Assembly (NCBI GenBank): GCA_963971425.1
Contig: OZ020515.1
Span: 38,545,198 to 38,609,197 of the forward strand
DNA from: Bryoerythrophyllum caledonicum
Taxonomy: Eukaryota > Streptophyta > Bryopsida > Pottiales > Pottiaceae
DNA: 64,000 nucleotides
Direction: 5' to 3'
This document shows positions 1-64,000 of this stretch, piece after piece. The translations under genes were made by a program, and so were the position numbers. The notes under the pieces are model-generated. The model worked only from the letters and a program-made list of their open reading frames with translations, searched no databases and was not told the origin of the DNA. Position 1 is the stretch's first letter, and every line of letters begins with the position of its first letter.

Positions 1-71
1 AGTTCACTTCTTGATGAGTCAGAAATGGGAGAAGAACAGAACATGTAGGCCAACAAAGTCCTTATTACATC

Positions 72-3000
72 CTATGCAATTAACCTGTTATGAGGCGCTG
101 TAGTTGACGGGTTTTGCTGCAGTACTTCAGGTGACGACACAGGAGAGCTCGGATCCAGAAGCCGTGCATGCAATGATTCTGCCTGGTTGGAGCTGGGTGT
201 GGGCCTCCGAGTACCAGATAAAACCGGAGGTCTCACAGGTTGGGGTGGTGGAGCACCTGAACTTCCCAATACATGTCCGCGACCCGGAAATCTCTGAATC
301 AGAGATCAATGTCCATATGAGACAAACAGATCAATCTGTGTTTTTGAGACAATAATGTCTCTTGAAGTACGAATAGGTGATATGACGAATGAAGCGCAGT
401 GTATACTCAAATCAAGAAATTGCAGAAAATGAAAACCTCAACACGCATGAAAACATATATAAGATAAAGTGAGGACATATTTCGGTCAATGATCGCACGT
501 ATACCTCATCTGATGTTGTAGACTCCTGCCTTGCTTGAGGTAGCCAACTTTGTAATCTGCTCATGGCTCCCCCAAACGAGGGCAAGTCGTTGCTCCTGAA
601 CCACCAAGCACCACAAGGATAAGGTATAGTTGAAGGAGGGAATTCAAGTAACTAAAGCAAAAACGATAGGCGATCCCTGAATTATCTAAACTTCAACCCA
701 AATGGTGGTGTTTTCGGAGTTGCTAGCAATTAAGCGGGCAATAACTTCGTTCAAACGATTAGTGTGTGGGCCTTGTCGTGAATTGGACTCTGAATTGCAC
801 AAACTCCAGGCGTGTGAAGAATGATAATTTCTTACCCCGGCATAGAGAGCGAAGGAAGTGTGAATGGAGCTGTGCCAACACTGCCTCCAACAATGAAGCC
901 AGGTCTTCTGACAAGAGGTGCCTGCAACCAGTATCGTTCAGTTTGCAACCTGAGAAAAAGTTCAATTTGCACTTCTTACTGAGGATGACTTATTCTAGTC
1001 AGCCCTCTTTACTAGTGAACACTCCCCAACATGTCAGTATTGAATGGCTCACTAGTAACATACACCATCATGACTAGATTGGATGGAGAAACTTACAAGG
1101 AAAGGCGCCCCTTCGATATATGCATACTTGTTGGAACTCAGCATGACATAATGGAAAAGGCCATACGTATCTGAAAACCAACATGCAAAGGCTCAGCTCT
1201 CTCTCATAAAGAACTACTCAAACTATGGGTCAATATCGACATCCACAATGCACCCAGTCTAACTCTGGTTGTTCAAGCATCTACCAATCACTGGAAAATG
1301 ATCATGGAAGAGGAAAGATAGGACGACGGCTGCTATTATAAAAATCTGCAACCTAAAGAGAGCTAATTACATTTTCACTTCCATGAGTACGACCAGTCAA
1401 CAATATCACGCACTCATCGCCATGATATTCGCCTCAAGGATCAGAGACTTACAGGCAAAACCGGAAAGAATGCCGGCAAGATGTCCAAGCAGTGACGCCC
1501 TTGGCATCAGTAGCTGAAACAGGACAAGAAGCGCCCAAGGATATCTGGCCGCCAGAGTTCAACATAAGGAGCAAGATTATTTGGCTGAAAATCATCAACA
1601 TCAAAAATGATAATACACACATCCATCAGACACGGCACTTTAACCATTGCTTCTTTCAGGAAGGAGAGAGAGTATAACTTACAGTTTCGCAGGGACGGAG
1701 AAAAAGCCGAATACACTGCACACAACATCCCGACAAAAAATGGTTATACATATATCTACTCCACCCCAAGCATTGAGAGTTTAAACAAATCAACAGGGGA
1801 ACACTTATCCATACCTTCGACTTTGGACGGCACTCAAGTTGGTCTCCATGACTATCATTGCAAAGATGACACCAGAGAAGCCTATGCCACACTCGTACAG
1901 CAAGCCGGGGTACGGGTGCACAGGATTATAGGCAGCCAGGTACGCGATGACAACCTCTATGAGCGCATTGCTGGTGGCCATCAGAATGATCACATGCAGG
2001 TAACGCACCGAGCCCAAAATGCGCTCCAGGCCGCTCCCAATGGGCGCCAGTGCCAGCATGTTGAACACAACGTGCAAGATCGACGCATGGAACATGATGG
2101 AAGTATATGGTCTGTACACTGCATCAACCATGTCAAAACACCCAATCAGGCAACCATTCAAGCTCTACCAAAACTATCTTCAAAATTATTGAATTTATTC
2201 ACATACTACAGCTATTTGTAAAGTCACCCGAACCTTGAATAAGATAACCCCTCTTTAAAATGAAAACCACCTCTAAATTGAGTTCTCCCTTAGTCTAAGA
2301 TCAGCTCAAAGGAGAGAAAGGCGGCCAATATTCATGATGACCTCTACTGGAAAGAGCACCAAGTTCTTCTACGGATCTAATCACCATTAAAAGTGAGAAA
2401 AAGAAGTATTTTTTTTAAAAAGAAGGGTTATCTTGTGAAAATTTTAGGTATATTTACAAATAACTCTACTTCCTTGAAAGTCGTTTAGTTTGCTAAATGA
2501 TACTCATGCATGAAGGTCCAGCATAGGGCATCATCATCGTCACCTTGTAGATGAGCGACAATATACTGCGGCAGAAGGCAGACTTGTTGGAAGTAGTCAT
2601 ATCCAGCGAGTAGGCAGACGACGTAGATGGCAGAGCACACGAACACCACTCCTGCAGTGACGCAAGGCACCGCTGCCCACCACTGGTTCGCTCTCGTGCC
2701 CAGGCTCGCCTGCACATCACACAATCACTTTACGTAGCTTCAAATTGACCGCAGCTCTCGACGGAAATCAATCCCAGTTTGGATGCTCCAGTCATCACAA
2801 TTAGATCCTAGGGCAACAAATCCCATTAGAAGATCACCTTCGCCCACCGCCAATATCTCAGGTGAGGAAGAGAGCAGTACTTTGTGAAGTGAAGCATCAG
2901 GAAAATGATAAAAACCCATACAAAGACCTTTGAGTTATTTGTAAGTTCATCCAAAGTTACCCCTCCTTTTAACTATAATAGTGTCATTGCTTATTCCCTC

Positions 3001-3559
3001 TTAATAGATATTAGACGTGAAAGAGCTTCGGTGATTTTATGAAGAAACTGATGGTGTTTAAACTTAAGTAAGAACTAGTTTCGGTAGCTATTAAACATGG
3101 AAGAACTTGATGGTCTTTCAAATATAAACTATGAAATAACTTGGCGGTCTTTAAACTCAAGTGAGAACTACTTCTAAAAGACTTCTTAGCCGCCTTTTGC
3201 CTCTTTGAGCTGAGTATAGATTGAGAGCTACTGATCTGAGAAAAGAGGTCAAAACGCATGGTTGATCGCTGCCTCACTTTCACCACGCTCAGGAAACCAA
3301 AAAATGGCACATCAACTCTCTCATACAGCAAATTAGGGTTTCGCAACAAAAAAAAACCAACGAATAGCACTTCACATCAAAAAAGTCCTGTTTCATCAAA
3401 ATCACCAGGAAACCCTAATCCTCATCCCAAACCCTAGTACTCCACTCCATCAAATTTGAAGATTCCGCATCCAATCCAAACAAAACTCCTCAAACCCTAA
3501 ACATGAGCCCAGACTGGTAGAAAACCCACCTCGGTGGTCACCACATTGCCGCCCCTCAT
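72..3559 (-). CDS. RBL15: Rhomboid-like intramembrane protease, RBL15 type (nine exons)
   Basis: Polytopic membrane serine protease of the rhomboid family, plant RBL15 type, which cleaves substrates within the membrane plane. I assembled coding exons, minus strand, at 3559-3530, 2709-2544, 2118-1815, 1715-1683, 1544-1453, 1170-1097, 921-836, 595-505 and 293-72. Every junction has GT/AG and the reading phase carries through. The start is MRGGNVVTTE in exon 1. Exon 3 carries VYRPYTSIMFHASILHVVFN and the catalytic serine motif GFSG; exon 5 carries the catalytic histidine motif LLGHLAGILSG, so the active-site pair is intact. Exon 4 is only 33 nt. The last exon contains SLHARLLDPSSP, as in RBL15 proteins. 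Those end in a UBA domain, which is absent here. Either the protein ends at the TAG at 74-72 (365 aa), or AG|GTTAAT at 85 is a donor and a UBA exon lies left of the window; I favour the second. The gene symbol is assigned by remembered similarity. Confidence 0.88.
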
Positions 3560-3866
3560 GGCTCCTGCTCTTCGCCCCAAATCCTCAAATCTACAATACA
3601 TGACATCTAGTTGCTAACAATCCATAACGCTTGCATTTGAACAAGAAATCCTAACCCTACTCAGAAAAACCAGCCCCTCTCTCTCTACACTTGGATGCAA
3701 ACCCACTGTTGTATGTTTGAATGTTTGTCTGTTTGTGTGTTTGAATGTTTGTCTGTTTGTATGTTTGTTTGTTCCCACTTTTCTTCGCTAACTTGGAGAT
3801 TGATGGTGCAGGGGATACCTTACTTGTCGATGGTCATGTCTCAAGATGATTTGTTGTAAGTTCTAA
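3560..3866. promoter_or_regulatory. Upstream region of the rhomboid gene
   Basis: This stretch should hold the 5' leader and core promoter of the minus-strand rhomboid gene. No clear TATA box stands out. A GTTT/GAAT-rich simple repeat covers about 3713-3775 (units like GTTTGAATGTTT). The MITE beginning at 3867 limits the original promoter to about 300 bp unless control sequences lie within or beyond that element. Confidence 0.35.
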
Positions 3867-4403
3867 GGGCAGCTTCACACTTGGTGGCAAAGTCTAGTGC
3901 CCGTCAATTTCCAGCAATGAGATTGCTAGAATGGCCAAAGTCCGGACTTTGGGCCTTCGCACTTGTGCCCAAACTCCGAAGGCCGTCGTCCTACATGGCA
4001 GCACTTTTGGGTTGTTCTGGCGCCAAAGCGACGGCCTCTCGAGCAAAATTTGGGTCACCGATTTTAGTCGACCCAAACAACAATCGAGAGTCTATCGAAT
4101 TTTTTAATGAAATAATTAAAAACTCACAAGATCTCGACCGTTAGATGAAAGAGGCTTAATTTTTACGCTGATTTCTTTGGCTGATTTTTATTGGCTGATT
4201 TTTTGGGCTGATTCTTTTTTGGCGTAATGATATGGGGTTTGGACTTTGGACTTGGCCTTTGGGGCTTCACACCACGACCGGCCAAACCTTCAATCTATAT
4301 TATTTAATGTATTTTTTTGGCAAAAAAGTTTGGCCTCTTGCCATAGTTTGGCCACTCATTTTGACGAACGGTCACTCCACTTGGGCACAGTGTGAAGCAG
4401 CCC
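3867..4403. mobile_element. Harbinger-type MITE with TAA target duplication
   Basis: A 537-bp element with terminal inverted repeats GGGCAGCTTCACACT at the left and AGTGTGAAGCAGCCC at the right, flanked on both sides by TAA (3864-3866 and 4404-4406). A three-base TAA duplication is typical of PIF/Harbinger transposons. No transposase is encoded. The interior has short inverted blocks built on GGCCAAAGTC and GGACTTTGGCC. It sits about 300 bp upstream of the rhomboid start codon. Confidence 0.75.
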
Positions 4404-4927
4404 TAAAAGACCAAATGTGGCTGTGCGGTACAAATTTTCTTACTTTGGGTGAAATTAACTTTCAATCCGTACAGTCAAAATTCACAAAAACTTTATTGGA
4501 TCATATCATATAAGTTTAGAAGAACACTCTATGGTTACATTCTCAAAAAGTTCATTGTGGCAGTTTTTAATCAATGGAGTAGAGATTCCTCTAAAATGCC
4601 TTGGTCCTTTAGGTGTTTAGGTTTTCTTGATGATGTTGTGGAATGCACTGCAAGGTGTGATCATGATGAGCATGAAGGTGTTCTTTGGTTGCCATTCTTA
4701 GTTTTTGACCCCTAAAGGATCAAGGCATTTTAGAGGAACCTCTAGCCCATTGGTTAAAATTTGACAATATGAACTTTGTGAGAATGTATCCGTAGGATCT
4801 TCTTCTATACTTATAAGAGATGATGTGGTAAAAAATTGGTGAATTTTGACCACACAAATTGTAAGATAATTAGAGTCAAAGTGAACAAATTTGTATCTCA
4901 CAGGTACACTCAATCTTCTAGGGGTTA
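4401..4927. mobile_element. Foldback-type element with ends near AACCCCTA
   Basis: The two halves are imperfect inverted copies. The left arm (about 4401-4620) includes TGTGCGGTACAAATTTTCTT and ATTCCTCTAAAATGCC. The right arm (about 4706-4927) gives the same order on the other strand, ending at TCTAGGGGTTAAC. Only some 80 bp separate the arms. No coding sequence is visible. The ends resemble those of the larger elements at 43527-44468 and 54235-55302, so this may be a small relative. Its left end overlaps the right end of the adjacent MITE, so one probably inserted into the other. Confidence 0.5.
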
Positions 4928-5031
4928 ACATTCACTGCAATCAAACGGCATCCAATTGTTCTTAGACTTCAAATTTTCATGGGATGCTTGCTCTAATTGA
5001 AGGGAGGCATTTTGATTTTTAGTATAAAAAA

Positions 5032-5340
5032 CTAGTTATATACCCGTTGTACCAACGGGTATAACACGCTTATTAATGAAGTGCTTCTAACTAAGTGCTT
5101 CAACACGCTATATACCCGTTGCGTGTGCGCCCACTGTTCCCATACGTTATATACCAACTCTATCAACTACCAACTCTATCTCTAGTCTGTTTTACTTTCT
5201 ATTCCAAAAGTAGACTTTCTATTCCAGTTCTAACTATTCAGAAGTTTAGTTCTAGCTTTATCTTTCTTAAGTTCAGTTGAAGTGTGAGTGTTGCCTCACC
5301 CGAGAGCCTATTAATATCAGCAAATTCTATTATATATAGA
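5032..5340 (-). mobile_element. Short nonautonomous Helitron
   Basis: Read on the minus strand, it begins TCTATATATAATAG (from 5340) and ends in a hairpin followed by CTAG at 5032. The hairpin is ACCCGTTG/CAACGGGT around loop GTA-type bases (5042-5060), six bases before CTAG, and the next base is T. These are the classical Helitron 3' features: hairpin, CTRR end, insertion before T. The 309-bp element has no gene. It begins exactly where the neighbouring Helitron ends, giving a head-to-tail pair. Confidence 0.7.
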
Positions 5341-7300
5341 CTAGGTTAGAGAATAGTTGTACCGACGGGGGCGACATGCTTATTAATGAAGTGCTTTTAT
5401 GTAGACAACATTGCGTGTGCGCCCACTATTCCATACGTGTCATCTGCCAGTAGAATGTTTACGTGGGTAGGCGAGGTTGCGGGAGAGAATGCAACATATA
5501 GCTGGCCATGGGAAAACACCTCTTTGTTGACATCGATGCCAACGTGTTTGAGGATCTGTCCTTGGGATTTGTTGATAGTCATCGCATATGTAAGTTGGTC
5601 AGGGAATTGCTTGTGCTTGACTTTGTAAGACAATCCTGCATCCTCGGATGTCAATGATATGCGTGGAACACAGGCAGTGTGCCCTTTGTGGTCGCTTGTC
5701 AAGACTTCCGCTTCAATGACCCACTACGCAAACCGCCTGATGAGAAGTCGCGTGCCATTGCACAAACCATTCGCACGATCGAGGTTCCGCAACAGCATAA
5801 TCGGTGTGCCAACCTTGAGTGACAGCCGATGAGCAGGCCAGCCGTTGGGGTCCAGACGGTTGAGGTACTTGGTGGGATCACGTGTGCACCTGCCGGGTTT
5901 GTGATCGAATCTGCACTTAGATAGGCCCGCTCATTGCCAAGGACGAACTTTAGAATCTCCTCATTGATCCCTGCAACGCCGCAATTGTGTGGAGCAAGGA
6001 TTGCACGCTTGCTGAGAAAGTCACAATTGGCAATTTGGTGTCGGGTCACGGTCCACAAAGGTACCCCGTTTTTGGTGTCACAGTGTCACAAAAGTAAAAA
6101 AAAACACTACTTATTTATTTTAAGGATATATAAATCAAGAAAATGGCATAATTGAACTTGATGGAATGATTGACATTACTGATGGATCCTAGGGTCCAAG
6201 GGCAATTCACCATTTTATAATCATTATTAGGTTTTATTCACTAATTCACTAAAAAATGAGAAATTCCATAAAAAATTGAAAATCATATTTTTTACACTTT
6301 TGTTAATTGGAAAAGGAAATAAACAAGATTGAACACGTACATATAATTTTTTAATAATTAGATCATTGTTGAAATAATTGTAAACTCAAAATTAGGAATT
6401 TTTAGCGTCACAATGTCCCTCCTCTCAAGTTTAGCGTTCCTAAAAAATTCCTTGTAGAAGGAATAAAATAACAAAAAAATCAGGCCTACATGTAGGATCA
6501 AGTTAACTTCTATCACCAATCAACCAAAATGTAAAAAACTTTTTTTTGAATTCTTAATTGAATTCTCAGTTTTTGCCCAAAAGTGAGTAACCCTAGTGGA
6601 CTATGACCCTGTCCGCCGCAGATACTTGGGTATACACAATCAATGAGGCGTGCGTGGCCGTTGTCTTGTCCAATGTTCAACGCTGGTGCACGTTCAACAA
6701 TCATGCTTGGGGGGCAATGCATGTATCTATTGTCGACGCTTGGCAAGCGATCCTCGCCTATGGCGATGAGCCATTCCGAAAAAGTGCGGCCGCCAAGTTC
6801 CTCGCTTGTTCTATTACCGTCCGCACCAGGCCGCATGATGATGGTCAGATGAAAATTTTGCACATGTGGCCACAGATGGGACTCCTTGATGGAGGCCATT
6901 GCAACTTGCAGACGTGACGCCTTCGAAAGAACTGGAAGCACTTGGCAAAAATCACCACACATGACGAAGATGATTTCGCCAAACGGGAGGTCAATACCAA
7001 TAATATCTCGTAGCGATCGATCCACCACCCTCAAATGCGTGCTTGTGTGTCATGGGTGCCTCGTCCCAGAGAATGAGCTTGGTGCGACGGATGAGCTTTA
7101 CAACGTCCATCTGGCGCGTGATGGCGCACTGAGAGGTTGGTGTAAACTGGAGAGGAATCTTGAACCTCGAGTGCGTTGTCTAACCTTTTTCAAGAAGGTG
7201 CGCAACAATTCCGGAGGATGCCACTACCAGAGCAATATCACTATTTGCACGGACGGAGTAGATGATGATGTTCTCCAAGTATTTGATCGCTCACCCAATC
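5341..7300 (-). mobile_element. Decayed autonomous Helitron, 3' part
   Basis: The 3' end on the minus strand is CTAG at 5344-5341, preceded by a degenerate hairpin. Its terminal 90 bp closely resemble those of the short Helitron at 5032; both share GCTTATTAATGAAGTGCTT and GCGTGTGCGCCCACT. Upstream come the helicase fragments. The Rep/HUH endonuclease and the 5' TC terminus were not found. The recognisable element stops near 7.3 kb, where an FCP1-like gene fragment in the opposite orientation begins. Confidence 0.65.
5397..7295 (-). pseudogene. Helitron PIF1-like helicase, decayed
   Basis: Remains of the ATP-dependent 5'-3' helicase of a rolling-circle Helitron. From N to C on the minus strand: DIALVVASSGIVAHLLEKG and FKIPLQFTPTSQCAI (about 7250-7120), KLILWDEAPMTHKHAFE (Walker B region, about 7080), PFGEIIFVMCGDFCQVLPV (about 6980), SKRAILAPHNCGVAGINEEI (about 6020), then TINKSQGQ and FSHGQLYVAFS (about 5600-5480), the motif V/VI region. 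The Walker A loop is missing or unrecognisable at the 5' edge. Frameshifts break the frame near 7190, 7030 and 5830. An AT-rich block at about 6060-6590, either an insertion or an intron, separates the middle from the C-terminal part. It cannot encode a working enzyme as it stands. Confidence 0.8.
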
Positions 7301-7328
7301 ATAGATGAGGTCGTCCAAACTGCTGTCA

Positions 7329-8395
7329 CAGTCGTAGAAGAGGTCGTCCAACCTTCGCCGTGCTTGTAGAAGAGATCAATCATGATTCTGATGTCCCAGA
7401 GCCACCTCTTCTTGTCCCGGAACCGGGCTACAAATGGTTGGGGGGAGCTCGGAACCCCTTGGCAACATGCAGGGTTCGTTGGGATCGATGGGGTCCGAGA
7501 CAAGTTCCTCCAAGACGATGAAGTTCTCGAGGTATTCTTCTAGCACTTTCCACTCTCCCCATGACGCCTCCCCCCCCGTTTGCCTCTTTCGTTCTACGTT
7601 TTGTTGACCCGTCGTTGTGAATGAATTTGTAGTAATATTGTTCGTTCTCCTGGGATTTTTGAATGAGGTCTGCGAGGCATCAATAAGTGGTGCCAGTAAT
7701 CTAGAAGAAATACATAGAGTCCTATCAGATTTCGAGGGCAGGTGGTTGAATGTTGTGTTGGACCTCAATGGGATTCTCTGCACGTGTGAGCCTGCGTGGT
7801 AGGCCAGGGGGTTCAGGAACTCTGAACCATCCATACACTCGACTTTGCTACCGACCGAAGTAGGCCCTAAACTAGTCCAAGTGCGCCCTGGTTGTGCTGA
7901 ATTCTTCACGAAGTTGTCTAAGTTTGCCATCATCACGATCTAGAGTTCGATGATGACATCTACAGCCTCGCAGATATGTAAATATCTTTTTCAGCATTGT
8001 CCTTCGTACCCTCTCAAGATCTTTGGTCAGGAGAATTGCGATAGGGTTCCCGAGCATAGAGTCGGTACCAGAACAATTACATGAAGGAATTTGGCACTCA
8101 GAAGGACATCTTCTTGAAGACGTTATCGAACCATCTCTTCAATAGGTTGGGTTGTGAGTATACTCCAGCGAATACGCTTGTCATTGACGATAGCCCGATT
8201 AAGCACATGCTCAATTTGTAGGAGAACGTCTTTCTACTTCCATCATGGTCGCACAATCATGATGGCGTAAGAGAGGATTCAATATTGCTGGAGGAATTGC
8301 TGCCATATCTCTCTGACTTTCATCTGTTTCCGGGTGGTCTAACACAGTATCGGGCCGAACATCCCTCGGGTTGGGAGATGTTCTATAATGATTAG
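7329..8395 (+). pseudogene. FCP1-like HAD phosphatase fragment, broken
   Basis: Plant FCP1-homology (HAD-type) phosphatases dephosphorylate phosphoproteins using an aspartate in a DLNG/DxD-like motif. On the plus strand I see WLNVVLDLNGILC (about 7743-7784), VRPGCAEFFTKLSKFAIITI followed by SSMMTS (about 7880-7960), and after a frameshift near 8050 YMKEFGTQKDIFLKTLSNHL and NTLVIDDSPIKHMLN (about 8170-8220), in the order expected for the family. In-frame stops at 7800-7802, 7941-7943 (where a Trp of IWSSM is expected) and 8219-8221 show it is dead. Minus-strand frames here are shadows. It abuts the Helitron helicase in opposite orientation, so capture by the Helitron is possible. Family assignment is from motifs only. 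Confidence 0.55.
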
Positions 8396-11300
8396 AATAC
8401 GTGTGGTTAGTCTGCGAGTATCTGAAATGCAATCCAAGCGTCTCAAAATCTTCAATCCTAATGCCGTTGGGAACGTTTAGATGTCAATTACACTTTAGAT
8501 CGGATAGAGCTAAACTGTATCGATTAACTGCAACTCTCTTTTGCAAAATTTGTTGGATCATTTTTTGTGAATATATAATTTTTGATAAATGGAATCGAGA
8601 TGTTTCACCACTTTGTTCATTGTGCGGATTGAATATCTACTGCTGATGGAATGTCGTCCTGTTTTATATGGTTGGAATTTTCATCTATTGTTCTGAGGTA
8701 TGTGAGCGTCACTGTAGTCTAGTGGTTCGTTATTCTCAAAATTAACCGAAATTAACCTTAAGCAAGCCCACCTTACCAGATCGTTTCTAGGGATTTTTAT
8801 CATGCATCAAACTCTTTAAATCTTAATAACAATTCACACATAATACCTTGGCACATCCCGGAGGATGGCTTCCCCGGTACTTTAATAACCGGTAACAAGT
8901 AATCACATGTGTTTCAGTTAAACTCTGTTGAGCGTCAGAGTAGGTTTCCGATAAGTTTTTACAGTGCCCGGAAAGTCACTGCCCTCCGTTCTCGCAGTCC
9001 AGAGGCCACAATATCCACAATCTAATCCTACACCTTAAAAGAGTTATAAAGGTCGCAGCCGGTTCACCGGTCTTCACAATCTACCGGAAACTTGTTCCGG
9101 TAAACCGGTCACGCAAGCCCGGGTTCCAACTACAACCACACCCAATGAATCAAAGCAAGAAGATAGAAGACTCACAACAAGTTATTACTAAGAAAAATCA
9201 TATGAGCAAAACAACCTTCCACGGGGATCGTCGGAACTCATCCATTGCAAGGGTAATAATCCCGGAATTCTCCGGACTCAGGCTTAGCCGGGATGTCTCC
9301 CGGTGTACCGAAAGAATGGGGATGTCACCCCTACTCCACACCAATCCAAACACTTTCTCACTTAAGGAAGGCTATTATAAATAGCCGTGGGCTTCCCGGA
9401 TCCCGTCCGATAAAACAACTCTTTCCGGTCCCACCGGTGAAAAGTCTAGAGCATAAGTCCCGGACCTCACTCTACCTATCTTACCCGGATATCCTAGCCC
9501 CTCGGGATGTTTCTACTCACACTCAATCACATAACACACAACAAGTCACAACCTTGTACACCTAGCAAAGACACACTAGGAGGACTCAACTCTCTCCCGG
9601 TCCACTCACACAAGCTCAATAAAGACTCTAGATACAAGCAATGAAGGCAAGACGCGAGCACATCAACAAAGAGAAGAGTACTTAACACAAGAGCCCAAGG
9701 CCCTTAAGTACACAAAGGCTACTAGCTATCCTCCAAAACTAGATCCCCAAAAGGTGGAAATGGCATCTAAAGAGTGCACTAAAGTTAATAGCTACCCTGC
9801 AAAAATGAATCCACTAAAGGACAAAACGGCATCTAGATCCTAAAATCAAGGGTAGCCTAATCACCGGCGGATTACGGATAGACCGGTGAACCTTTCTCTA
9901 ACGAAAGTAAGTAGCCCGAGAAACCACTCAAGTGGTAGTGACCGGGTGCGCAATGGGGCCCCATCGACATCTCTACTTTCACCCTAGTATTTAATTATAG
10001 CAACTTAAAACAACATCCCACCAACCGGTGAGGTAAATCAACACATAACATATAACAAAGACTCAACCGGAAGACTCTTCCGATCGAGACGTATAGGGAT
10101 TGACACTACGTGTGGAAGTACCGTCATGGTCAAGAGAATCCCCCGGGAGGTCGGATGTCTTAACCGGGAGGTCTACCGGTGGAGTGGCGGTATCCACCGG
10201 AAGATTATGTGTATCTATAGATACACGCGGAGTCTCTTTGAGCTCAATTAGTATGGTCACAGAGGACTCCACTAAGGAATCCGGGGTTGAGGACGGGAGG
10301 TCTACTGGTTCCTTCTCGGTTGATGTTACCGGGAGGTTTCTTTTTCATTCGTAGACCTTGACTCCCCACTCTTTAGAGGATGGGGAACCCCCCCGACTCA
10401 CCGTTAGAGCCATGTTTTCTGGGGTGGACAAAATCTTCAAAGTGCCTGTACTTCCACCAATCTCCCTATTAATTTGTCACAAACTCCGGTCCGGCCCGGG
10501 AACACAAATCTACCGGTCAACCGGTAAACAACTCCGGAAGACTTTGCTGAGTATGTAGATATGGGTGTCTCACACATCTAGCAACATGCTAACAACACAA
10601 GGTCACATATAATCGTGACAAGGAGAGGACTTTGGAGACAAGGACTTAGAAAGAGGTTTTCCCGATTGACCGGAAAAAAGGTAGGAATTGTAGACAAGAC
10701 CTAAAATGATAGGAGACAACTCAAAATAACAACTTGCCACAAGGCTAGGACAATTGACAACAACTATTATAGACTACACATGTAAACAACACAATAAGGT
10801 CTAGATGGAGTCCCCCAGGGGACTTTTTCTTTAGATCGGAGAGGATGTTACCGGGGAGTCACCCCGGTAGAAAAGAGAGGAAAAGATTCACAAACAAGAA
10901 ATTTGCACAAACAAAAGAAACCCAACATGGGCAAGAGTCACCTTTGTTGTTGCACTCACAATCTCCTTTCTTAGTCTCTTTTATCTTCTCGCTTTGGCCA
11001 CAAATCTCCTTTACCTCCACAAACCCTAGAAATATCCATCACCTCCAACAAATCTAGAACGCGCGCACCTCCTCTTCAAAGCCTAGCTTGTGCTACCTCC
11101 TCTTCAAACCTCCTCTTCTTGAAACCTAGTTGTAACTCCTTGTTGCACCACCTCTTTGACTACTTCTTCAAACCCCAACTCCAAACAAAGACTAAATAGA
11201 GAGAGATGGAGAACTTATGAGAAAGAGAGAACTAGAGAGGGAGATAGAGGAGAAAATTTAAGGAGGGGGAAAGATTTTAGAGAAGGAAGGGGAGAGAGAA

Positions 11301-11954
11301 GAGCTCTGGAGGGGGGAGAAGAAGAGTTCTGGACAGAAGGGGAAAATTTCGGGGAGAGGGGGTCGGCCAAGACGGCTGCCCGGGCGATACCCGGGTACTC
11401 AGGTATCAATCCATATCCGGATTGGTACCCGGGGTAATTCATACCCGGGGTAATTCATACCCGGGTTGATATTCTGATATGTATTTTTTATTTAATTTTT
11501 TAAAAAAGATTTAAAATCTTAAAAATCTTTATCTTTCCATTTTCTTTTTCTTTTATCTTTTTCTTTTTTGTCTTTTCTTTTATTTTCTCTACTACTACTA
11601 ATTCAAACAAGAATTAGCATCTAGAAGAACTCAACTACTTCTAACTACCTCCTAAATTTAACTAGTTAATTTAGTTTAAGTGGTGATTTTAGACTTACAT
11701 CCCGGGATCTCTCCCGGGACTCTTTTGAAATTGTTTCCCGGGACCTAAATTAGTGATTTTAAGACCCGGTTTTATCACCACTATAAACCTAATTAACTAC
11801 TTAAGCATTTCCCTATTTTCTCTATTCGCTATCTAATCTAATTTCACACAATACTAACTACTTTTCTAGTTAACTAATACTAAAAACCGTATTTTAACTA
11901 ATTTTTTTGGTAAGGGCGACCAAGGGGGAGTTTTAGACTCTCACTAGGCTTCGG
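8396..11954. other. Non-genic stretch rich in CCGG motifs, likely decayed transposon
   Basis: I find no convincing gene. The sequence is strewn with ACCGGT, CCCGGG and CCGGTA words, unlike its flanks, suggesting one or more old elements. A minus-strand open frame at about 10352-10063 carries repeated PVDLP units and could be a retrotransposon gag-like linker, but this is weak. About 11196-11380 is purine-rich on the plus strand (GAGA-type), 11430-11465 has GGGGTAATTCATACCC twice, and 11530-11600 is TTTTC-rich. No paired LTRs were found by eye. Confidence 0.4.
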
Positions 11955-12188
11955 TTGAAAATTTTACATGACTGTGATTGTCGTGCGTCCGTGGATTCCT
12001 TGCTCGGCCTAGAGAAGTTTGCCCTTTCCCTTCAAACTAAAGGGCTTTTGTTGCACTCCGCTACAACCGCGCAGTCAACCATCGATAATTTGACCATGGC
12101 AGTGGACAACGGAGTTGTTCAAAGCCCTATTGCGCGGGAGCAAATTCATGATAGGATCAACTCCCCTTCACCACAGTGGGCTCGTTGA
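11955..12188 (+). CDS. Unrecognised open frame, possibly an exon
   Basis: A 77-codon frame with gene-like composition, including LLGLEKFALSLQTKG and DNGVVQSPIAREQIHDRIN before a stop at 12188. I do not recognise the family and see no domain. It could be an exon of a plus-strand gene that continues at 12590-12824, but I could not find a convincing donor/acceptor pair joining them. Chance coding is possible. Confidence 0.25.
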   Translation: MKILHDCDCRASVDSLLGLEKFALSLQTKGLLLHSATTAQSTIDNLTMAVDNGVVQSPIAREQIHDRINSPSPQWAR

Positions 12189-12589
12189 ATTCCAGGGTCT
12201 CGGCGTCTGAATTCAGATACTTGTACTCCTGCAAAGCGTATTCTTTAAGACGGTTTATGGGATGCTACTTACCCACGCTCGCTTACAGTGCGTGTTATGC
12301 TCACCTCCAAGTTATTGCACTATTGAGTTGTTCTTGCCTAGGCAATCTTGGTTCGTTGTTGAGCTACATTGCACTCATGTAATTTAGCTTCATTCGAGCT
12401 CATTTTTATTTCGATGGATGATAAATGTGCTCTGTGAATTTACCCTTCAGCATTTTAGCTCCATTCGACCTAAAGTGCACTTGGATGGATCTTAATGATA
12501 TAGTTTTCATCTGTGCCGTGTAGGAGTATTCGACCTAAACTGTATTTGTTTGTATTGTATGTGGCACCTATTGTGCAGGAACCATCCAG

Positions 12590-12824
12590 TAAATGTCTCT
12601 GCCCCCGTATTATCTCAGGAAATATTGTTGGAAACAAATGCTCTCCTTCAGCTCCTACCCGCCGACACTTGCTGCCCAAATTATACAATGACGAGGTGTA
12701 TAGGCGAAGTTTACAACGTCTTCTAGACAGTCCATTAATTCAAGAGAATGGCGCAACATGGACTAGGCAACGTCAGAGGGCTTTTTTGAAGACGCGTATA
12801 GAGGCTTATGGAGGAACTCCCTAG
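12590..12824 (+). CDS. Unrecognised open frame, possible last exon
   Basis: After a pyrimidine-rich tract ending CTATTGTGCAG, which would serve as a splice acceptor, an open frame runs to a TAG at 12824. It includes KLYNDEVYRRSLQRLL and RQRQRAFLKTRIEAYGG. The charged, helical-looking C-terminus looks protein-like. I recognise no family. It may belong with the frame at 11955-12188. Confidence 0.25.
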
Positions 12825-13128
12825 ACCATTTAATTAGTGATAGGACGATTGTGTTTTGCCTCGGGATAAATGAGTGTTGTCTGTGACTTTTTTCATAAAG
12901 ATTTGAATAAAGTTTGAATTAATGGTATATGCTTCTTTTGCTGTTATCATTTTTGGACATTTGCCTAATTTGGTCCATCCATGGAATGAAATATAGTATT
13001 CTTGGTACATTGTCTTTATGCTTTGCACCTACAAATGTCTATATATATTGATACTTCAAAGATCATATAGTTTCAAAGTCATGAAAATCTTCCAATATAA
13101 CAAATATGGTGTTGAGACCTAGAGCAAG

Positions 13129-13758
13129 ATGCAGGAGTTGATGAAGAACATGACCCCCGGAGCTCCAAAGGCACCTGAGGTCCGAGTTCCGGAGGCTGCA
13201 ATTGAGGCACCGGCCAGAGCCAAGCCAAACGGAACTCCACTCGGACCTGCAGCCAGAACGCCACAGACACCATCCGGAGGATTTAATGACCTCATTGGGA
13301 CTCCAGATTTGGCCTCTCTGATGAGCTGGAGCAAGGTGCCCTTCCCAAGCACGGAGACCCTCCAAAAGCGGCAGAGTGTCATGTCGGAGGGCCTCTTGCA
13401 GGAACCCTCTATAGCCTTCCGGATTCCGTCGGAGTCTTCCTCTCCAATTCAACTGCGGGCGACCCCTCCTCTTCGCAGCCAAGCAGCAGCTGACATGGAT
13501 GTGAGCCCCAACGGAAGTTTCCAAGACCTACCCAACCCTCGAGTCCGGTCACCCTCAACACAAACCGGCACCCCCACCACAAACCGGCACCCCAACAACG
13601 GAAGATTTGGAAACTCCTTCTCGAGAGAAGGAGAAAGACCCAAGTCTACGCCGGAGCCACCAGTGTTCACTCCGAAGCAGCCAGAGGCCAGCGCGGCCGC
13701 AGGAGAGGTAACCCCTAGGCGTAGGAGTCTTGGGAAGAAGAGTCAGATTACTCCATAG
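13129..13758 (+). CDS. Hypothetical Pro/Ser-rich protein, 209 aa
   Basis: An uninterrupted frame starting MQELMKNMTPGAPKAPEVR and ending in a basic tail (PRRRSLGKKSQITP). It is rich in Pro, Ser and Thr with no recognised domain, signal peptide or membrane segment. Higher GC than its AT-rich flanks and clean start and stop argue for a real or recently real coding sequence, such as a plant disordered protein or a retroelement gag-like piece. The reverse strand is also partly open, as expected for GC-rich sequence. Confidence 0.35.
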   Translation: MQELMKNMTPGAPKAPEVRVPEAAIEAPARAKPNGTPLGPAARTPQTPSGGFNDLIGTPDLASLMSWSKVPFPSTETLQKRQSVMSEGLLQEPSIAFRIPSESSSPIQLRATPPLRSQAAADMDVSPNGSFQDLPNPRVRSPSTQTGTPTTNRHPNNGRFGNSFSREGERPKSTPEPPVFTPKQPEASAAAGEVTPRRRSLGKKSQITP

Positions 13759-14430
13759 TTAGGGTCTTCAGTTAACTAGGTTTAGCAGCCATTAACGATG
13801 AGCATCATGGTTGCACCTGGCTACCAAACCCTAGGCTAAAAGAACATCCTAAACTGGTATTAGTTAGGAGCGGAAAAACCAGATCTCACATCCATAAATT
13901 TTGGATCTGAGATTTGAAATCCGGATTTTTAGGGGAAAGATCTTTTAGGATAAGATTTTCTAGATTTTGAACAAATAAGGTAGACTTTAGATTCATGAGT
14001 TTAATTAGTACTTAATAGATGAGTTTCAGTCAGCTCATCATCTTGTTTTCTCTTATGAAGAGTGTTTTCTGTCTATCACATTTCTCTATTTGAACATTGT
14101 GGTGACTAAGGTGTCTTTCCTGCAAGGAAACGAATCCATTTGGGTTGGATTAGTGTGATTTGTAGTTCTTATGAGTCGAGGGTTAGAAGAGTTTGTACTT
14201 AGAATGACCGGTTGGGACTTGCATTGGATCAAGAGCGCCCGAAAGAGGAGGAGAGATTAGGTAGAGTCCTGACATTCTACAGGGACCGGAAGGAGCCATG
14301 AGGGGGAAGGGATGTACTGTAAGGGTGGGCCTGGTAGTCCCTAGGGTATGGAATGGCCGTGTGAACCCGGATCTCGGTTGCAGTCGGAATTTCCCCTTAC
14401 GATAGTAAAAAACCAGGGTTGTCTACATAG
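13759..14430. other. Downstream region without visible genes
   Basis: No open frame of interest. It may contain the 3' UTR of the 13129-13758 frame. No repeats or inverted ends were noticed. Confidence 0.3.
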
Positions 14431-14505
14431 ACGGATAGGGGCCCAAAGACAGCGGACGGACGGATAGTCGGACGGACGGACAGGACGGACAACACTTATT
14501 GGCGG
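14431..14505. repeat. GGAC tandem repeat
   Basis: A short degenerate array of GGAC units (CGGACGGACGGATAGTCGG and similar). It marks the left edge of a repeat-rich block. Confidence 0.75.
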
Positions 14506-14619
14506 ACAGTTGGGTATAAAAAAAATTACAAACCCTACATCAAATTTATAATTTACCCCTAGTAAAACACATGTGCCGACACATTAGACCGCTTTCCATG
14601 TTACATCATAGGGCTGGGG

Positions 14620-15365
14620 GCGCACCTTTGGGCCGCGCGCATACATAGAAGGGTCGCGCGCGTACCTTATAGGGCCGCGCGCGTACGCGAAAAAAAAATT
14701 AAAAATAATAAATTTAATACGCGCCCAGCCCTTGTAAGCATGCGCTCGACCTTTTGGATCGGGCGCGTACGTACAAGGGTTGGGCCGTACCATCAAGGGC
14801 TAAGTGCGAACGAACGAAGGCTGCTCGCGTACCAAACAGAGCCACGTGCGTACGCCAAAAAAAATTAATTTTTTTTGTAGCATACGCGCGCGAGCGTGTT
14901 TAGTACGTGCGCGGCCTTGTAAGGTAGGCGCGCGGCCCTTTTAGGCACGCGCGCGGCCCCTTAAGGTACGCTTTGCCCCTTGGTGTACGCGCCCGGCCCC
15001 TTGAGGTACGCGCCCGTCCCCTTTAGGTACGCGCCCGTCCCCTTTAGGTACGCGTCCAACTCCTTCCGACTCCTTCAGGCACGCGCCAAAGCTCTTTAAG
15101 TACGCGCTCGACCCTTTTCAGTACGCGCCCGGCCCCTTTAGGTACACGCTAGACCCTTTAGATACACGCCCAACCCCTTTTTGGTACGCGCTTGATCCTT
15201 TCAAGTATGCGCACGACCCAATGGATACGCGCCCGACCCTTTTTAGTATGCGCCCCACCCCTTTAGGTACTCGCCCGACCCCTTTAGGTACTCGCCTGAC
15301 CCCTTTGAATACACGCCCGACTCTCATTAAGCAAACACGTGCGCGCGACCCAATGAGTACGCGCT
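14620..15365. repeat. GC-rich degenerate minisatellite, about 22-bp unit
   Basis: Many diverged copies of a unit like TACGCGCCCGACCCCTTTAGG (about 20-24 bp) follow one another, with ACGCGC and CCCTT words as anchors. Copies near 15000-15060 are most alike. Because units are often near a multiple of three and lack stops, long open frames appear on both strands (for example repeated GVGRVPK on the minus strand). These are repeat artefacts, not genes. Confidence 0.8.
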
Positions 15366-15370
15366 TGAGA

Positions 15371-15614
15371 TTATGGGGCAAGCAATCGAAGGAGGATCGC
15401 ACATTAAAGGGTCGAGCCCACAACTTGGAGGGTTGCGCGTGTGCGCTCTTGAGGGCCACAAGCTCTTTTAAATTTTTTAATCAAATTTTTTATAATATTT
15501 AAGCATAAGCGCCTCTACCGCACGCGCGACCCTCCACCGTATGCACGCAACCCTCCAACTTGCGAACTCGACTCTCATGTCTGCGATCCTCTTTGAATCG
15601 CTTGCCCCATAATC
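15371..15614. repeat. Imperfect inverted repeat at the minisatellite edge
   Basis: The left arm (about 15371-15452) contains TTATGGGGCAAGCAATCGAA and ACTTGGAGGGTTGCG. The right arm (about 15500-15614) is the diverged reverse complement, ending CGCTTGCCCCATAAT. An AT-rich loop separates them. It could be an inverted minisatellite segment or a decayed foldback element. Confidence 0.6.
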
Positions 15615-15905
15615 CCCCCCTCTTTCCCCCCTCCTTTTTCACTAATTTGTTCTCACTCCTTGTGTACCCGCCCACTCTTCTTTTATAGTGACCCGCCCTT
15701 CTTATATATTCGCATGCCTCCTTGCACACTTATCAATCTCCTTTGCATACGCATCCATGCTCAACACGAATACAACTCGCCCTCTACTATTTTGTGTTTT
15801 TAAAATTCCTTTATCTCGTTGAATTATTGCTAGTGGCATAATGAAGATGTGGACCACGTATAAGCCTCATTCCTCCTTGTGCCCACCTTTCCTAAGCTTT
15901 TGTCC

Positions 15906-17048
15906 ACCCCTTATATATATAGTGTTGATTCCTTTTCACCAATATCATCTATTGTCTTTCTTTGATTAAAAGTGTCGTCATTAACTATTATTGATTTCAA
16001 AGATTGTCAAGGTGTGTGTATTTTTTAATTTACTTTTGGCAATCATGTACACAAAATCATTTATATTTGGCCATGGGCTATGGCCTTTTTAATTAACAAG
16101 GATTGCAACAATTGTTCATGTAATAATTGAATCAATTATTGTAAATGTCATTATAGACTCTAATTTCTTTTAAACCATAGAATGTGTCTTGTGTTATTGC
16201 TTTATTATTTAAGCAATTGACTCAAAACTAATTGGAATGATACTAAGAAGAAGTTGATGCATTCAAATATAAATGTAAATGTTGTATATGCATCTTCATA
16301 CCTTATACAACTTGCTAAGGTTTCATTGATATATCTAATTATATATCTCAATCACAATTTCTAGTTTAAGCATAATAAACATAATGTAAATAATTTGTTT
16401 AAGAACTTCAAGTATTTGAATGTCCTTATTTTAAATAAGGACATTTAAAGTAAAGACATTTTGAAGTAAGGACATTTAAGTAAGGACATTTAAAGAAAGA
16501 ACATTTTTAAAAAGGACATTTAAAGTAAGGACATTTAAATACTTGAAGTTCTTAAACAAATTATTTAATTTATGCTTACTATGCTTAAACTAGAAATTGT
16601 GATTGAGATATATATTTAGATATATCAATGAAACCTTAGCAAGTTGTATAAGGTATGAAGATGCATATACAACATTTACATTTATATTTGAATGCATCAA
16701 CTTCTTCTTAGTATCATTCCAATTAGTTTTGAGTCAATTGCTTAAACAATAAAGCAATAACACAAGACACATTCTATGGTTTAAAAGAAATTAGAGTCTA
16801 TAATGATATTTACAATAATTGATTCAATTATTACATGAACAATTGTTGCAATCCTTGTTAATTAAAAAGGCCATAGCCCATGGCCAAATATAAATGATTT
16901 TGTGTACATGATTGCCAAAAGTAAATTAAAAAATACACACACCTTGACAATCTTTGAAATCAATAATAGTTAATGACGACACTTTTAATCAAAGAAAGAC
17001 AATAGATGATATTGGTGAAAAGGAATCAACACTATATATATAAGGGGT
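15906..17048. repeat. Large near-perfect palindrome (about 530-bp arms)
   Basis: Left arm about 15906-16436, right arm about 16522-17048. Paired positions sum to 32954 at both the outer edge and the inner edge, so there is no net insertion or deletion between arms, and only scattered substitutions were seen. The 85-bp centre holds tandem AAGGACATTTAAAGT-like units. The right arm runs straight into the N gap, so the true outer limit is unknown. It could be a foldback transposon, an inverted duplication or an assembly product at a hard locus. No coding frame is visible. Confidence 0.85.
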
Positions 17049-17248
17049 NNNNNNNNNNNNNNNNNNNNNNNNNNNNNNNNNNNNNNNNNNNNNNNNNNNN
17101 NNNNNNNNNNNNNNNNNNNNNNNNNNNNNNNNNNNNNNNNNNNNNNNNNNNNNNNNNNNNNNNNNNNNNNNNNNNNNNNNNNNNNNNNNNNNNNNNNNNN
17201 NNNNNNNNNNNNNNNNNNNNNNNNNNNNNNNNNNNNNNNNNNNNNNNN
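17049..17248. other. Assembly gap (200 N)
   Basis: Exactly 200 undefined bases, probably a fixed-size placeholder. Open frames reading through it are meaningless. Confidence 1.
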
Positions 17249-17321
17249 CATGGGGCCGAGGACGTCCTCTGTCTGGACGACCGAACGTCATGGACGTTGA
17301 GCGTCTTGAGAACTCTACTAG

Positions 17322-19950
17322 GTATACATATGCTTTGTTTTGGTGTAGTATGGGGATTGGTTGACCACGGTAATTAATGTTAGAAGCTTGCATTTAGGGC
17401 TTTAAATGTAATGGGGTTCATTTTGGATTTATTTGGGCATCTAGTAGCAGCGCATTTTGGAAACTCCTACGTCCATACCAGTCCATTTATAATATCTATC
17501 AATTTTGTCAACTTGTGTTTGTAATGATTTTATTTTGTTAGTTATAGTAGCAAGGTCATTGGCGTAGGCGGCGGAGTTTATGGTGATTTGTGATGTACCA
17601 AAAGTGTATCCATTATTTCCTCGCTCTAGCCATCTAAGTAGTGGTTCTAAGAATATGATGAATAGGTATGGACTGAGGGTGTCTCCTTGTATAGTTCCTC
17701 TATGAATGGGGATAGGCTTAGTTTTACCAAAGTGCTCACCGGTGTAGTACGTAGATGATTGGGAGTAGATATTTCCAACTAGTGTGGTTGCATCTTTTGG
17801 GTACCCAATATCAGTCATAATTACCGCTAATAGTCGGGTGTGGTCTATAGAGCCAAAGGCATTTTTGAAGTCAACATATAGAATATATATGTCTTTATTT
17901 GTGAATCGTGCATCTTCTAGTGCCGCTATTATGGTTTGTATTTGTCTAGATGTATTTCTCTCTGCTCTAAATCCTTCTGACTATCGTGTAGGATTTTAAA
18001 CTTTTTACAATATGAGGATAATATTGAGGTAAGTGTACTGGTGTAGAGTTTATATATCGTGTTGGCTAATGCAATTGGTCTATGATTTGGTAGTATTGAA
18101 GGATCTCCTTTTTTATATATTAAGATTGTTGCACTTGTTTTCCATGAGGCTGGTATTTATTTTTGTTTATAACAATGGGAGAAGAATAAAAATAGTAATT
18201 TATGAAATCTTGGGGGCATGTTTTTGAGTATTGAGTTTGGTATCCGATTTGGCCATGAGGCTTTGTTATTTCCAAGGTTGCGGAGGCATGTGTCGTATAT
18301 GGCTCTGTTGAAGTATGTATAATGGAATTTCGAGTTCGCCTCGTTTGTCTAAGATAAATCCATCTAGATCATGCTATGGATATTGGCGTACTGCACATGT
18401 GCATTCGATTTAGTGTTGTGGTTGGTAGTTATATGTTGGTATTGTCGGTCTATTATTTTTTGTCTGTTGGTTAAATATTTCGTTTGCAATGTCTTCAGGG
18501 TTGGTTAAAATGTTATTATACTGGTCAGTGATACAATCTAGTGGTGGAGATTCGAATTTTTTAAAAACTTTCCTATTTATTTTCTTGGAGCTGATTTCGT
18601 ATAAATGTCTATAATTTGAGATGGCTTTTTTAATATTATCTTTGGAGTATTTTGTGATCATTTTTTGGGCTTGTATATTGGCGTTTTTTGCTATTAGTGC
18701 AATGTCTTTTATCCATGTATCATGGGGAAAGTCTGGGGGGTGGGGCAGGAATTTGGGTATGGTGCAAATTTAGTAATTTGTTACATATGAGGTGGTTTTG
18801 CCATTGTGGGTTATTTTTTACGATTCTAATAGTTTTTCGTATTATATGATATGTAGATAGGTGTTGTTTCCAAATTTTAGAAAGTTTGCGGGGTAGATAA
18901 CCACCTTGTTGAGTTGTTCGGTTTGTTATTTGTGGTATTGGTTGGGCTTTGCAAGTTTGTTCCGGTGTATCGGAGATATTTTTGGTAAGTGTATCTAGGG
19001 TGTGGCATGTTTCGTGCCATTGTGTTTGAGAGAGTTGGTTATTATTTTCAAGGGAGTTAATGAGGGAGTCAATTTGCATGGAATTTTCTTCAAAGAACTT
19101 TGTGTTGAATTTTCTATGTTATCTTTTGGGATGGGGTTGACTATGCGTTTAGTGGTATTATTTGTGGTTATAGGGATACGACTTATTAATATGTTGTTTG
19201 GGATGTGGAGTTGTATGGGCAAGTGATCCGAGTTGAGAATGATGTCTTTGTTTGTTGTGAAAGTGTATTGTGTATTGTTATTTGTATTTATATAGAAGCC
19301 GTCTATAAGGCTCCAATCACTATAGTTATAGCCTCTTTGTTTGGAGTATTGTGTATCTGTATGTATATAGGTGAAGTTTAGGTTATCTATAAAGTGGCGC
19401 CATTGGTAATCTATGGTTTGAGGGGGGGGGTGTTGTGATTTCCGTTTTGTCGTCCAATTAATGCTATGTCTCTTTTGAAGTCCCCACACAACATGTAAGT
19501 GTGATTAGGATTATGGTCCATTTGAGATGTGAATCATGTGATAGTGTTTTGTATGTCTGTAATAAATCTAGTATCTTTGGGGTGAGATGGCATATACATA
19601 TGAAAGATTAACCATGGCTGTAGTGGTTGATTGGTAATTCTAATTATTTGGAGGTAGGAGGATATGTGCATTGGAGTGGGAATTTTATTGATGTTGCCCG
19701 GGAAGGCATATTTTCTGTGTATTAGAGTAAGGAGACCACCGCGGCATGGTGTGTATGGTCTCCATTGTTGAATGCATCTTGTTAGTGCATGTGTGTTATT
19801 AAGAATAAGTTTATAGTCTTGGAATATGTTTTGTATGTATTTTGTGGATTTTGTGGCGGATATTTTTATTTCTTGGATGACTATGTTTGGATGGGTGGTA
19901 ATTACTAGGGCATATAGCATGTGTATTGGTGTGTGGATTTTTTTTTGGTG
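17322..19950 (-). pseudogene. LINE copy C: partial ORF2 (APE endonuclease and RT), decayed
   Basis: Diverged minus-strand copy of the ORF2 found in copies A and B. From N to C: ILYALVITTHPN-like start fused to VIQEIKISATKSTKYIQ (19.9 kb), CGDFKRDIALIG where GDFN is expected (about 19450), SDHLPIQLHIPNN (about 19220), then the RT with IQGDTLSPYLFIIFLEPLL (about 17690). The metal-binding motif reads AYANDLATI instead of AYADDL: an Asp codon has become AAT (17558-17560). About 150 codons between the N-terminal region and the endonuclease are deleted near 19878. Frameshifts and stops abound. It ends abruptly at 17322, just right of the gap, so the RNase H half is missing. Confidence 0.85.
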
Positions 19951-20058
19951 GTTGTGGTGTTTAATTTATTTTTGTTGTATGTTTTATATGTGGTTGTTTG
20001 TTTGAGTGTGTGTTCCCGTATTTTGTTTTTGAGTATGTTTGCATTATTGTATTGTTTT

Positions 20059-20060
<2 letters not shown>

Positions 20061-20147
<87 letters not shown>

Positions 20148-20450
20148 CTTCTTCTTCTTCTTCTTCTTCTTCTTCTTCTTCTTCTTCTTCTTCTTCTTCT
20201 TCTTCTTCTTCCTCTTCGTCTTCTTCGTCTTCTTCTTCTTCTTCTTCTTCTTCTTCTTCTTCTTCTTCTTCTTCGTCTTCTTCTTCTTCTTCTTCTTCTT
20301 CTTCCTCTTCGTCTTCTTCTTCTTCTTCTTCTTCTTCTTCTGCTTCGTCTTCTTCTTCTTCTTCTTCTTCTTCTTCTTCTTCTTCTTCTTCTGCTTCGTC
20401 TTCTTCTTCATCATCTTCTTCTTCTTCTTCTTCTTCTTTTTCTTCTTTAT
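20061..20450. repeat. Compound GTT/CTT trinucleotide microsatellite
   Basis: About 29 GTT units (20061-20147) switch abruptly to about 100 CTT units with a few CCTCTTCGTC-type interruptions (20148-20450). On the sense strand of LINE copy C this is an AAG/AAC tract just upstream of ORF2, where copies A and B also have A/C-rich low-complexity sequence. Poly-Ser, poly-Leu and poly-Lys open frames here are artefacts. Confidence 0.95.
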
Positions 20451-21599
20451 TTTGATATTATAGTTTGTTTCACTATTAATACTTGTAAACTCTTTACCGC
20501 CCAACTATGTTTATGGCTTACAATATAAAGCATTTTCCGAAGTATCATAGATATCAACAACAAAGGAGGTAGCCTTCAAGACATTGGTTAACAATTCAAG
20601 GCTTCAATCACAGGCTTACAATATAAAGCTCAAATCCTTGATCATCAGCACCAAACATTAATGATTCACAAAAAGTAATATATCCTAGCTCCAATACTCA
20701 TTACATAAGCCATCATCATATCATGAGCAAACCTTGAAGCCAAACATTCAAACCACAATCAATCACCAATCCGGTCACAACAAAAAAAACAACTTGAACA
20801 AAAATGTAGTTGCAGTAAGTCTTGCTCTTGGCTTTTCTTCATTCACCTATCTACAAAGCAAAACAACCTTACACCAAATCTTCCAACCATATAAAAAGAA
20901 AAAACAACCAAAAAAAACAAATCGAATTACAACCTTCAGACGCTCTAAGAGAGTAGCCATTATTTACGGGTCTACGCCACCACCGAAGTTGAAAAAGTTG
21001 CAACCGGAATAGAGCCAAAAGAAAATCCATTTTTGCCCTAAACAAAACGACCAATTGTCAAAAAAAGAAAAGACAATTAGAGAATATATCCAAAAGAATA
21101 ATCAACATATCCTATTACCCACCATTTCAAAGCTCTTCGCACATCCTTTGATGAAATACTCGGTAGACTTCACTCTAAGTGACATAGACGCCTCATTAGA
21201 TTTTACGCCAGCAACACTTGCAAGCCAACTCATTGCACCTTTGCAATCATCCTCCTGCAGGCAATTACAATATAAGTAAAGTCTCACAATGAAAAGATAA
21301 CAAATAAATAAAAGCAAAAGGTAAGCAAAGAAAGGTTCCCACTATCTTCTTTCCTTTGAGCTCCTCTTGGTCCAACATCTCCCCAAACTAGAGCGGCAAT
21401 TCCAAATCAGAGACAATACTGGTTCCACTGATGATTCTTTGGCAAGCCATCATAGACGCTTTTTCACCTTGAGCATTGTATTGTTTTTAAAACTTTACAT
21501 CCTGGTGGCCACTTATAACCATCTCCTTCTAACATGGGATATTTGTTTGCTCCGTATGGGTTATATCCATTTTCTAAGGGGTCTTGTTGGTAAATTTAC
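20451..21599 (-). other. Possible downstream exons of the recombinase-like gene
   Basis: On the minus strand a short open stretch about 21280-21105 (EDDCKGAMSWLASVAGVKS and following) begins after CTGCAG and looks exon-like. It may be a C-terminal exon of the gene at 21600-24840, but joins are uncertain. Nothing else was recognised. Confidence 0.25.
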
Positions 21600-24500
21600 G
21601 ACCACCAACCTCTACTTGTCAAGCTTCAATTAAGTCTCTTACCATGTGACACACTATTTTTGCCAAGTCCACGTGGCTGAAACCCAACTACTTCATCCTT
21701 GGGCTTCACCTTCTACTTCAGAAGAAGGAAGATAGGACGAGTCATATCTTTAAAATTCCGATCCAACCTCTCCAAAGCAAGAAGATGGGCCATGAGAGCC
21801 TTCTATGTACATAAAACGTTGACGTCGGCATAATCTACTGGCCGCCTCAGTGAGTGCGCAACGTACTAGTCAATTCTGAACTTGTGAGTCTTGGTTAGAA
21901 TAGGCTTGTACCTATAGAACAAAAATATAGTTAGATGTTGGAATAAAAAGAAGAATAAAGAAACAAAAAATTACAATAGAAGAAAGAACTACCTCACAAC
22001 TTCAATACCATTCTCCACAAAAAACTCAAATTGCTTCATAATGGTTGAGCGAGGTTCCTCATGGCCCCTCACAAAATAATTCTTGGAGATGTATCAATGG
22101 AATATATAATTATATCCAATAGGTGTACTAATGCTTGGGGAAATTGACTATATGACAATTACTTATTTTTTCAACGTTAAGACATCACAGGTTGACACAC
22201 TTGTCCCCAGGCCCCCCTTGAAGAACCTTCTTACCGCTTTAGTACCTACAAACTTGACCTTTTAGTACCTAACATCCTTAAAGATGTGGAACACGACCTC
22301 TAAAATAGATGTCTTTATAATTCGGTGCTCCTGCTCTAAACGTATCACTTGTCCTATTGCCCACAATATATTTTGTATCCAATACACATAAAAAAGGTCA
22401 AGTATATTAATATCCAATACGCAAGGATGTTGTAAATATGTTTCATGCATACAACAAAGGTTAAATACAATACTTACAATTGGAAAGGATATAGGAAACC
22501 GTCCCTTTTTGTGACCTGAAGGACAAAATTGTGCAATGTGTCTATGAAGCCGCAGGTGTCGTCTTGTGCAGCCAAATCACCAATCGAAAGTTCACTTCCG
22601 TATCCCATGGCCTCACGCCATTCATTGAAGGACTTTGTTGCCCATTTATGGCTCTGCCCACTTCCACACTTGCTGCCATCTAAAAAAATTGCACTTTTTT
22701 TGGCATCCAAATTGTGAAATCGGGTAGGCTTTGAATCTTTGGAACCGCTACTTGGAAGAAGTTCTTCATAGTCATTCCCCTTCGGAAAATCTTCACCAAG
22801 TGGAACAAAATGAGCATGATCACCGTCATCATCTTTGTTCCATTCTTGTACATCATGATGATCCACATCTTCAAGTTTCCCCTCTTCCTTGTCATCTTCC
22901 TCTGAAGCAATATAAACACTTAAAATCAAACAAATACGGAAACACTAACAAGCATTCAAACATCAACAAACAACTAACAACAATATTAGTCAGCAAACAA
23001 AAAGCGGCAACAATAGCAATTGGAATGATCAGCAATTGGAACGATCAACAATAAATCAATGAAATAATAAAACAATCAACATCATCAGCAATAAAGTAGC
23101 AGCATGATCAACAAACAAACAAGCAACATCTAGTACAATCAGCAAACAACATTTGAATAGCAACAACAAACAAACTTCAGCATGATAAAAAAAATGATAC
23201 AACTAATTAAACAAACTCATTCAATAATCACAAACCTTCTTCATTGTCCTTTATCTTAGCCACTCCATCAACATCACCGACAATTGCAGGGCCTGTCTCT
23301 TCAAGGCTAATATCAGTTCCAAAATATTTTACAAAAGAATTTACAAACCTCCGTTAGTCGCACCTTGCTTACAACCATACGTTAATATAGACACATATAT
23401 ACATTCATGTAGCCATAAGTACACACACAGTTATATATATATATATATATTACTATACATATGTACACAACAATACATACGTAGAACATACGCAAAGCAA
23501 TTGTACATACATTCTCAAAGCCATACAATAATACAACAAGGTCTACATAGCAATACATGAAATTGCAAGCATACATACAAACATACATATATAGAGAAAA
23601 ATTCTTATACATATAAAGAATAGAATTTTCATACATACACATGGCAAAAATCTCATTTAAAATTGAGAATTACAAACCTTGAGATACTTTGTGAGATAAT
23701 GCAGCACTATATCCATGAACAATGTCCCCAAATTGACGTTGATCACCTCCATCGCCACATCTATTGCCAGGAGGCACACTTACATTAAAAGATTAGAGAC
23801 CTTCTGAGAACAAGCATATCAACAAAAAGACAGCTAAACGTAACATACACAAACTAAAAACGAAGAAACAACACACTTGAATAAATAGAAGACAAACCTG
23901 AGGAAATATAACCGTCCAAACCCCCTATATCTTCCACCACATCGATGACGGGAGGCGTATTTGCAATTGCATAAAGAACATAGATCAATTTCCAAGATGT
24001 TAAAGATGAAATCTAAATATGGCACTGCTGCATGGCAACTAATTGGACATGGCCCGCTTTGTATATGCAATTGCAAACAATTATAATAAGCAAAAAAATC
24101 ACAAGATTCCAGCTAATTTAACTTGAACTTATCTTTGAAGCCATAAATAGTTAGATCAGATTCGTTGGTTATAATATTAATATGATGGACATCCTTGTTC
24201 TCTCTTTAACCTCAATTTTAAAATAAAAATTCCAAATTAAGATAATAAATCCATATATTAATCCACATGAAGATAAATAATCCATAATGATCCACATGAA
24301 GACATTAATCCATACTATTGATAAGGAAACTCATAATAAAAAATAATGAAATATGAATGCAAATGATTGGAAAAATACAATGAGAAATCATACCTTCTGC
24401 AATTGAGTTAGGATGACATTGTAAGAGAGATTACACCAATCGTCTATTGATTCCTTGTCATCCTCAAATTCAACAATGAGCTCGTCCTCTTGTAGCTCGT

Positions 24501-24840
24501 GCTGCCAAAGATTGTGCTTGTGCTCAACCTCCTCTAAAAATAGGATTTCTTCCAGAAAATGAACTTCAGATCCTGGTGGAGACTTTGAGTATCTAGATTC
24601 ACTGACACCTGCACAATCGGATCTAGACAATCAAATCAAAATTATATCTATGTACTACAATCAGATCTAGACACGTCCTAAAATAATTAGATCTTTTAAT
24701 AATCACAAGCAAACTTACTGGGTTTTTTCTTCATTAAAGATTTGCTCCCCGAGGTTAATTGAAGATCGAACATGAAAAACGTTGGAGTGTGTTCATATAC
24801 GACCAATTCTTTGCTATCTATGTCAATCTTCCTCTTTCAA
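21600..24840 (-). pseudogene. Multi-exon DUF3504/Crypton-like tyrosine recombinase relative, decayed
   Basis: Minus-strand exons can be followed at 24840-24719 (KELVVYEHTPTFFMFDLQL), 24608-24394 (acidic, VSESRYSKSPPGSEVHF), about 23970-23900, about 23780-23690, about 23340-23236 and 22901-22478. Later segments lie near 22400, 22090-22000 and 21905-21650. Most donors read GTTTGT or GTAAGT/GTATGA, and several joins keep phase. The 22901-22478 exon ends with SHKWATKSFNEWREAMG and FVLQVTKRDGFLYP, resembling the start of DUF3504-type (Crypton-derived) proteins. RYKPILTKTHKFRID and GLGKNSVS follow. TAG stops at RID-stop-YVAHSL and twice further on make it a pseudogene. Family assignment is by remembered pattern; the catalytic Arg/Tyr set was not confirmed. 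Confidence 0.42.
23431..23452. repeat. TA dinucleotide run
   Basis: About ten TA units within an AT-rich intron-like region of the recombinase-like gene. Confidence 0.9.
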
Positions 24841-27800
24841 TTTGGATAGGTATTCGTGATGTCCTCTATTGTTGAAGATCACCCATATACACGTGAACTT
24901 AGCACAATTTAGTATCACCGGTTACCAAACACTATTCTAACCAGAGTATTGCCATTGCATACGAGCAACCATCTAGTAAGCAAACATCTACTAAGCTCTA
25001 AAAAATAACTCATACCTGAACGAATGCCTGGAAAGGTTAGTAATGCTTAACAAGGTGTAACGGCGACAAGCAAGCATGAGGGAAGACGTGGTGGATCAAA
25101 CACCAGATTCAAGTAGTGAAAATAACAAGAAAAAACAGCAAGAGCGCCCGAGCCCTGATTACAACTGAAGACAAGTTTGTCGTAAGAATCCAAATGCTCA
25201 ACGCTTATACAGGTTCACGATCGGCACTTGCGTGGCGGCATCGACACTCTTCTCTCTTCTAACACGTAAACACAATCACCTAAGAAAAACAGAGTGGATC
25301 TCCGTAGTGAAGAACAGAATGGCACAACAAAGCAGTGAAGAACAAAGCGGCAAAGACTTGACCACGACAAGTAGACCACAATGACGGGCACAGTCAAGTG
25401 AGAGGCGTGGGGCGCACAAGTGAATGCACAGAAGTGAATGGATAGAAGTGAATGCACACAAGCGAGAATGCACTTACATTGTAGGCCATCTAGAAGCTTC
25501 CAACAAAATCGCAGCCCTTTAATCGAATGGTGGAGATGCGTCCGCATGATCTAACACTGGAGATTGGGCAATTTAGCTCAATCCGTAGATTGAATGGTTG
25601 AGATCTAAAAGAAAGTGTGGAGCGTTGTACGGAAACAAAACTAGGAGTTGTCAAGTGTATATTGGCCCAATGACGGCGTCTATGCTCATTGATGATGTCA
25701 AAGGCACCACATTGAATCCCATGACTAACAACACAAGGGGAAAAACCCGGCGCCAATACGCTTCACATACATTTGCAGAGCTTATACAACATCAACGACT
25801 CCACCCACAACATGGAGATTTTACATTTTGATTCTACTCATGGCTATCATCATGTACGCGACCGTTTGTATGTACAAGAATTGAAGAAAACACCAAGGAG
25901 TACAATAATTGCACTTAAATGTAAACATTGGAGATGGATTGACAATCCAGCTTTGTTGTTGGTGATTGCCCATTTGATTATCACAGCCAATAATTCCATA
26001 TTGATTGGTGGTGCTTGAAGTGGTTACTATATATGCTTCAAAGATTCTCTCCAATGGTATAGTGATCGCCGGATGTAATCCCACCGGTTGAGTCACTTAT
26101 ATTTGGTCTTTAATATCCTATCGTGAGTAGTTGCAGGTATCCGAACTTGTGCATAATGCTTGAGATATCAGTGGTTCTGTTAGTAATCTGCATGTTTTGT
26201 CAATATCACTTGGGTCATATCCGGATTGACATCCACTTGGATAAAGTACATGTGTGGTTGAGGCTATGCACGGGCATGGAACTCGTTGGGTGGGGAGTGG
26301 GGTAGTGGACCAAAAACTGTGCTCGGATGTTATGTAGCAAGAGGCCCGCGCTCTTGGGCCTCACGCAATGGGAGGGGCCTTTCTTGTTGGGCCGAGCTTC
26401 CATCCTTGCCCTCATCGCTAGGTCCCTCCCATACCATGAGGCCCTCAAGTGGGGGCCTCTTGCTATATAAAACAATCTTGCAACAAGGAGGGATTTAAAG
26501 GCAAATAAAATTCAATTTATTCTTTTTAATTTGAGTTTTGTATAAAATCTTACTCTAGACAATGAAAATAGATATTTAATGTTTTTCTGAGGAAAAAAGG
26601 TAAATGGGGAAGTACAAAATCTCAAAATTTTGTGTCTGATTACATCAAAGAATGAAAGCTTATTTTGCACAATACCCGAGAACTTTGACTCTTCTTAGTG
26701 AGAATCTTCTCCACAGTCTAAAGTTTTTTTTGAGTAAAATCTCAAATGAAGTCTCATTGGTCGGTTGTAAACAAAAGATCAATTTTCTTTGAGTAATTTG
26801 GAAATTTTTGCAGATCGCCTACCCTCCCACAAAGATTGTTTTTGTGTAGCATAGCTTTGCTACACAAAACAACATGTTGTATTTCAAATGTTGGGTCTTT
26901 ACAAAAATTATATCCCAAGAAGCTTTTAGAGGTATCCATCTATAGTTAAAACATCAGAGAGAATTGTTGAAAATGGGCACCATAGGAACTTGGCCGGGTT
27001 CTACAAATGCCCATTCTTAGACATTTCATCCTTTAGCAATTAAATCATGTGATAATGTTAGCAGCATAAGTGTAATATGACGCTTTTTCGATTGCACTAG
27101 AATGAGCAGTTTGAAAGTGTTTTTGGTGTGAAAATGCCTTGGGCCTTTATGGGTGAAACGTCACTGGTGCTGGACATTACTTATAAAAATGAATAGCTAA
27201 AACGCTCCACGTTTTCACGTGAGGGGGAGTGAGGAGTTAGTCGCAAAAACATGCATCAGAGTTGCTAAGAGGTGCTAGGCTTGGTGAATGTCCTCTCTTT
27301 TGTAGTGTTTTCGTGTATGTGGGGATGCAGAAACGCCCATGTGTTGAATAGACAAAAAAGATTCAGATACGTGTTGAGTTAGGCTCTAAGTGAACACATT
27401 GTGAGGAGATCGTTAGAGGTACACTGAAAAGTAAGGGAACCTATGTGTTGGCTATCGAGATCTATCACCATTGTACTCACTGTGCACACATACTAGCCAG
27501 ATCCAATCTCGATAGCTGGATTAAGGCGGTTCAGATCTACCCACTCCTCCCTCCCCTGCTCCCTGGAAACCTTAGAAAATATCACAGTGGTAGACCAAAC
27601 AGATCCAGCACAACTGCGCTATACTAGAAGTTTGATAGCAAAGACAAACAAAGTAGGTACACCACTAGACCCACCGCGCACAATCACGCACATCACTTGC
27701 AAATCGATAGACACAACACTCCCTACTAGTAAGACGCCGGACCCAGCTTGAGACTCCCCATATCTGCTCCGTCAACCTGCCCCGCCGGAGCCAGCTCGAG

Positions 27801-28303
27801 ACTCCCCAGATCTACTCCGCCAACCTGCCCCGCCGGAGTCACAAGGAACCACAGAGGAGACAACAAGCACATACGGAGCGAGCACATCACCGCGCCAAGC
27901 GAGATCTACCCCTGCGACACAGCTGAAGAACAAGGAAAATACCAAAATCAGGCTCACTCTAAACCTAACCACTCTACTTTGTCTCACTTCGTTTTTTCTC
28001 TACAGTTGTTGCTTTTACCACTACTCACACTCTCCACACACTATTTGTCACCACACCTCACGACACAACGAATTAGAAAGGAAATCCAACATCACACGCA
28101 CTCCACTAGAAGAATTAGAAAATAGAATAACACCACTTAACCAATACATACATTACATCAAAAGTGTGAAATCTCACACCTCGTGGAAGCATTATGTTCA
28201 GACCCTTGCAAGATTTGAAACAAGAACCAAAGAAACAGTCGCCGGCTAACGAATCCCTGCATACAACCTTACAAAGGATCAGCTTCAAGGCATCACCTTC
28301 CAC
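24841..28303. other. Region without supported genes
   Basis: Apart from the small hairpin element at 26335-26465, no coding or RNA gene was recognised. About 25380-25480 has loosely repeated GAATGCACA-type words. From about 27.7 kb composition becomes A/C-rich and may already be the 5' region of LINE copy A; its true 5' end could not be placed. Confidence 0.35.
26335..26465. mobile_element. Small hairpin (MITE-like) element
   Basis: The left arm TAGCAAGAGGCCCGCGCTC and the right arm, whose reverse complement starts TAGCAAGAGGCCCCCACTT, pair over about 45 bp with mismatches. The centre is GC-rich. No target duplication could be assigned, so the superfamily is unknown. Confidence 0.55.
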
Positions 28304-29529
28304 ATGCAAGTAGCACAGACTACAGTAGGAGCAAAACGAGGCCAAGGAAACCGGGCGAGCACGCTCCACACGAAGACCAACTACCAGGCTTGCTCCTCTC
28401 CCAAACCTCGTCTTGTTTTAATACATTGCATTCCCACTCTTAATAACTACTTGAACACTCACGTAGATAGCACACATAAATACGCAAGAAAACAAACAAA
28501 TAAAGTCAGTGAGGGTACAATAAAAATACCAGATACATGTCACTCCCAAGAGTGGAAGCGCTGGAGAAATCCGCCCATGACTCATGACGGCATAACCCTG
28601 CTCAACAACACTCACAACTCTAACAAGATAAGAAAATTGCACGCATGCAGGGACCTACAACAGGGAGATATATTTTGCCGCTATCAACTAGGAGAGAGGC
28701 GCCCCTCCCGAGCGCCACTCTTCACCGACCGAAGACAACACGCTCCCGGCACCAAGCATCAGCCCATTGCCATGCACAAGCTCTCTGATACCTCCAGCAA
28801 CCAGGCAGATAAGCGACAATCTCAAGACGAATATAGCAAGCGCACAAGGAACCAACATCCACCCCGTAAACTGTCCTCCCTTGCAAGTGGACCTCTCAGC
28901 GCAGGCAGAAAAGACAGAAGAGAAGCGCGCCCCTCCGAAAAAGACGAACATCGCAGGCGAGAAGCACAACCTGCAGCAGACGCAACAAGGAGTCAAGAAA
29001 AGATACAGACCGAAGTAGCCCTGCGTAGTGGAGAACAACTACAACGCCCCCCCCAACAAACCCCACGGCAACAACCTCGTAAGTGACAGGAAATATCTCC
29101 CCCACAACAAAACCACACCAACGCCGACGTGCTACCCCTCCCACCTAATTCACCGGCCCGACACCACACAGGACGAAACCAACCCACACAAGACAGTCCT
29201 AGGAGTGCACATATGAGCTTGGAACCCAAACAGACTCTCCCATCAAAGAAGATAACCTTCTGGACAAACCTCGCGATTTCCCCACCGACCACACTAGCCC
29301 CAGAGCCTTCCAGGAGATGTACAAGCCCAAGGGCGAAACACCTCACAGACACTACAACAAGGACAAGTAGAAGACTTATAGAGCAGGGACAAACACGACG
29401 ATTGGAGACATCCTTGCCAAGCCCACCAGCGCAGCCAACTGCTCATCAACCTCCCTCCCGAACGAAGCACCTCCGGGTGAAGAAGAAGACCCAACTCTCC
29501 TCCTCGATACACGAACGCAACAAACACCA

Positions 29530-29860
29530 GCCATCGCCCTTTTCCGAGCCTCGGTACAGGAACGCTGCCTCTCTCTGCCTACTCCGACTGAAGAAGAAGA
29601 CATTACTCGAACCCCAACCATCGCCCCCCTCCGAGCCTCACAACAGGAGCGTTGCCCCTCCCCGCCGACTCCGGCTGAAGGAAAAGACCCAACTCGAACC
29701 CCAACCATCGCCCACCTCCAAGCGTCGCAGCAAAAACGATGCCTCTCCCCGCCTACTCCGGCTGAGGAGGAGAACGCAACTTGAATCCCAGCCATCACCT
29801 CCCTCCAAGCTCCGCAAGAGGAGCGTTGCCCCTCCCCGACTACTCCTGCTGCAGACGGAC
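29530..29860 (+). repeat. 87-bp tandem repeats inside ORF1 of copy A
   Basis: About three and a half copies with 87-bp spacing (CCAACCATCGCCC at about 29614 and 29701, a variant at 29788). They encode 29-residue units built on LEPQPSPPS and RLRLK-type stretches, so the frame is kept. Confidence 0.8.
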
Positions 29861-29967
29861 ACTGATTTTGACTCGGAGCTGGCCCCCCCTAGTAACATCA
29901 GAAGCGAGGGGACGGACACTGACTTTGACTTGGAGCTGACCCCCCTTGGTCACATCAGAAGTGAGGG
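29854..29967 (+). repeat. 57-bp tandem duplication inside ORF1 of copy A
   Basis: Two copies starting GACGGACACTGA at 29854 and 29911, encoding an acidic 19-residue unit (TDTDFD followed by ELxP and IRSEG). In frame. Confidence 0.85.
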
Positions 29968-31714
29968 GAGAGGCACTACAGCCAACACATCACTCGAGGA
30001 GATGTCTGACAATGCACCCCAAGCATCCCAAGCAACCAGGAGAGACTTCTCCAACATTCAACTCAAGTTTCTCCAAGAATCCAAGGCAGTAGACATGAAG
30101 GTGGAGAGTACTTCAGAAACTTCCAAGAGGTCCACAGAAGCCCAAAAGGATAGTCCTTCTATTGGAGAAGCCCCAACCTCTACAAAGAAAGCCAGAGGTA
30201 ACTCTACATCCTTACTACAAGTCTCTATTCCAGACTTTTCCTCCTTTCATTTTTGGTTGGGTTTCTCCACCATGGAGAAACTCGCAATCGATGAGCAGCA
30301 AGAGCCTTTGTTTAGTGGAGAGAGCGTCTTGGACATGATTACTTGAGGAATGCCCAAGGAAGAAGCAGAGGAGGCTATTGGCGCCAAGATGGGGTATCCA
30401 AAAGTCCCACAAATTTTATACTCCCCTATACGAAGTGACAACATCGCGGGACAACATTATAATCTGACACATGTACAATTTGACATCCCCACCTCCCCTG
30501 AGATAGGTCTCTCTCTTGATTTTCAAGTGGCAATACATTTTGAACTACCACAACACCCTTTATATCATGAGGATGTGAGGAAGCTTACTATTGCTAGACT
30601 TAAACACATGAAGATATCCCTTGGCAAGAGTTTGATAGACCCCGTTGCAATCCTATGTAAGGGAGTCAAAAAACATGGCAAAAGCATATGGTCAGGAATT
30701 ATCAAGCTCCACCTCCTCAGGCCAGAGGTAGATGCCATTGCATTACTTAGAGGCACGAGGTATTTCATTTTGCACTTAGACCCGTTAGAACCAGCCTCGA
30801 GGGGGAAGGTATGCAAGACTTTTCATGCAGTGGCAAGGAAGAACTTGTCCGTGAAAATCAAGAGTGACAACCTTAAGGGGATGATTGCACACTCCCTCTT
30901 TCAGGATGTAGTAACCGATGGGTTTACAAGGAAGTTAGAGTTTGAGGTTACAGACGTTCAGAATATCCAAAACAAATCCCATGCCTTCATTGTAGCCCCA
31001 ACTCCACAACAGGCTAAAAAGTTTGAAGTTCATAGCATCACCACACGCCAGGAGATATTATGAGCAAAAGCTTCGAGCTCTGACACTCTATCAGCTATCG
31101 ATAGAGCAAAGAAAGACGCCCTCACGGTCACACTTTCTCACCTTCCCATACTAACCAGCGTGGCAAAAACCACGGAGGCCATTCAGAAGGTATTTGGGGA
31201 GAAATTGGTGTCTTTATGGTTCCATAAGCAGGAAGGGGGGAAACACAATGGAGGAGCCAATGTGCAACTCTAGAACCCCATCACTTATAGACAATTCTTG
31301 AACAAAACCTTCATGATAGGAAGGCACCAAGTGGAGATCTCACCTCACCGTCGTAGTCTGGATGGCGCGGATCCCCCTTCCCCCACTCTGGTGGAGAAAT
31401 GGAGATTTAGTGACATTAACAAGGCCCTTGTGAATACGGTGGCCTCCATATAAGCTACTCCCGCCCCTTCTGGCATCACTTGATCGGAGATGGCCTCCAT
31501 TATGGAGGCAAGAAACCAGAGATTGAGACAGGAGCTCACTACATTCCGCGAAGACATCATCAAAGAAACTAGGGCTTACACTAACAACATCACTCGAGAG
31601 CTCCAAGACAAGCTTGCCAACGTGGAGAGCCCGATGACCTCCACATTACTTGCAATGCAAGACATCACAAGATCCAAAGCCCCAGCCCTTGGAGACTCGT
31701 CAAACGTGGATTGA

Positions 31715-32441
31715 CCACAGAATATAGACAAACCTCTCAACGTCATGGAGCTCCATAGGTGAGTAACGATGACTCCCCTATCTCAACTAGGATTACTTTA
31801 ACTACCTCACCTCATCACAAGGTTATAGATGCACCTCCTATTCTCACAGTACACCCCGCTCACCCTCCCATCTCCTTTTATTCTCCTCCCAATCTCCTAG
31901 TATATTTTCTACCTACACTAACGCACACATTTCCACTCACTTCATCCTATTATAGTGCTACAAGTTTTGGTACCCGTCGTTCCGACCGGAGAAGGTTTTT
32001 TATTAGTGCTCTTCAAAATAAAATTTGTTTCATTCAACCCAACTATACGTCCCACCCGGAGCCATGTAGTATTTTCCACTTACTGCCAAACAAAAGCTCC
32101 AAACACGTCACATGGGAATAGTCTCTAGAGCCATTTGCTACCAACTCCACATCACCATACTTCACCATGGGGATAGAATATCCAAAGCAATTAATTTTTC
32201 TTATCTGCTACCAAACAATATTAGCTCCTAGAACTCACGTAGGAATAGTATATCCGGAGCCATCATTTGCTACCAAACAGAAGCTCCACATTAAGGACCC
32301 AATCAAAAGCTAGCTTAGTAGAACTACATAAATCTAAGCTCCAACCTCTAGTTCCACCTCTGACCTATAAGATAGAGGTGCCCATTCGATAATTTTGCAC
32401 TCTCCTTACCAAAGCAATAGGTAGCACAGAAAAAAACATAC
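31715..32441. repeat. ORF1 3' flank with diverged short tandem repeats
   Basis: After ORF1 the sequence has no gene. Between about 32090 and 32300, units like TGCTACCAAACAAAAGCTCC and GGAATAGTATATCC recur three or four times at roughly 70-80 bp. A further partial copy lies near 32690. Origin unknown; probably inserted DNA, because copy B has only about 0.9 kb between its ORFs. Confidence 0.5.
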
Positions 32442-33749
32442 CGACAAAATAATTCATGTCTAGTATCCATCGATGATCGTCAACTTGGTTGAAAGTGGTG
32501 ATGCCCAACAGAAAGCTCCGGTTGGGAAAGAGAACGCCAAACATCCTCTCCAACGTCTCTATCAGATTGTAAGCCCACTCTCCACTAAAGTTCTTCAAAG
32601 TCAGGTGCTCCTGCAAACAACCAAACGTGATGCACAGAACATAATATCAATCAGTGATAGCATTGACAAACAATACTACAGACACAACCAAATAAAAGCT
32701 CCACATCAGGAATCCAATCAACTCATTCCCCTCAATTCCAACTTCTATTTGACCTAATAAATTCCTTCCAAAAAAAGGAGGGTTGTATGGCAATGTGCCA
32801 GTTACAATTCCGCTTTTGCTTTACAGTTTCGTTGACTACAGTTGTGTGTGCTTTCTCCGCCTGTCCGTGTGCTTTGGGATATGTCGGCTGCCGGTTCTCT
32901 CCTTATGAGCTGAGTTGTAAGAGGTGAAAGCAGACATGGAATTGCGAAATTGGAAAACTTCAGGTTTCACTTCATCAAGCGAATACAGAAACGCATGAAT
33001 ACATAATCAAGTATCGGTACCCAATCCTCACGGAAACAAACACTGATCACACAATGCTGAAGGAGAATCAAAGTATGAAGAAGTATGCAACTTCTTCATA
33101 GTCCTGTTTGATCACCCTACCCTACAACCCTCTCAATTCCATGCATTAGAAACATTAAAAACTTGTGAGAGAACTTCGTAAAACTTGCCGCATAACCCTA
33201 AAGATTAAAGTCTCGCAAAGTGCACAAATTTTTATATCTGACCTTGATTTCCTCCTTGTCGTTGATTGTTGCGAGAGTCAAGAGCTTCGAGATGACCGAC
33301 TGCGCCACCTGCCGATGCAAAGAAACAAAAAATCCAACTCAGTGAAATTCTCCAGGGACAACTACACAGCATTTGCAGTACCGTGTCGCAGCTCGCACGC
33401 CCACTCATCTCGTGGCCACCACTGGGACGGGGCTCTTACAACAAACCCTGAAATTTCAGAGTTGATCATGAAAAACTTCCCACAGCCCTTCCACTCCGAA
33501 GTTTATGAGAAGCACACTAACCAAAAACCCTGGCAGTCGCATTGAATCGCAACCTACACTCCTCCACTACTATCACTCCAATACTAATGATCTCTCTACA
33601 ATGCAGCATGATGTTGCGTGAAATGCAAGTAAAGGGAACAATCCCATACATACCCAAAGCTCAGTCGGAGTTTTCCTCTTCCCGAGAGAAGACGCCATCC
33701 CCTCGGTCGCATCAAACGGTTTGACAACCCTAAACCGCGACGATAGCAT
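32442..33749 (-). CDS. Unrecognised spliced gene fragment between ORF1 and ORF2
   Basis: Three minus-strand exons join in phase with GT/AG borders: 33749-33654 (start MLSSRFRVVKPFDATEG, end KTPTELW), 33308-33243 (VAQSVISKLLTLATINDKEE) and 32610-32442 (GEWAYNLIETLERMFGVLF, ending LDMNYFV before GTATGT). Together they encode about 110 residues with amphipathic and hydrophobic stretches. I do not recognise the family. No further exon was found before transposon sequence begins, so this looks like the 5' end of a host gene that was captured or truncated. It lies inside or between the two halves of LINE copy A. Confidence 0.45.
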
Positions 33750-34878
33750 CTCGACCACCTGAAAAAAACCCCTCAAATTCCTCCTAATACCTCACACCGC
33801 CCTCCGCTGCATGATCCACGCCGCAACGTAGTACCCGAGGATGGCCAAGAAGAAGGAGCAAAACGGTTTACTTCTTGGTCTTCTTTGTCTATTGGTGTTG
33901 GTCTTCTTGGTCTTCTTGGTCCACCGGGAGCGGCGGACGGACAGACACTGACGCCTGTTATAGTAGTAGATAGATGCAGCCTCCTCTATCATAGTAAATT
34001 GTGTTCACCCCCCACCCTCTATTTGTTCTTATTACAAGTTTATACTACTTTATTCACTAAGATACATCTTGTCATTTATTTCTACTACTACATCAATATC
34101 TACCTACTCCCACGCATATTGCATCATCTTATTCTCTATCTCACTAAAAGTCTATTGCCTAAATATCTTGTATAGATTAGTTATCTTCCTCCCATCTCTA
34201 AAACCTCAATTTGTTATTAGACACTCTATTTTCTACATATATGCTACAAACACACCTAGAAGTGAGACACGAGAGGCATATATTACTTTCACTCTATGGA
34301 TTAATGCACACCTCCATTATTTATGGAACGATACTCCAACTACATATATGTACGCCTCTTACAAAAACTCTTAGAACACACACTTCCTTCGGGAGAATAC
34401 ATACCAACCACATAAACCACAGACCAATCCAAGACAAACACATAGAACCTAGAAAGATATCTCTACTTCAAACATGCACAATATAAACAAAAACTCATAC
34501 CACTTTACACTCACTACCATCATACAACGACTTATATCTCCTTTGCTACAAACAAACCTCCCTACAACCACAAACAAAAGCACAAAAACATACATATACA
34601 CAAACACGCACAATGTCATACACAAACCCACCAACCCAAAACACCACATACACAAATATACCACATATACACACAAAACTCAAGATAATTACACCATAAC
34701 CACCACCCCACACACCAAAAACACAAACAAAGACATACTTACAACAAGCTCCACAATCAAAAACACACACATAGTCACAAATAAAAATACTAAAAACAAA
34801 AAAACAATAACCAAACAAAAACCCATACATAACCCAATAAATCCAAAAAAACACATTAAACCCCTATACTATAGAATC

Positions 34879-34920
34879 CTATTACTACTAAGCGGAGATA
34901 TAGAAACCAACCCGGGACCC
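34879..34920 (+). other. 2A-like ribosome-skipping motif in ORF2 of copy A
   Basis: Encodes LLLLSGDIETNPGP, an exact fit to the 2A consensus D-(V/I)-E-x-N-P-G-P with the usual hydrophobic run before it. In 2A peptides the ribosome fails to join the last Gly and Pro, releasing the upstream peptide and continuing with Pro. Here it would separate the low-complexity leader from the ORF2 enzymes. Seen also in copy B, so it is a family trait. Activity is inferred. Confidence 0.85.
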
Positions 34921-35559
34921 ATGCCTAATATACTAAAAAAACATCCCATCACACATAGGAAAAATGCCAAAACATACTTTATACCAAACACCATAAAACT
35001 ACAACCAGAATACAGACACATCACTCAAACATTTGCACCATTCCTTAAAACATCACATATACTACATCAACTACACAATATAATACACCCAAACCTTGCC
35101 CAATACATACAACAGAAAGATACGCACCCATCCACACACATCTTATATGTTCTAGCAATCACCATCCACCCAAATATAGACGAATGCAACCGTCTCTTAA
35201 ACCCACAAAACCCAAACATAACTACATGGGCCAACATACTATCAAGAACTTTATCAAACCTACAAAACCCACCCAAAAGACATATTGATACCCCACACCC
35301 CTATACAAAATTTCTTGCAGAAAACCAAAACATCATAAACCACGGAAACTCAATACACAATGAACTATACAAATTCATACACTGTCAAATTACACCCCCC
35401 TCAAGTAACACAATAAAACAAAAATTTTCCTACCTCCCTAACAGTCTAATAAATGAATCAATAAGATATTTTGACCCCTTACCAGAGTATACCCACCCCA
35501 CCTCTCCAACCTCTTATCTCCCTACACAAAACCGAAATATTAGTCCAAATAATGAAAGC

Positions 35560-36330
35560 GCAACCATAATCACATGGAATGCGGCCTCTCTAAACACTGC
35601 ACTACCTAGTTTACAAGATCTAATCACACACACCAACACAACACCAGCAGTCGTAGTTATACAAGAAACAAAAATATCAGCCACAAAATCCACAAAATAT
35701 ATAAAAAAACATATTTCAAGATTACAAACTCATTTTTAATAATACACACATACTAACAAGATGCATTCAACAACGAAGGCCATACACACCAGGCCGCGGA
35801 GGCCTCCTTACACTAATACACAAAAAATATGCCTTTCTTGGTAACATCAAAAAAATCTCTACCCCAATGAACATATCTCCCTACCTTCAAATCATTCAAA
35901 TCGCCAATCAACCTCTTCAACCATGGTTAATCTTCCACATGTATATGCCTTCTCACACCGAAGATACTAGATATATTATAGACATACAAAACACCATTAC
36001 ATCTCAAATGAACAATCACACTTACATGTTATGTAGGGACTTCAATAGAGACATAGCATTAATTGGTCGACAAAATGGTAACCAAAAAACCCCCCTCAAA
36101 CCACAGATTACCAATGGCGCTACTTCACAAAAAACCTAAACTACACTTACATAAATACTGACACACAATATTCTAGACAAGGTGGATATAACTACAGTGA
36201 CTGGAGTTTAATAGACAACTTTTACATAAATACAAATAATATTACACAATACATGTCTACAAGAAACAAAGACACTATTCTCAACTCAGATCACTCGCGT
36301 ATACAACTCCACATCCCATATAACATACTA
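35560..36330 (+). other. APE-type endonuclease domain of copy A ORF2
   Basis: Nicks target DNA to prime reverse transcription. Motifs in order: ITWNAASLN (Asn), VVIQETKIS (catalytic Glu), YMPSHTED, LCRDFNRDIALIG and LNSDHSRIQLHI. The usual GDFN is RDFN and SDHxP is SDHSR here, whereas copy B keeps CGDFNRDI and SDHSPI, so copy A has picked up damaging changes. A frameshift at about 35705 splits the domain. Confidence 0.8.
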
Positions 36331-36987
36331 ATTAGTCCCACCCCTATAACCACAAAAAATAATAATATCCGTATACTAAATCCCATCCCAAAAGACAACC
36401 TAGAAACATTCAACACAATTTTTTGAAGAAAACTCCATGCATATCGGCTCTCTTATAAACATACTGGAAAACAACAACCAACTATCTCAAACACAATGGC
36501 AAGAAACATGTCACGCCCTAGATAAAATTGTCAAAAATATCTCCAAAACATTAGAACATACTTGCAAAGCACAACCAATACCACAAATGACAAACCGCAC
36601 AACACAACAAGGTGGGTATTTACCCCGAAAACTCTCAAAAAAATGGAAACAACACCTAGCCGCATACCACACAATACGAAAAACTATCAGAATTGTAAAA
36701 AACAACCCACAATGGCGCAATCACCCCATATGCAACAAATTACTAACCATACACCACACCCAAATCCCCGTTCCACCTCCCCCGGACCAACCCCACGATA
36801 CATGGATAAAAGACATTGCGCTAATCGCAAAAAATGCTAATATACAAGTAAGGGGAATAACTACAAAATACTCAAAAGATAACATTAAAAAAGCCATCTC
36901 AAAATACAAACAACTATATGAAACTAGCCCCAAAAAAAAATAGAAAAGTTTTTAAAAAATCCAAATTCCCACCATTAGATTGTATCA

Positions 36988-39894
36988 TTTGACCAATACA
37001 ATAATATCCTAACTAGCCCCGAAGACATCGCAAACGAAATATACAATCAACAAACAAAAAATAATAGACCCACAGTACCAACATGCAACCACCAACAACA
37101 ACACCCAACGGAATGTACATGTGCAGTACGCCAATACCCATGGCATGATCTAGACGGTTTTATCCTAAACAAACGAGGCAAACCAGAAACTCCACTACAC
37201 ACATACTTTAATAGAACCATATACGATACATGTCTCTGCAACCTCGGAAACAACAAAGCCCCTGGGCCAGATCGTATACCGAACTCAATACTAAATAACA
37301 TGCCTCCAAGATTTCATAAAATGTTATCTCTATTCTTTTCTCAATGCTACAAACAAAAACAAATACCAAACTCATGGAAAACAAGTGCAACAATCTTACT
37401 CTATAAAAAAGGAGATCCCTCAATGCGATCGAACCACAGGCCAATTGCATTAGCCAACACAATATATAAACTCTACACTAGTACACTTACATCAATACTA
37501 TCCTCATATGGTGAAAAGTTTAAAATCCTACACGATAGTCAAGAAGGATTTAGAGCAGAAAGAAGTACCTCTCGACAAATACAAACCATAATAGCAGCAC
37601 TAGAAGACGCAAGATTCACTAATCAAGACATATGCATTCTATATATTGACTTCAAAAACGCCTTTGGCTCTATAGACCACGCTAGACTACTAGCAATAAT
37701 GGCGGATATCGGATACCCAAATGATGTAATTACACTAATTGGTAATATCTACTCTCAATCATCTACTCACTACATTGAAGAGCACTTTGGAAAAACTAAA
37801 CCCATCCCTATTCATAGAAGAACCATACAAGGAGACACACTTAGCCCATATCTCTTCATTATATTTTTAGAACCGCTTCTTAGATGGCTAGAAAGAGGCA
37901 AAAATGGATACACTTTTGGTACATCACAAGTCACCATAAACTCCGCCGCCTACGCCGATGACCTCACTGCCATAACTAACAAAATAAAATCATTACAAAC
38001 ACAAATTGATAAAATAGATAGATATTGCAAATGGACCGGTATGGACGTAGGCGTCCAAAAATGCGCTGCTACGGGGTGCCCAAATAAATCCAAAATAAAT
38101 CCAACCACATTTGAAGCACTAATGCAAGCTTCCAACATCAACTACCGGGGTCAACCAATCCCCATACTACATCAAAATGAAGCATATGTATACCTTGGAA
38201 CAAACCTTGTCCCCTCTCTAAAATGGAAAATCCAAATCCATACCACAACCACTAAACTCATTAAACAATGCAAAGAATTATCAACATGCCCAGCCACTAT
38301 GAAACAAAAAATTAAAATGATTGACACCGTAATACGCCCAGGTATTGCATACAGCTTCTACGCGGTACCATATTCCATACCGGCTATCAAAAAACTTGAT
38401 CAAAAGATTACAAGCATACAAAAAACCATTTGTGGAATGCCAAAATGCATGTCAAACGCGTTAACCCAACTACCACATAACTTATTCGGACTAGAAGCCT
38501 TCTCCCTCAAGAATGCCTATCTCAGGTGTATAGAGGAACAACTACAAAACGCTCTAAATGATAAAGGAAGGCTTGGAAAAATATATAACGGTCTAACCCA
38601 CTATGTTCTTGCCCAACACGGCAGGGCCGAACATATACCAAGCATAAAAAAGACGAATTGCACAAGATCACCAATATCACGTACCTTCTTCTTACTAAAA
38701 CACGTAGCAAAAGTCCACTTAAAAAGTTCCATCTCCAACTTTCTTATAGAACCAACCACACTAGAGAAAACTTGGACTCTAGAAACACAAAACCATAATA
38801 CACTTAACATACAACTATCTAAAAAATTACTACAAAAACTCCTATCAAAAAACATCTACGAACTAAAACAAATCTCCCTTCCCAATGGAACGCACATCAT
38901 GAACAATGAAGAGTTCAAAACCTACCACTTCACCCCATCAAAATTAATTAAAAGTGCCCTCAAAATTGCAAGACAACTCTTTTGCCACCCAACATACCCC
39001 CTCTCATACAATATTCATACAAATACAAATATATACTCACATACACTTAAAGACTCATACATCACTATAAACAACGACATCATCCCAACAAATATCCCCC
39101 CACCACAAATACACCCCTCCCACTCCCACCCACATCACCCCCGCCCCCCAAACCACATCCTCAAAAACCCCTCCACATATCCTATTGCCAACATCATACA
39201 TCACGAATATAAGGAAAACCAGATAATAACCAAATTAAAAACAACTACAACAGATACCTATGTCAATGGAATCACAACAACAACACCTACAATAAATGGC
39301 TCCCCCAAAGAAACATCTTCCCAAGACACAACCAAAAACGCCATCACACATAATATCAATAAACTAACACAATATTATCAAAAAATCCAACACAAGTTCT
39401 ACACCAAAATTATTCAAGCACATCACCCACAAAATCAATCCCAAGACACAAGGTCCATCACTCCACCCATAATAATCCCCCTACTAAACATTTACACAAC
39501 AGAATGTAACCCCGAAAATGACATTCTTACTACATCCAACACAATTAAAATAGACAAAGACCAAGCACACTTATATGAAGAAGATGGGCGACACCTCTTT
39601 ACCATCAAAATCAATAGACTCATATGGCTCTGGAACCAATACAATACTAAACTACAAACCCCTACAAACATTGAACCAATAACCCAATCATTTGAAACCA
39701 AAGTCATTTGGCTATACCAAAGATACAAATATAGAATACCAAAAAATAACCCCCTTAAACACACACAATATACAATACCGGGTACCCACACCGATACTAA
39801 ACTCATTAATCTCAACATTCAACATCCAACACTCATACTTTTCCTCCCCCGTCACATGCCCCACCAAACTCAACAAATTTTACTCCCCCTTTGA
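36988..39894 (+). other. Reverse transcriptase domain of copy A ORF2
   Basis: One open frame holds all core motifs: NNKAPGPDRIPNSIL (about 37250), NHRPIALANTIYKLY, SQEGFRAERST, ILYIDFKNAFGSIDH (motif A), IQGDTLSPYLFIIFLEPLL (motif B) and AYADDLTAI (motif C, TAC-GCC-GAT-GAC at 37951-37962). The catalytic aspartates are present. After the thumb region (about 38500) the frame continues through a long Thr/Asn/His-rich linker to 39894. The first ATG at 37300 is not the real start; the frame is open from 36988. Confidence 0.9.
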
Positions 39895-40215
39895 AAGAGA
39901 TAAAATATTTGGATCACTAGGGAGAGCTTTAGACTACAAATGGATAGGCAATGGAATAGCTCACCCTCACAATGAAGAAGAAACACATCAAGCACTACAC
40001 TGGGCAAGCCTCACGGCCAAAAATGACCCAAACCACACCTCCACCCTAATCATAACCCCGACAAAAACTGGTATCAAAACCCTAACCCACATTCGGGCCC
40101 CTTTCCTGACTCACACATCATTGTACTATTCGAAGCGGACACAATAACATATGAAGAACCCACTATCCCACCCGAACAAAATAAACCTAGGCTTGAACCA
40201 ACTACAATACAAATA
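39836..40215 (+). other. PCIF1-methyltransferase-like segment between RT and RNase H
   Basis: A distinct domain in another frame: KFYSPFERDKIFGSLGRALD, then WIGNGIAHPHNEEETHQAL, then STLIITP, continuing after a frameshift near 40110 as DSHIIVLFEADTITYEEP. The spacing of FGSxGxxxD, a GNG/GSF-like turn, a short P-containing motif, an acidic helix and a hydrophobic strand ending in P is what I know from the Rossmann methyltransferase core of PCIF1-type cap-adenosine methylases. The catalytic NPPF is replaced by AHPH, so activity is doubtful. Inference from pattern memory; a profile search is needed. Confidence 0.38.
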
Positions 40216-40469
40216 CTATGTGTCCATCACCAAAACAAAACAATGGGAACCTTAGAACAACTCACCACGCTCACATCCATAGCCAAAAGCCTGAACATAA
40301 ACCGAATACACACAAACATTACCTTGCCCACACCCCCCAAACACCAGTAAACCGTAGCAAAAAATGGTCTAAACTAGAATACAATAACAACACATTAAAC
40401 TATTCCATGACAAATCCCCCTCTCTCTAATTACCACACATATACACACCCAAAATATGACCCCATACAT

Positions 40470-40890
40470 AATTACTACACAGATGGATCCTTTAAAGAAC
40501 CAACAGAAAGTAGCCTTGGACATAGGCAGAGAGAAAAAGCTGGATATGGCATATACAATCCCAACAAAGAAATCAAACTAGCCAAAAGACTCCACGGACT
40601 TCAAAACATCCTCAGAGCAGAGATTATGACCATACACAGAACACTCCAAATCATCAACACAAAATATGCCAATGAACCCGCACATATTTTTACGGATTGC
40701 ATCAATGTCCTATGTCTACTAAACACACAAATAACACACCCCACTCTCCACAATAGCCACCCCAACAAAATAACACTCATGTCCATGGTTCAAATGCTCC
40801 AATATCGAACACAACCTACTACACTCCATAAAGTCAGAGCCCACGCTAATATAGAAGAAAATGAACAAGCCAATAAACTAGCCAAAGAAG
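40470..40890 (+). other. RNase H domain of copy A ORF2
   Basis: Removes RNA from the RNA-DNA hybrid. Motifs: YYTDGSF (first Asp, 40478-40492 region), LRAEIMTIHRTL (Glu), IFTDCINVLCLL (Asp), KVRAHANIEENEQANKLAKE. The last normally reads ADKLAKE; here Asp is Asn, so the fourth metal ligand is lost. Good match to the RNase H of I-group and algal LINEs. Confidence 0.82.
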
Positions 40891-41302
40891 GAAGAGAAAA
40901 ATCACATAAAAATGCCAAAGACCCACATGAGCATGCACATGCCACCCCATACTACTTCCAAAAAGAGGATTGGCCTTCCAAAGATGACACCTCGGACAAA
41001 GGCCCGGTCCGATTTTTAGGAAAATATCTCAAAAAACAAAACACATACAATGACATGGACATGATCTCAGAAAAATTTCTTAACATAGAAAAATGGACCA
41101 GCAATAATAACATAGACAATGAATTGTCTACAAACTTTTGGAAAAATCCCACCATTACCGATTCACAGGTTACATGCCTTATCAAATTACGCACTGGCCA
41201 ATATATGGGGAATGCCCGTAAACAATTCTTCTTCGGAATAGAACGCTTCCCATCCATAATATGCCCCATATGTACCTCTACAGACCTTGACACATGGCTA
41301 CA

Positions 41303-42144
41303 TCATACTACTAAAATCACAATCCGCGTAGTGAACCACGCAACGATCAATCGCGCAGTCAACCGTGGAGTGAACTATAGGAACGATGCAATCAACCGTG
41401 CAGTTAATTGCGCAGCCAACCACGCAGTGAACCATGTTACCTTTTTTTAATATAGTTTGTAATATAAAAACTACTTTCATATGGTTGGACTAATGCGTTG
41501 CAAAGCATTAGCTTGAGTTTTTGGGTGTCACAAATTTGCATTTGTGAGTTGCAATTTGTACTCTTGATTACAAGTTTGACGTTCAAAATATTTTTTGAGT
41601 TGAGCACTAAAAGATTGAATTGTAAATTATGAGTTGTAAACTTGGAGTGAAAAAGTTGTGAAGTTGGAGTTGTGATCTTGGAGGTTGGCATACAAAGTTG
41701 GAGTTGCAAAATTGCATATTCGAGTTGTGAAGATTAAAATTACAAGTTTTGAGGTGAGATTGCAAGTTTTGAGATTGTAATTGCAAATTGAGTTTGTGGG
41801 TGTGTGAAACTGAGATTGTAATTGCAAGTTGAGTTTGTGGGTGTGCAAAATTTGCATTTGTGTGTTGCAATTTGTGCTTATCCAAAATAAATTTGAAACT
41901 CTTGATTACAAATTTGACATTCATATCATTTTTGAAATTCCATGTTAAAATGCAAAAAATCTAAAACCTAATTTATTTTTTCTATTCTATTCTATTACAT
42001 TATTAAAATTCATGCATAGGTTTCAAAGACATATTAATATTTTATGTAGATTGTTGTTACCTTTCTTTTTTTATGTTTTGTGATATATAAACTAAATTAA
42101 AAATGGTTGAACTAATGCGTTGCAAAGCAAGCACCAACTACTAG
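41303..42144 (+). mobile_element. Nonautonomous Helitron inserted in ORF2
   Basis: Starts TCATACTACTAAAATCAC and ends with hairpin GCGTTGCAAAGCAAGC (42117-42132), eight bases, then CTAG (42141-42144). It is preceded by A (41302) and followed by T (42145), the exact A-T target of Helitrons, with no duplication. Taking it out restores an in-frame TWLHVLLKC across the site. No gene inside; it holds short repeats of CGCAGTCAACCGTG (41340-41440) and an internal near-copy of the 3' hairpin region at about 41480-41512. Confidence 0.88.
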
Positions 42145-42778
42145 TGTCTTACTAAAATGCCAAAACCACCACATACACTCCCTCATTGTTAAAAGGCACA
42201 ACAAAGCAGTATGGAAAATCCGAAAACTAATCACCTCACATAACAAATCCCGATGTTTCATACCCATGAATGCCGGCACTTTCAATAACAACCCACAAGA
42301 AAACACGGTTCCACCTTGGCTACTCCCATGTACATGTGCAACTCAACGATGCCAATATAATGCTAAATTTAAACCCAACATACTTTGCGTAAAAGGCCTA
42401 CCATACAACAACCCACCACCCATCCACATAGACTCAAACTATACCATCCAATTTATTGAATTCACGTACTATAATGGCAGATTCTCACCAGAAACAATAG
42501 AAAATAAAATAAATAAATATCAACCCCTCATCGAAGACATAAAAAACCTTGGATGGAAAATCGACCCCCTCATAGTCATCACGGCTGGTGCCCGCGCCAC
42601 AACCTATATCCCATCCATAAACATCCTTGAAGATACGTTCAAAATACCCATGGACAAAATTAAACATACCTTCAAAAATATCAACACCATCGCAATCCAA
42701 CATGCTATGTCCATACTTTTACATAAACAAAAAATTGAGAATAACCAAACCCTCCCAGATCCAAATGACACACCATAA
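42145..42778 (+). other. C-terminal Cys/His region of copy A ORF2
   Basis: Continues ORF2 right of the Helitron: KCQNHHIHSLIVKRHNKAVW and on to a stop at 42778. With CPICTSTDLDTWLH left of the insertion it forms a Cys-x2-Cys...His...Cys...His-x-x-x-RHN pattern common at the end of LINE ORF2 proteins, probably for nucleic-acid binding. The remaining roughly 170 residues (PPWLLPCTCATQRCQYNAKF and on) are unfamiliar. Confidence 0.7.
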
Positions 42779-43160
42779 AAAGTCCAACCTCCCCATAGCA
42801 CCACTCATTTCCTCTCCTTCCTCCCTCCCCCCCTAGTCCTTTTGTCTTTTTTTTTTCTTTTTTTTTAAATTTCCTTTTCTTTCTCCCCGCTCCCTTGTCT
42901 TGATTGTGGTTCACCTCTGTTATGACTTGCATCTTTATGGTTACTTGTTACATAGTGTTTACACTTGAGAGGGGGAAGTAGCTCCATACTACTAACTCCT
43001 TGCCTGGTGGGCACGGTCTTAGTGGTGGTGCAAACAAACACTTTATTCACGCCAGTCCCCTTCGGGAATCGGCGTTCTTCTTCTTCTTCTGACACTTTTT
43101 CTAATATACCATACACAATGGTGACTTTCGGCACCTCCGTGCCAAACAAATTATTATTCT
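42779..43160 (+). other. 3' UTR of LINE copy A with terminal stem-loop
   Basis: A strongly pyrimidine-rich stretch (42790-42900) follows the stop. At 43050-43074 the sequence folds as CGCC/GGCG with an inner TCCC/GGGA stem and CTTC loop, followed by five TTC units. Such a hairpin near the 3' end may be what the reverse transcriptase recognises. The exact 3' end is not certain. Confidence 0.5.
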
Positions 43161-43526
43161 AGGATGCAGTGTTTGGACACAATGGATATTATCTAGATAT
43201 TGCACTTAGGCATTATACGAGGAGCACCTTGGCATTACATGGGTATCACCTAGACAAAATTCTTGAATATTCCATGAATTTGGACATTTTTTATTTTTGA
43301 TTAAGTATGTACAAAAGTGACCAGTGCTTGGGATAGTGTACAAATTTGCGTTTGGATCCTTTAAAGACAACATCTGCAACCAGGCGTGGGAGATGCATAA
43401 GTGCGTTCATTTTGTCGCAACTAATCAATACATCATCTACACATTGGGTACATTTCATTGCGACTAGTTACTACAAACATCACTATAGTTTGTCCATTAG
43501 ACTCTAGCGCACATCCTTAGGGATCA
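43161..43526. other. Spacer without visible features
   Basis: No open frame, repeat or element end recognised. Confidence 0.3.
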
Positions 43527-44468
43527 AAGGAACTTAACCCCTAAAGGACCAGAGTCTCCTTCGGGGGGATTTCTGATTTTGGGCAGGTTCCTAAAATTAA
43601 AAAAAAAATCCTTTTTCTCTGAAATTTTTATTCTAGATTGCCTATGATAAGAGCTTCGTGGACATATTTTTATTTTATTTTTTGGATTTGTGGTTTGAAA
43701 GTTAGTACCACTTAAAGCAAAAAGTGGGGAGACCGGGCACCTCCAAAATTTTTGACAAAAGTTTCTATTGACATAGAGATTTTTCACACATATAAAGAAT
43801 ATTTCCTTTTCTGGAAATTTTCAAAAAAAAATCTTGTCTTTAGTGTAAAAAGGCATTATATTCCAAGTCAAACATTTTCACACATTGTCGGGCAACGGGG
43901 GAAAAAAACTTCATCTTCTCGACATAAAACCTAGAGATCTTCATATTTTTCACTTTTTATTTTTTCAAAAACAATATATGGTGCAAACCTTCTTATTGAC
44001 CGTTTGGATTATCATTTGAATACATACGTAGTTCACAAAAAAATAAAACGTGAAATCACAATTTTTGAACCTCCACTCCTTGCACACTTGTTTTGAATAT
44101 GCTACACCCCTTTTTTACCTCTAAAAATTGGTGTGCTCGGAAATAACATCATGCTTAAGACAATGGTATAGGATTTAGACCTTGTACAATGCAAAAATTT
44201 GATACAAAGTGAAGTCAAAGTCTGCTGGTCTACTCAACGCAGGGAAGAAAATGAACCATTGTTTTGACTTCAAACACTAAAATCTATCAATCCGTGCGGT
44301 GGATTGCAACCAAAATTTTATGGCATGTTTATATAGATGTCTATTTTAAGATCTTATGGTTGAAAATCCAAAATTCACTTTAAGATGTGATTTTCATGTC
44401 TCTTTTTGGCAGTGGCAGTTTTGGACTGGTTTTAGAGCGAAAGTGGTCGTGTTCCTTTAGGGGTTAAA
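43527..44468. mobile_element. Nonautonomous element, AACCCCTAAAGG family, copy 1
   Basis: Ends are TTAACCCCTAAAGGACCAG (left) and GTTCCTTTAGGGGTTAA (right), an imperfect inverted pair. The interior (for example CAAGTCAAACATTTTCACAC and TACCTCTAAAAATTGGTGT) is found in the same order, reversed, at 54289-55230. No coding frame. The superfamily is unassigned because no clear target duplication was seen. Confidence 0.65.
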
Positions 44469-44767
44469 TTAGGTTGCGGATAAATTGAGATGAAGTATCA
44501 GTTCACCAATTTGAAAATTACTCCAAAAGTGACCATCTGACACCTATGGGCCTCTCATCTTTAAAGGAATAATTAGAATCACCCTTTTGCAAATCACGTC
44601 CATTGATTTAATTAAAATATGAAAGAACATTTGTTGCTTACCTTGAAAATGGAGCAAACCTCACATTTTTCATGTAGTTCCTGCAATCTACATAAAACAA
44701 AGATTCCATCGGCCTTTCTAGTAAATATCACACTTAGACCGTGCACTGTGAATCATAGCATGTATAG

Positions 44768-44815
44768 TTAGATGTTGATCTTCTAATGTGGCTATTATTG
44801 TTTGGATTTGTCTAG
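44768..44815 (-). pseudogene. Sliver of LINE RT
   Basis: About 45 bp whose minus strand reads like the RT segment RQIQTIIAALEDA of copies A and C. It ends sharply at CTAG. Too short to say which copy it came from. Confidence 0.4.
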
Positions 44816-47475
44816 GTTAGTCAGCCGGATGGCTGAGTAAGGAGCTCCGAGATTGTGGTGAGGGAGAGGTTGGACTTAGCTCCTAGGGAGAAGACTGCAA
44901 GCATTGAGAAGTGGCTGGACTCGGTGGGAGCCCTTGTTTGTCTTGGATCTAGGAGAGGGGATTTTTGCAAGAAACAGAGAGTTGTTGGAATAGGCTCAAA
45001 CGTCTAGATCTGAAAGGTGCAAGCTGCTGAACGAGAATATTGTCCAGATCTATGTAGGAAGTGTGTCCTGAAAGCAAGCTCCTTAGTGTTGGTACACAGA
45101 TCTTACTTACTGCATCATTCACAACTTTAGCTGATCAGATCTAGACTAGGATGCTCAGATCTGTTCAAAACCTCCATTAAGCCTTCCTCTCGCACGACCC
45201 ACACACTCAAACAAGTCAAGATTGTTGTCAAGAATACAACATTGTTGTCCAGCAGCGACCAGCCACTCCTACAGGCTATACCTAAACTTCTCTCTTCATT
45301 CACTTGTTTTTACATCTTAATACTTACAAAGTTTTCTATCATCAAAAATGATTGCATTACTTGTGTAGACTGTGCTCTCATAACTATACAAAGACAGGGA
45401 AAGATCGAACCGCACCAAGTAAGAGGAAGCAACCAAATCAAGCCAAGAACAACAAAAGGCATACAACGCATACACTATCAGGTCAGCCCGCACGTAGTCC
45501 AATACTGCATAATTTTCACAACACTTCTTATTAACTTTGCAGTATGCCAAGATTTACAAACACAAAGTGGTAGCACGAGGTTCATACAAAGCTACACCCA
45601 AACACAGGTTAGATCCACACAACCTCCCACGACTCTCTCTCTTTCCTTCATACTGCATGTGGTAGCTCCTGGTGCATATGTAGCAGATACCACCGCAAGT
45701 CCGAAAGTAAGCTTCAACAGACCAGGTCCAACTGCACCTGCACAGTGAAGAACATACAACATCAGAAGACGTATAAGTCAAAGACCGGATCTCAAGGAAG
45801 GACCACAACGGCTACCAAAATTTTTAAAAAGAAGACACTAGTAGTTATTACTACTGGTGAATATATCGACAACCTCAGAAGGTGCGACAAAGTTAATGTA
45901 GGCGGAGAGACCCAAGCAGAACATTCACAAGAATTAGACAAGATGCTGCTACACAGAAGACATTCGACCCTGACATTACAGACATACCGAAGCACACACA
46001 ACATCTAAGAAAATGAAGACAAACGCAATTACCACAGACGACAGTCATAGCTGCAGAGACATCAGAACAACGACCCGAAGACAAGACAATCTCCAAGAGC
46101 ACGACGCCCCACCGACAGACTAGACCAAGTTCAAGACAACGACCCTCCCCAAAAAATTCGAGCTCCACACACACAAGGCAGTGTACAGACCCCCTCCGAA
46201 AAACAACACACAGACCAAGACCGAGCTCGCAACCTCCTCCTGCGACCCCATGCTCAAAGCCTGCGACCCCACGTCCGAAGCCTCCAACCCCCATCCTCGA
46301 CCAACATCAACCCTAGCTCCGCGCACCAACAACCCAAAATCCAGGTACAGGAACACAACCCGACGCCCCAAAACAAGACAACAACTGAACAAGAGATTCA
46401 CTCCAAAAAACCAAGACGATCTACCTCCTCCACACGACGTACTATACCAACCCCAAGACTTTACATCAGGTACGCAATCCTATTACTAAACTCTCATGTA
46501 GGACTCGACATTTGCCAAGGAAGCGCCAAGGCTGGACAACAAAAACCACCACCAAACGTCGACAACACATTCAAGATACAAGAATCTCCACCAACAATAC
46601 AAAGAAACGAGAGCTCCGCCGTCCCTCACCAACGACAACACACACGGCAGGGAGTGCAACATCGACTAACTCAAGACACACAAGAAGACAACTATCCCAC
46701 CAGACCCATCTGCAACATACTAGAGCACAAAGGTAAGCACATTTCTTACACCGCCATTAGTGAAGAAACTACAGGTGAGAGGAAAATCCCAAGGGCAGCC
46801 GAAGACTGGGAACCCTCAGACGAAGGCCACAGACTACAATTCAGACGCAGTATAGATATACAAGAACCCGCAAGAAGACACCGGAGGAGCCTCAACACAA
46901 AGCCAGCACGCACAAGATCGCACCCACGAAACGGACTCGGGAGCAAGAGTCAAGGACTCAGATAGACGAGCCACAGGTTGGAAGCAGTGAAGGCGAGCCA
47001 CAGGTTGGAAGTAGTGAAGGCGAGCCACAGGTCGGAAGTGGCAAAGTAGAGCACAAGGCAAGAGACGAAAGACGGGAAGGAGGGTAGTAAGGGAAGAGTA
47101 GGGCTGCCGAAGACAGGGAGGGACCCTCTAGAGGGTAGCCCAGGGCTGTTGTAGACCAGGAAGGAAGCTCTCGAGGGAAGCCCAGGGCTCTCGAATGGCA
47201 CCAAGAAGTAGAAGACAAGAGACGAAGGAGAAGCCCACGCACAGAAGGCAGTACGCCCTCAACGAGCCCAAAAGACCCGTCTTATACCCAGCACCTCCCT
47301 ACACAAATGGAGTAAATTACCCAAGCCATTATGCTAGGCCGCCGATGGTGAGCAGCCATCAGGCACTGCAATCCACATCAAGTCACCTCGAGCACACATC
47401 GTCCATTTTTTCCAACTCCAAGTAAGTCTCCTCACACTCCATCACGTTCTTTCACATCCCTAGAACAATCTAATC
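44816..47475 (+). other. Probable 5' region of LINE copy B
   Basis: A/C-rich sense strand like that upstream of copy A ORF1. Short open frames at 45242-45748, 46181-46489 and 47195-47425 show no recognisable domain. Three 27-bp tandem units (GCGAGCCACAGGTTGGAAG) lie at 46966-47046, and a 42-bp imperfect duplication ending GCCCAGGGCT lies at 47109-47190. These could act as promoter-like repeats of the 5' UTR, as in some LINEs, but that is inference. Confidence 0.45.
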
Positions 47476-49303
47476 ATGAGCAGCAGAAGAGGAATCGTAT
47501 TTGACGAAGTGATGGACGTTGACGACATGATGGTGCATCATGTAGCTGCCCCAAAAGAAAAAGGTTCGAGGATAAGTACGGACGAAACCGGCAGCAGTAA
47601 GAAGAGCAAGAACAACGAAGGAGACAAAGGTAAGTCTACTAAACCACTACCACTAACTTCAAACCTAAATCTCTGGCTAGGTTTTGAAGTTATGGAGCGC
47701 ATCGCGATGGATGAAGGAGTGGAAGCCCCTACAAGTGACGAAACCAAAGAAGACAAGATGTCTAGGGGTTTCAAAGCCAACGAAGCCGAAGAAGTAATGG
47801 AGGCCAGAGAGGCCTTCCCACGAATCCCCCAACTTCTTTACCCTTGCAAGAGAAGAGGAGCACAAGAGCAACACTTCAACATCACCCAAATCCCGCAAGA
47901 CATCAAAACCAACGAGGCCACAGGTTTGGCCTTGGACTTCCATGTTGCTATCTTTTTCGAACCTCCCACCAATATTATGTTGCATGATGATGTATACAAC
48001 ACAATAACTAAAAGACTTGAACAAATGAACATCAAATTAGGCACATGTCTAATCGACCCAATTTACATTCAATGTCATAGTGTCAAAAGGGGAGGTCAAA
48101 AGGGAGTATGGACGGGAATGTTTAAACTACACCTACTAATCCCCAACACGGATGGTCTCATGTTGCTAAAAGGCCTTAGGCCTTTCATACTTGTACTAGA
48201 TAACCATAAGATCATTGGTAAAGTATGTAAGACCTATCACCATACGGCTAACTCTACTAACCTCTCCGTGCGCATTAGAAGTGACTCCTTGATAGGTATC
48301 CCGGCCCACCAATTATTCGTGGACATCCTTCACAATAGTTTCAAGCGAGGCCAAGACTTTGAAATCACCGGAGTACAAAAAGTTGCAAGTGACCCTTATG
48401 CCTTCATCTCCACCACCACCCCGCAACAAGCTTCAAAGATCCAACTCCGACACGTCACCACTCAACACGAAGTCCTTCAAGCGAAGAAAACCTTCACCGG
48501 AGGCCGCATGACACCCGAAACAAAGGCAAAAAAGGATGCCCTCACTCTCACCTTATCTTCCTTGCCTATTCTCATGAGTGTTGTTGACACCACTAATGCC
48601 ATCCACAAAATCCTAGGAATTGATAACACTAGGAGCATATGGTTCCACAAAGAAAATGGTGAAAGGCATAATGGGAGTGCAAATGTGGAGTGTTCTAACC
48701 CTATTATGTATAGGAAGTTTGTGAAGAAGACAATCAAAATTGGTGATAACCACGTGGACTTTGCCCCACACCGGAGGCCGCATGATACCCGAAACAAAGG
48801 CAAAAAAGGATGCCCTCACTCTCACCTTATCTCCCTTGCCTATTCTCATGAGTGTTGTTGACACCACTAATGCCATCCACAAAATCCTAGGAATTGATAA
48901 CACTAGGAGCATATGGTTCCACAAAGAAAATGGTAAAAGGCATAATGGGAGTGCAAATGTGGAGTGTTCTAACCCTATTATGTATAGGAAGTTCGTGAAG
49001 AAGACAATCAAAATTGGTGATAACCACGTGGACTTTGCCCCACACCGGAGGAGCTTGGTAGGAGTGGAACCTCCAACTCAAGAACAAGTTGAAGGTTTTG
49101 GGTTCAATGACATCAACACTGCCATGGTCAATACCGTTGCAACATTCAAGATTCAAGACACCCCCACCTCCACCAACACCAACGTCACGAAGAAAGACCT
49201 AGAAGATGCATTGAAAGAAAATAACAAGAAGATGAGGAGAGAGAATAGAGAATACACGGATAAACTCCACGAAGAACTTGTTGCACAAATGGAGAGCATA
49301 TAA
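47476..49303 (+). pseudogene. LINE copy B, ORF1, frame broken by tandem duplication
   Basis: Starts MSSRRGIVFDEVMDVDDMM, followed by an acidic/basic low-complexity part, then the conserved domain (LNLWLGFEVMERIAMDE, LDFHVAIFFEPP, GVWTGMFKLHLL, GKVCKTYH, TTPQQASKI) and a coiled-coil-like tail (KENNKKMRRENREYTDKLHE) ending at 49303. It aligns along its length with copy A. The strand-helix-strand look of the centre would suit an RRM-like nucleic-acid-binding fold, but this is a guess. The frame stops at 48861 because of a 274-bp tandem duplication; the second frame (48740-49303) is exactly the one expected if one duplicate is ignored. Otherwise intact, so younger than copy A ORF1. Confidence 0.75.
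48495..49042. repeat. 274-bp tandem duplication in ORF1 of copy B
   Basis: Two copies, 48495-48768 and 48769-49042, differ at only about four sites. The word CACCGGAGG stands at the start of each copy and just after the second, so the event may have used this microhomology. Since 274 is not a multiple of three, the reading frame shifts. Confidence 0.92.
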
Positions 49304-49539
49304 AACTCCATGCAAGCCACCATCGAAGCCATGAGAGCCATCAAAGGGAGAGTAAAACCAAGACAAATCGAAGACACACCGCCAAACATGTGAAGACCAA
49401 AGACCACACGGTAAAATATAATTACCATGACATTAGTGACAACTATCTACACCATAAACTATCAGAAATATACAAGTACAAAAATATGCTATACCAACAC
49501 TGTATTACTCATTATACTCAATACAAACATCATATTATA

Positions 49540-50060
49540 TATTCATTTACATATCCACATACATATCCACATACATATACACATATATATATACACACAC
49601 ATACACATATATATATACGCATACACACCTACACACACACATAAAGACATACACACACATATACAAACATACACACATACATACACACAAACAAACCCAC
49701 ATATATACACTCGCATAAATACAAATAAAAAATACACAAAGACACACCCACATACACACATAATAGAACACACGAACACATACATATACAAATATACATA
49801 CACTTACATATACCAACAAAAACAACTACATACAAATCCACATACATACACACACATAAATACATTCAAACAAACACACAAACATCCATACACCCACACA
49901 CATATAAAAAAACATAAAATAGAACCTCAAATATGCATAAACACTCACTCACACAAACACACCCACACAACTAAAGACACACACAAGCCCAAACTCACAC
50001 ATAATATATATATATACATACACACACACAAAAACACTCACACATTCACATTCACAAACT
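49540..50060 (+). repeat. ACAC/ACAT low-complexity tract before ORF2 of copy B
   Basis: Sense strand built almost wholly of A and C with T (ACATATCCACATACATAT and alike). Open frames within it (Thr/His/Ile/Tyr repeats, and their Val/Cys-rich reverse) are artefacts of composition. It occupies the position between ORF1 and ORF2. Confidence 0.85.
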
Positions 50061-50174
50061 AAAACCTACACATATAAAAACTCAAAGACACATACAAAGC
50101 AATATCAAAAACACATATATAAACGAACCCAAAAAAAAAGCCATAATAAATATACATCCGAACACAACAACTAA

Positions 50175-52130
50175 ACCCACAAACAAAAAAAAACACCAAA
50201 AAAACCCACAAACAAAAATTACATACATACACAAACAAAAATACTAAAACAAAAAACCAAAAAAACAACAAAGAAATATCCAAAGTACACACACAAATCA
50301 ACAATACAAAATCAACATATCAAACCCTTACACTATAAAAACTTATTAATGTTAAGCGCAGATGTAGAAACCAACCCGGGACCCATGCCCAATGTACTAA
50401 AAAGACACCCCACAATACATAAGAAAAACGCCAAAAGCTACTTTATACCAAATACCATAAAACTACAACCGGAATACAAACATATTGCCAGAACATTTGC
50501 ACCCCTCTTAAAAAACACGCACACATTACACCAACTATACAACACAACACACCCGGACATTGCCCAATATATACAACAAAAAAGTACGCACCTACCCACA
50601 CACATATTATACGCCCTAGTAATTACCATCCACCCCAACCCCAACGAATGTAACAGATTTATAGGAATACAAAACCCAAATATAACTACCTGGACTAACA
50701 CACTATTACAAACCCTATCAAACTTACAAAACCCGCCCGAAAGACACATTAATATTCCACACCCTTACACAACATTTCTTGAAAATAACTTAAACATCAT
50801 AAACCACGACTCATCAATAAATAAAGAACTATATGATTTTATACACAACCAAAATACACCCCCATCAAATGACATGATAAAAAAAAATTCCCCTACCTCC
50901 CAAACACAATCATAAATGAGTCACTAAAATGCCTCAACCTCCTCCCGGAATACACACACCCCCTCCACCGCCGAACCACATCCCACCACAAAACCATAAC
51001 CCACATACGAACAACATCACAAGCATAATGACATGGAACGCCTTATCCCTCAACATCGCGCTCCCAAACTTACAAAACATCGTTATACACACTAATACAC
51101 CACCGGCATTCATAGTCATACAAGAAACAAAAATATCGGCCACAAAATCCACAAAATACGTACAAAGACTATTTCCAGACTACAAACTTATCTTCAATAA
51201 TACACATACCCTCACACGATGCATACAACAAAGAAGACCATACACACCGGGCCGAGGGGGCCTCCTCACTCTCATACACAAAAATTATGCCTTTCTAGGC
51301 AATGTCAAAAAAATTCCCACCTCTATGAACATATCCCCATACCTCCAAACTATAGAAATTTCCAACCATCCACTACAACCATGGCTAATCCACCACATAT
51401 ACATGCCATCCCACCCCGAAGACATTAGACTCATAGACGACATCAAAACTAACATCACCACCCATATCACCAACAACCCCAACCACAACCACATCCTATG
51501 TGGTGACTTCAACAGAGACATTGCCCTCATAGGTAGACAAAACGGAAACCAACATACACCACCACAAATGACAGACCTACAATGGAAACAATTTACAGAA
51601 AAACCTAAATTTTAACTACATACCACAAACACTACATACTCTAGACAAGGAGGATACAACTATAGCGACTGGAGCCTAATCGATGGATTCTACATCCGTG
51701 CAGCCAACTACAATACATTTACTTCTACAATAAACAATAACATTCACTTGAATTCCGATCACTCACCAATACAACTCCACATCCCTAACAACACACTCAC
51801 AAACCGCACACCAACCACCATAAACAATAACCACATACGTATCCTCAACCCCATCCTACAAACCAACATAGAACTATTTAACATAAAATTCTTCGAGAAA
51901 AACTCATTACAAATTGACTCCCTAATCAACGTAATAGAATCCAACCACCTCTCCCAAACACAATGGCAAGAAACCTGTCACACCCTAGACATCCTCATCA
52001 ACAACATATCCAATACAATTGAACAAACCTGCATAGCCCAACCCATACCACAAATGACAAATCGAACAGCACAACAAGGTGGATATTTACCTCGCAAACT
52101 ATCTAAAACATGGAAACAACCATTGTCACT
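50175..52130 (+). pseudogene. LINE copy B, ORF2 N-terminal part with 2A and APE, 3' truncated
   Basis: The frame is open from 50175 without an ATG until 50349, inside the 2A motif. It continues MPNVLKRHP and IPNTIKLQPEY as in copy A, then the endonuclease: MTWNALSLNIAL, FIVIQETKISATK, HPEDIRLIDD, LCGDFNRDIALIG, SDHSPIQLHIPNN. Catalytic motifs are better kept than in copy A. Frameshifts lie near 50885 and at about 51605 (an extra A). Homology ends at about 52118-52130 (RKLSKTWKQ), where unrelated sequence begins, so the RT and everything after are missing. Loss of the 3' end is not the usual LINE 5' truncation and implies later deletion or recombination. Confidence 0.82.
50343..50384 (+). other. 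2A-like ribosome-skipping motif in ORF2 of copy B
   Basis: Encodes LLMLSADVETNPGP followed by MPN, again a full match to the 2A consensus. The flanking KPL-Y- residues also match copy A. The only in-frame ATG upstream of the enzymes is the Met within this motif (50349), so in this copy the released peptide would be tiny unless initiation is non-AUG. Confidence 0.85.
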
Positions 52131-52553
52131 CACGCCCTCTCAATGCATTTTGAGCTCCTTGTTAGCTTTCAAATGGATCTCTTGAATCTCCAATCCATAC
52201 AAGCATAATTTAGCAAACTACAATGATTTCCGCAAAACAAGATCATGTTGGAATGTACCCACTGTGTGAATGATGTTTTGCATTATCTAGTACGGTCGTA
52301 GATTCTTCTAGGCTCTGATAGTCCACTTCGGCACTGAAGGATTAAAGAGCTCTTTGAACTTAATCCATTTTCTAATATCCAGCTTTTTCATTGATTTTGT
52401 AGTGAATTAGAAGCTTCTCAATGTCATGGTAGGAATACTCTTAGCTAGACACACCTTCTCATTTGAGATGATGGTTTCAAAGTGCCTTCTCCACCCACTC
52501 TATCAAAGTACGCATCTTTTCATCCATTTTGTAGTGTACCATACGCTTCCTAA
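52131..52553. other. Unassigned sequence replacing the 3' part of LINE copy B
   Basis: No gene recognised. It begins abruptly where LINE homology stops and is interrupted by the MITE at 52554. Confidence 0.3.
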
Positions 52554-52937
52554 GAGCATCTCCACCGGGGCACAAGGCCCGGGAGAAATGCAGGAATTCT
52601 TGTAGAAACACCGTGAAAGGTCGCACCGAGGGCCGAGGCCGGCGTCCCGGCCCACCGGGCTGGCGGCGCCGGTTCGTCTCAACAGCATATTTCCAAAAAG
52701 TAAAGGGTCGCACCATAATTCCCCGCTTGAGTTGTCCAATCATTCAATGACACATGGCAATTTTTAAATCAAATTTTTTTTAAATAAATAAAAATTAATT
52801 GTTATTATTTTTCTTGACAGAGTGGCCAATTCAAGGACGGGTAGGAGGGGAAGAGGGTAACCCCCCTCCCGTCCCTTCAAACTTTGGCACCTCTCCCCCC
52901 TAGCGTGGGAAATTCCCCATCAGGGGTGGAGATGCTC
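52554..52937. mobile_element. Harbinger/Tourist-type MITE with TAA target duplication
   Basis: A 384-bp element with ends GAGCATCTCCACC and GGTGGAGATGCTC, flanked by TAA at 52551-52553 and 52938-52940. GAGCATCTCCA-type ends with TWA duplications are familiar from plant Harbinger MITEs. The interior is GC-rich and noncoding; the opposing open frames are chance. Confidence 0.85.
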
Positions 52938-53690
52938 TAATGTTGTGTCATCCAGAGCAAATTGACCCCCACTTTTGAAGAGGCCTGGCAAAGGAAGGCC
53001 AATTCACCTTGCGAGGTTTTTTGACCCCTCTTTTGCCGAGCTAGCTTGCTTTCCCGACCCCGCTCCTCGTTATCGCCCTCTCCATTATCGCCCGCCCACA
53101 CTCTTCATTATCGTCCTCTCCGGAACCATAACCTACTCCCCAGTATCACTTGCATGGGGTAGGGCCCAAGAACATTACTTGCAAAGCATTTCATTGGTGC
53201 AGAAAAAGGCGATATGAAATTTCCTCATGCTATCTTTTTTGCCGTTTATACATCTCATACTATCTGGCACCATATTCCTCCTGACTTGCCCCTTCAGGAA
53301 GCACTTTCAAGAAAACTCTAATCTCCAAGGTCCGTCCATCATATCTTTCTCTTTAACGACTAGAGCCCATCAGTTCACGTTAGTTTGCGTGAAGTGCACT
53401 AAGAGGATCATTTCAAAATAAAATAAAAATTATTTGGCATTGCTTGGAAGTTGGTTCCTAGGATGTGATTACCCATGATTCCTTGGAGGTCATCATTTGA
53501 GGTTAGTTTGTGCAATTTTTAAATCTAGAGTTTGGGTGTTCACATTTGCAAGTTTATTCCCTAATACATTAGTTTCTTTAATGACTAATTCATTATTGTT
53601 TAGGATTTAGGGTTTCAATCATTCCATGTAATGTCATGTATATCAAAGGCAACACTTCCATGTGACAATTCATGCCATGTATATGTATAT

Positions 53691-53731
<41 letters not shown>

Positions 53732-54234
53732 GAGACAGTGACTTATTTGGGATAATACCTGTAGCAACTTCCCCACTGAAGCCAAAAAAGTCATTGTCCT
53801 AGATTGTTGAAAATCACAACACCTCAAAACCACTACATTTGGTCAATCAACTCACTAGCTCAAAATTCCTCACTAATTTTTCACTTCCTCACAAAAAAGG
53901 TCACTCACAAAATGATGTTTCTCACTTTGAATACCTCACAATATGGTGCCTCACACTTTGAAACCTCACAAAAAAATGTCTTTCACCTCCTAAACCTCCT
54001 TCAAGCATATATGAAAGCGCTCCCCCTCTCACATTGCAATACCCTCACTATGAACTTCAAAAAAGTTCACTCACATTTTTTAAAACCCTGATCACTACAT
54101 TTGAAATCACTAATTTAGAATTTTGCAATTTAGAGATTAAGCAGCATGTACAAAGTTTAGCAATTTACTTGTGTGATGAGTTGATGACCTGCAGTAGTTG
54201 ATGAAAAAGCGGCAGAAGCAATAACCCTGACGTC
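52938..54234. other. Spacer with no supported gene
   Basis: About 53870-54070 contains loosely repeated CCTCAC/CTCACA words. No coding exon, RNA gene or element end was recognised apart from the T-run listed separately. Confidence 0.3.
53692..53730. repeat. 39-base poly-T run
   Basis: Uninterrupted T from 53692 to 53730. It might be the reversed A-tail of a retroposed sequence, but no retroposon body was recognised beside it. Confidence 0.9.
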
Positions 54235-55302
54235 ATGGACGGGCGGTAACGGGGAGTGAGGCGGGGGAAGCAAGTTGGTTGGGCTTAACCCAGTTTCTGT
54301 GACAATTTCAGGCCATAAACACTTCAAAACTATTGGTTTTAGTGGGATGAGTAAGGAAGAAGAGTAAAACCTTTATATCTATTTTGAACCGTAGGATCTC
54401 AGTTAAACTTGTTAAATACCAAGATCACAAAATTTCACAAACTTTGACCGCACAGATTGTAAGAATATAGTGTTTGAAGCAGAGAAAAGGGCTCATTTTC
54501 TTCCCTGCATTGAATGGATCAACAGACTTTGACTTCACTTGGTGTCAAATGTTTGCACTACACAAGGTCTAAATCAATTTCCATCATGTTAAGGATGATA
54601 CTAGTTCCTTGTACACCAATTTTTAGAGGTAGAGGAGGGATGTAGCATATTCAAAAAAATTGGGCAAGTTGTGTAGGTTTAGTAATTGTCAATTCACATT
54701 ATATTTTTTGTGAACTTCATATGTTTTAGATTGATAATCTGAACGGTCAACGCAAAGGTTCACACCACATAATGTTGAGGAAAAAATAAAAAAGTGAAAA
54801 ATAAGAAGATCTCTATGTTTAATGTCAAAAAGAAGAAGTTTTTTGGTACCATGCCCAACAATGTGTGACAAGGTGTGAAAATGTTTGACTTGGGTTAATA
54901 TGCTATTTCTCACTAAAGACAAGATATTTTTTTTAGACAATATGAAAGGAAATAATACTATTATCAAGTATTGAAAATCTCACATTCAATAGAGTGTCTT
55001 AGCAAAAGTTTTTGGAGGTACCCGACGTGCCCGCTCTCCCCATTTGAATTTCAAAACCCTATGAAGTTATCATTAATTTTCGGATTTAAGAAAAAATGAA
55101 CTCTTGCAAAGCTTTTAGTAATGTCCATCTTCAATAAAAGTTTCAAAAAAAATGTTTTAAATTGACACGGTAGGAACCTGCCCAAACCTTCTAGAGTCCC
55201 CTGTGGAGACTCTTGGAAATTTAGAGGTTAAGGGGCTTGGAACCTCGACGGGTGATAATGAGGACTGAGGCGAGGGGGAAGCAAGTCGGTTGGGCTTAAG
55301 AG
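54235..55302. mobile_element. Nonautonomous element, AACCCCTAAAGG family, copy 2 (inverted)
   Basis: Body about 54289-55230 matches 43527-44468 in reverse orientation along its length (shared words include TACCTCTAAAAATTGGTGT and CAAGTCAAACATTTTCACAC on the minus strand), at roughly three-quarters identity by eye. About 54-bp imperfect direct repeats (GGCGGGGGAAGCAAGTTGG and GGCGAGGGGGAAGCAAGTC type) flank it at 54235-54288 and 55249-55302. They are longer than any normal target duplication, so they may belong to the element or to a separate repeat. Confidence 0.6.
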
Positions 55303-56417
55303 GCTTGGATGAATGTTGTCATGGAAATTGGCCTCTATTTGTCGAGCCTCTCGCAACGAGGGGGTCAATTTGCCCTAGGCTTGTAGTGTCTTGGTAAAGA
55401 TACTTATATCTCAATAAACCTTCTCCTTACTATGGTGCTAAAATTTGAGGTCCAATTGATTTGTTCCTATGATTCTATTTCTATTGTATATCCATAATCT
55501 AAAGTTGTTCACAAGAAGATACTTAGATGACTTAATAGAGCCCACAATTTATAATATCTCATTATTACCTTGCCTTTCTCCTCCCTTTTCCACCTTGCTC
55601 CTCCAATATAGCATATTGGACCTAGATACAATTGGTAAATATTGTTATCTCTTCACATGAAGCCGCTGGTTCTCATTCTCCATTTCATGATTCATAAAAT
55701 ATGATTGATTCTAATGTATAGGCCAAGGTAAAATGGACAAAGATGGATGGATCATCTTCCTTCCCGTTCCCTTGCCTAGTTTTCATAGACCCATTCAAAC
55801 CATAAATTCTAAACTTCACCAACAAACCCCAAACCTCTAACTAAGAATTCTAAACCCTAAACTTTGATATATGAATTTGTAACCTCCAGATGGGTTTTGG
55901 GTCAGTTCATTCTGGAACATCTCTCATGGTAGAACACCTCGCTCGGCAAGACTTCCAAAATCTCCTTTCCAAAATTCCTCCCGCTCAAATGCCCTAGCAA
56001 CAAACTCAATTTTTGACATATCCTATATTAATAGACCATTACCGGGTTGGCAAGTTTAATACCAAATGATTGTTCTAATTTGGTATCTTGAGTTGTCCAC
56101 TGAATTCCAATGACATACACAAACTTCGTGGAGGCCGTTATATAGGTAGCGAAGGTAGCTGTAACACCCACACCGGGTGTTACACCGAAAGAGGGCCCAC
56201 CTATGAGACCCTCACGGGAAGGGAGGCACCCTCTTCATCAGACCATGCTACCGCCTTTGCCCTCCTCGTTGGATGCCTCCCTCCCAATGAGGGTGTCGTA
56301 GGTAGGCCCCTCCCAATACTAAACCCTAAAAACGTGGTCACTAGGGGAACGGGGAAGGGGCATGACTTCCCCATCCATCCCATTGGTGGGCAACAGGGGG
56401 CCACTCCTCCCAGGCCA
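55303..56417. other. Spacer with no supported gene
   Basis: AT-rich up to about 56 kb. The plus-strand open frame near 56088-56441 lies in GC-rich repeat-like sequence (GAGGGCCCACC, GGGTGTCGTAGG) and shows no domain, so I do not call it a gene. Confidence 0.3.
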
Positions 56418-56712
56418 ATTCACAGGCCCAGGGCGTATTGACCCCCTCATTGGAACTTATCCAAGGTGGGCCCCGTCTTAATTGCATGGGTTGATTTTGT
56501 TGGCCCTCTTATTTTGGGGGGTCCAGAGGCTCTTTCTAGATTTTTTTGGACAAATTTGGGACCTACGGCATTGATTACCCTACAGTTCCTCCCTTGCAAT
56601 ACATAGGACCCCATCCAAAAACAAAATAGGGGCCAGATTTGGCTCCACCACCTAATAGCCTCCTCGGGTAAGTCCCAATGAGGGGGTCAATTCGCCCTCG
56701 GCAATCCACAGG
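56418..56712. mobile_element. Small inverted-repeat element next to the Tc1 insertion
   Basis: Arms GGCGTATTGACCCCCTCATT (56427 region) and AATGAGGGGGTCAATTCGCC (56680 region) pair over about 45 bp. A related GGGGGTCAATTTGCCC word occurs at about 55360. Probably a MITE; no target duplication assigned. Confidence 0.45.
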
Positions 56713-56736
56713 GCCCGAATGACCCTTCACTTTGTA

Positions 56737-57328
56737 CAGTGGGGTACCAATCAAAATGTCGTTTTTGAATTCGGAGTGAGAAAAATTTCAGTACTGCCAA
56801 CTTTGAAAGCCTCATGAGAGCTCAAAAAATGGTATTTTACCACGAAAGTTTTACCAAAGAATTATCTTTAAGTTAATTACATGTATGCCAAATTTCAAGG
56901 CCAAGAGATTCACCGAAAATAAGTTATTCAAAATCTACCAACATTGGTAGCAGTGGAAATTTTTTCACTGCTGCCAACTTTGACAGCTTCCCAAAGATTG
57001 ATTTTTTTTTTTTTTGCCATGAAATTCTTGGAACAAAAACCTCATTATGTTAATAACATATGATAAAAATTTCAAGGCTAGAAGAGCAATACAAAAAAAG
57101 GAATCCACAATCTACCAACATGTGTAGTTGTGGGAAACAATGGGGGAAACCATTTCATTGCTACCAACTTTGACACCCTCCCAACGGTTGAGAAATTGTC
57201 TATGTACCATGAAATTTTTGGCACAACATGCTCTTTATGATAACAACATTCATGCCAAATTTCAAGGTCAAAAAATTTATACAAAAAAAAACATTTTCAA
57301 TCTACCAATGTGTGTAGTTGTGAGATAC
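56737..57328. repeat. Left terminal inverted repeat of the Tc1 element, with three internal units
   Basis: Contains three diverged direct units, each with CT(G/A)CCAACTTTGA (56794, 56971, 57161) and a following AAATTTCAAGG and CTACCAA block, at spacings of 177 and 190 bp. Such repeated sites in an inverted repeat may be multiple transposase-binding sites, as in IR/DR-type Tc1 elements. Confidence 0.8.
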
Positions 57329-57599
57329 CTTTTATTAAAGACATTGAAATTGTTGAAGTATGTCAGACAATCATGCTTCTAGATTGAAATTCTCTAGATG
57401 ATGCAATCTCTAATCATAAATGCTTCTCAAAAAAATCAAGGATAGCCAAATTTAGTTGTGTGCACTTGTTACATCTCAAAGATTGCACTTGTTTAAAAAT
57501 TGGAGACCATATATGCATGAAGAAGCTTTTTCCTCTCAATAAGAATGCTTGCATTTACAATAGAGCATTATAGGAAGTGGGATGTGGGATGATGAGAGA

Positions 57600-57968
57600 A
57601 GCAAGTGATGGGTGATTATTTTCTAAGCACAGGATTGAAACTTTGTGAACATGAGTGATTGAATGCATGAAAGATGAGTTAACTGAGTAAGTCTAGGCTA
57701 TGTGATAACTCAGTGGATGAGGCATGGGATGAGTGTCTGAGGATATATGGAGGTATGTGAGATTTTCTTTAAGAGTGAGTGAGGTTATAACTTACATGTG
57801 GTGACTGGTGAGGTCTGGTGAATGAGTGAAGGTTGTGAAGGAGGATGATGGTGAGTGATTGAGGGTATGTGAGATTTTTTCTGATGACTGAGTGAGGTTA
57901 TATATGTACTCAGTGAGTGAGGCTGGATCATGGTGATTAAGTGAAGGCTAGATCATGGTCACTGAGTG
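57600..57968 (+). repeat. GTGAGTGAGG-rich leader before the transposase gene
   Basis: Loosely repeated GAGTGAGGTTATA and GGTATGTGAGATTTT units, two larger near-copies about 120-130 bp apart. Likely the 5' leader of the transposase transcript. No upstream coding exon was found. Confidence 0.5.
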
Positions 57969-58976
57969 ATGGCTATTTCAGATGAAACTCGTGCTCGCAT
58001 AGTAGGTTTGAGTGAGGCATGGAAGACAGGAGTTGACACTGCAGCTATTGTTAGAGTCCATGTTAGAACAGTTCAGAGGGTAGTGAAGAAATTTCGAGAA
58101 GATGGAACCTATAAGTGCAAACCTTGTGGTGGAAGTCATGCTAAAAAGCTTTGTGATAGAGATATCCGTGCTACTATACGTGTCTCAAAAACTCATCGTT
58201 GCTCGACACTCTCTAAGATCACTAATATATGTTCTACTCAAGTGTCTAGATCGACTATTCTAAGGGCCTTACATGAGAGTGGCATTTTCAGTCGAATTGC
58301 TGTTAAAAAACCTTTTTTGACACATCGTCACATGTCTAAACGATTGGCATTTGCTCAAAAGTATTGTGGATGGACTATAAAAGAATGGGAGAGAGTTGTT
58401 TGGACAGATGAGTCTACCTTTGAAGTTGGAAAAAATTCTAAACAACTTCATGTTTGGAGAAATGCATATGAGCGCTATTCATCAAGTTGTATAGTTCCAA
58501 CTTTTAAGAGTGGGAGAACTCCATTGATGATTTGGGGTGCATTTACTGGAGGGCAAAAGTCACAACTTGTTTTTATGCCCAAAGATAGACGTCCTGCTAA
58601 GGATTTTGTTGAAGTGGTCTACAATGTCGAGTTGCTTCATTTTATGAGTAGAGTGCCACAGGGATTGCTCATGGAAGATGGCACACCTGTCCATTGTTGC
58701 AAAGTATGTGAAGAATGGAGACAAACACACCTTTTGGAGAAGCTCGATTGGCCTGCAAATTCTCCCGATCTCAATCCAATTGAGAACCATTGGAAGATTT
58801 TGAAAGATGTTGTGCAACATGGCCCAATGTGTCCAAAAAATTTAGATGACTTGAAGGTAGTTATTGAAAGAGAGTGGAGGTTAATCAATGGTACAAAGCT
58901 CCTTCAACTATGTCATTCTATGCCCTCTAGGTTACAAGCAGTGATTGAGGCAAATGGAGGACATACACGTTGGTAG
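57969..58976 (+). CDS. Tc1-type DD34E transposase, 335 aa
   Basis: Cuts and rejoins the element at TA sites. The N-terminal part (MAISDETRARIVGLSEAWKT, then VHVRTVQRVVKKF) fits the paired-like helix-turn-helix region that binds the inverted repeats. A second helix-turn-helix follows (STLSKITNICSTQVSRSTIL). The catalytic triad is complete: Asp in VVWTDESTF (codon 58407-58409), Asp in LLMEDGTPVH (58677-58679) and Glu in SPDLNPIENHW (58782-58784), with 34 residues between the last two. Length is normal for Tc1 proteins (about 340 aa). I chose ATG 57969; the codon before it is GTG. No stop or frameshift interrupts it, so it may encode an active enzyme. Confidence 0.95.
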   Translation: MAISDETRARIVGLSEAWKTGVDTAAIVRVHVRTVQRVVKKFREDGTYKCKPCGGSHAKKLCDRDIRATIRVSKTHRCSTLSKITNICSTQVSRSTILRALHESGIFSRIAVKKPFLTHRHMSKRLAFAQKYCGWTIKEWERVVWTDESTFEVGKNSKQLHVWRNAYERYSSSCIVPTFKSGRTPLMIWGAFTGGQKSQLVFMPKDRRPAKDFVEVVYNVELLHFMSRVPQGLLMEDGTPVHCCKVCEEWRQTHLLEKLDWPANSPDLNPIENHWKILKDVVQHGPMCPKNLDDLKVVIEREWRLINGTKLLQLCHSMPSRLQAVIEANGGHTRW

Positions 58977-59532
58977 ATTGTAAATATATTTTTTTATATA
59001 TTTTTTGACCTTGAAATTTGGCATGAATGTTGTTATTATAAAGAGCATGTTGTGCCAAAAATTTCATGGTACATAGACAATTTCTCAACCGTTGGGAGGG
59101 TGTCAAAGTTGGTAGCAATGGTTTCCCCCATTGTTTCCCACAACTACACATGTTGGTAGATTGTGGATTCCTTTTTTTGTATTAATCTTTTGGCCTTGAA
59201 ATTTTTATCATATGTTATTAACATAATGAGGTTTTTGTTCCAAGAATTTCATGGCAAAAAAAAATAATTCAAACTTTGGGAGGCTGTCAAAGTTGGCAGC
59301 AGTGAAAAATTTCCACAGCTACCAATGTTGGTAGATTTTGAATAACTTATTTTCGGTGAATCTTTTGGCCTTGAAATTTGGCATACATGTGATTAACTTA
59401 AAGATAATTCTTTGGTAAATTTTTCGTGGTAAAATACCAATTTTTGAGCTCTCATGAGGCTTTCATAGTTGGCAGTACTAAATTTTTTCTCACTGCGAAT
59501 TCAAAAACGACATTTTGATTGGTACCCCACTG
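58958..59532. repeat. Right terminal inverted repeat of the Tc1 element
   Basis: Reverse complement of the left repeat, with the same three units (TCAAAGTTGG(T/C)AG near 59102 and 59287, TCATAGTTGGCAG at 59463). It overlaps the last codons of the transposase gene. Confidence 0.85.
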
Positions 59533-61133
59533 TATATAGAAATTTAATTCCGCCCCCTCGCACGCAGCAGTAAAGTGGAAATTTGAATTCGTGTGTTTGA
59601 TAAGAGTAGCTGGTGAGTGAGTACCTTTTGGAGCATGATCTGAAGCCCCAATAAATACTTCACTCTCTGTCAGACCACCTTTTCAAGCAAACAACGCGGT
59701 GCATTGGCCTTCAATAACTAGTAGGTCACATCCGACCTCATCAGGAATGGCAATGCTATTTCAACCCCCACTCGCACGTGTGCAGTGCGGCATTCAAACC
59801 TCAACATTCATACTTCAAAGTTCAAACCGGTGATCCTCCAATTACTGTACTTCGTTGATGACGAAACTTCACACCAATTCAATGCGGGTAATAGTGGTAT
59901 TTATATATTCATTGTCCTAAGATGTTTGTATCATCACTTAAAGGACAAAGTACAAAATTTGCCACTTGGGCTGCATCATCTTTCAATCAGTTGGGTCAAA
60001 TAACCACATCAAGATCCGGCAGTTACATTCTCAGAAAAAAAATCGTGGCAGTTTTAAATCGATGGGGTAGAGATTCCTAGGCGTTAAAACTAGTCCATAT
60101 CATAAGTATATTATTTTCATGCAGACACAATGAATTGGGAGTTTCCTGATGAGAGTTGGATTATCTATCTCCAATCAGCGCTTGGCTCGTGAGGGTCAAT
60201 AGGCAGGCGTTATTCTCTCTCAGAAGTGGAGAGGGGTGGTCGTTGAAGAAGTGCCAGATAGGTGGTCCCAAGATGAGCCATCCGCTTTGCTATAATTGGT
60301 ACCTCAAGTGGGCCTAGAAAAGGCACCGGGCATATAAAACAGAAACAGTCCAAGAAAGAATACAGTATTGGGAGAGCAAGCTAGGATGGGGAACAATTCT
60401 GCCGCGAAGCGATGAAAGTCTCTGACTTGCAAGCTGCGACGGAGCATATACACTGTACAGTGCCCCCCGCTCATGCCGCGCCTGCGTTTGTGTGCTTGAG
60501 TCGCGGCGGCATAAAGGTTCATCGATTCCGGGAATCGTCTCTGCCAGCCGAGTACAGTAGTGTAACCTCCGTTGGCGACGTGACCGGAATTCGGCGAGCA
60601 GCTGTGCTACCTGCCACCATTCTGTCAGGGGGTGGAGAGATCCGCTCATGCACAAAGTAAGTTAAGTAAGTTTCGCTGCTTTCGCGCGCATTCACGCCCT
60701 CCAGGTGCGCTACCTGCCGAAAGGGAATGTGTTCATTCGCAACGCACATGAACTGGGCTTCCCGGTAGTTGGTGTCGCACACGTATGCTAATCTGTCGCG
60801 GATTTGCAGTCAGATTGTTGTTCCAGATCTGCGCACAGTGCCGGGGAGTGAGGTGTGAGCACTGTTGGAGCAGTTGACATTCTGAAAGACGTGGGTTGGC
60901 TTACCGATGTAGTGTTTCGAAATTAGCTGAGACTGTGTTCCAGATCTGAGCGGCCTGGTGATTTGAGTTCAATGTCAGGGTGTGAGTGATAGACGTGGGA
61001 TAGGTTACCGAGATAGATTGTTAGTTGAGCGTATCGATATGTGGTAAACGGTTAGCTAGTTGAGGGGAGTGTATATCGATGCGTTTGCTGAAAGGATTCG
61101 AGGTTGTGTGATTCTCTGCGCTTGAGGTTGGAG
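59533..61133 (+). promoter_or_regulatory. Upstream region of the OVATE-like gene
   Basis: AT-rich to about 60.2 kb, with a short block near 60040-60080 that resembles 4550-4590 (GTGGCAGTTTTAAATC). From 60.3 kb it becomes GC-richer. CATATAAAAC at 60331-60340 is a possible TATA box. GTAAGTTAAG near 60657 and TTCCAG near 60945 could bound an intron in a long 5' leader. Inference only; open frames on both strands here have no domains. Confidence 0.35.
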
Positions 61134-62747
61134 ATGGGGACGGAATGGGGGCCTGGTGGTGAGGCGATGGGCAAGGGTGAGAATCACGTAGCGGTGAAGT
61201 CGCGGAGCAGCGATGCGAGCCGCTCGGAAGGGGGCTCGTCTGCGTCTAAGCTGGGGGTGGTGAATGTCGCAGCGGCGACGGACAATGGCGCGGCGAAGAA
61301 GAAGCGCACTCCGAAGTTCCTCACCAAGCAGTTCGAAATCCTCACGAAATCCTCTAGCGGGGCGAGCCCGCGGCGCAACCGCGGAGTGAACTTGCTAGGG
61401 CAGGATTACATAATTGCAGTGCCGGGGTCGAGAGCCGTAAGCGCCACCACCACAACCAATGCGGGTCCAGATCCGAAACCTGACGACCGATCGAGTGAGC
61501 CCGCAGAGCCCTCCACCGGCCCCGTGACTCCAGTGGTGCTAGATCACAAGCCGCCCATCGAGTTCGTGACCGCGCCCATCGACTACAAGGCCGAGGCGCA
61601 GCAGCGGCGGGGGGCCACGCGAGGCGAACCTCCGCTGGACTTCATCGTGGAGCGCTCCCCGCGCGTGGCCGCGCCCAGCACGCGCACGTACGCGTCCGCG
61701 TCGCGCAGCCACTCGTCCCTTGGCCGCTCGATCTCCGGCTCAGACCGGCAGATCTCCTTCGGCCGCTCCGAGCGCTCCGTGCTGTCCATCCCCGAGACCG
61801 TCATCCCCAGCGACGAGCACGGCTACAGCCGCGGCAGTGTCGAGACCGCGTCTCGCTCCACCAGCCCCTCCAGCCTCGCCGAGTGGTCCAGCCACTCCCT
61901 CGACCACCGCGGCGAGCTCAGCATCGCCGGCCTCTCCCTCGGCGAAGGCCGCAACTTCTCCCGCCGCACCGACCTCTCCATCGGCCAATCGCCCGACCGA
62001 CAAACCCTCGACTACGGCCCAGGTAAACCCTTAAAGAATCCTTCCATCTCTTCCATGATTCTACAGCCATCGTCACTCCTAACCATCTCTTCGATCTCAG
62101 ATGACACAGACTCCGGCGTCGAGATGTACCACGAGACGACCTCCGCGAGCCCGGGCTGCTACTCCCCGCGCCACTCCTCCTGCAGCTTATCCGAGGGCTG
62201 GATGCCGGAGTGCGAAGACTCCGACGGCGCGTCGCACCACCTGTTCCGCAGATCACGACAAAGGGCTGGCAGCGTCTCGGCCAGCGTCTCACGCTCCGCT
62301 TCGAGCTCCAGACGCCACCAGGAATCCTCCCACGGCAAGATGCGGAACTTGTACGACCAGTCCAGACGCAATTTGAGCAACCACTCGAGCCGGCGCCACC
62401 AGAACACGCACGTCGACGAGCTGCTGCGGGAGTATCGCGGGCGCCGGAGAGGGCCTGTGGCGCTGGATGCCATGACGCTTGAGGAGGCCATCGCCGTGTT
62501 CCACGACGAGGTGGCGCGCATGATGCTAGAGGAGGGCCACGAGTGCGGCGAGGCGGCGGACGTCGAGGAGTTCCTAGACGGCTACATGCGCCTGCGCTCG
62601 CCCTTCTATGTCGCCATGGTGGACGAGTTCTTCCGCGCCGTCTGCGTCGACTGCTACAAGCGCCCTGTCGAGGTCTCCGGATCGCTGAGCTCCAAATCTC
62701 TCCGCTCAGACCACCGTCCAAGCAGATTCAACAACACCCGAATGTGA
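61134..62747 (+). CDS. OVATE-family-like protein (putative transcriptional repressor)
   Basis: OVATE family proteins are plant-specific nuclear regulators that repress transcription and bind TALE homeodomain partners. The start ATG at 61134 (MGTEWGPGGEAM) is the first in the frame; the ten codons before it begin with TTG. The N-terminal 400 residues are Ser/Arg-rich and disordered, with a basic patch KKKRTPKFLTKQFEILTK. The C-terminal segment MTLEEAIAVFHDEVARMMLE, then VEEFLDGYMRLRSPFYVAMV and DEFFRAVCVDCYKRP resembles the OVATE domain, ending about 30 residues before the stop. An AT-richer stretch 62023-62100 begins GTAAAC and ends CTCAG. It is 78 nt, stop-free and probably an intron; spliced length would be 511 aa, unspliced 537 aa. 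GC-rich codons, unlike the transposons around it. Family match is moderate. Confidence 0.62.
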   Translation: MGTEWGPGGEAMGKGENHVAVKSRSSDASRSEGGSSASKLGVVNVAAATDNGAAKKKRTPKFLTKQFEILTKSSSGASPRRNRGVNLLGQDYIIAVPGSRAVSATTTTNAGPDPKPDDRSSEPAEPSTGPVTPVVLDHKPPIEFVTAPIDYKAEAQQRRGATRGEPPLDFIVERSPRVAAPSTRTYASASRSHSSLGRSISGSDRQISFGRSERSVLSIPETVIPSDEHGYSRGSVETASRSTSPSSLAEWSSHSLDHRGELSIAGLSLGEGRNFSRRTDLSIGQSPDRQTLDYGPGKPLKNPSISSMILQPSSLLTISSISDDTDSGVEMYHETTSASPGCYSPRHSSCSLSEGWMPECEDSDGASHHLFRRSRQRAGSVSASVSRSASSSRRHQESSHGKMRNLYDQSRRNLSNHSSRRHQNTHVDELLREYRGRRRGPVALDAMTLEEAIAVFHDEVARMMLEEGHECGEAADVEEFLDGYMRLRSPFYVAMVDEFFRAVCVDCYKRPVEVSGSLSSKSLRSDHRPSRFNNTRM

Positions 62748-63924
62748 CTGCCAACGTTCCAACGCAGCTCCGCTTCTCTAGTTGTCCCACATCACATCAC
62801 CGCGAGGACGACCATTATCGTGGATAATCCATCGCTGCCTGGTCTGCCTGAAGAGATTTCTCATCAACTCCACAGGAGAAAGGTATTGTTTTCCATTAAT
62901 CAAAGGTTTGAGTTGTGTATCATATTGTGTTGCATTGATCGTTTGGCTGGGTGAAGTCGCGTTTGAGATTGAGCTGCAGAGCTGTACACTTTTATCAGTG
63001 ATTTTCAGATTGCTCTAAGTAATTGGTTGCACATACTAAATAGAATAAGAGGTGAAGCTGCACATGATGAGGTGAAGAAACTCTATAGAATGAGCTTCAG
63101 AGCCTGATTTTTTTGTTCTAGGAAGGACTCGTTCTTCTGGAATGACGTCATGTTTGTCACTTTGTCATTGTTGTTTTCTGTTTGATTTATTGTCTTTTGT
63201 GGGATTGGTTGAAACAGCAATGACGCAAGCAAAGACAAGGTTCATTGTAGACCACGGGGCAGTACCTGGATGGATTATGGGGTGCTACTTGACCATGGTA
63301 AGTGCTTTCCTGTCGTTTTCTGGTGTCACTTGTAATATTCCTGGAAAGGTTGAGTGTTTCAGGCTTTAACCGAATTAGTTGGTTTGTTTGATCTGCAGGA
63401 ACTACTACAAGCATCGTCCCATGGCTTTTTCCTCAAATGAATACCCAGAAATCAACTAAAAAGTTTCCGGTCTACTCTTGAGTGGCTTCACGAGAGCTAG
63501 ATGTGTGTGCTGATATTATTCTTTGCATCGGAGTCATTGATGAGTGCTGATTTGATCGATGATTTGTTTCACACGGTCTGGTTTAGGGAATTCCCACCTC
63601 ATCTGGGAATTGGTTGACTTGATCAGAGTTCTGCATACTTGATGGTGTGGTTCAAACTACTACTTCATATCTCTGCTGCTCCGCAACGAATATGAGAGTT
63701 TCAAGTGGTTTCAGAAGAGAACCTGGCACTTTTAGTAACTGTTGAAGTCAGAACGCATTCTTGGTTCATAACAGTGCTCATTCGCAAAGAAGGTTCGCCT
63801 TTTTTCTGTTGCGCTTCGGAGTCGTCGTGGGAAAAGAGGTCGTGAATTCAATTTGAATTCCCGTATTTGGGAAGTTGACAATTGGTTGGTTATCTCCACA
63901 TATTTTGTCGTGCTACTTGTAACC
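62748..63924 (+). other. Downstream region of the OVATE-like gene
   Basis: Presumed 3' UTR and flank. No further coding domain recognised; the small open frame at about 63142-63369 has no support. A clear polyadenylation signal could not be assigned. Confidence 0.3.
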
Positions 63925-64000
63925 TTCAACCCTTAAACTCCTGAATTTCTATGACAAATTCCCACGAAAAACACTTCAAAACTTCTGATTCTAGTGCAAG
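63925..64000 (+). mobile_element. Start of a third AACCCCTAAAGG-family element, cut by the window edge
   Basis: AACCCTTAAACTCCTGAATT and AAACACTTCAAAACTTCTGA match the beginning of the element at 54289 (AACCCAGTTTCTGTGACAATT and AAACACTTCAAAACTATTGG) in the same orientation. The rest lies beyond the window. Confidence 0.5.

Follow-up and report, generated by a model that had tools for sequence, protein, structure and literature searches.

LINEs that encode a 2A peptide are known from trypanosomes and animals. Heras et al. (2006) reportedly found a 2A in the non-LTR retrotransposon L1Tc of Trypanosoma cruzi, and Odon et al. (2013) are said to have described 2A-bearing APE-type LINEs of multicellular organisms. 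A 2026 survey presents natural StopGo as mostly a viral device that cells seldom use, and it reports no natural use by plant viruses (PMC12846837).

The window considered here, a stretch of 64,000 nucleotides, contains two copies (A and B) of a LINE family in which a 2A motif precedes the enzymes encoded by ORF2. The element is an APE-type LINE composed of ORF1, an A/C-rich leader, the 2A motif, and ORF2 with endonuclease, reverse transcriptase (RT), and RNase H. Judging from sequence comparison, we consider it likely that the motif acts as a functional StopGo (2A) signal at the ORF2 start of this high-copy family in a land plant.

Architecture of the element and its copies in the window

In copy A, LLLLSGDIETNPGP is encoded by in-frame codons at 34879–34920 (+) within the open frame 34453–35739 (+). 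The core occupies 34897–34920 and is followed immediately by an ATG (34921–34923, +), which is found in 21/21 copies compared. The complete 2A consensus with a hydrophobic lead-in that the first-pass annotation had pointed out is thus present in frame at this place. The second LINE copy, copy B, carries LLMLSADVETNPGP at 50343–50384 (+), with the core at 50361–50384. Both belong to a family whose motif has the StopGo/2A core (D/G/C/N)(V/I)ExNPGP. In the window, the relaxed core pattern GAYNTNGARNNNAAYCCNGGNCC matches at two places, 34897 and 50361, compared with no match in 100 shuffles. A stricter core pattern, with Thr at the variable place, matches at 1505 sites (772 forward and 733 reverse) in the whole genome of 437,360,962 bases on 894 contigs, and the same pattern read backwards gives 0 + 0 sites. 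The 2A motif of this LINE family is real and conserved.

On the 3′ side of the motif, copy A has RVT_1 (2.8e-29) and RNase_H (3.1e-11) and copy B has Exo_endo_phos (9.3e-7); an endonuclease and then a LINE-type RT is the arrangement of an APE-type LINE. In PDB, the RT part is matched best by R2 elements, whereas the endonuclease has weak matches to exonuclease III (0.0035). The motif had been placed just before the endonuclease half; the endonuclease is indeed downstream, but it becomes recognizable only from ~220 codons past the motif.

Copy A starts with a decayed ORF1 at 30179–31714 (+), which has stops at 30344–30346 and 31061–31063 and ends at the family-type TGA at 31712–31714, and its A/C-rich leader is open in the 2A frame at 34453–34896 (+). 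On the other side of the motif lie the N-terminal part of ORF2 with the endonuclease region (34924–36931, +), broken by a stop at 35737–35739 and by frame breaks, the RT part with RVT_1 (36979–39894, +), and the RNase H part (40197–41315, +), which is followed by an insertion to ~42150 whose bounds were drawn by eye. The C-terminal part of ORF2 past the insertion (42116–42778, +) was assigned by position only. The 3′ terminus carries a hairpin at 43049–43077 (+), which has a UUCG loop and precedes a run of TTC repeats; this hairpin region can be aligned in five other copies. The assignment of the copy A motif to the ORF2 of a LINE is borne out by the downstream RVT_1 and RNase_H; with its stop, later frame breaks, and insertion, however, this ORF2 is broken, and copy A is therefore dead.

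Copy B consists of ORF1 (47464–49393, +; family-type TGA at 49391–49393), an A/C-rich leader (49394–50342, +), and the N-terminal part of ORF2 with the endonuclease (50385–52128, +), where it is 3′ truncated. Its ORF1 contains a tandem duplication of 274 bp at 48495–49042, with 99% identity, and the copy is flanked by inverted repeats at 44038–44300 and 54447–54709 that are 79% complementary. A third fragment of the same family, 5′ truncated and without the 2A region, lies at 17319–19884 (−).

Copies A and B each have an ORF1, and an upstream ORF1 was located by tblastn in 17/20 own-genome copies taken around motif sites; the same search found none within the 4 kb examined upstream in L012, L016, and L028. 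ORF1 could not be assigned convincingly to any Pfam family, and searching PDB by profile returned just two trimeric-adhesin matches, with E values of 0.27 and 0.44. By eye, ORF1 appears to have RRM-like repeats and a coiled coil.

As read from its genes, the host is a land plant and probably a bryophyte, in keeping with the plant-genome setting given by the first-pass annotation. The gene at 61092–62747 belongs to the OVATE family; among its 11 database matches, the sole named relative is an OVATE-domain protein of Physcomitrium patens, with 65% identity over 16% of the query. The SBP family, which is plant-specific to our knowledge, has 18 matches in the genome compared with none in 14 control genomes. 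The window also harbors a Tc1/mariner-type transposase (HTH_Tnp_Tc3_2, DDE_3) in a single open frame at 57966–58976; mariner-like elements close to fungal ones have been reported for P. patens (PMC7466625).

Conservation of the motif and its lead-in

The 20 main copies were found with the core, Thr at its variable place, as the search pattern, and the core's own pN/pS of 0 is therefore no evidence of conservation. Copies selected by their RT were obtained instead by searching the same genome at the protein level (the best 105 scored of 5274 candidates). On contig C1, a motif site is present 2322–2340 nt upstream in 8/8 RT-selected copies. On other contigs, the full core is present in 7/10, 1/10 has NPGL, and 2/10 have no 2A at that place, so that the full core is found in 15/18 RT-selected copies examined. 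The motif is thus anything but absent from the full-length members of the family, the outcome named in advance as telling against it. Open frames of at least 3000 codons are found in 46/105 of the RT matches, and 32/105 share an identical score and an identical open frame length of 3087 codons, as expected of recent spread.

The lead-in, whose positions lie outside the search pattern, was compared in 21 copies, i.e., 22 minus the too divergent L028. Positions −6 to −3 are Leu or Ile in 19 to 21 of the 21 copies, Lys is found at −8 and Gly at −1 in 19/21 each, and (G/C/S)G stands ahead of the core Asp in 19/21; copy B has A ahead of D. The pN/pS of the lead-in, taken from four related copies, is 0.17 compared with 0.75 for the preceding leader and likewise 0.75 for the opening 92 codons of ORF2, the latter two values being inflated by indels in this ungapped comparison. 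The family lead-in is reminiscent of the LLLLSG-like class in being L-rich with a G before D, whereas the residue after Glu is Thr in the LINE family and Ser is preferred in the published L-rich classes (PMC12846837). By this resemblance, the upstream context of the LINE 2A would be of the permissive type.

Hydrophobic 2A sequences that double as signal sequences are known and work in plant cells (PMC4981915). By analogy with sea-urchin NLR proteins, the lead-in and 2A could serve chiefly in protein targeting, with skipping being incomplete. However, the lead-in often sits behind a long leader and is then not N-terminal, and nothing was seen that points to a secretory route for a LINE enzyme; we regard a targeting role as highly improbable.

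Relatives in the database were collected with the ORF2 N-terminus, scoring the 8000 candidates that share most words with it, and a 2A core is present in 19 among 105 proteins matched. An anchor just 3′ of the motif matches 19 proteins, 18 of them with upstream residues, and NPGP is retained in 18/18. The core is canonical in 14 of these anchored relatives; the remainder have DIH (P0029 and P0032) or DIQ (P0012 and P0074). For the core Glu position, the survey gives His as >95% active and cites activities of 56% or 26% for Gln (PMC12846837). Departures from Glu in the relatives are limited to residues published as active or partly active.

This limit bears on whether the peptide is a structural part of the ORF2p N-terminus that merely resembles a 2A. 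Such a part would fit the observation that MPN and some of the next residues after the 2A are likewise conserved in the 21 copies, but it is at odds with a canonical core preceded by a lead-in of a published active type and with relatives that depart only to active or partly active residues, and we think it quite unlikely.

Additional 2A-like sequences were seen in several members. L012, L019, L039, and L040 have a second, upstream 2A or a remnant of one (GGDMETNPRP, GGDINTRPN, and GGELEINPGP), and in P0032 the reading frame contains an additional, canonical core at a more upstream position.

The leader and the end of ORF1

ORF1 and the 2A are separated by an A/C-rich, repeat-rich, low-complexity stretch, the leader, which measures 0.3 to 1.2 kb in 11/18 copies and 1.5 to 3.2 kb in 7/18, a count that leaves out L021, where ORF1 is continuous into the 2A. 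In the 300 nt before the lead-in, the 21 copies together have 20 stops in the 2A frame compared with 122 and 114 in the other two frames, and the 2A frame is strictly the lowest in stops in 15/21 copies. Over 600 nt, the counts are 75 in the 2A frame and 201 and 218 in the others; the first 600 nt of ORF2, used as a control, give 38, 270, and 217. Because stops are depleted in the 2A frame only, the leader looks translated, and we infer that it is. In the long copies, the 2A appears to lie in frame between the stop-depleted leader upstream and the open ORF2 downstream. L039, a young copy of the 3087-codon type, has 739 open codons before the 2A and ~2348 from the core onward. If ORF2 is of equal length in the other long-frame copies, it would be preceded by a leader with ~700 to 1400 open codons in the 2A frame.

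An ATG in the open frame ahead of the core is present in 9/22 copies, and in copy B the only one is within the lead-in. With no in-frame ATG within the open leader in 13/22 copies, the leader is unlike an ordinary AUG-started ORF, and a single Met-started leader ORF was ruled out. Release of the Thr/Asn/Lys-rich leader peptide proposed in the first-pass annotation is consistent with a scarcity of stops confined to the 2A frame, but this peptide would not be the product of an ordinary AUG-started ORF.

Translation of ORF2 could instead begin at the ATG right after NPGP, the 2A region being untranslated or vestigial. The invariance of this ATG and the scarcity of in-frame leader ATGs would both be accommodated in this way. 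A start only at this position was nevertheless judged unlikely, given that the lead-in is under amino-acid constraint (seen in its pN/pS), that upstream stops are scarce in the 2A frame only, and that NPGP is retained in all 18 anchored relatives with upstream residues; we take such a start to be very unlikely.

Pfam gave no convincing family for the leader. Several database proteins (P0009, P0018, P0022, and others) have a recurring leader peptide like TASAYRPRHK, roughly 80–100 residues before the 2A, and in P0001 this peptide starts with Met. The leader region of L012 contains an antisense scrap of the LINE 3′ end, and similar scraps were noted on visual inspection of L014 and L022.

The upstream ORF1, with a −1 frame open across its stop, had no place in the first-pass annotation. 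At 35/35 ORF1 ends examined (15/15 and 20/20), the −1 frame extends farther than the +1 frame before it meets a stop, giving the overlapping −1 frame expected of −1 programmed ribosomal frameshifting. In the first 15 copies, the −1 and +1 frames are open for between 12 vs 4 codons (L018) and 919 vs 11 codons (L040). At the 20 further ends, which were taken from the best 89 scored of 3759 ORF1-search candidates and are partly close kin, no stop interrupts the −1 frame before the slice ends in 20/20, and the +1 frame closes within 5 to 22 codons. The open −1 frame starts at most 7 codons before the ORF1 stop in 9/15 copies.

A heptamer, G-YCA-AAC, recurs 0 to 2 codons before the ORF1 stop. It reads GTCAAAC in copy A (31699–31705, +; a putative shift site two codons before the stop) and GCCAAAC in copy B (49381–49387, +; one codon before the stop). 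The pattern is exact in 18/20 further ends and off by one base in the remaining two, and its position is constant while the codon that follows varies. Departures among the 15 copies are GUUAAAC (L026), AUCAAAA (L025), GCCAAAA (L023), and GUCUAAC (L011). GUUAAAC is an arterivirus slip site; in our literature search on that site, the string was absent from the papers matched, and no paper was found with both “slippery sequence” and GUCAAAC. Among database ORF1s, 16/49 have PN or SN near their C-terminus with only one or two residues after it, and many others are cut short.

The −1 frame open at all 35 ends together with the recurrent heptamer suggests that ribosomes may reach the leader by shifting to the −1 frame. 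In L010, L024, and L040, the −1 frame runs uninterrupted into the 2A frame (the link from L040 to its RT being made by coordinate arithmetic), and the ORF1/RT pair C2:24615461 and C2:24623536 has a −1 relation by coordinates. In L017, ORF1 passes its usual end into LVDLKDYK..., similar to the −1-frame LVDYKDYK... of L042, and in L021 ORF1, a polyglutamine stretch, the 2A, and ORF2 lie in one frame as a natural fusion. Of the 15 copies, 7 have the 2A frame at −1 relative to ORF1 (L040 by coordinates), 6 have it at +1, and 2 at 0, a mixture that presumably stems from leader indels; only the uninterrupted leaders of L010, L024, and L040 therefore speak clearly. The heptamer does not fit the standard X XXY YYZ slippery site. 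Folding 3′ of the heptamer in 12 sequences gave z values of −3.3 for L010, −1.7 for L024, and −1.1 or weaker for the other ten, and a codon-position test of the −1 leader showed no third-position excess of changes; neither lent support to the frameshift, and the leader pN/pS of 0.75 in four copies counts against it. That ribosomes shift to the −1 frame close to the ORF1 stop and pass on into the leader is plausible in our view, with a little less than an even chance.

The 2A could equally well work behind a leader that is entered by termination-reinitiation, by an in-frame AUG, or by a non-AUG start, an alternative that concerns the entry step alone. Open-frame ATGs do precede the core in some copies, the heptamer is off the standard slip site and has no consistent structure downstream, and the young copy L039 lacks an ORF1 in the 3.0 kb preceding its 2A, so that an ORF1 shift would not be available to it there. 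Against entry without a frameshift stand the start of the open −1 frame shortly before the ORF1 stop in 9/15 copies and the heptamer that stays in place as the next codon varies, and no consistent near-cognate start was seen there by eye. For that step, we give entry by one of these routes close to an even chance.

Proposed expression of ORF2 and comparison with known systems

We favor a StopGo signal that very probably works in this land-plant LINE family, a reading drawn from comparative data. It is supported by the retention of the motif in copies and relatives picked without regard to it, by the leader that is open in the 2A frame alone, and by the long open copies. Ribosomes would translate the in-frame, low-complexity leader up to the 2A; at NPG|P the leader would be released and the ribosome would continue. 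We infer skipping at this site, by which ORF2p (endonuclease, RT, and RNase H) would become a separate protein beginning with Pro-Met-Pro-Asn, whatever precedes it. The leader would then be a spacer that needs only an open frame and a terminal 2A. If ribosomes enter from ORF1 by the frameshift, the ORF1 message would give rise to a little ORF2p through two recoding events in series; L021, as an in-frame ORF1-2A-ORF2 fusion, would bypass the first of them. Reinitiation, or an independent AUG or non-AUG start, would be the other way into the leader. The complete series, in which a −1 frameshift at the ORF1 end leads into an AUG-poor, expendable, and fast-changing leader and StopGo then frees ORF2p, is a serious possibility that we nonetheless hold to be somewhat improbable.

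In an RT tree (one FastTree, read without support values), the family forms its own branch. The nearest other branch includes the green-algal protein P0051 (Pleodorina starrii), and no canonical 2A core was found in the proteins of that branch, which may stop short of the N-terminus. The plant L1-like proteins P0096 (Sesamum), P0102 (Arachis), and P0105 (Sesamum) are on another branch; in this one tree, the RT of the family does not group with known plant L1-like proteins. Away from the family, too, lie P0089, P0099, P0103, and P0104, four distant proteins that bear a 2A. Since P0089 shares a deep branch with the plant L1-like proteins of Arachis and Sesamum, another plant-side case of 2A use is possible.

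No 2A of a plant retrotransposon was found among the literature matches as listed by title and abstract opening, a scope outside which the eukaryotic 2A surveys (Luke 2014, Rao 2025, Odon 2013) lie. What may be new is StopGo in a LINE of a land plant, with a possible second recoding step, which, if true, might explain in a new way how ORF2 is translated when the LINE message opens with ORF1. The 1505 core sites in one land-plant genome, together with the relatives, are a source of plant-adapted 2A sequences, and the copies and relatives provide a natural variant series of DIE, DIH, and DIQ.

Like the LINEs attributed to Odon et al. (2013), the element described here is an APE-type LINE that encodes a 2A. 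In contrast to L1Tc of T. cruzi, the present family is found in another host kingdom, has a separate ORF1 and a long A/C-rich leader, and possibly enters that leader in the −1 frame. With the LLLLSG-like StopGo class it has in common the L-rich lead-in, the G before D, and the core; that class belongs to RNA viruses, whereas the motif described here belongs to a plant retrotransposon (PMC12846837).
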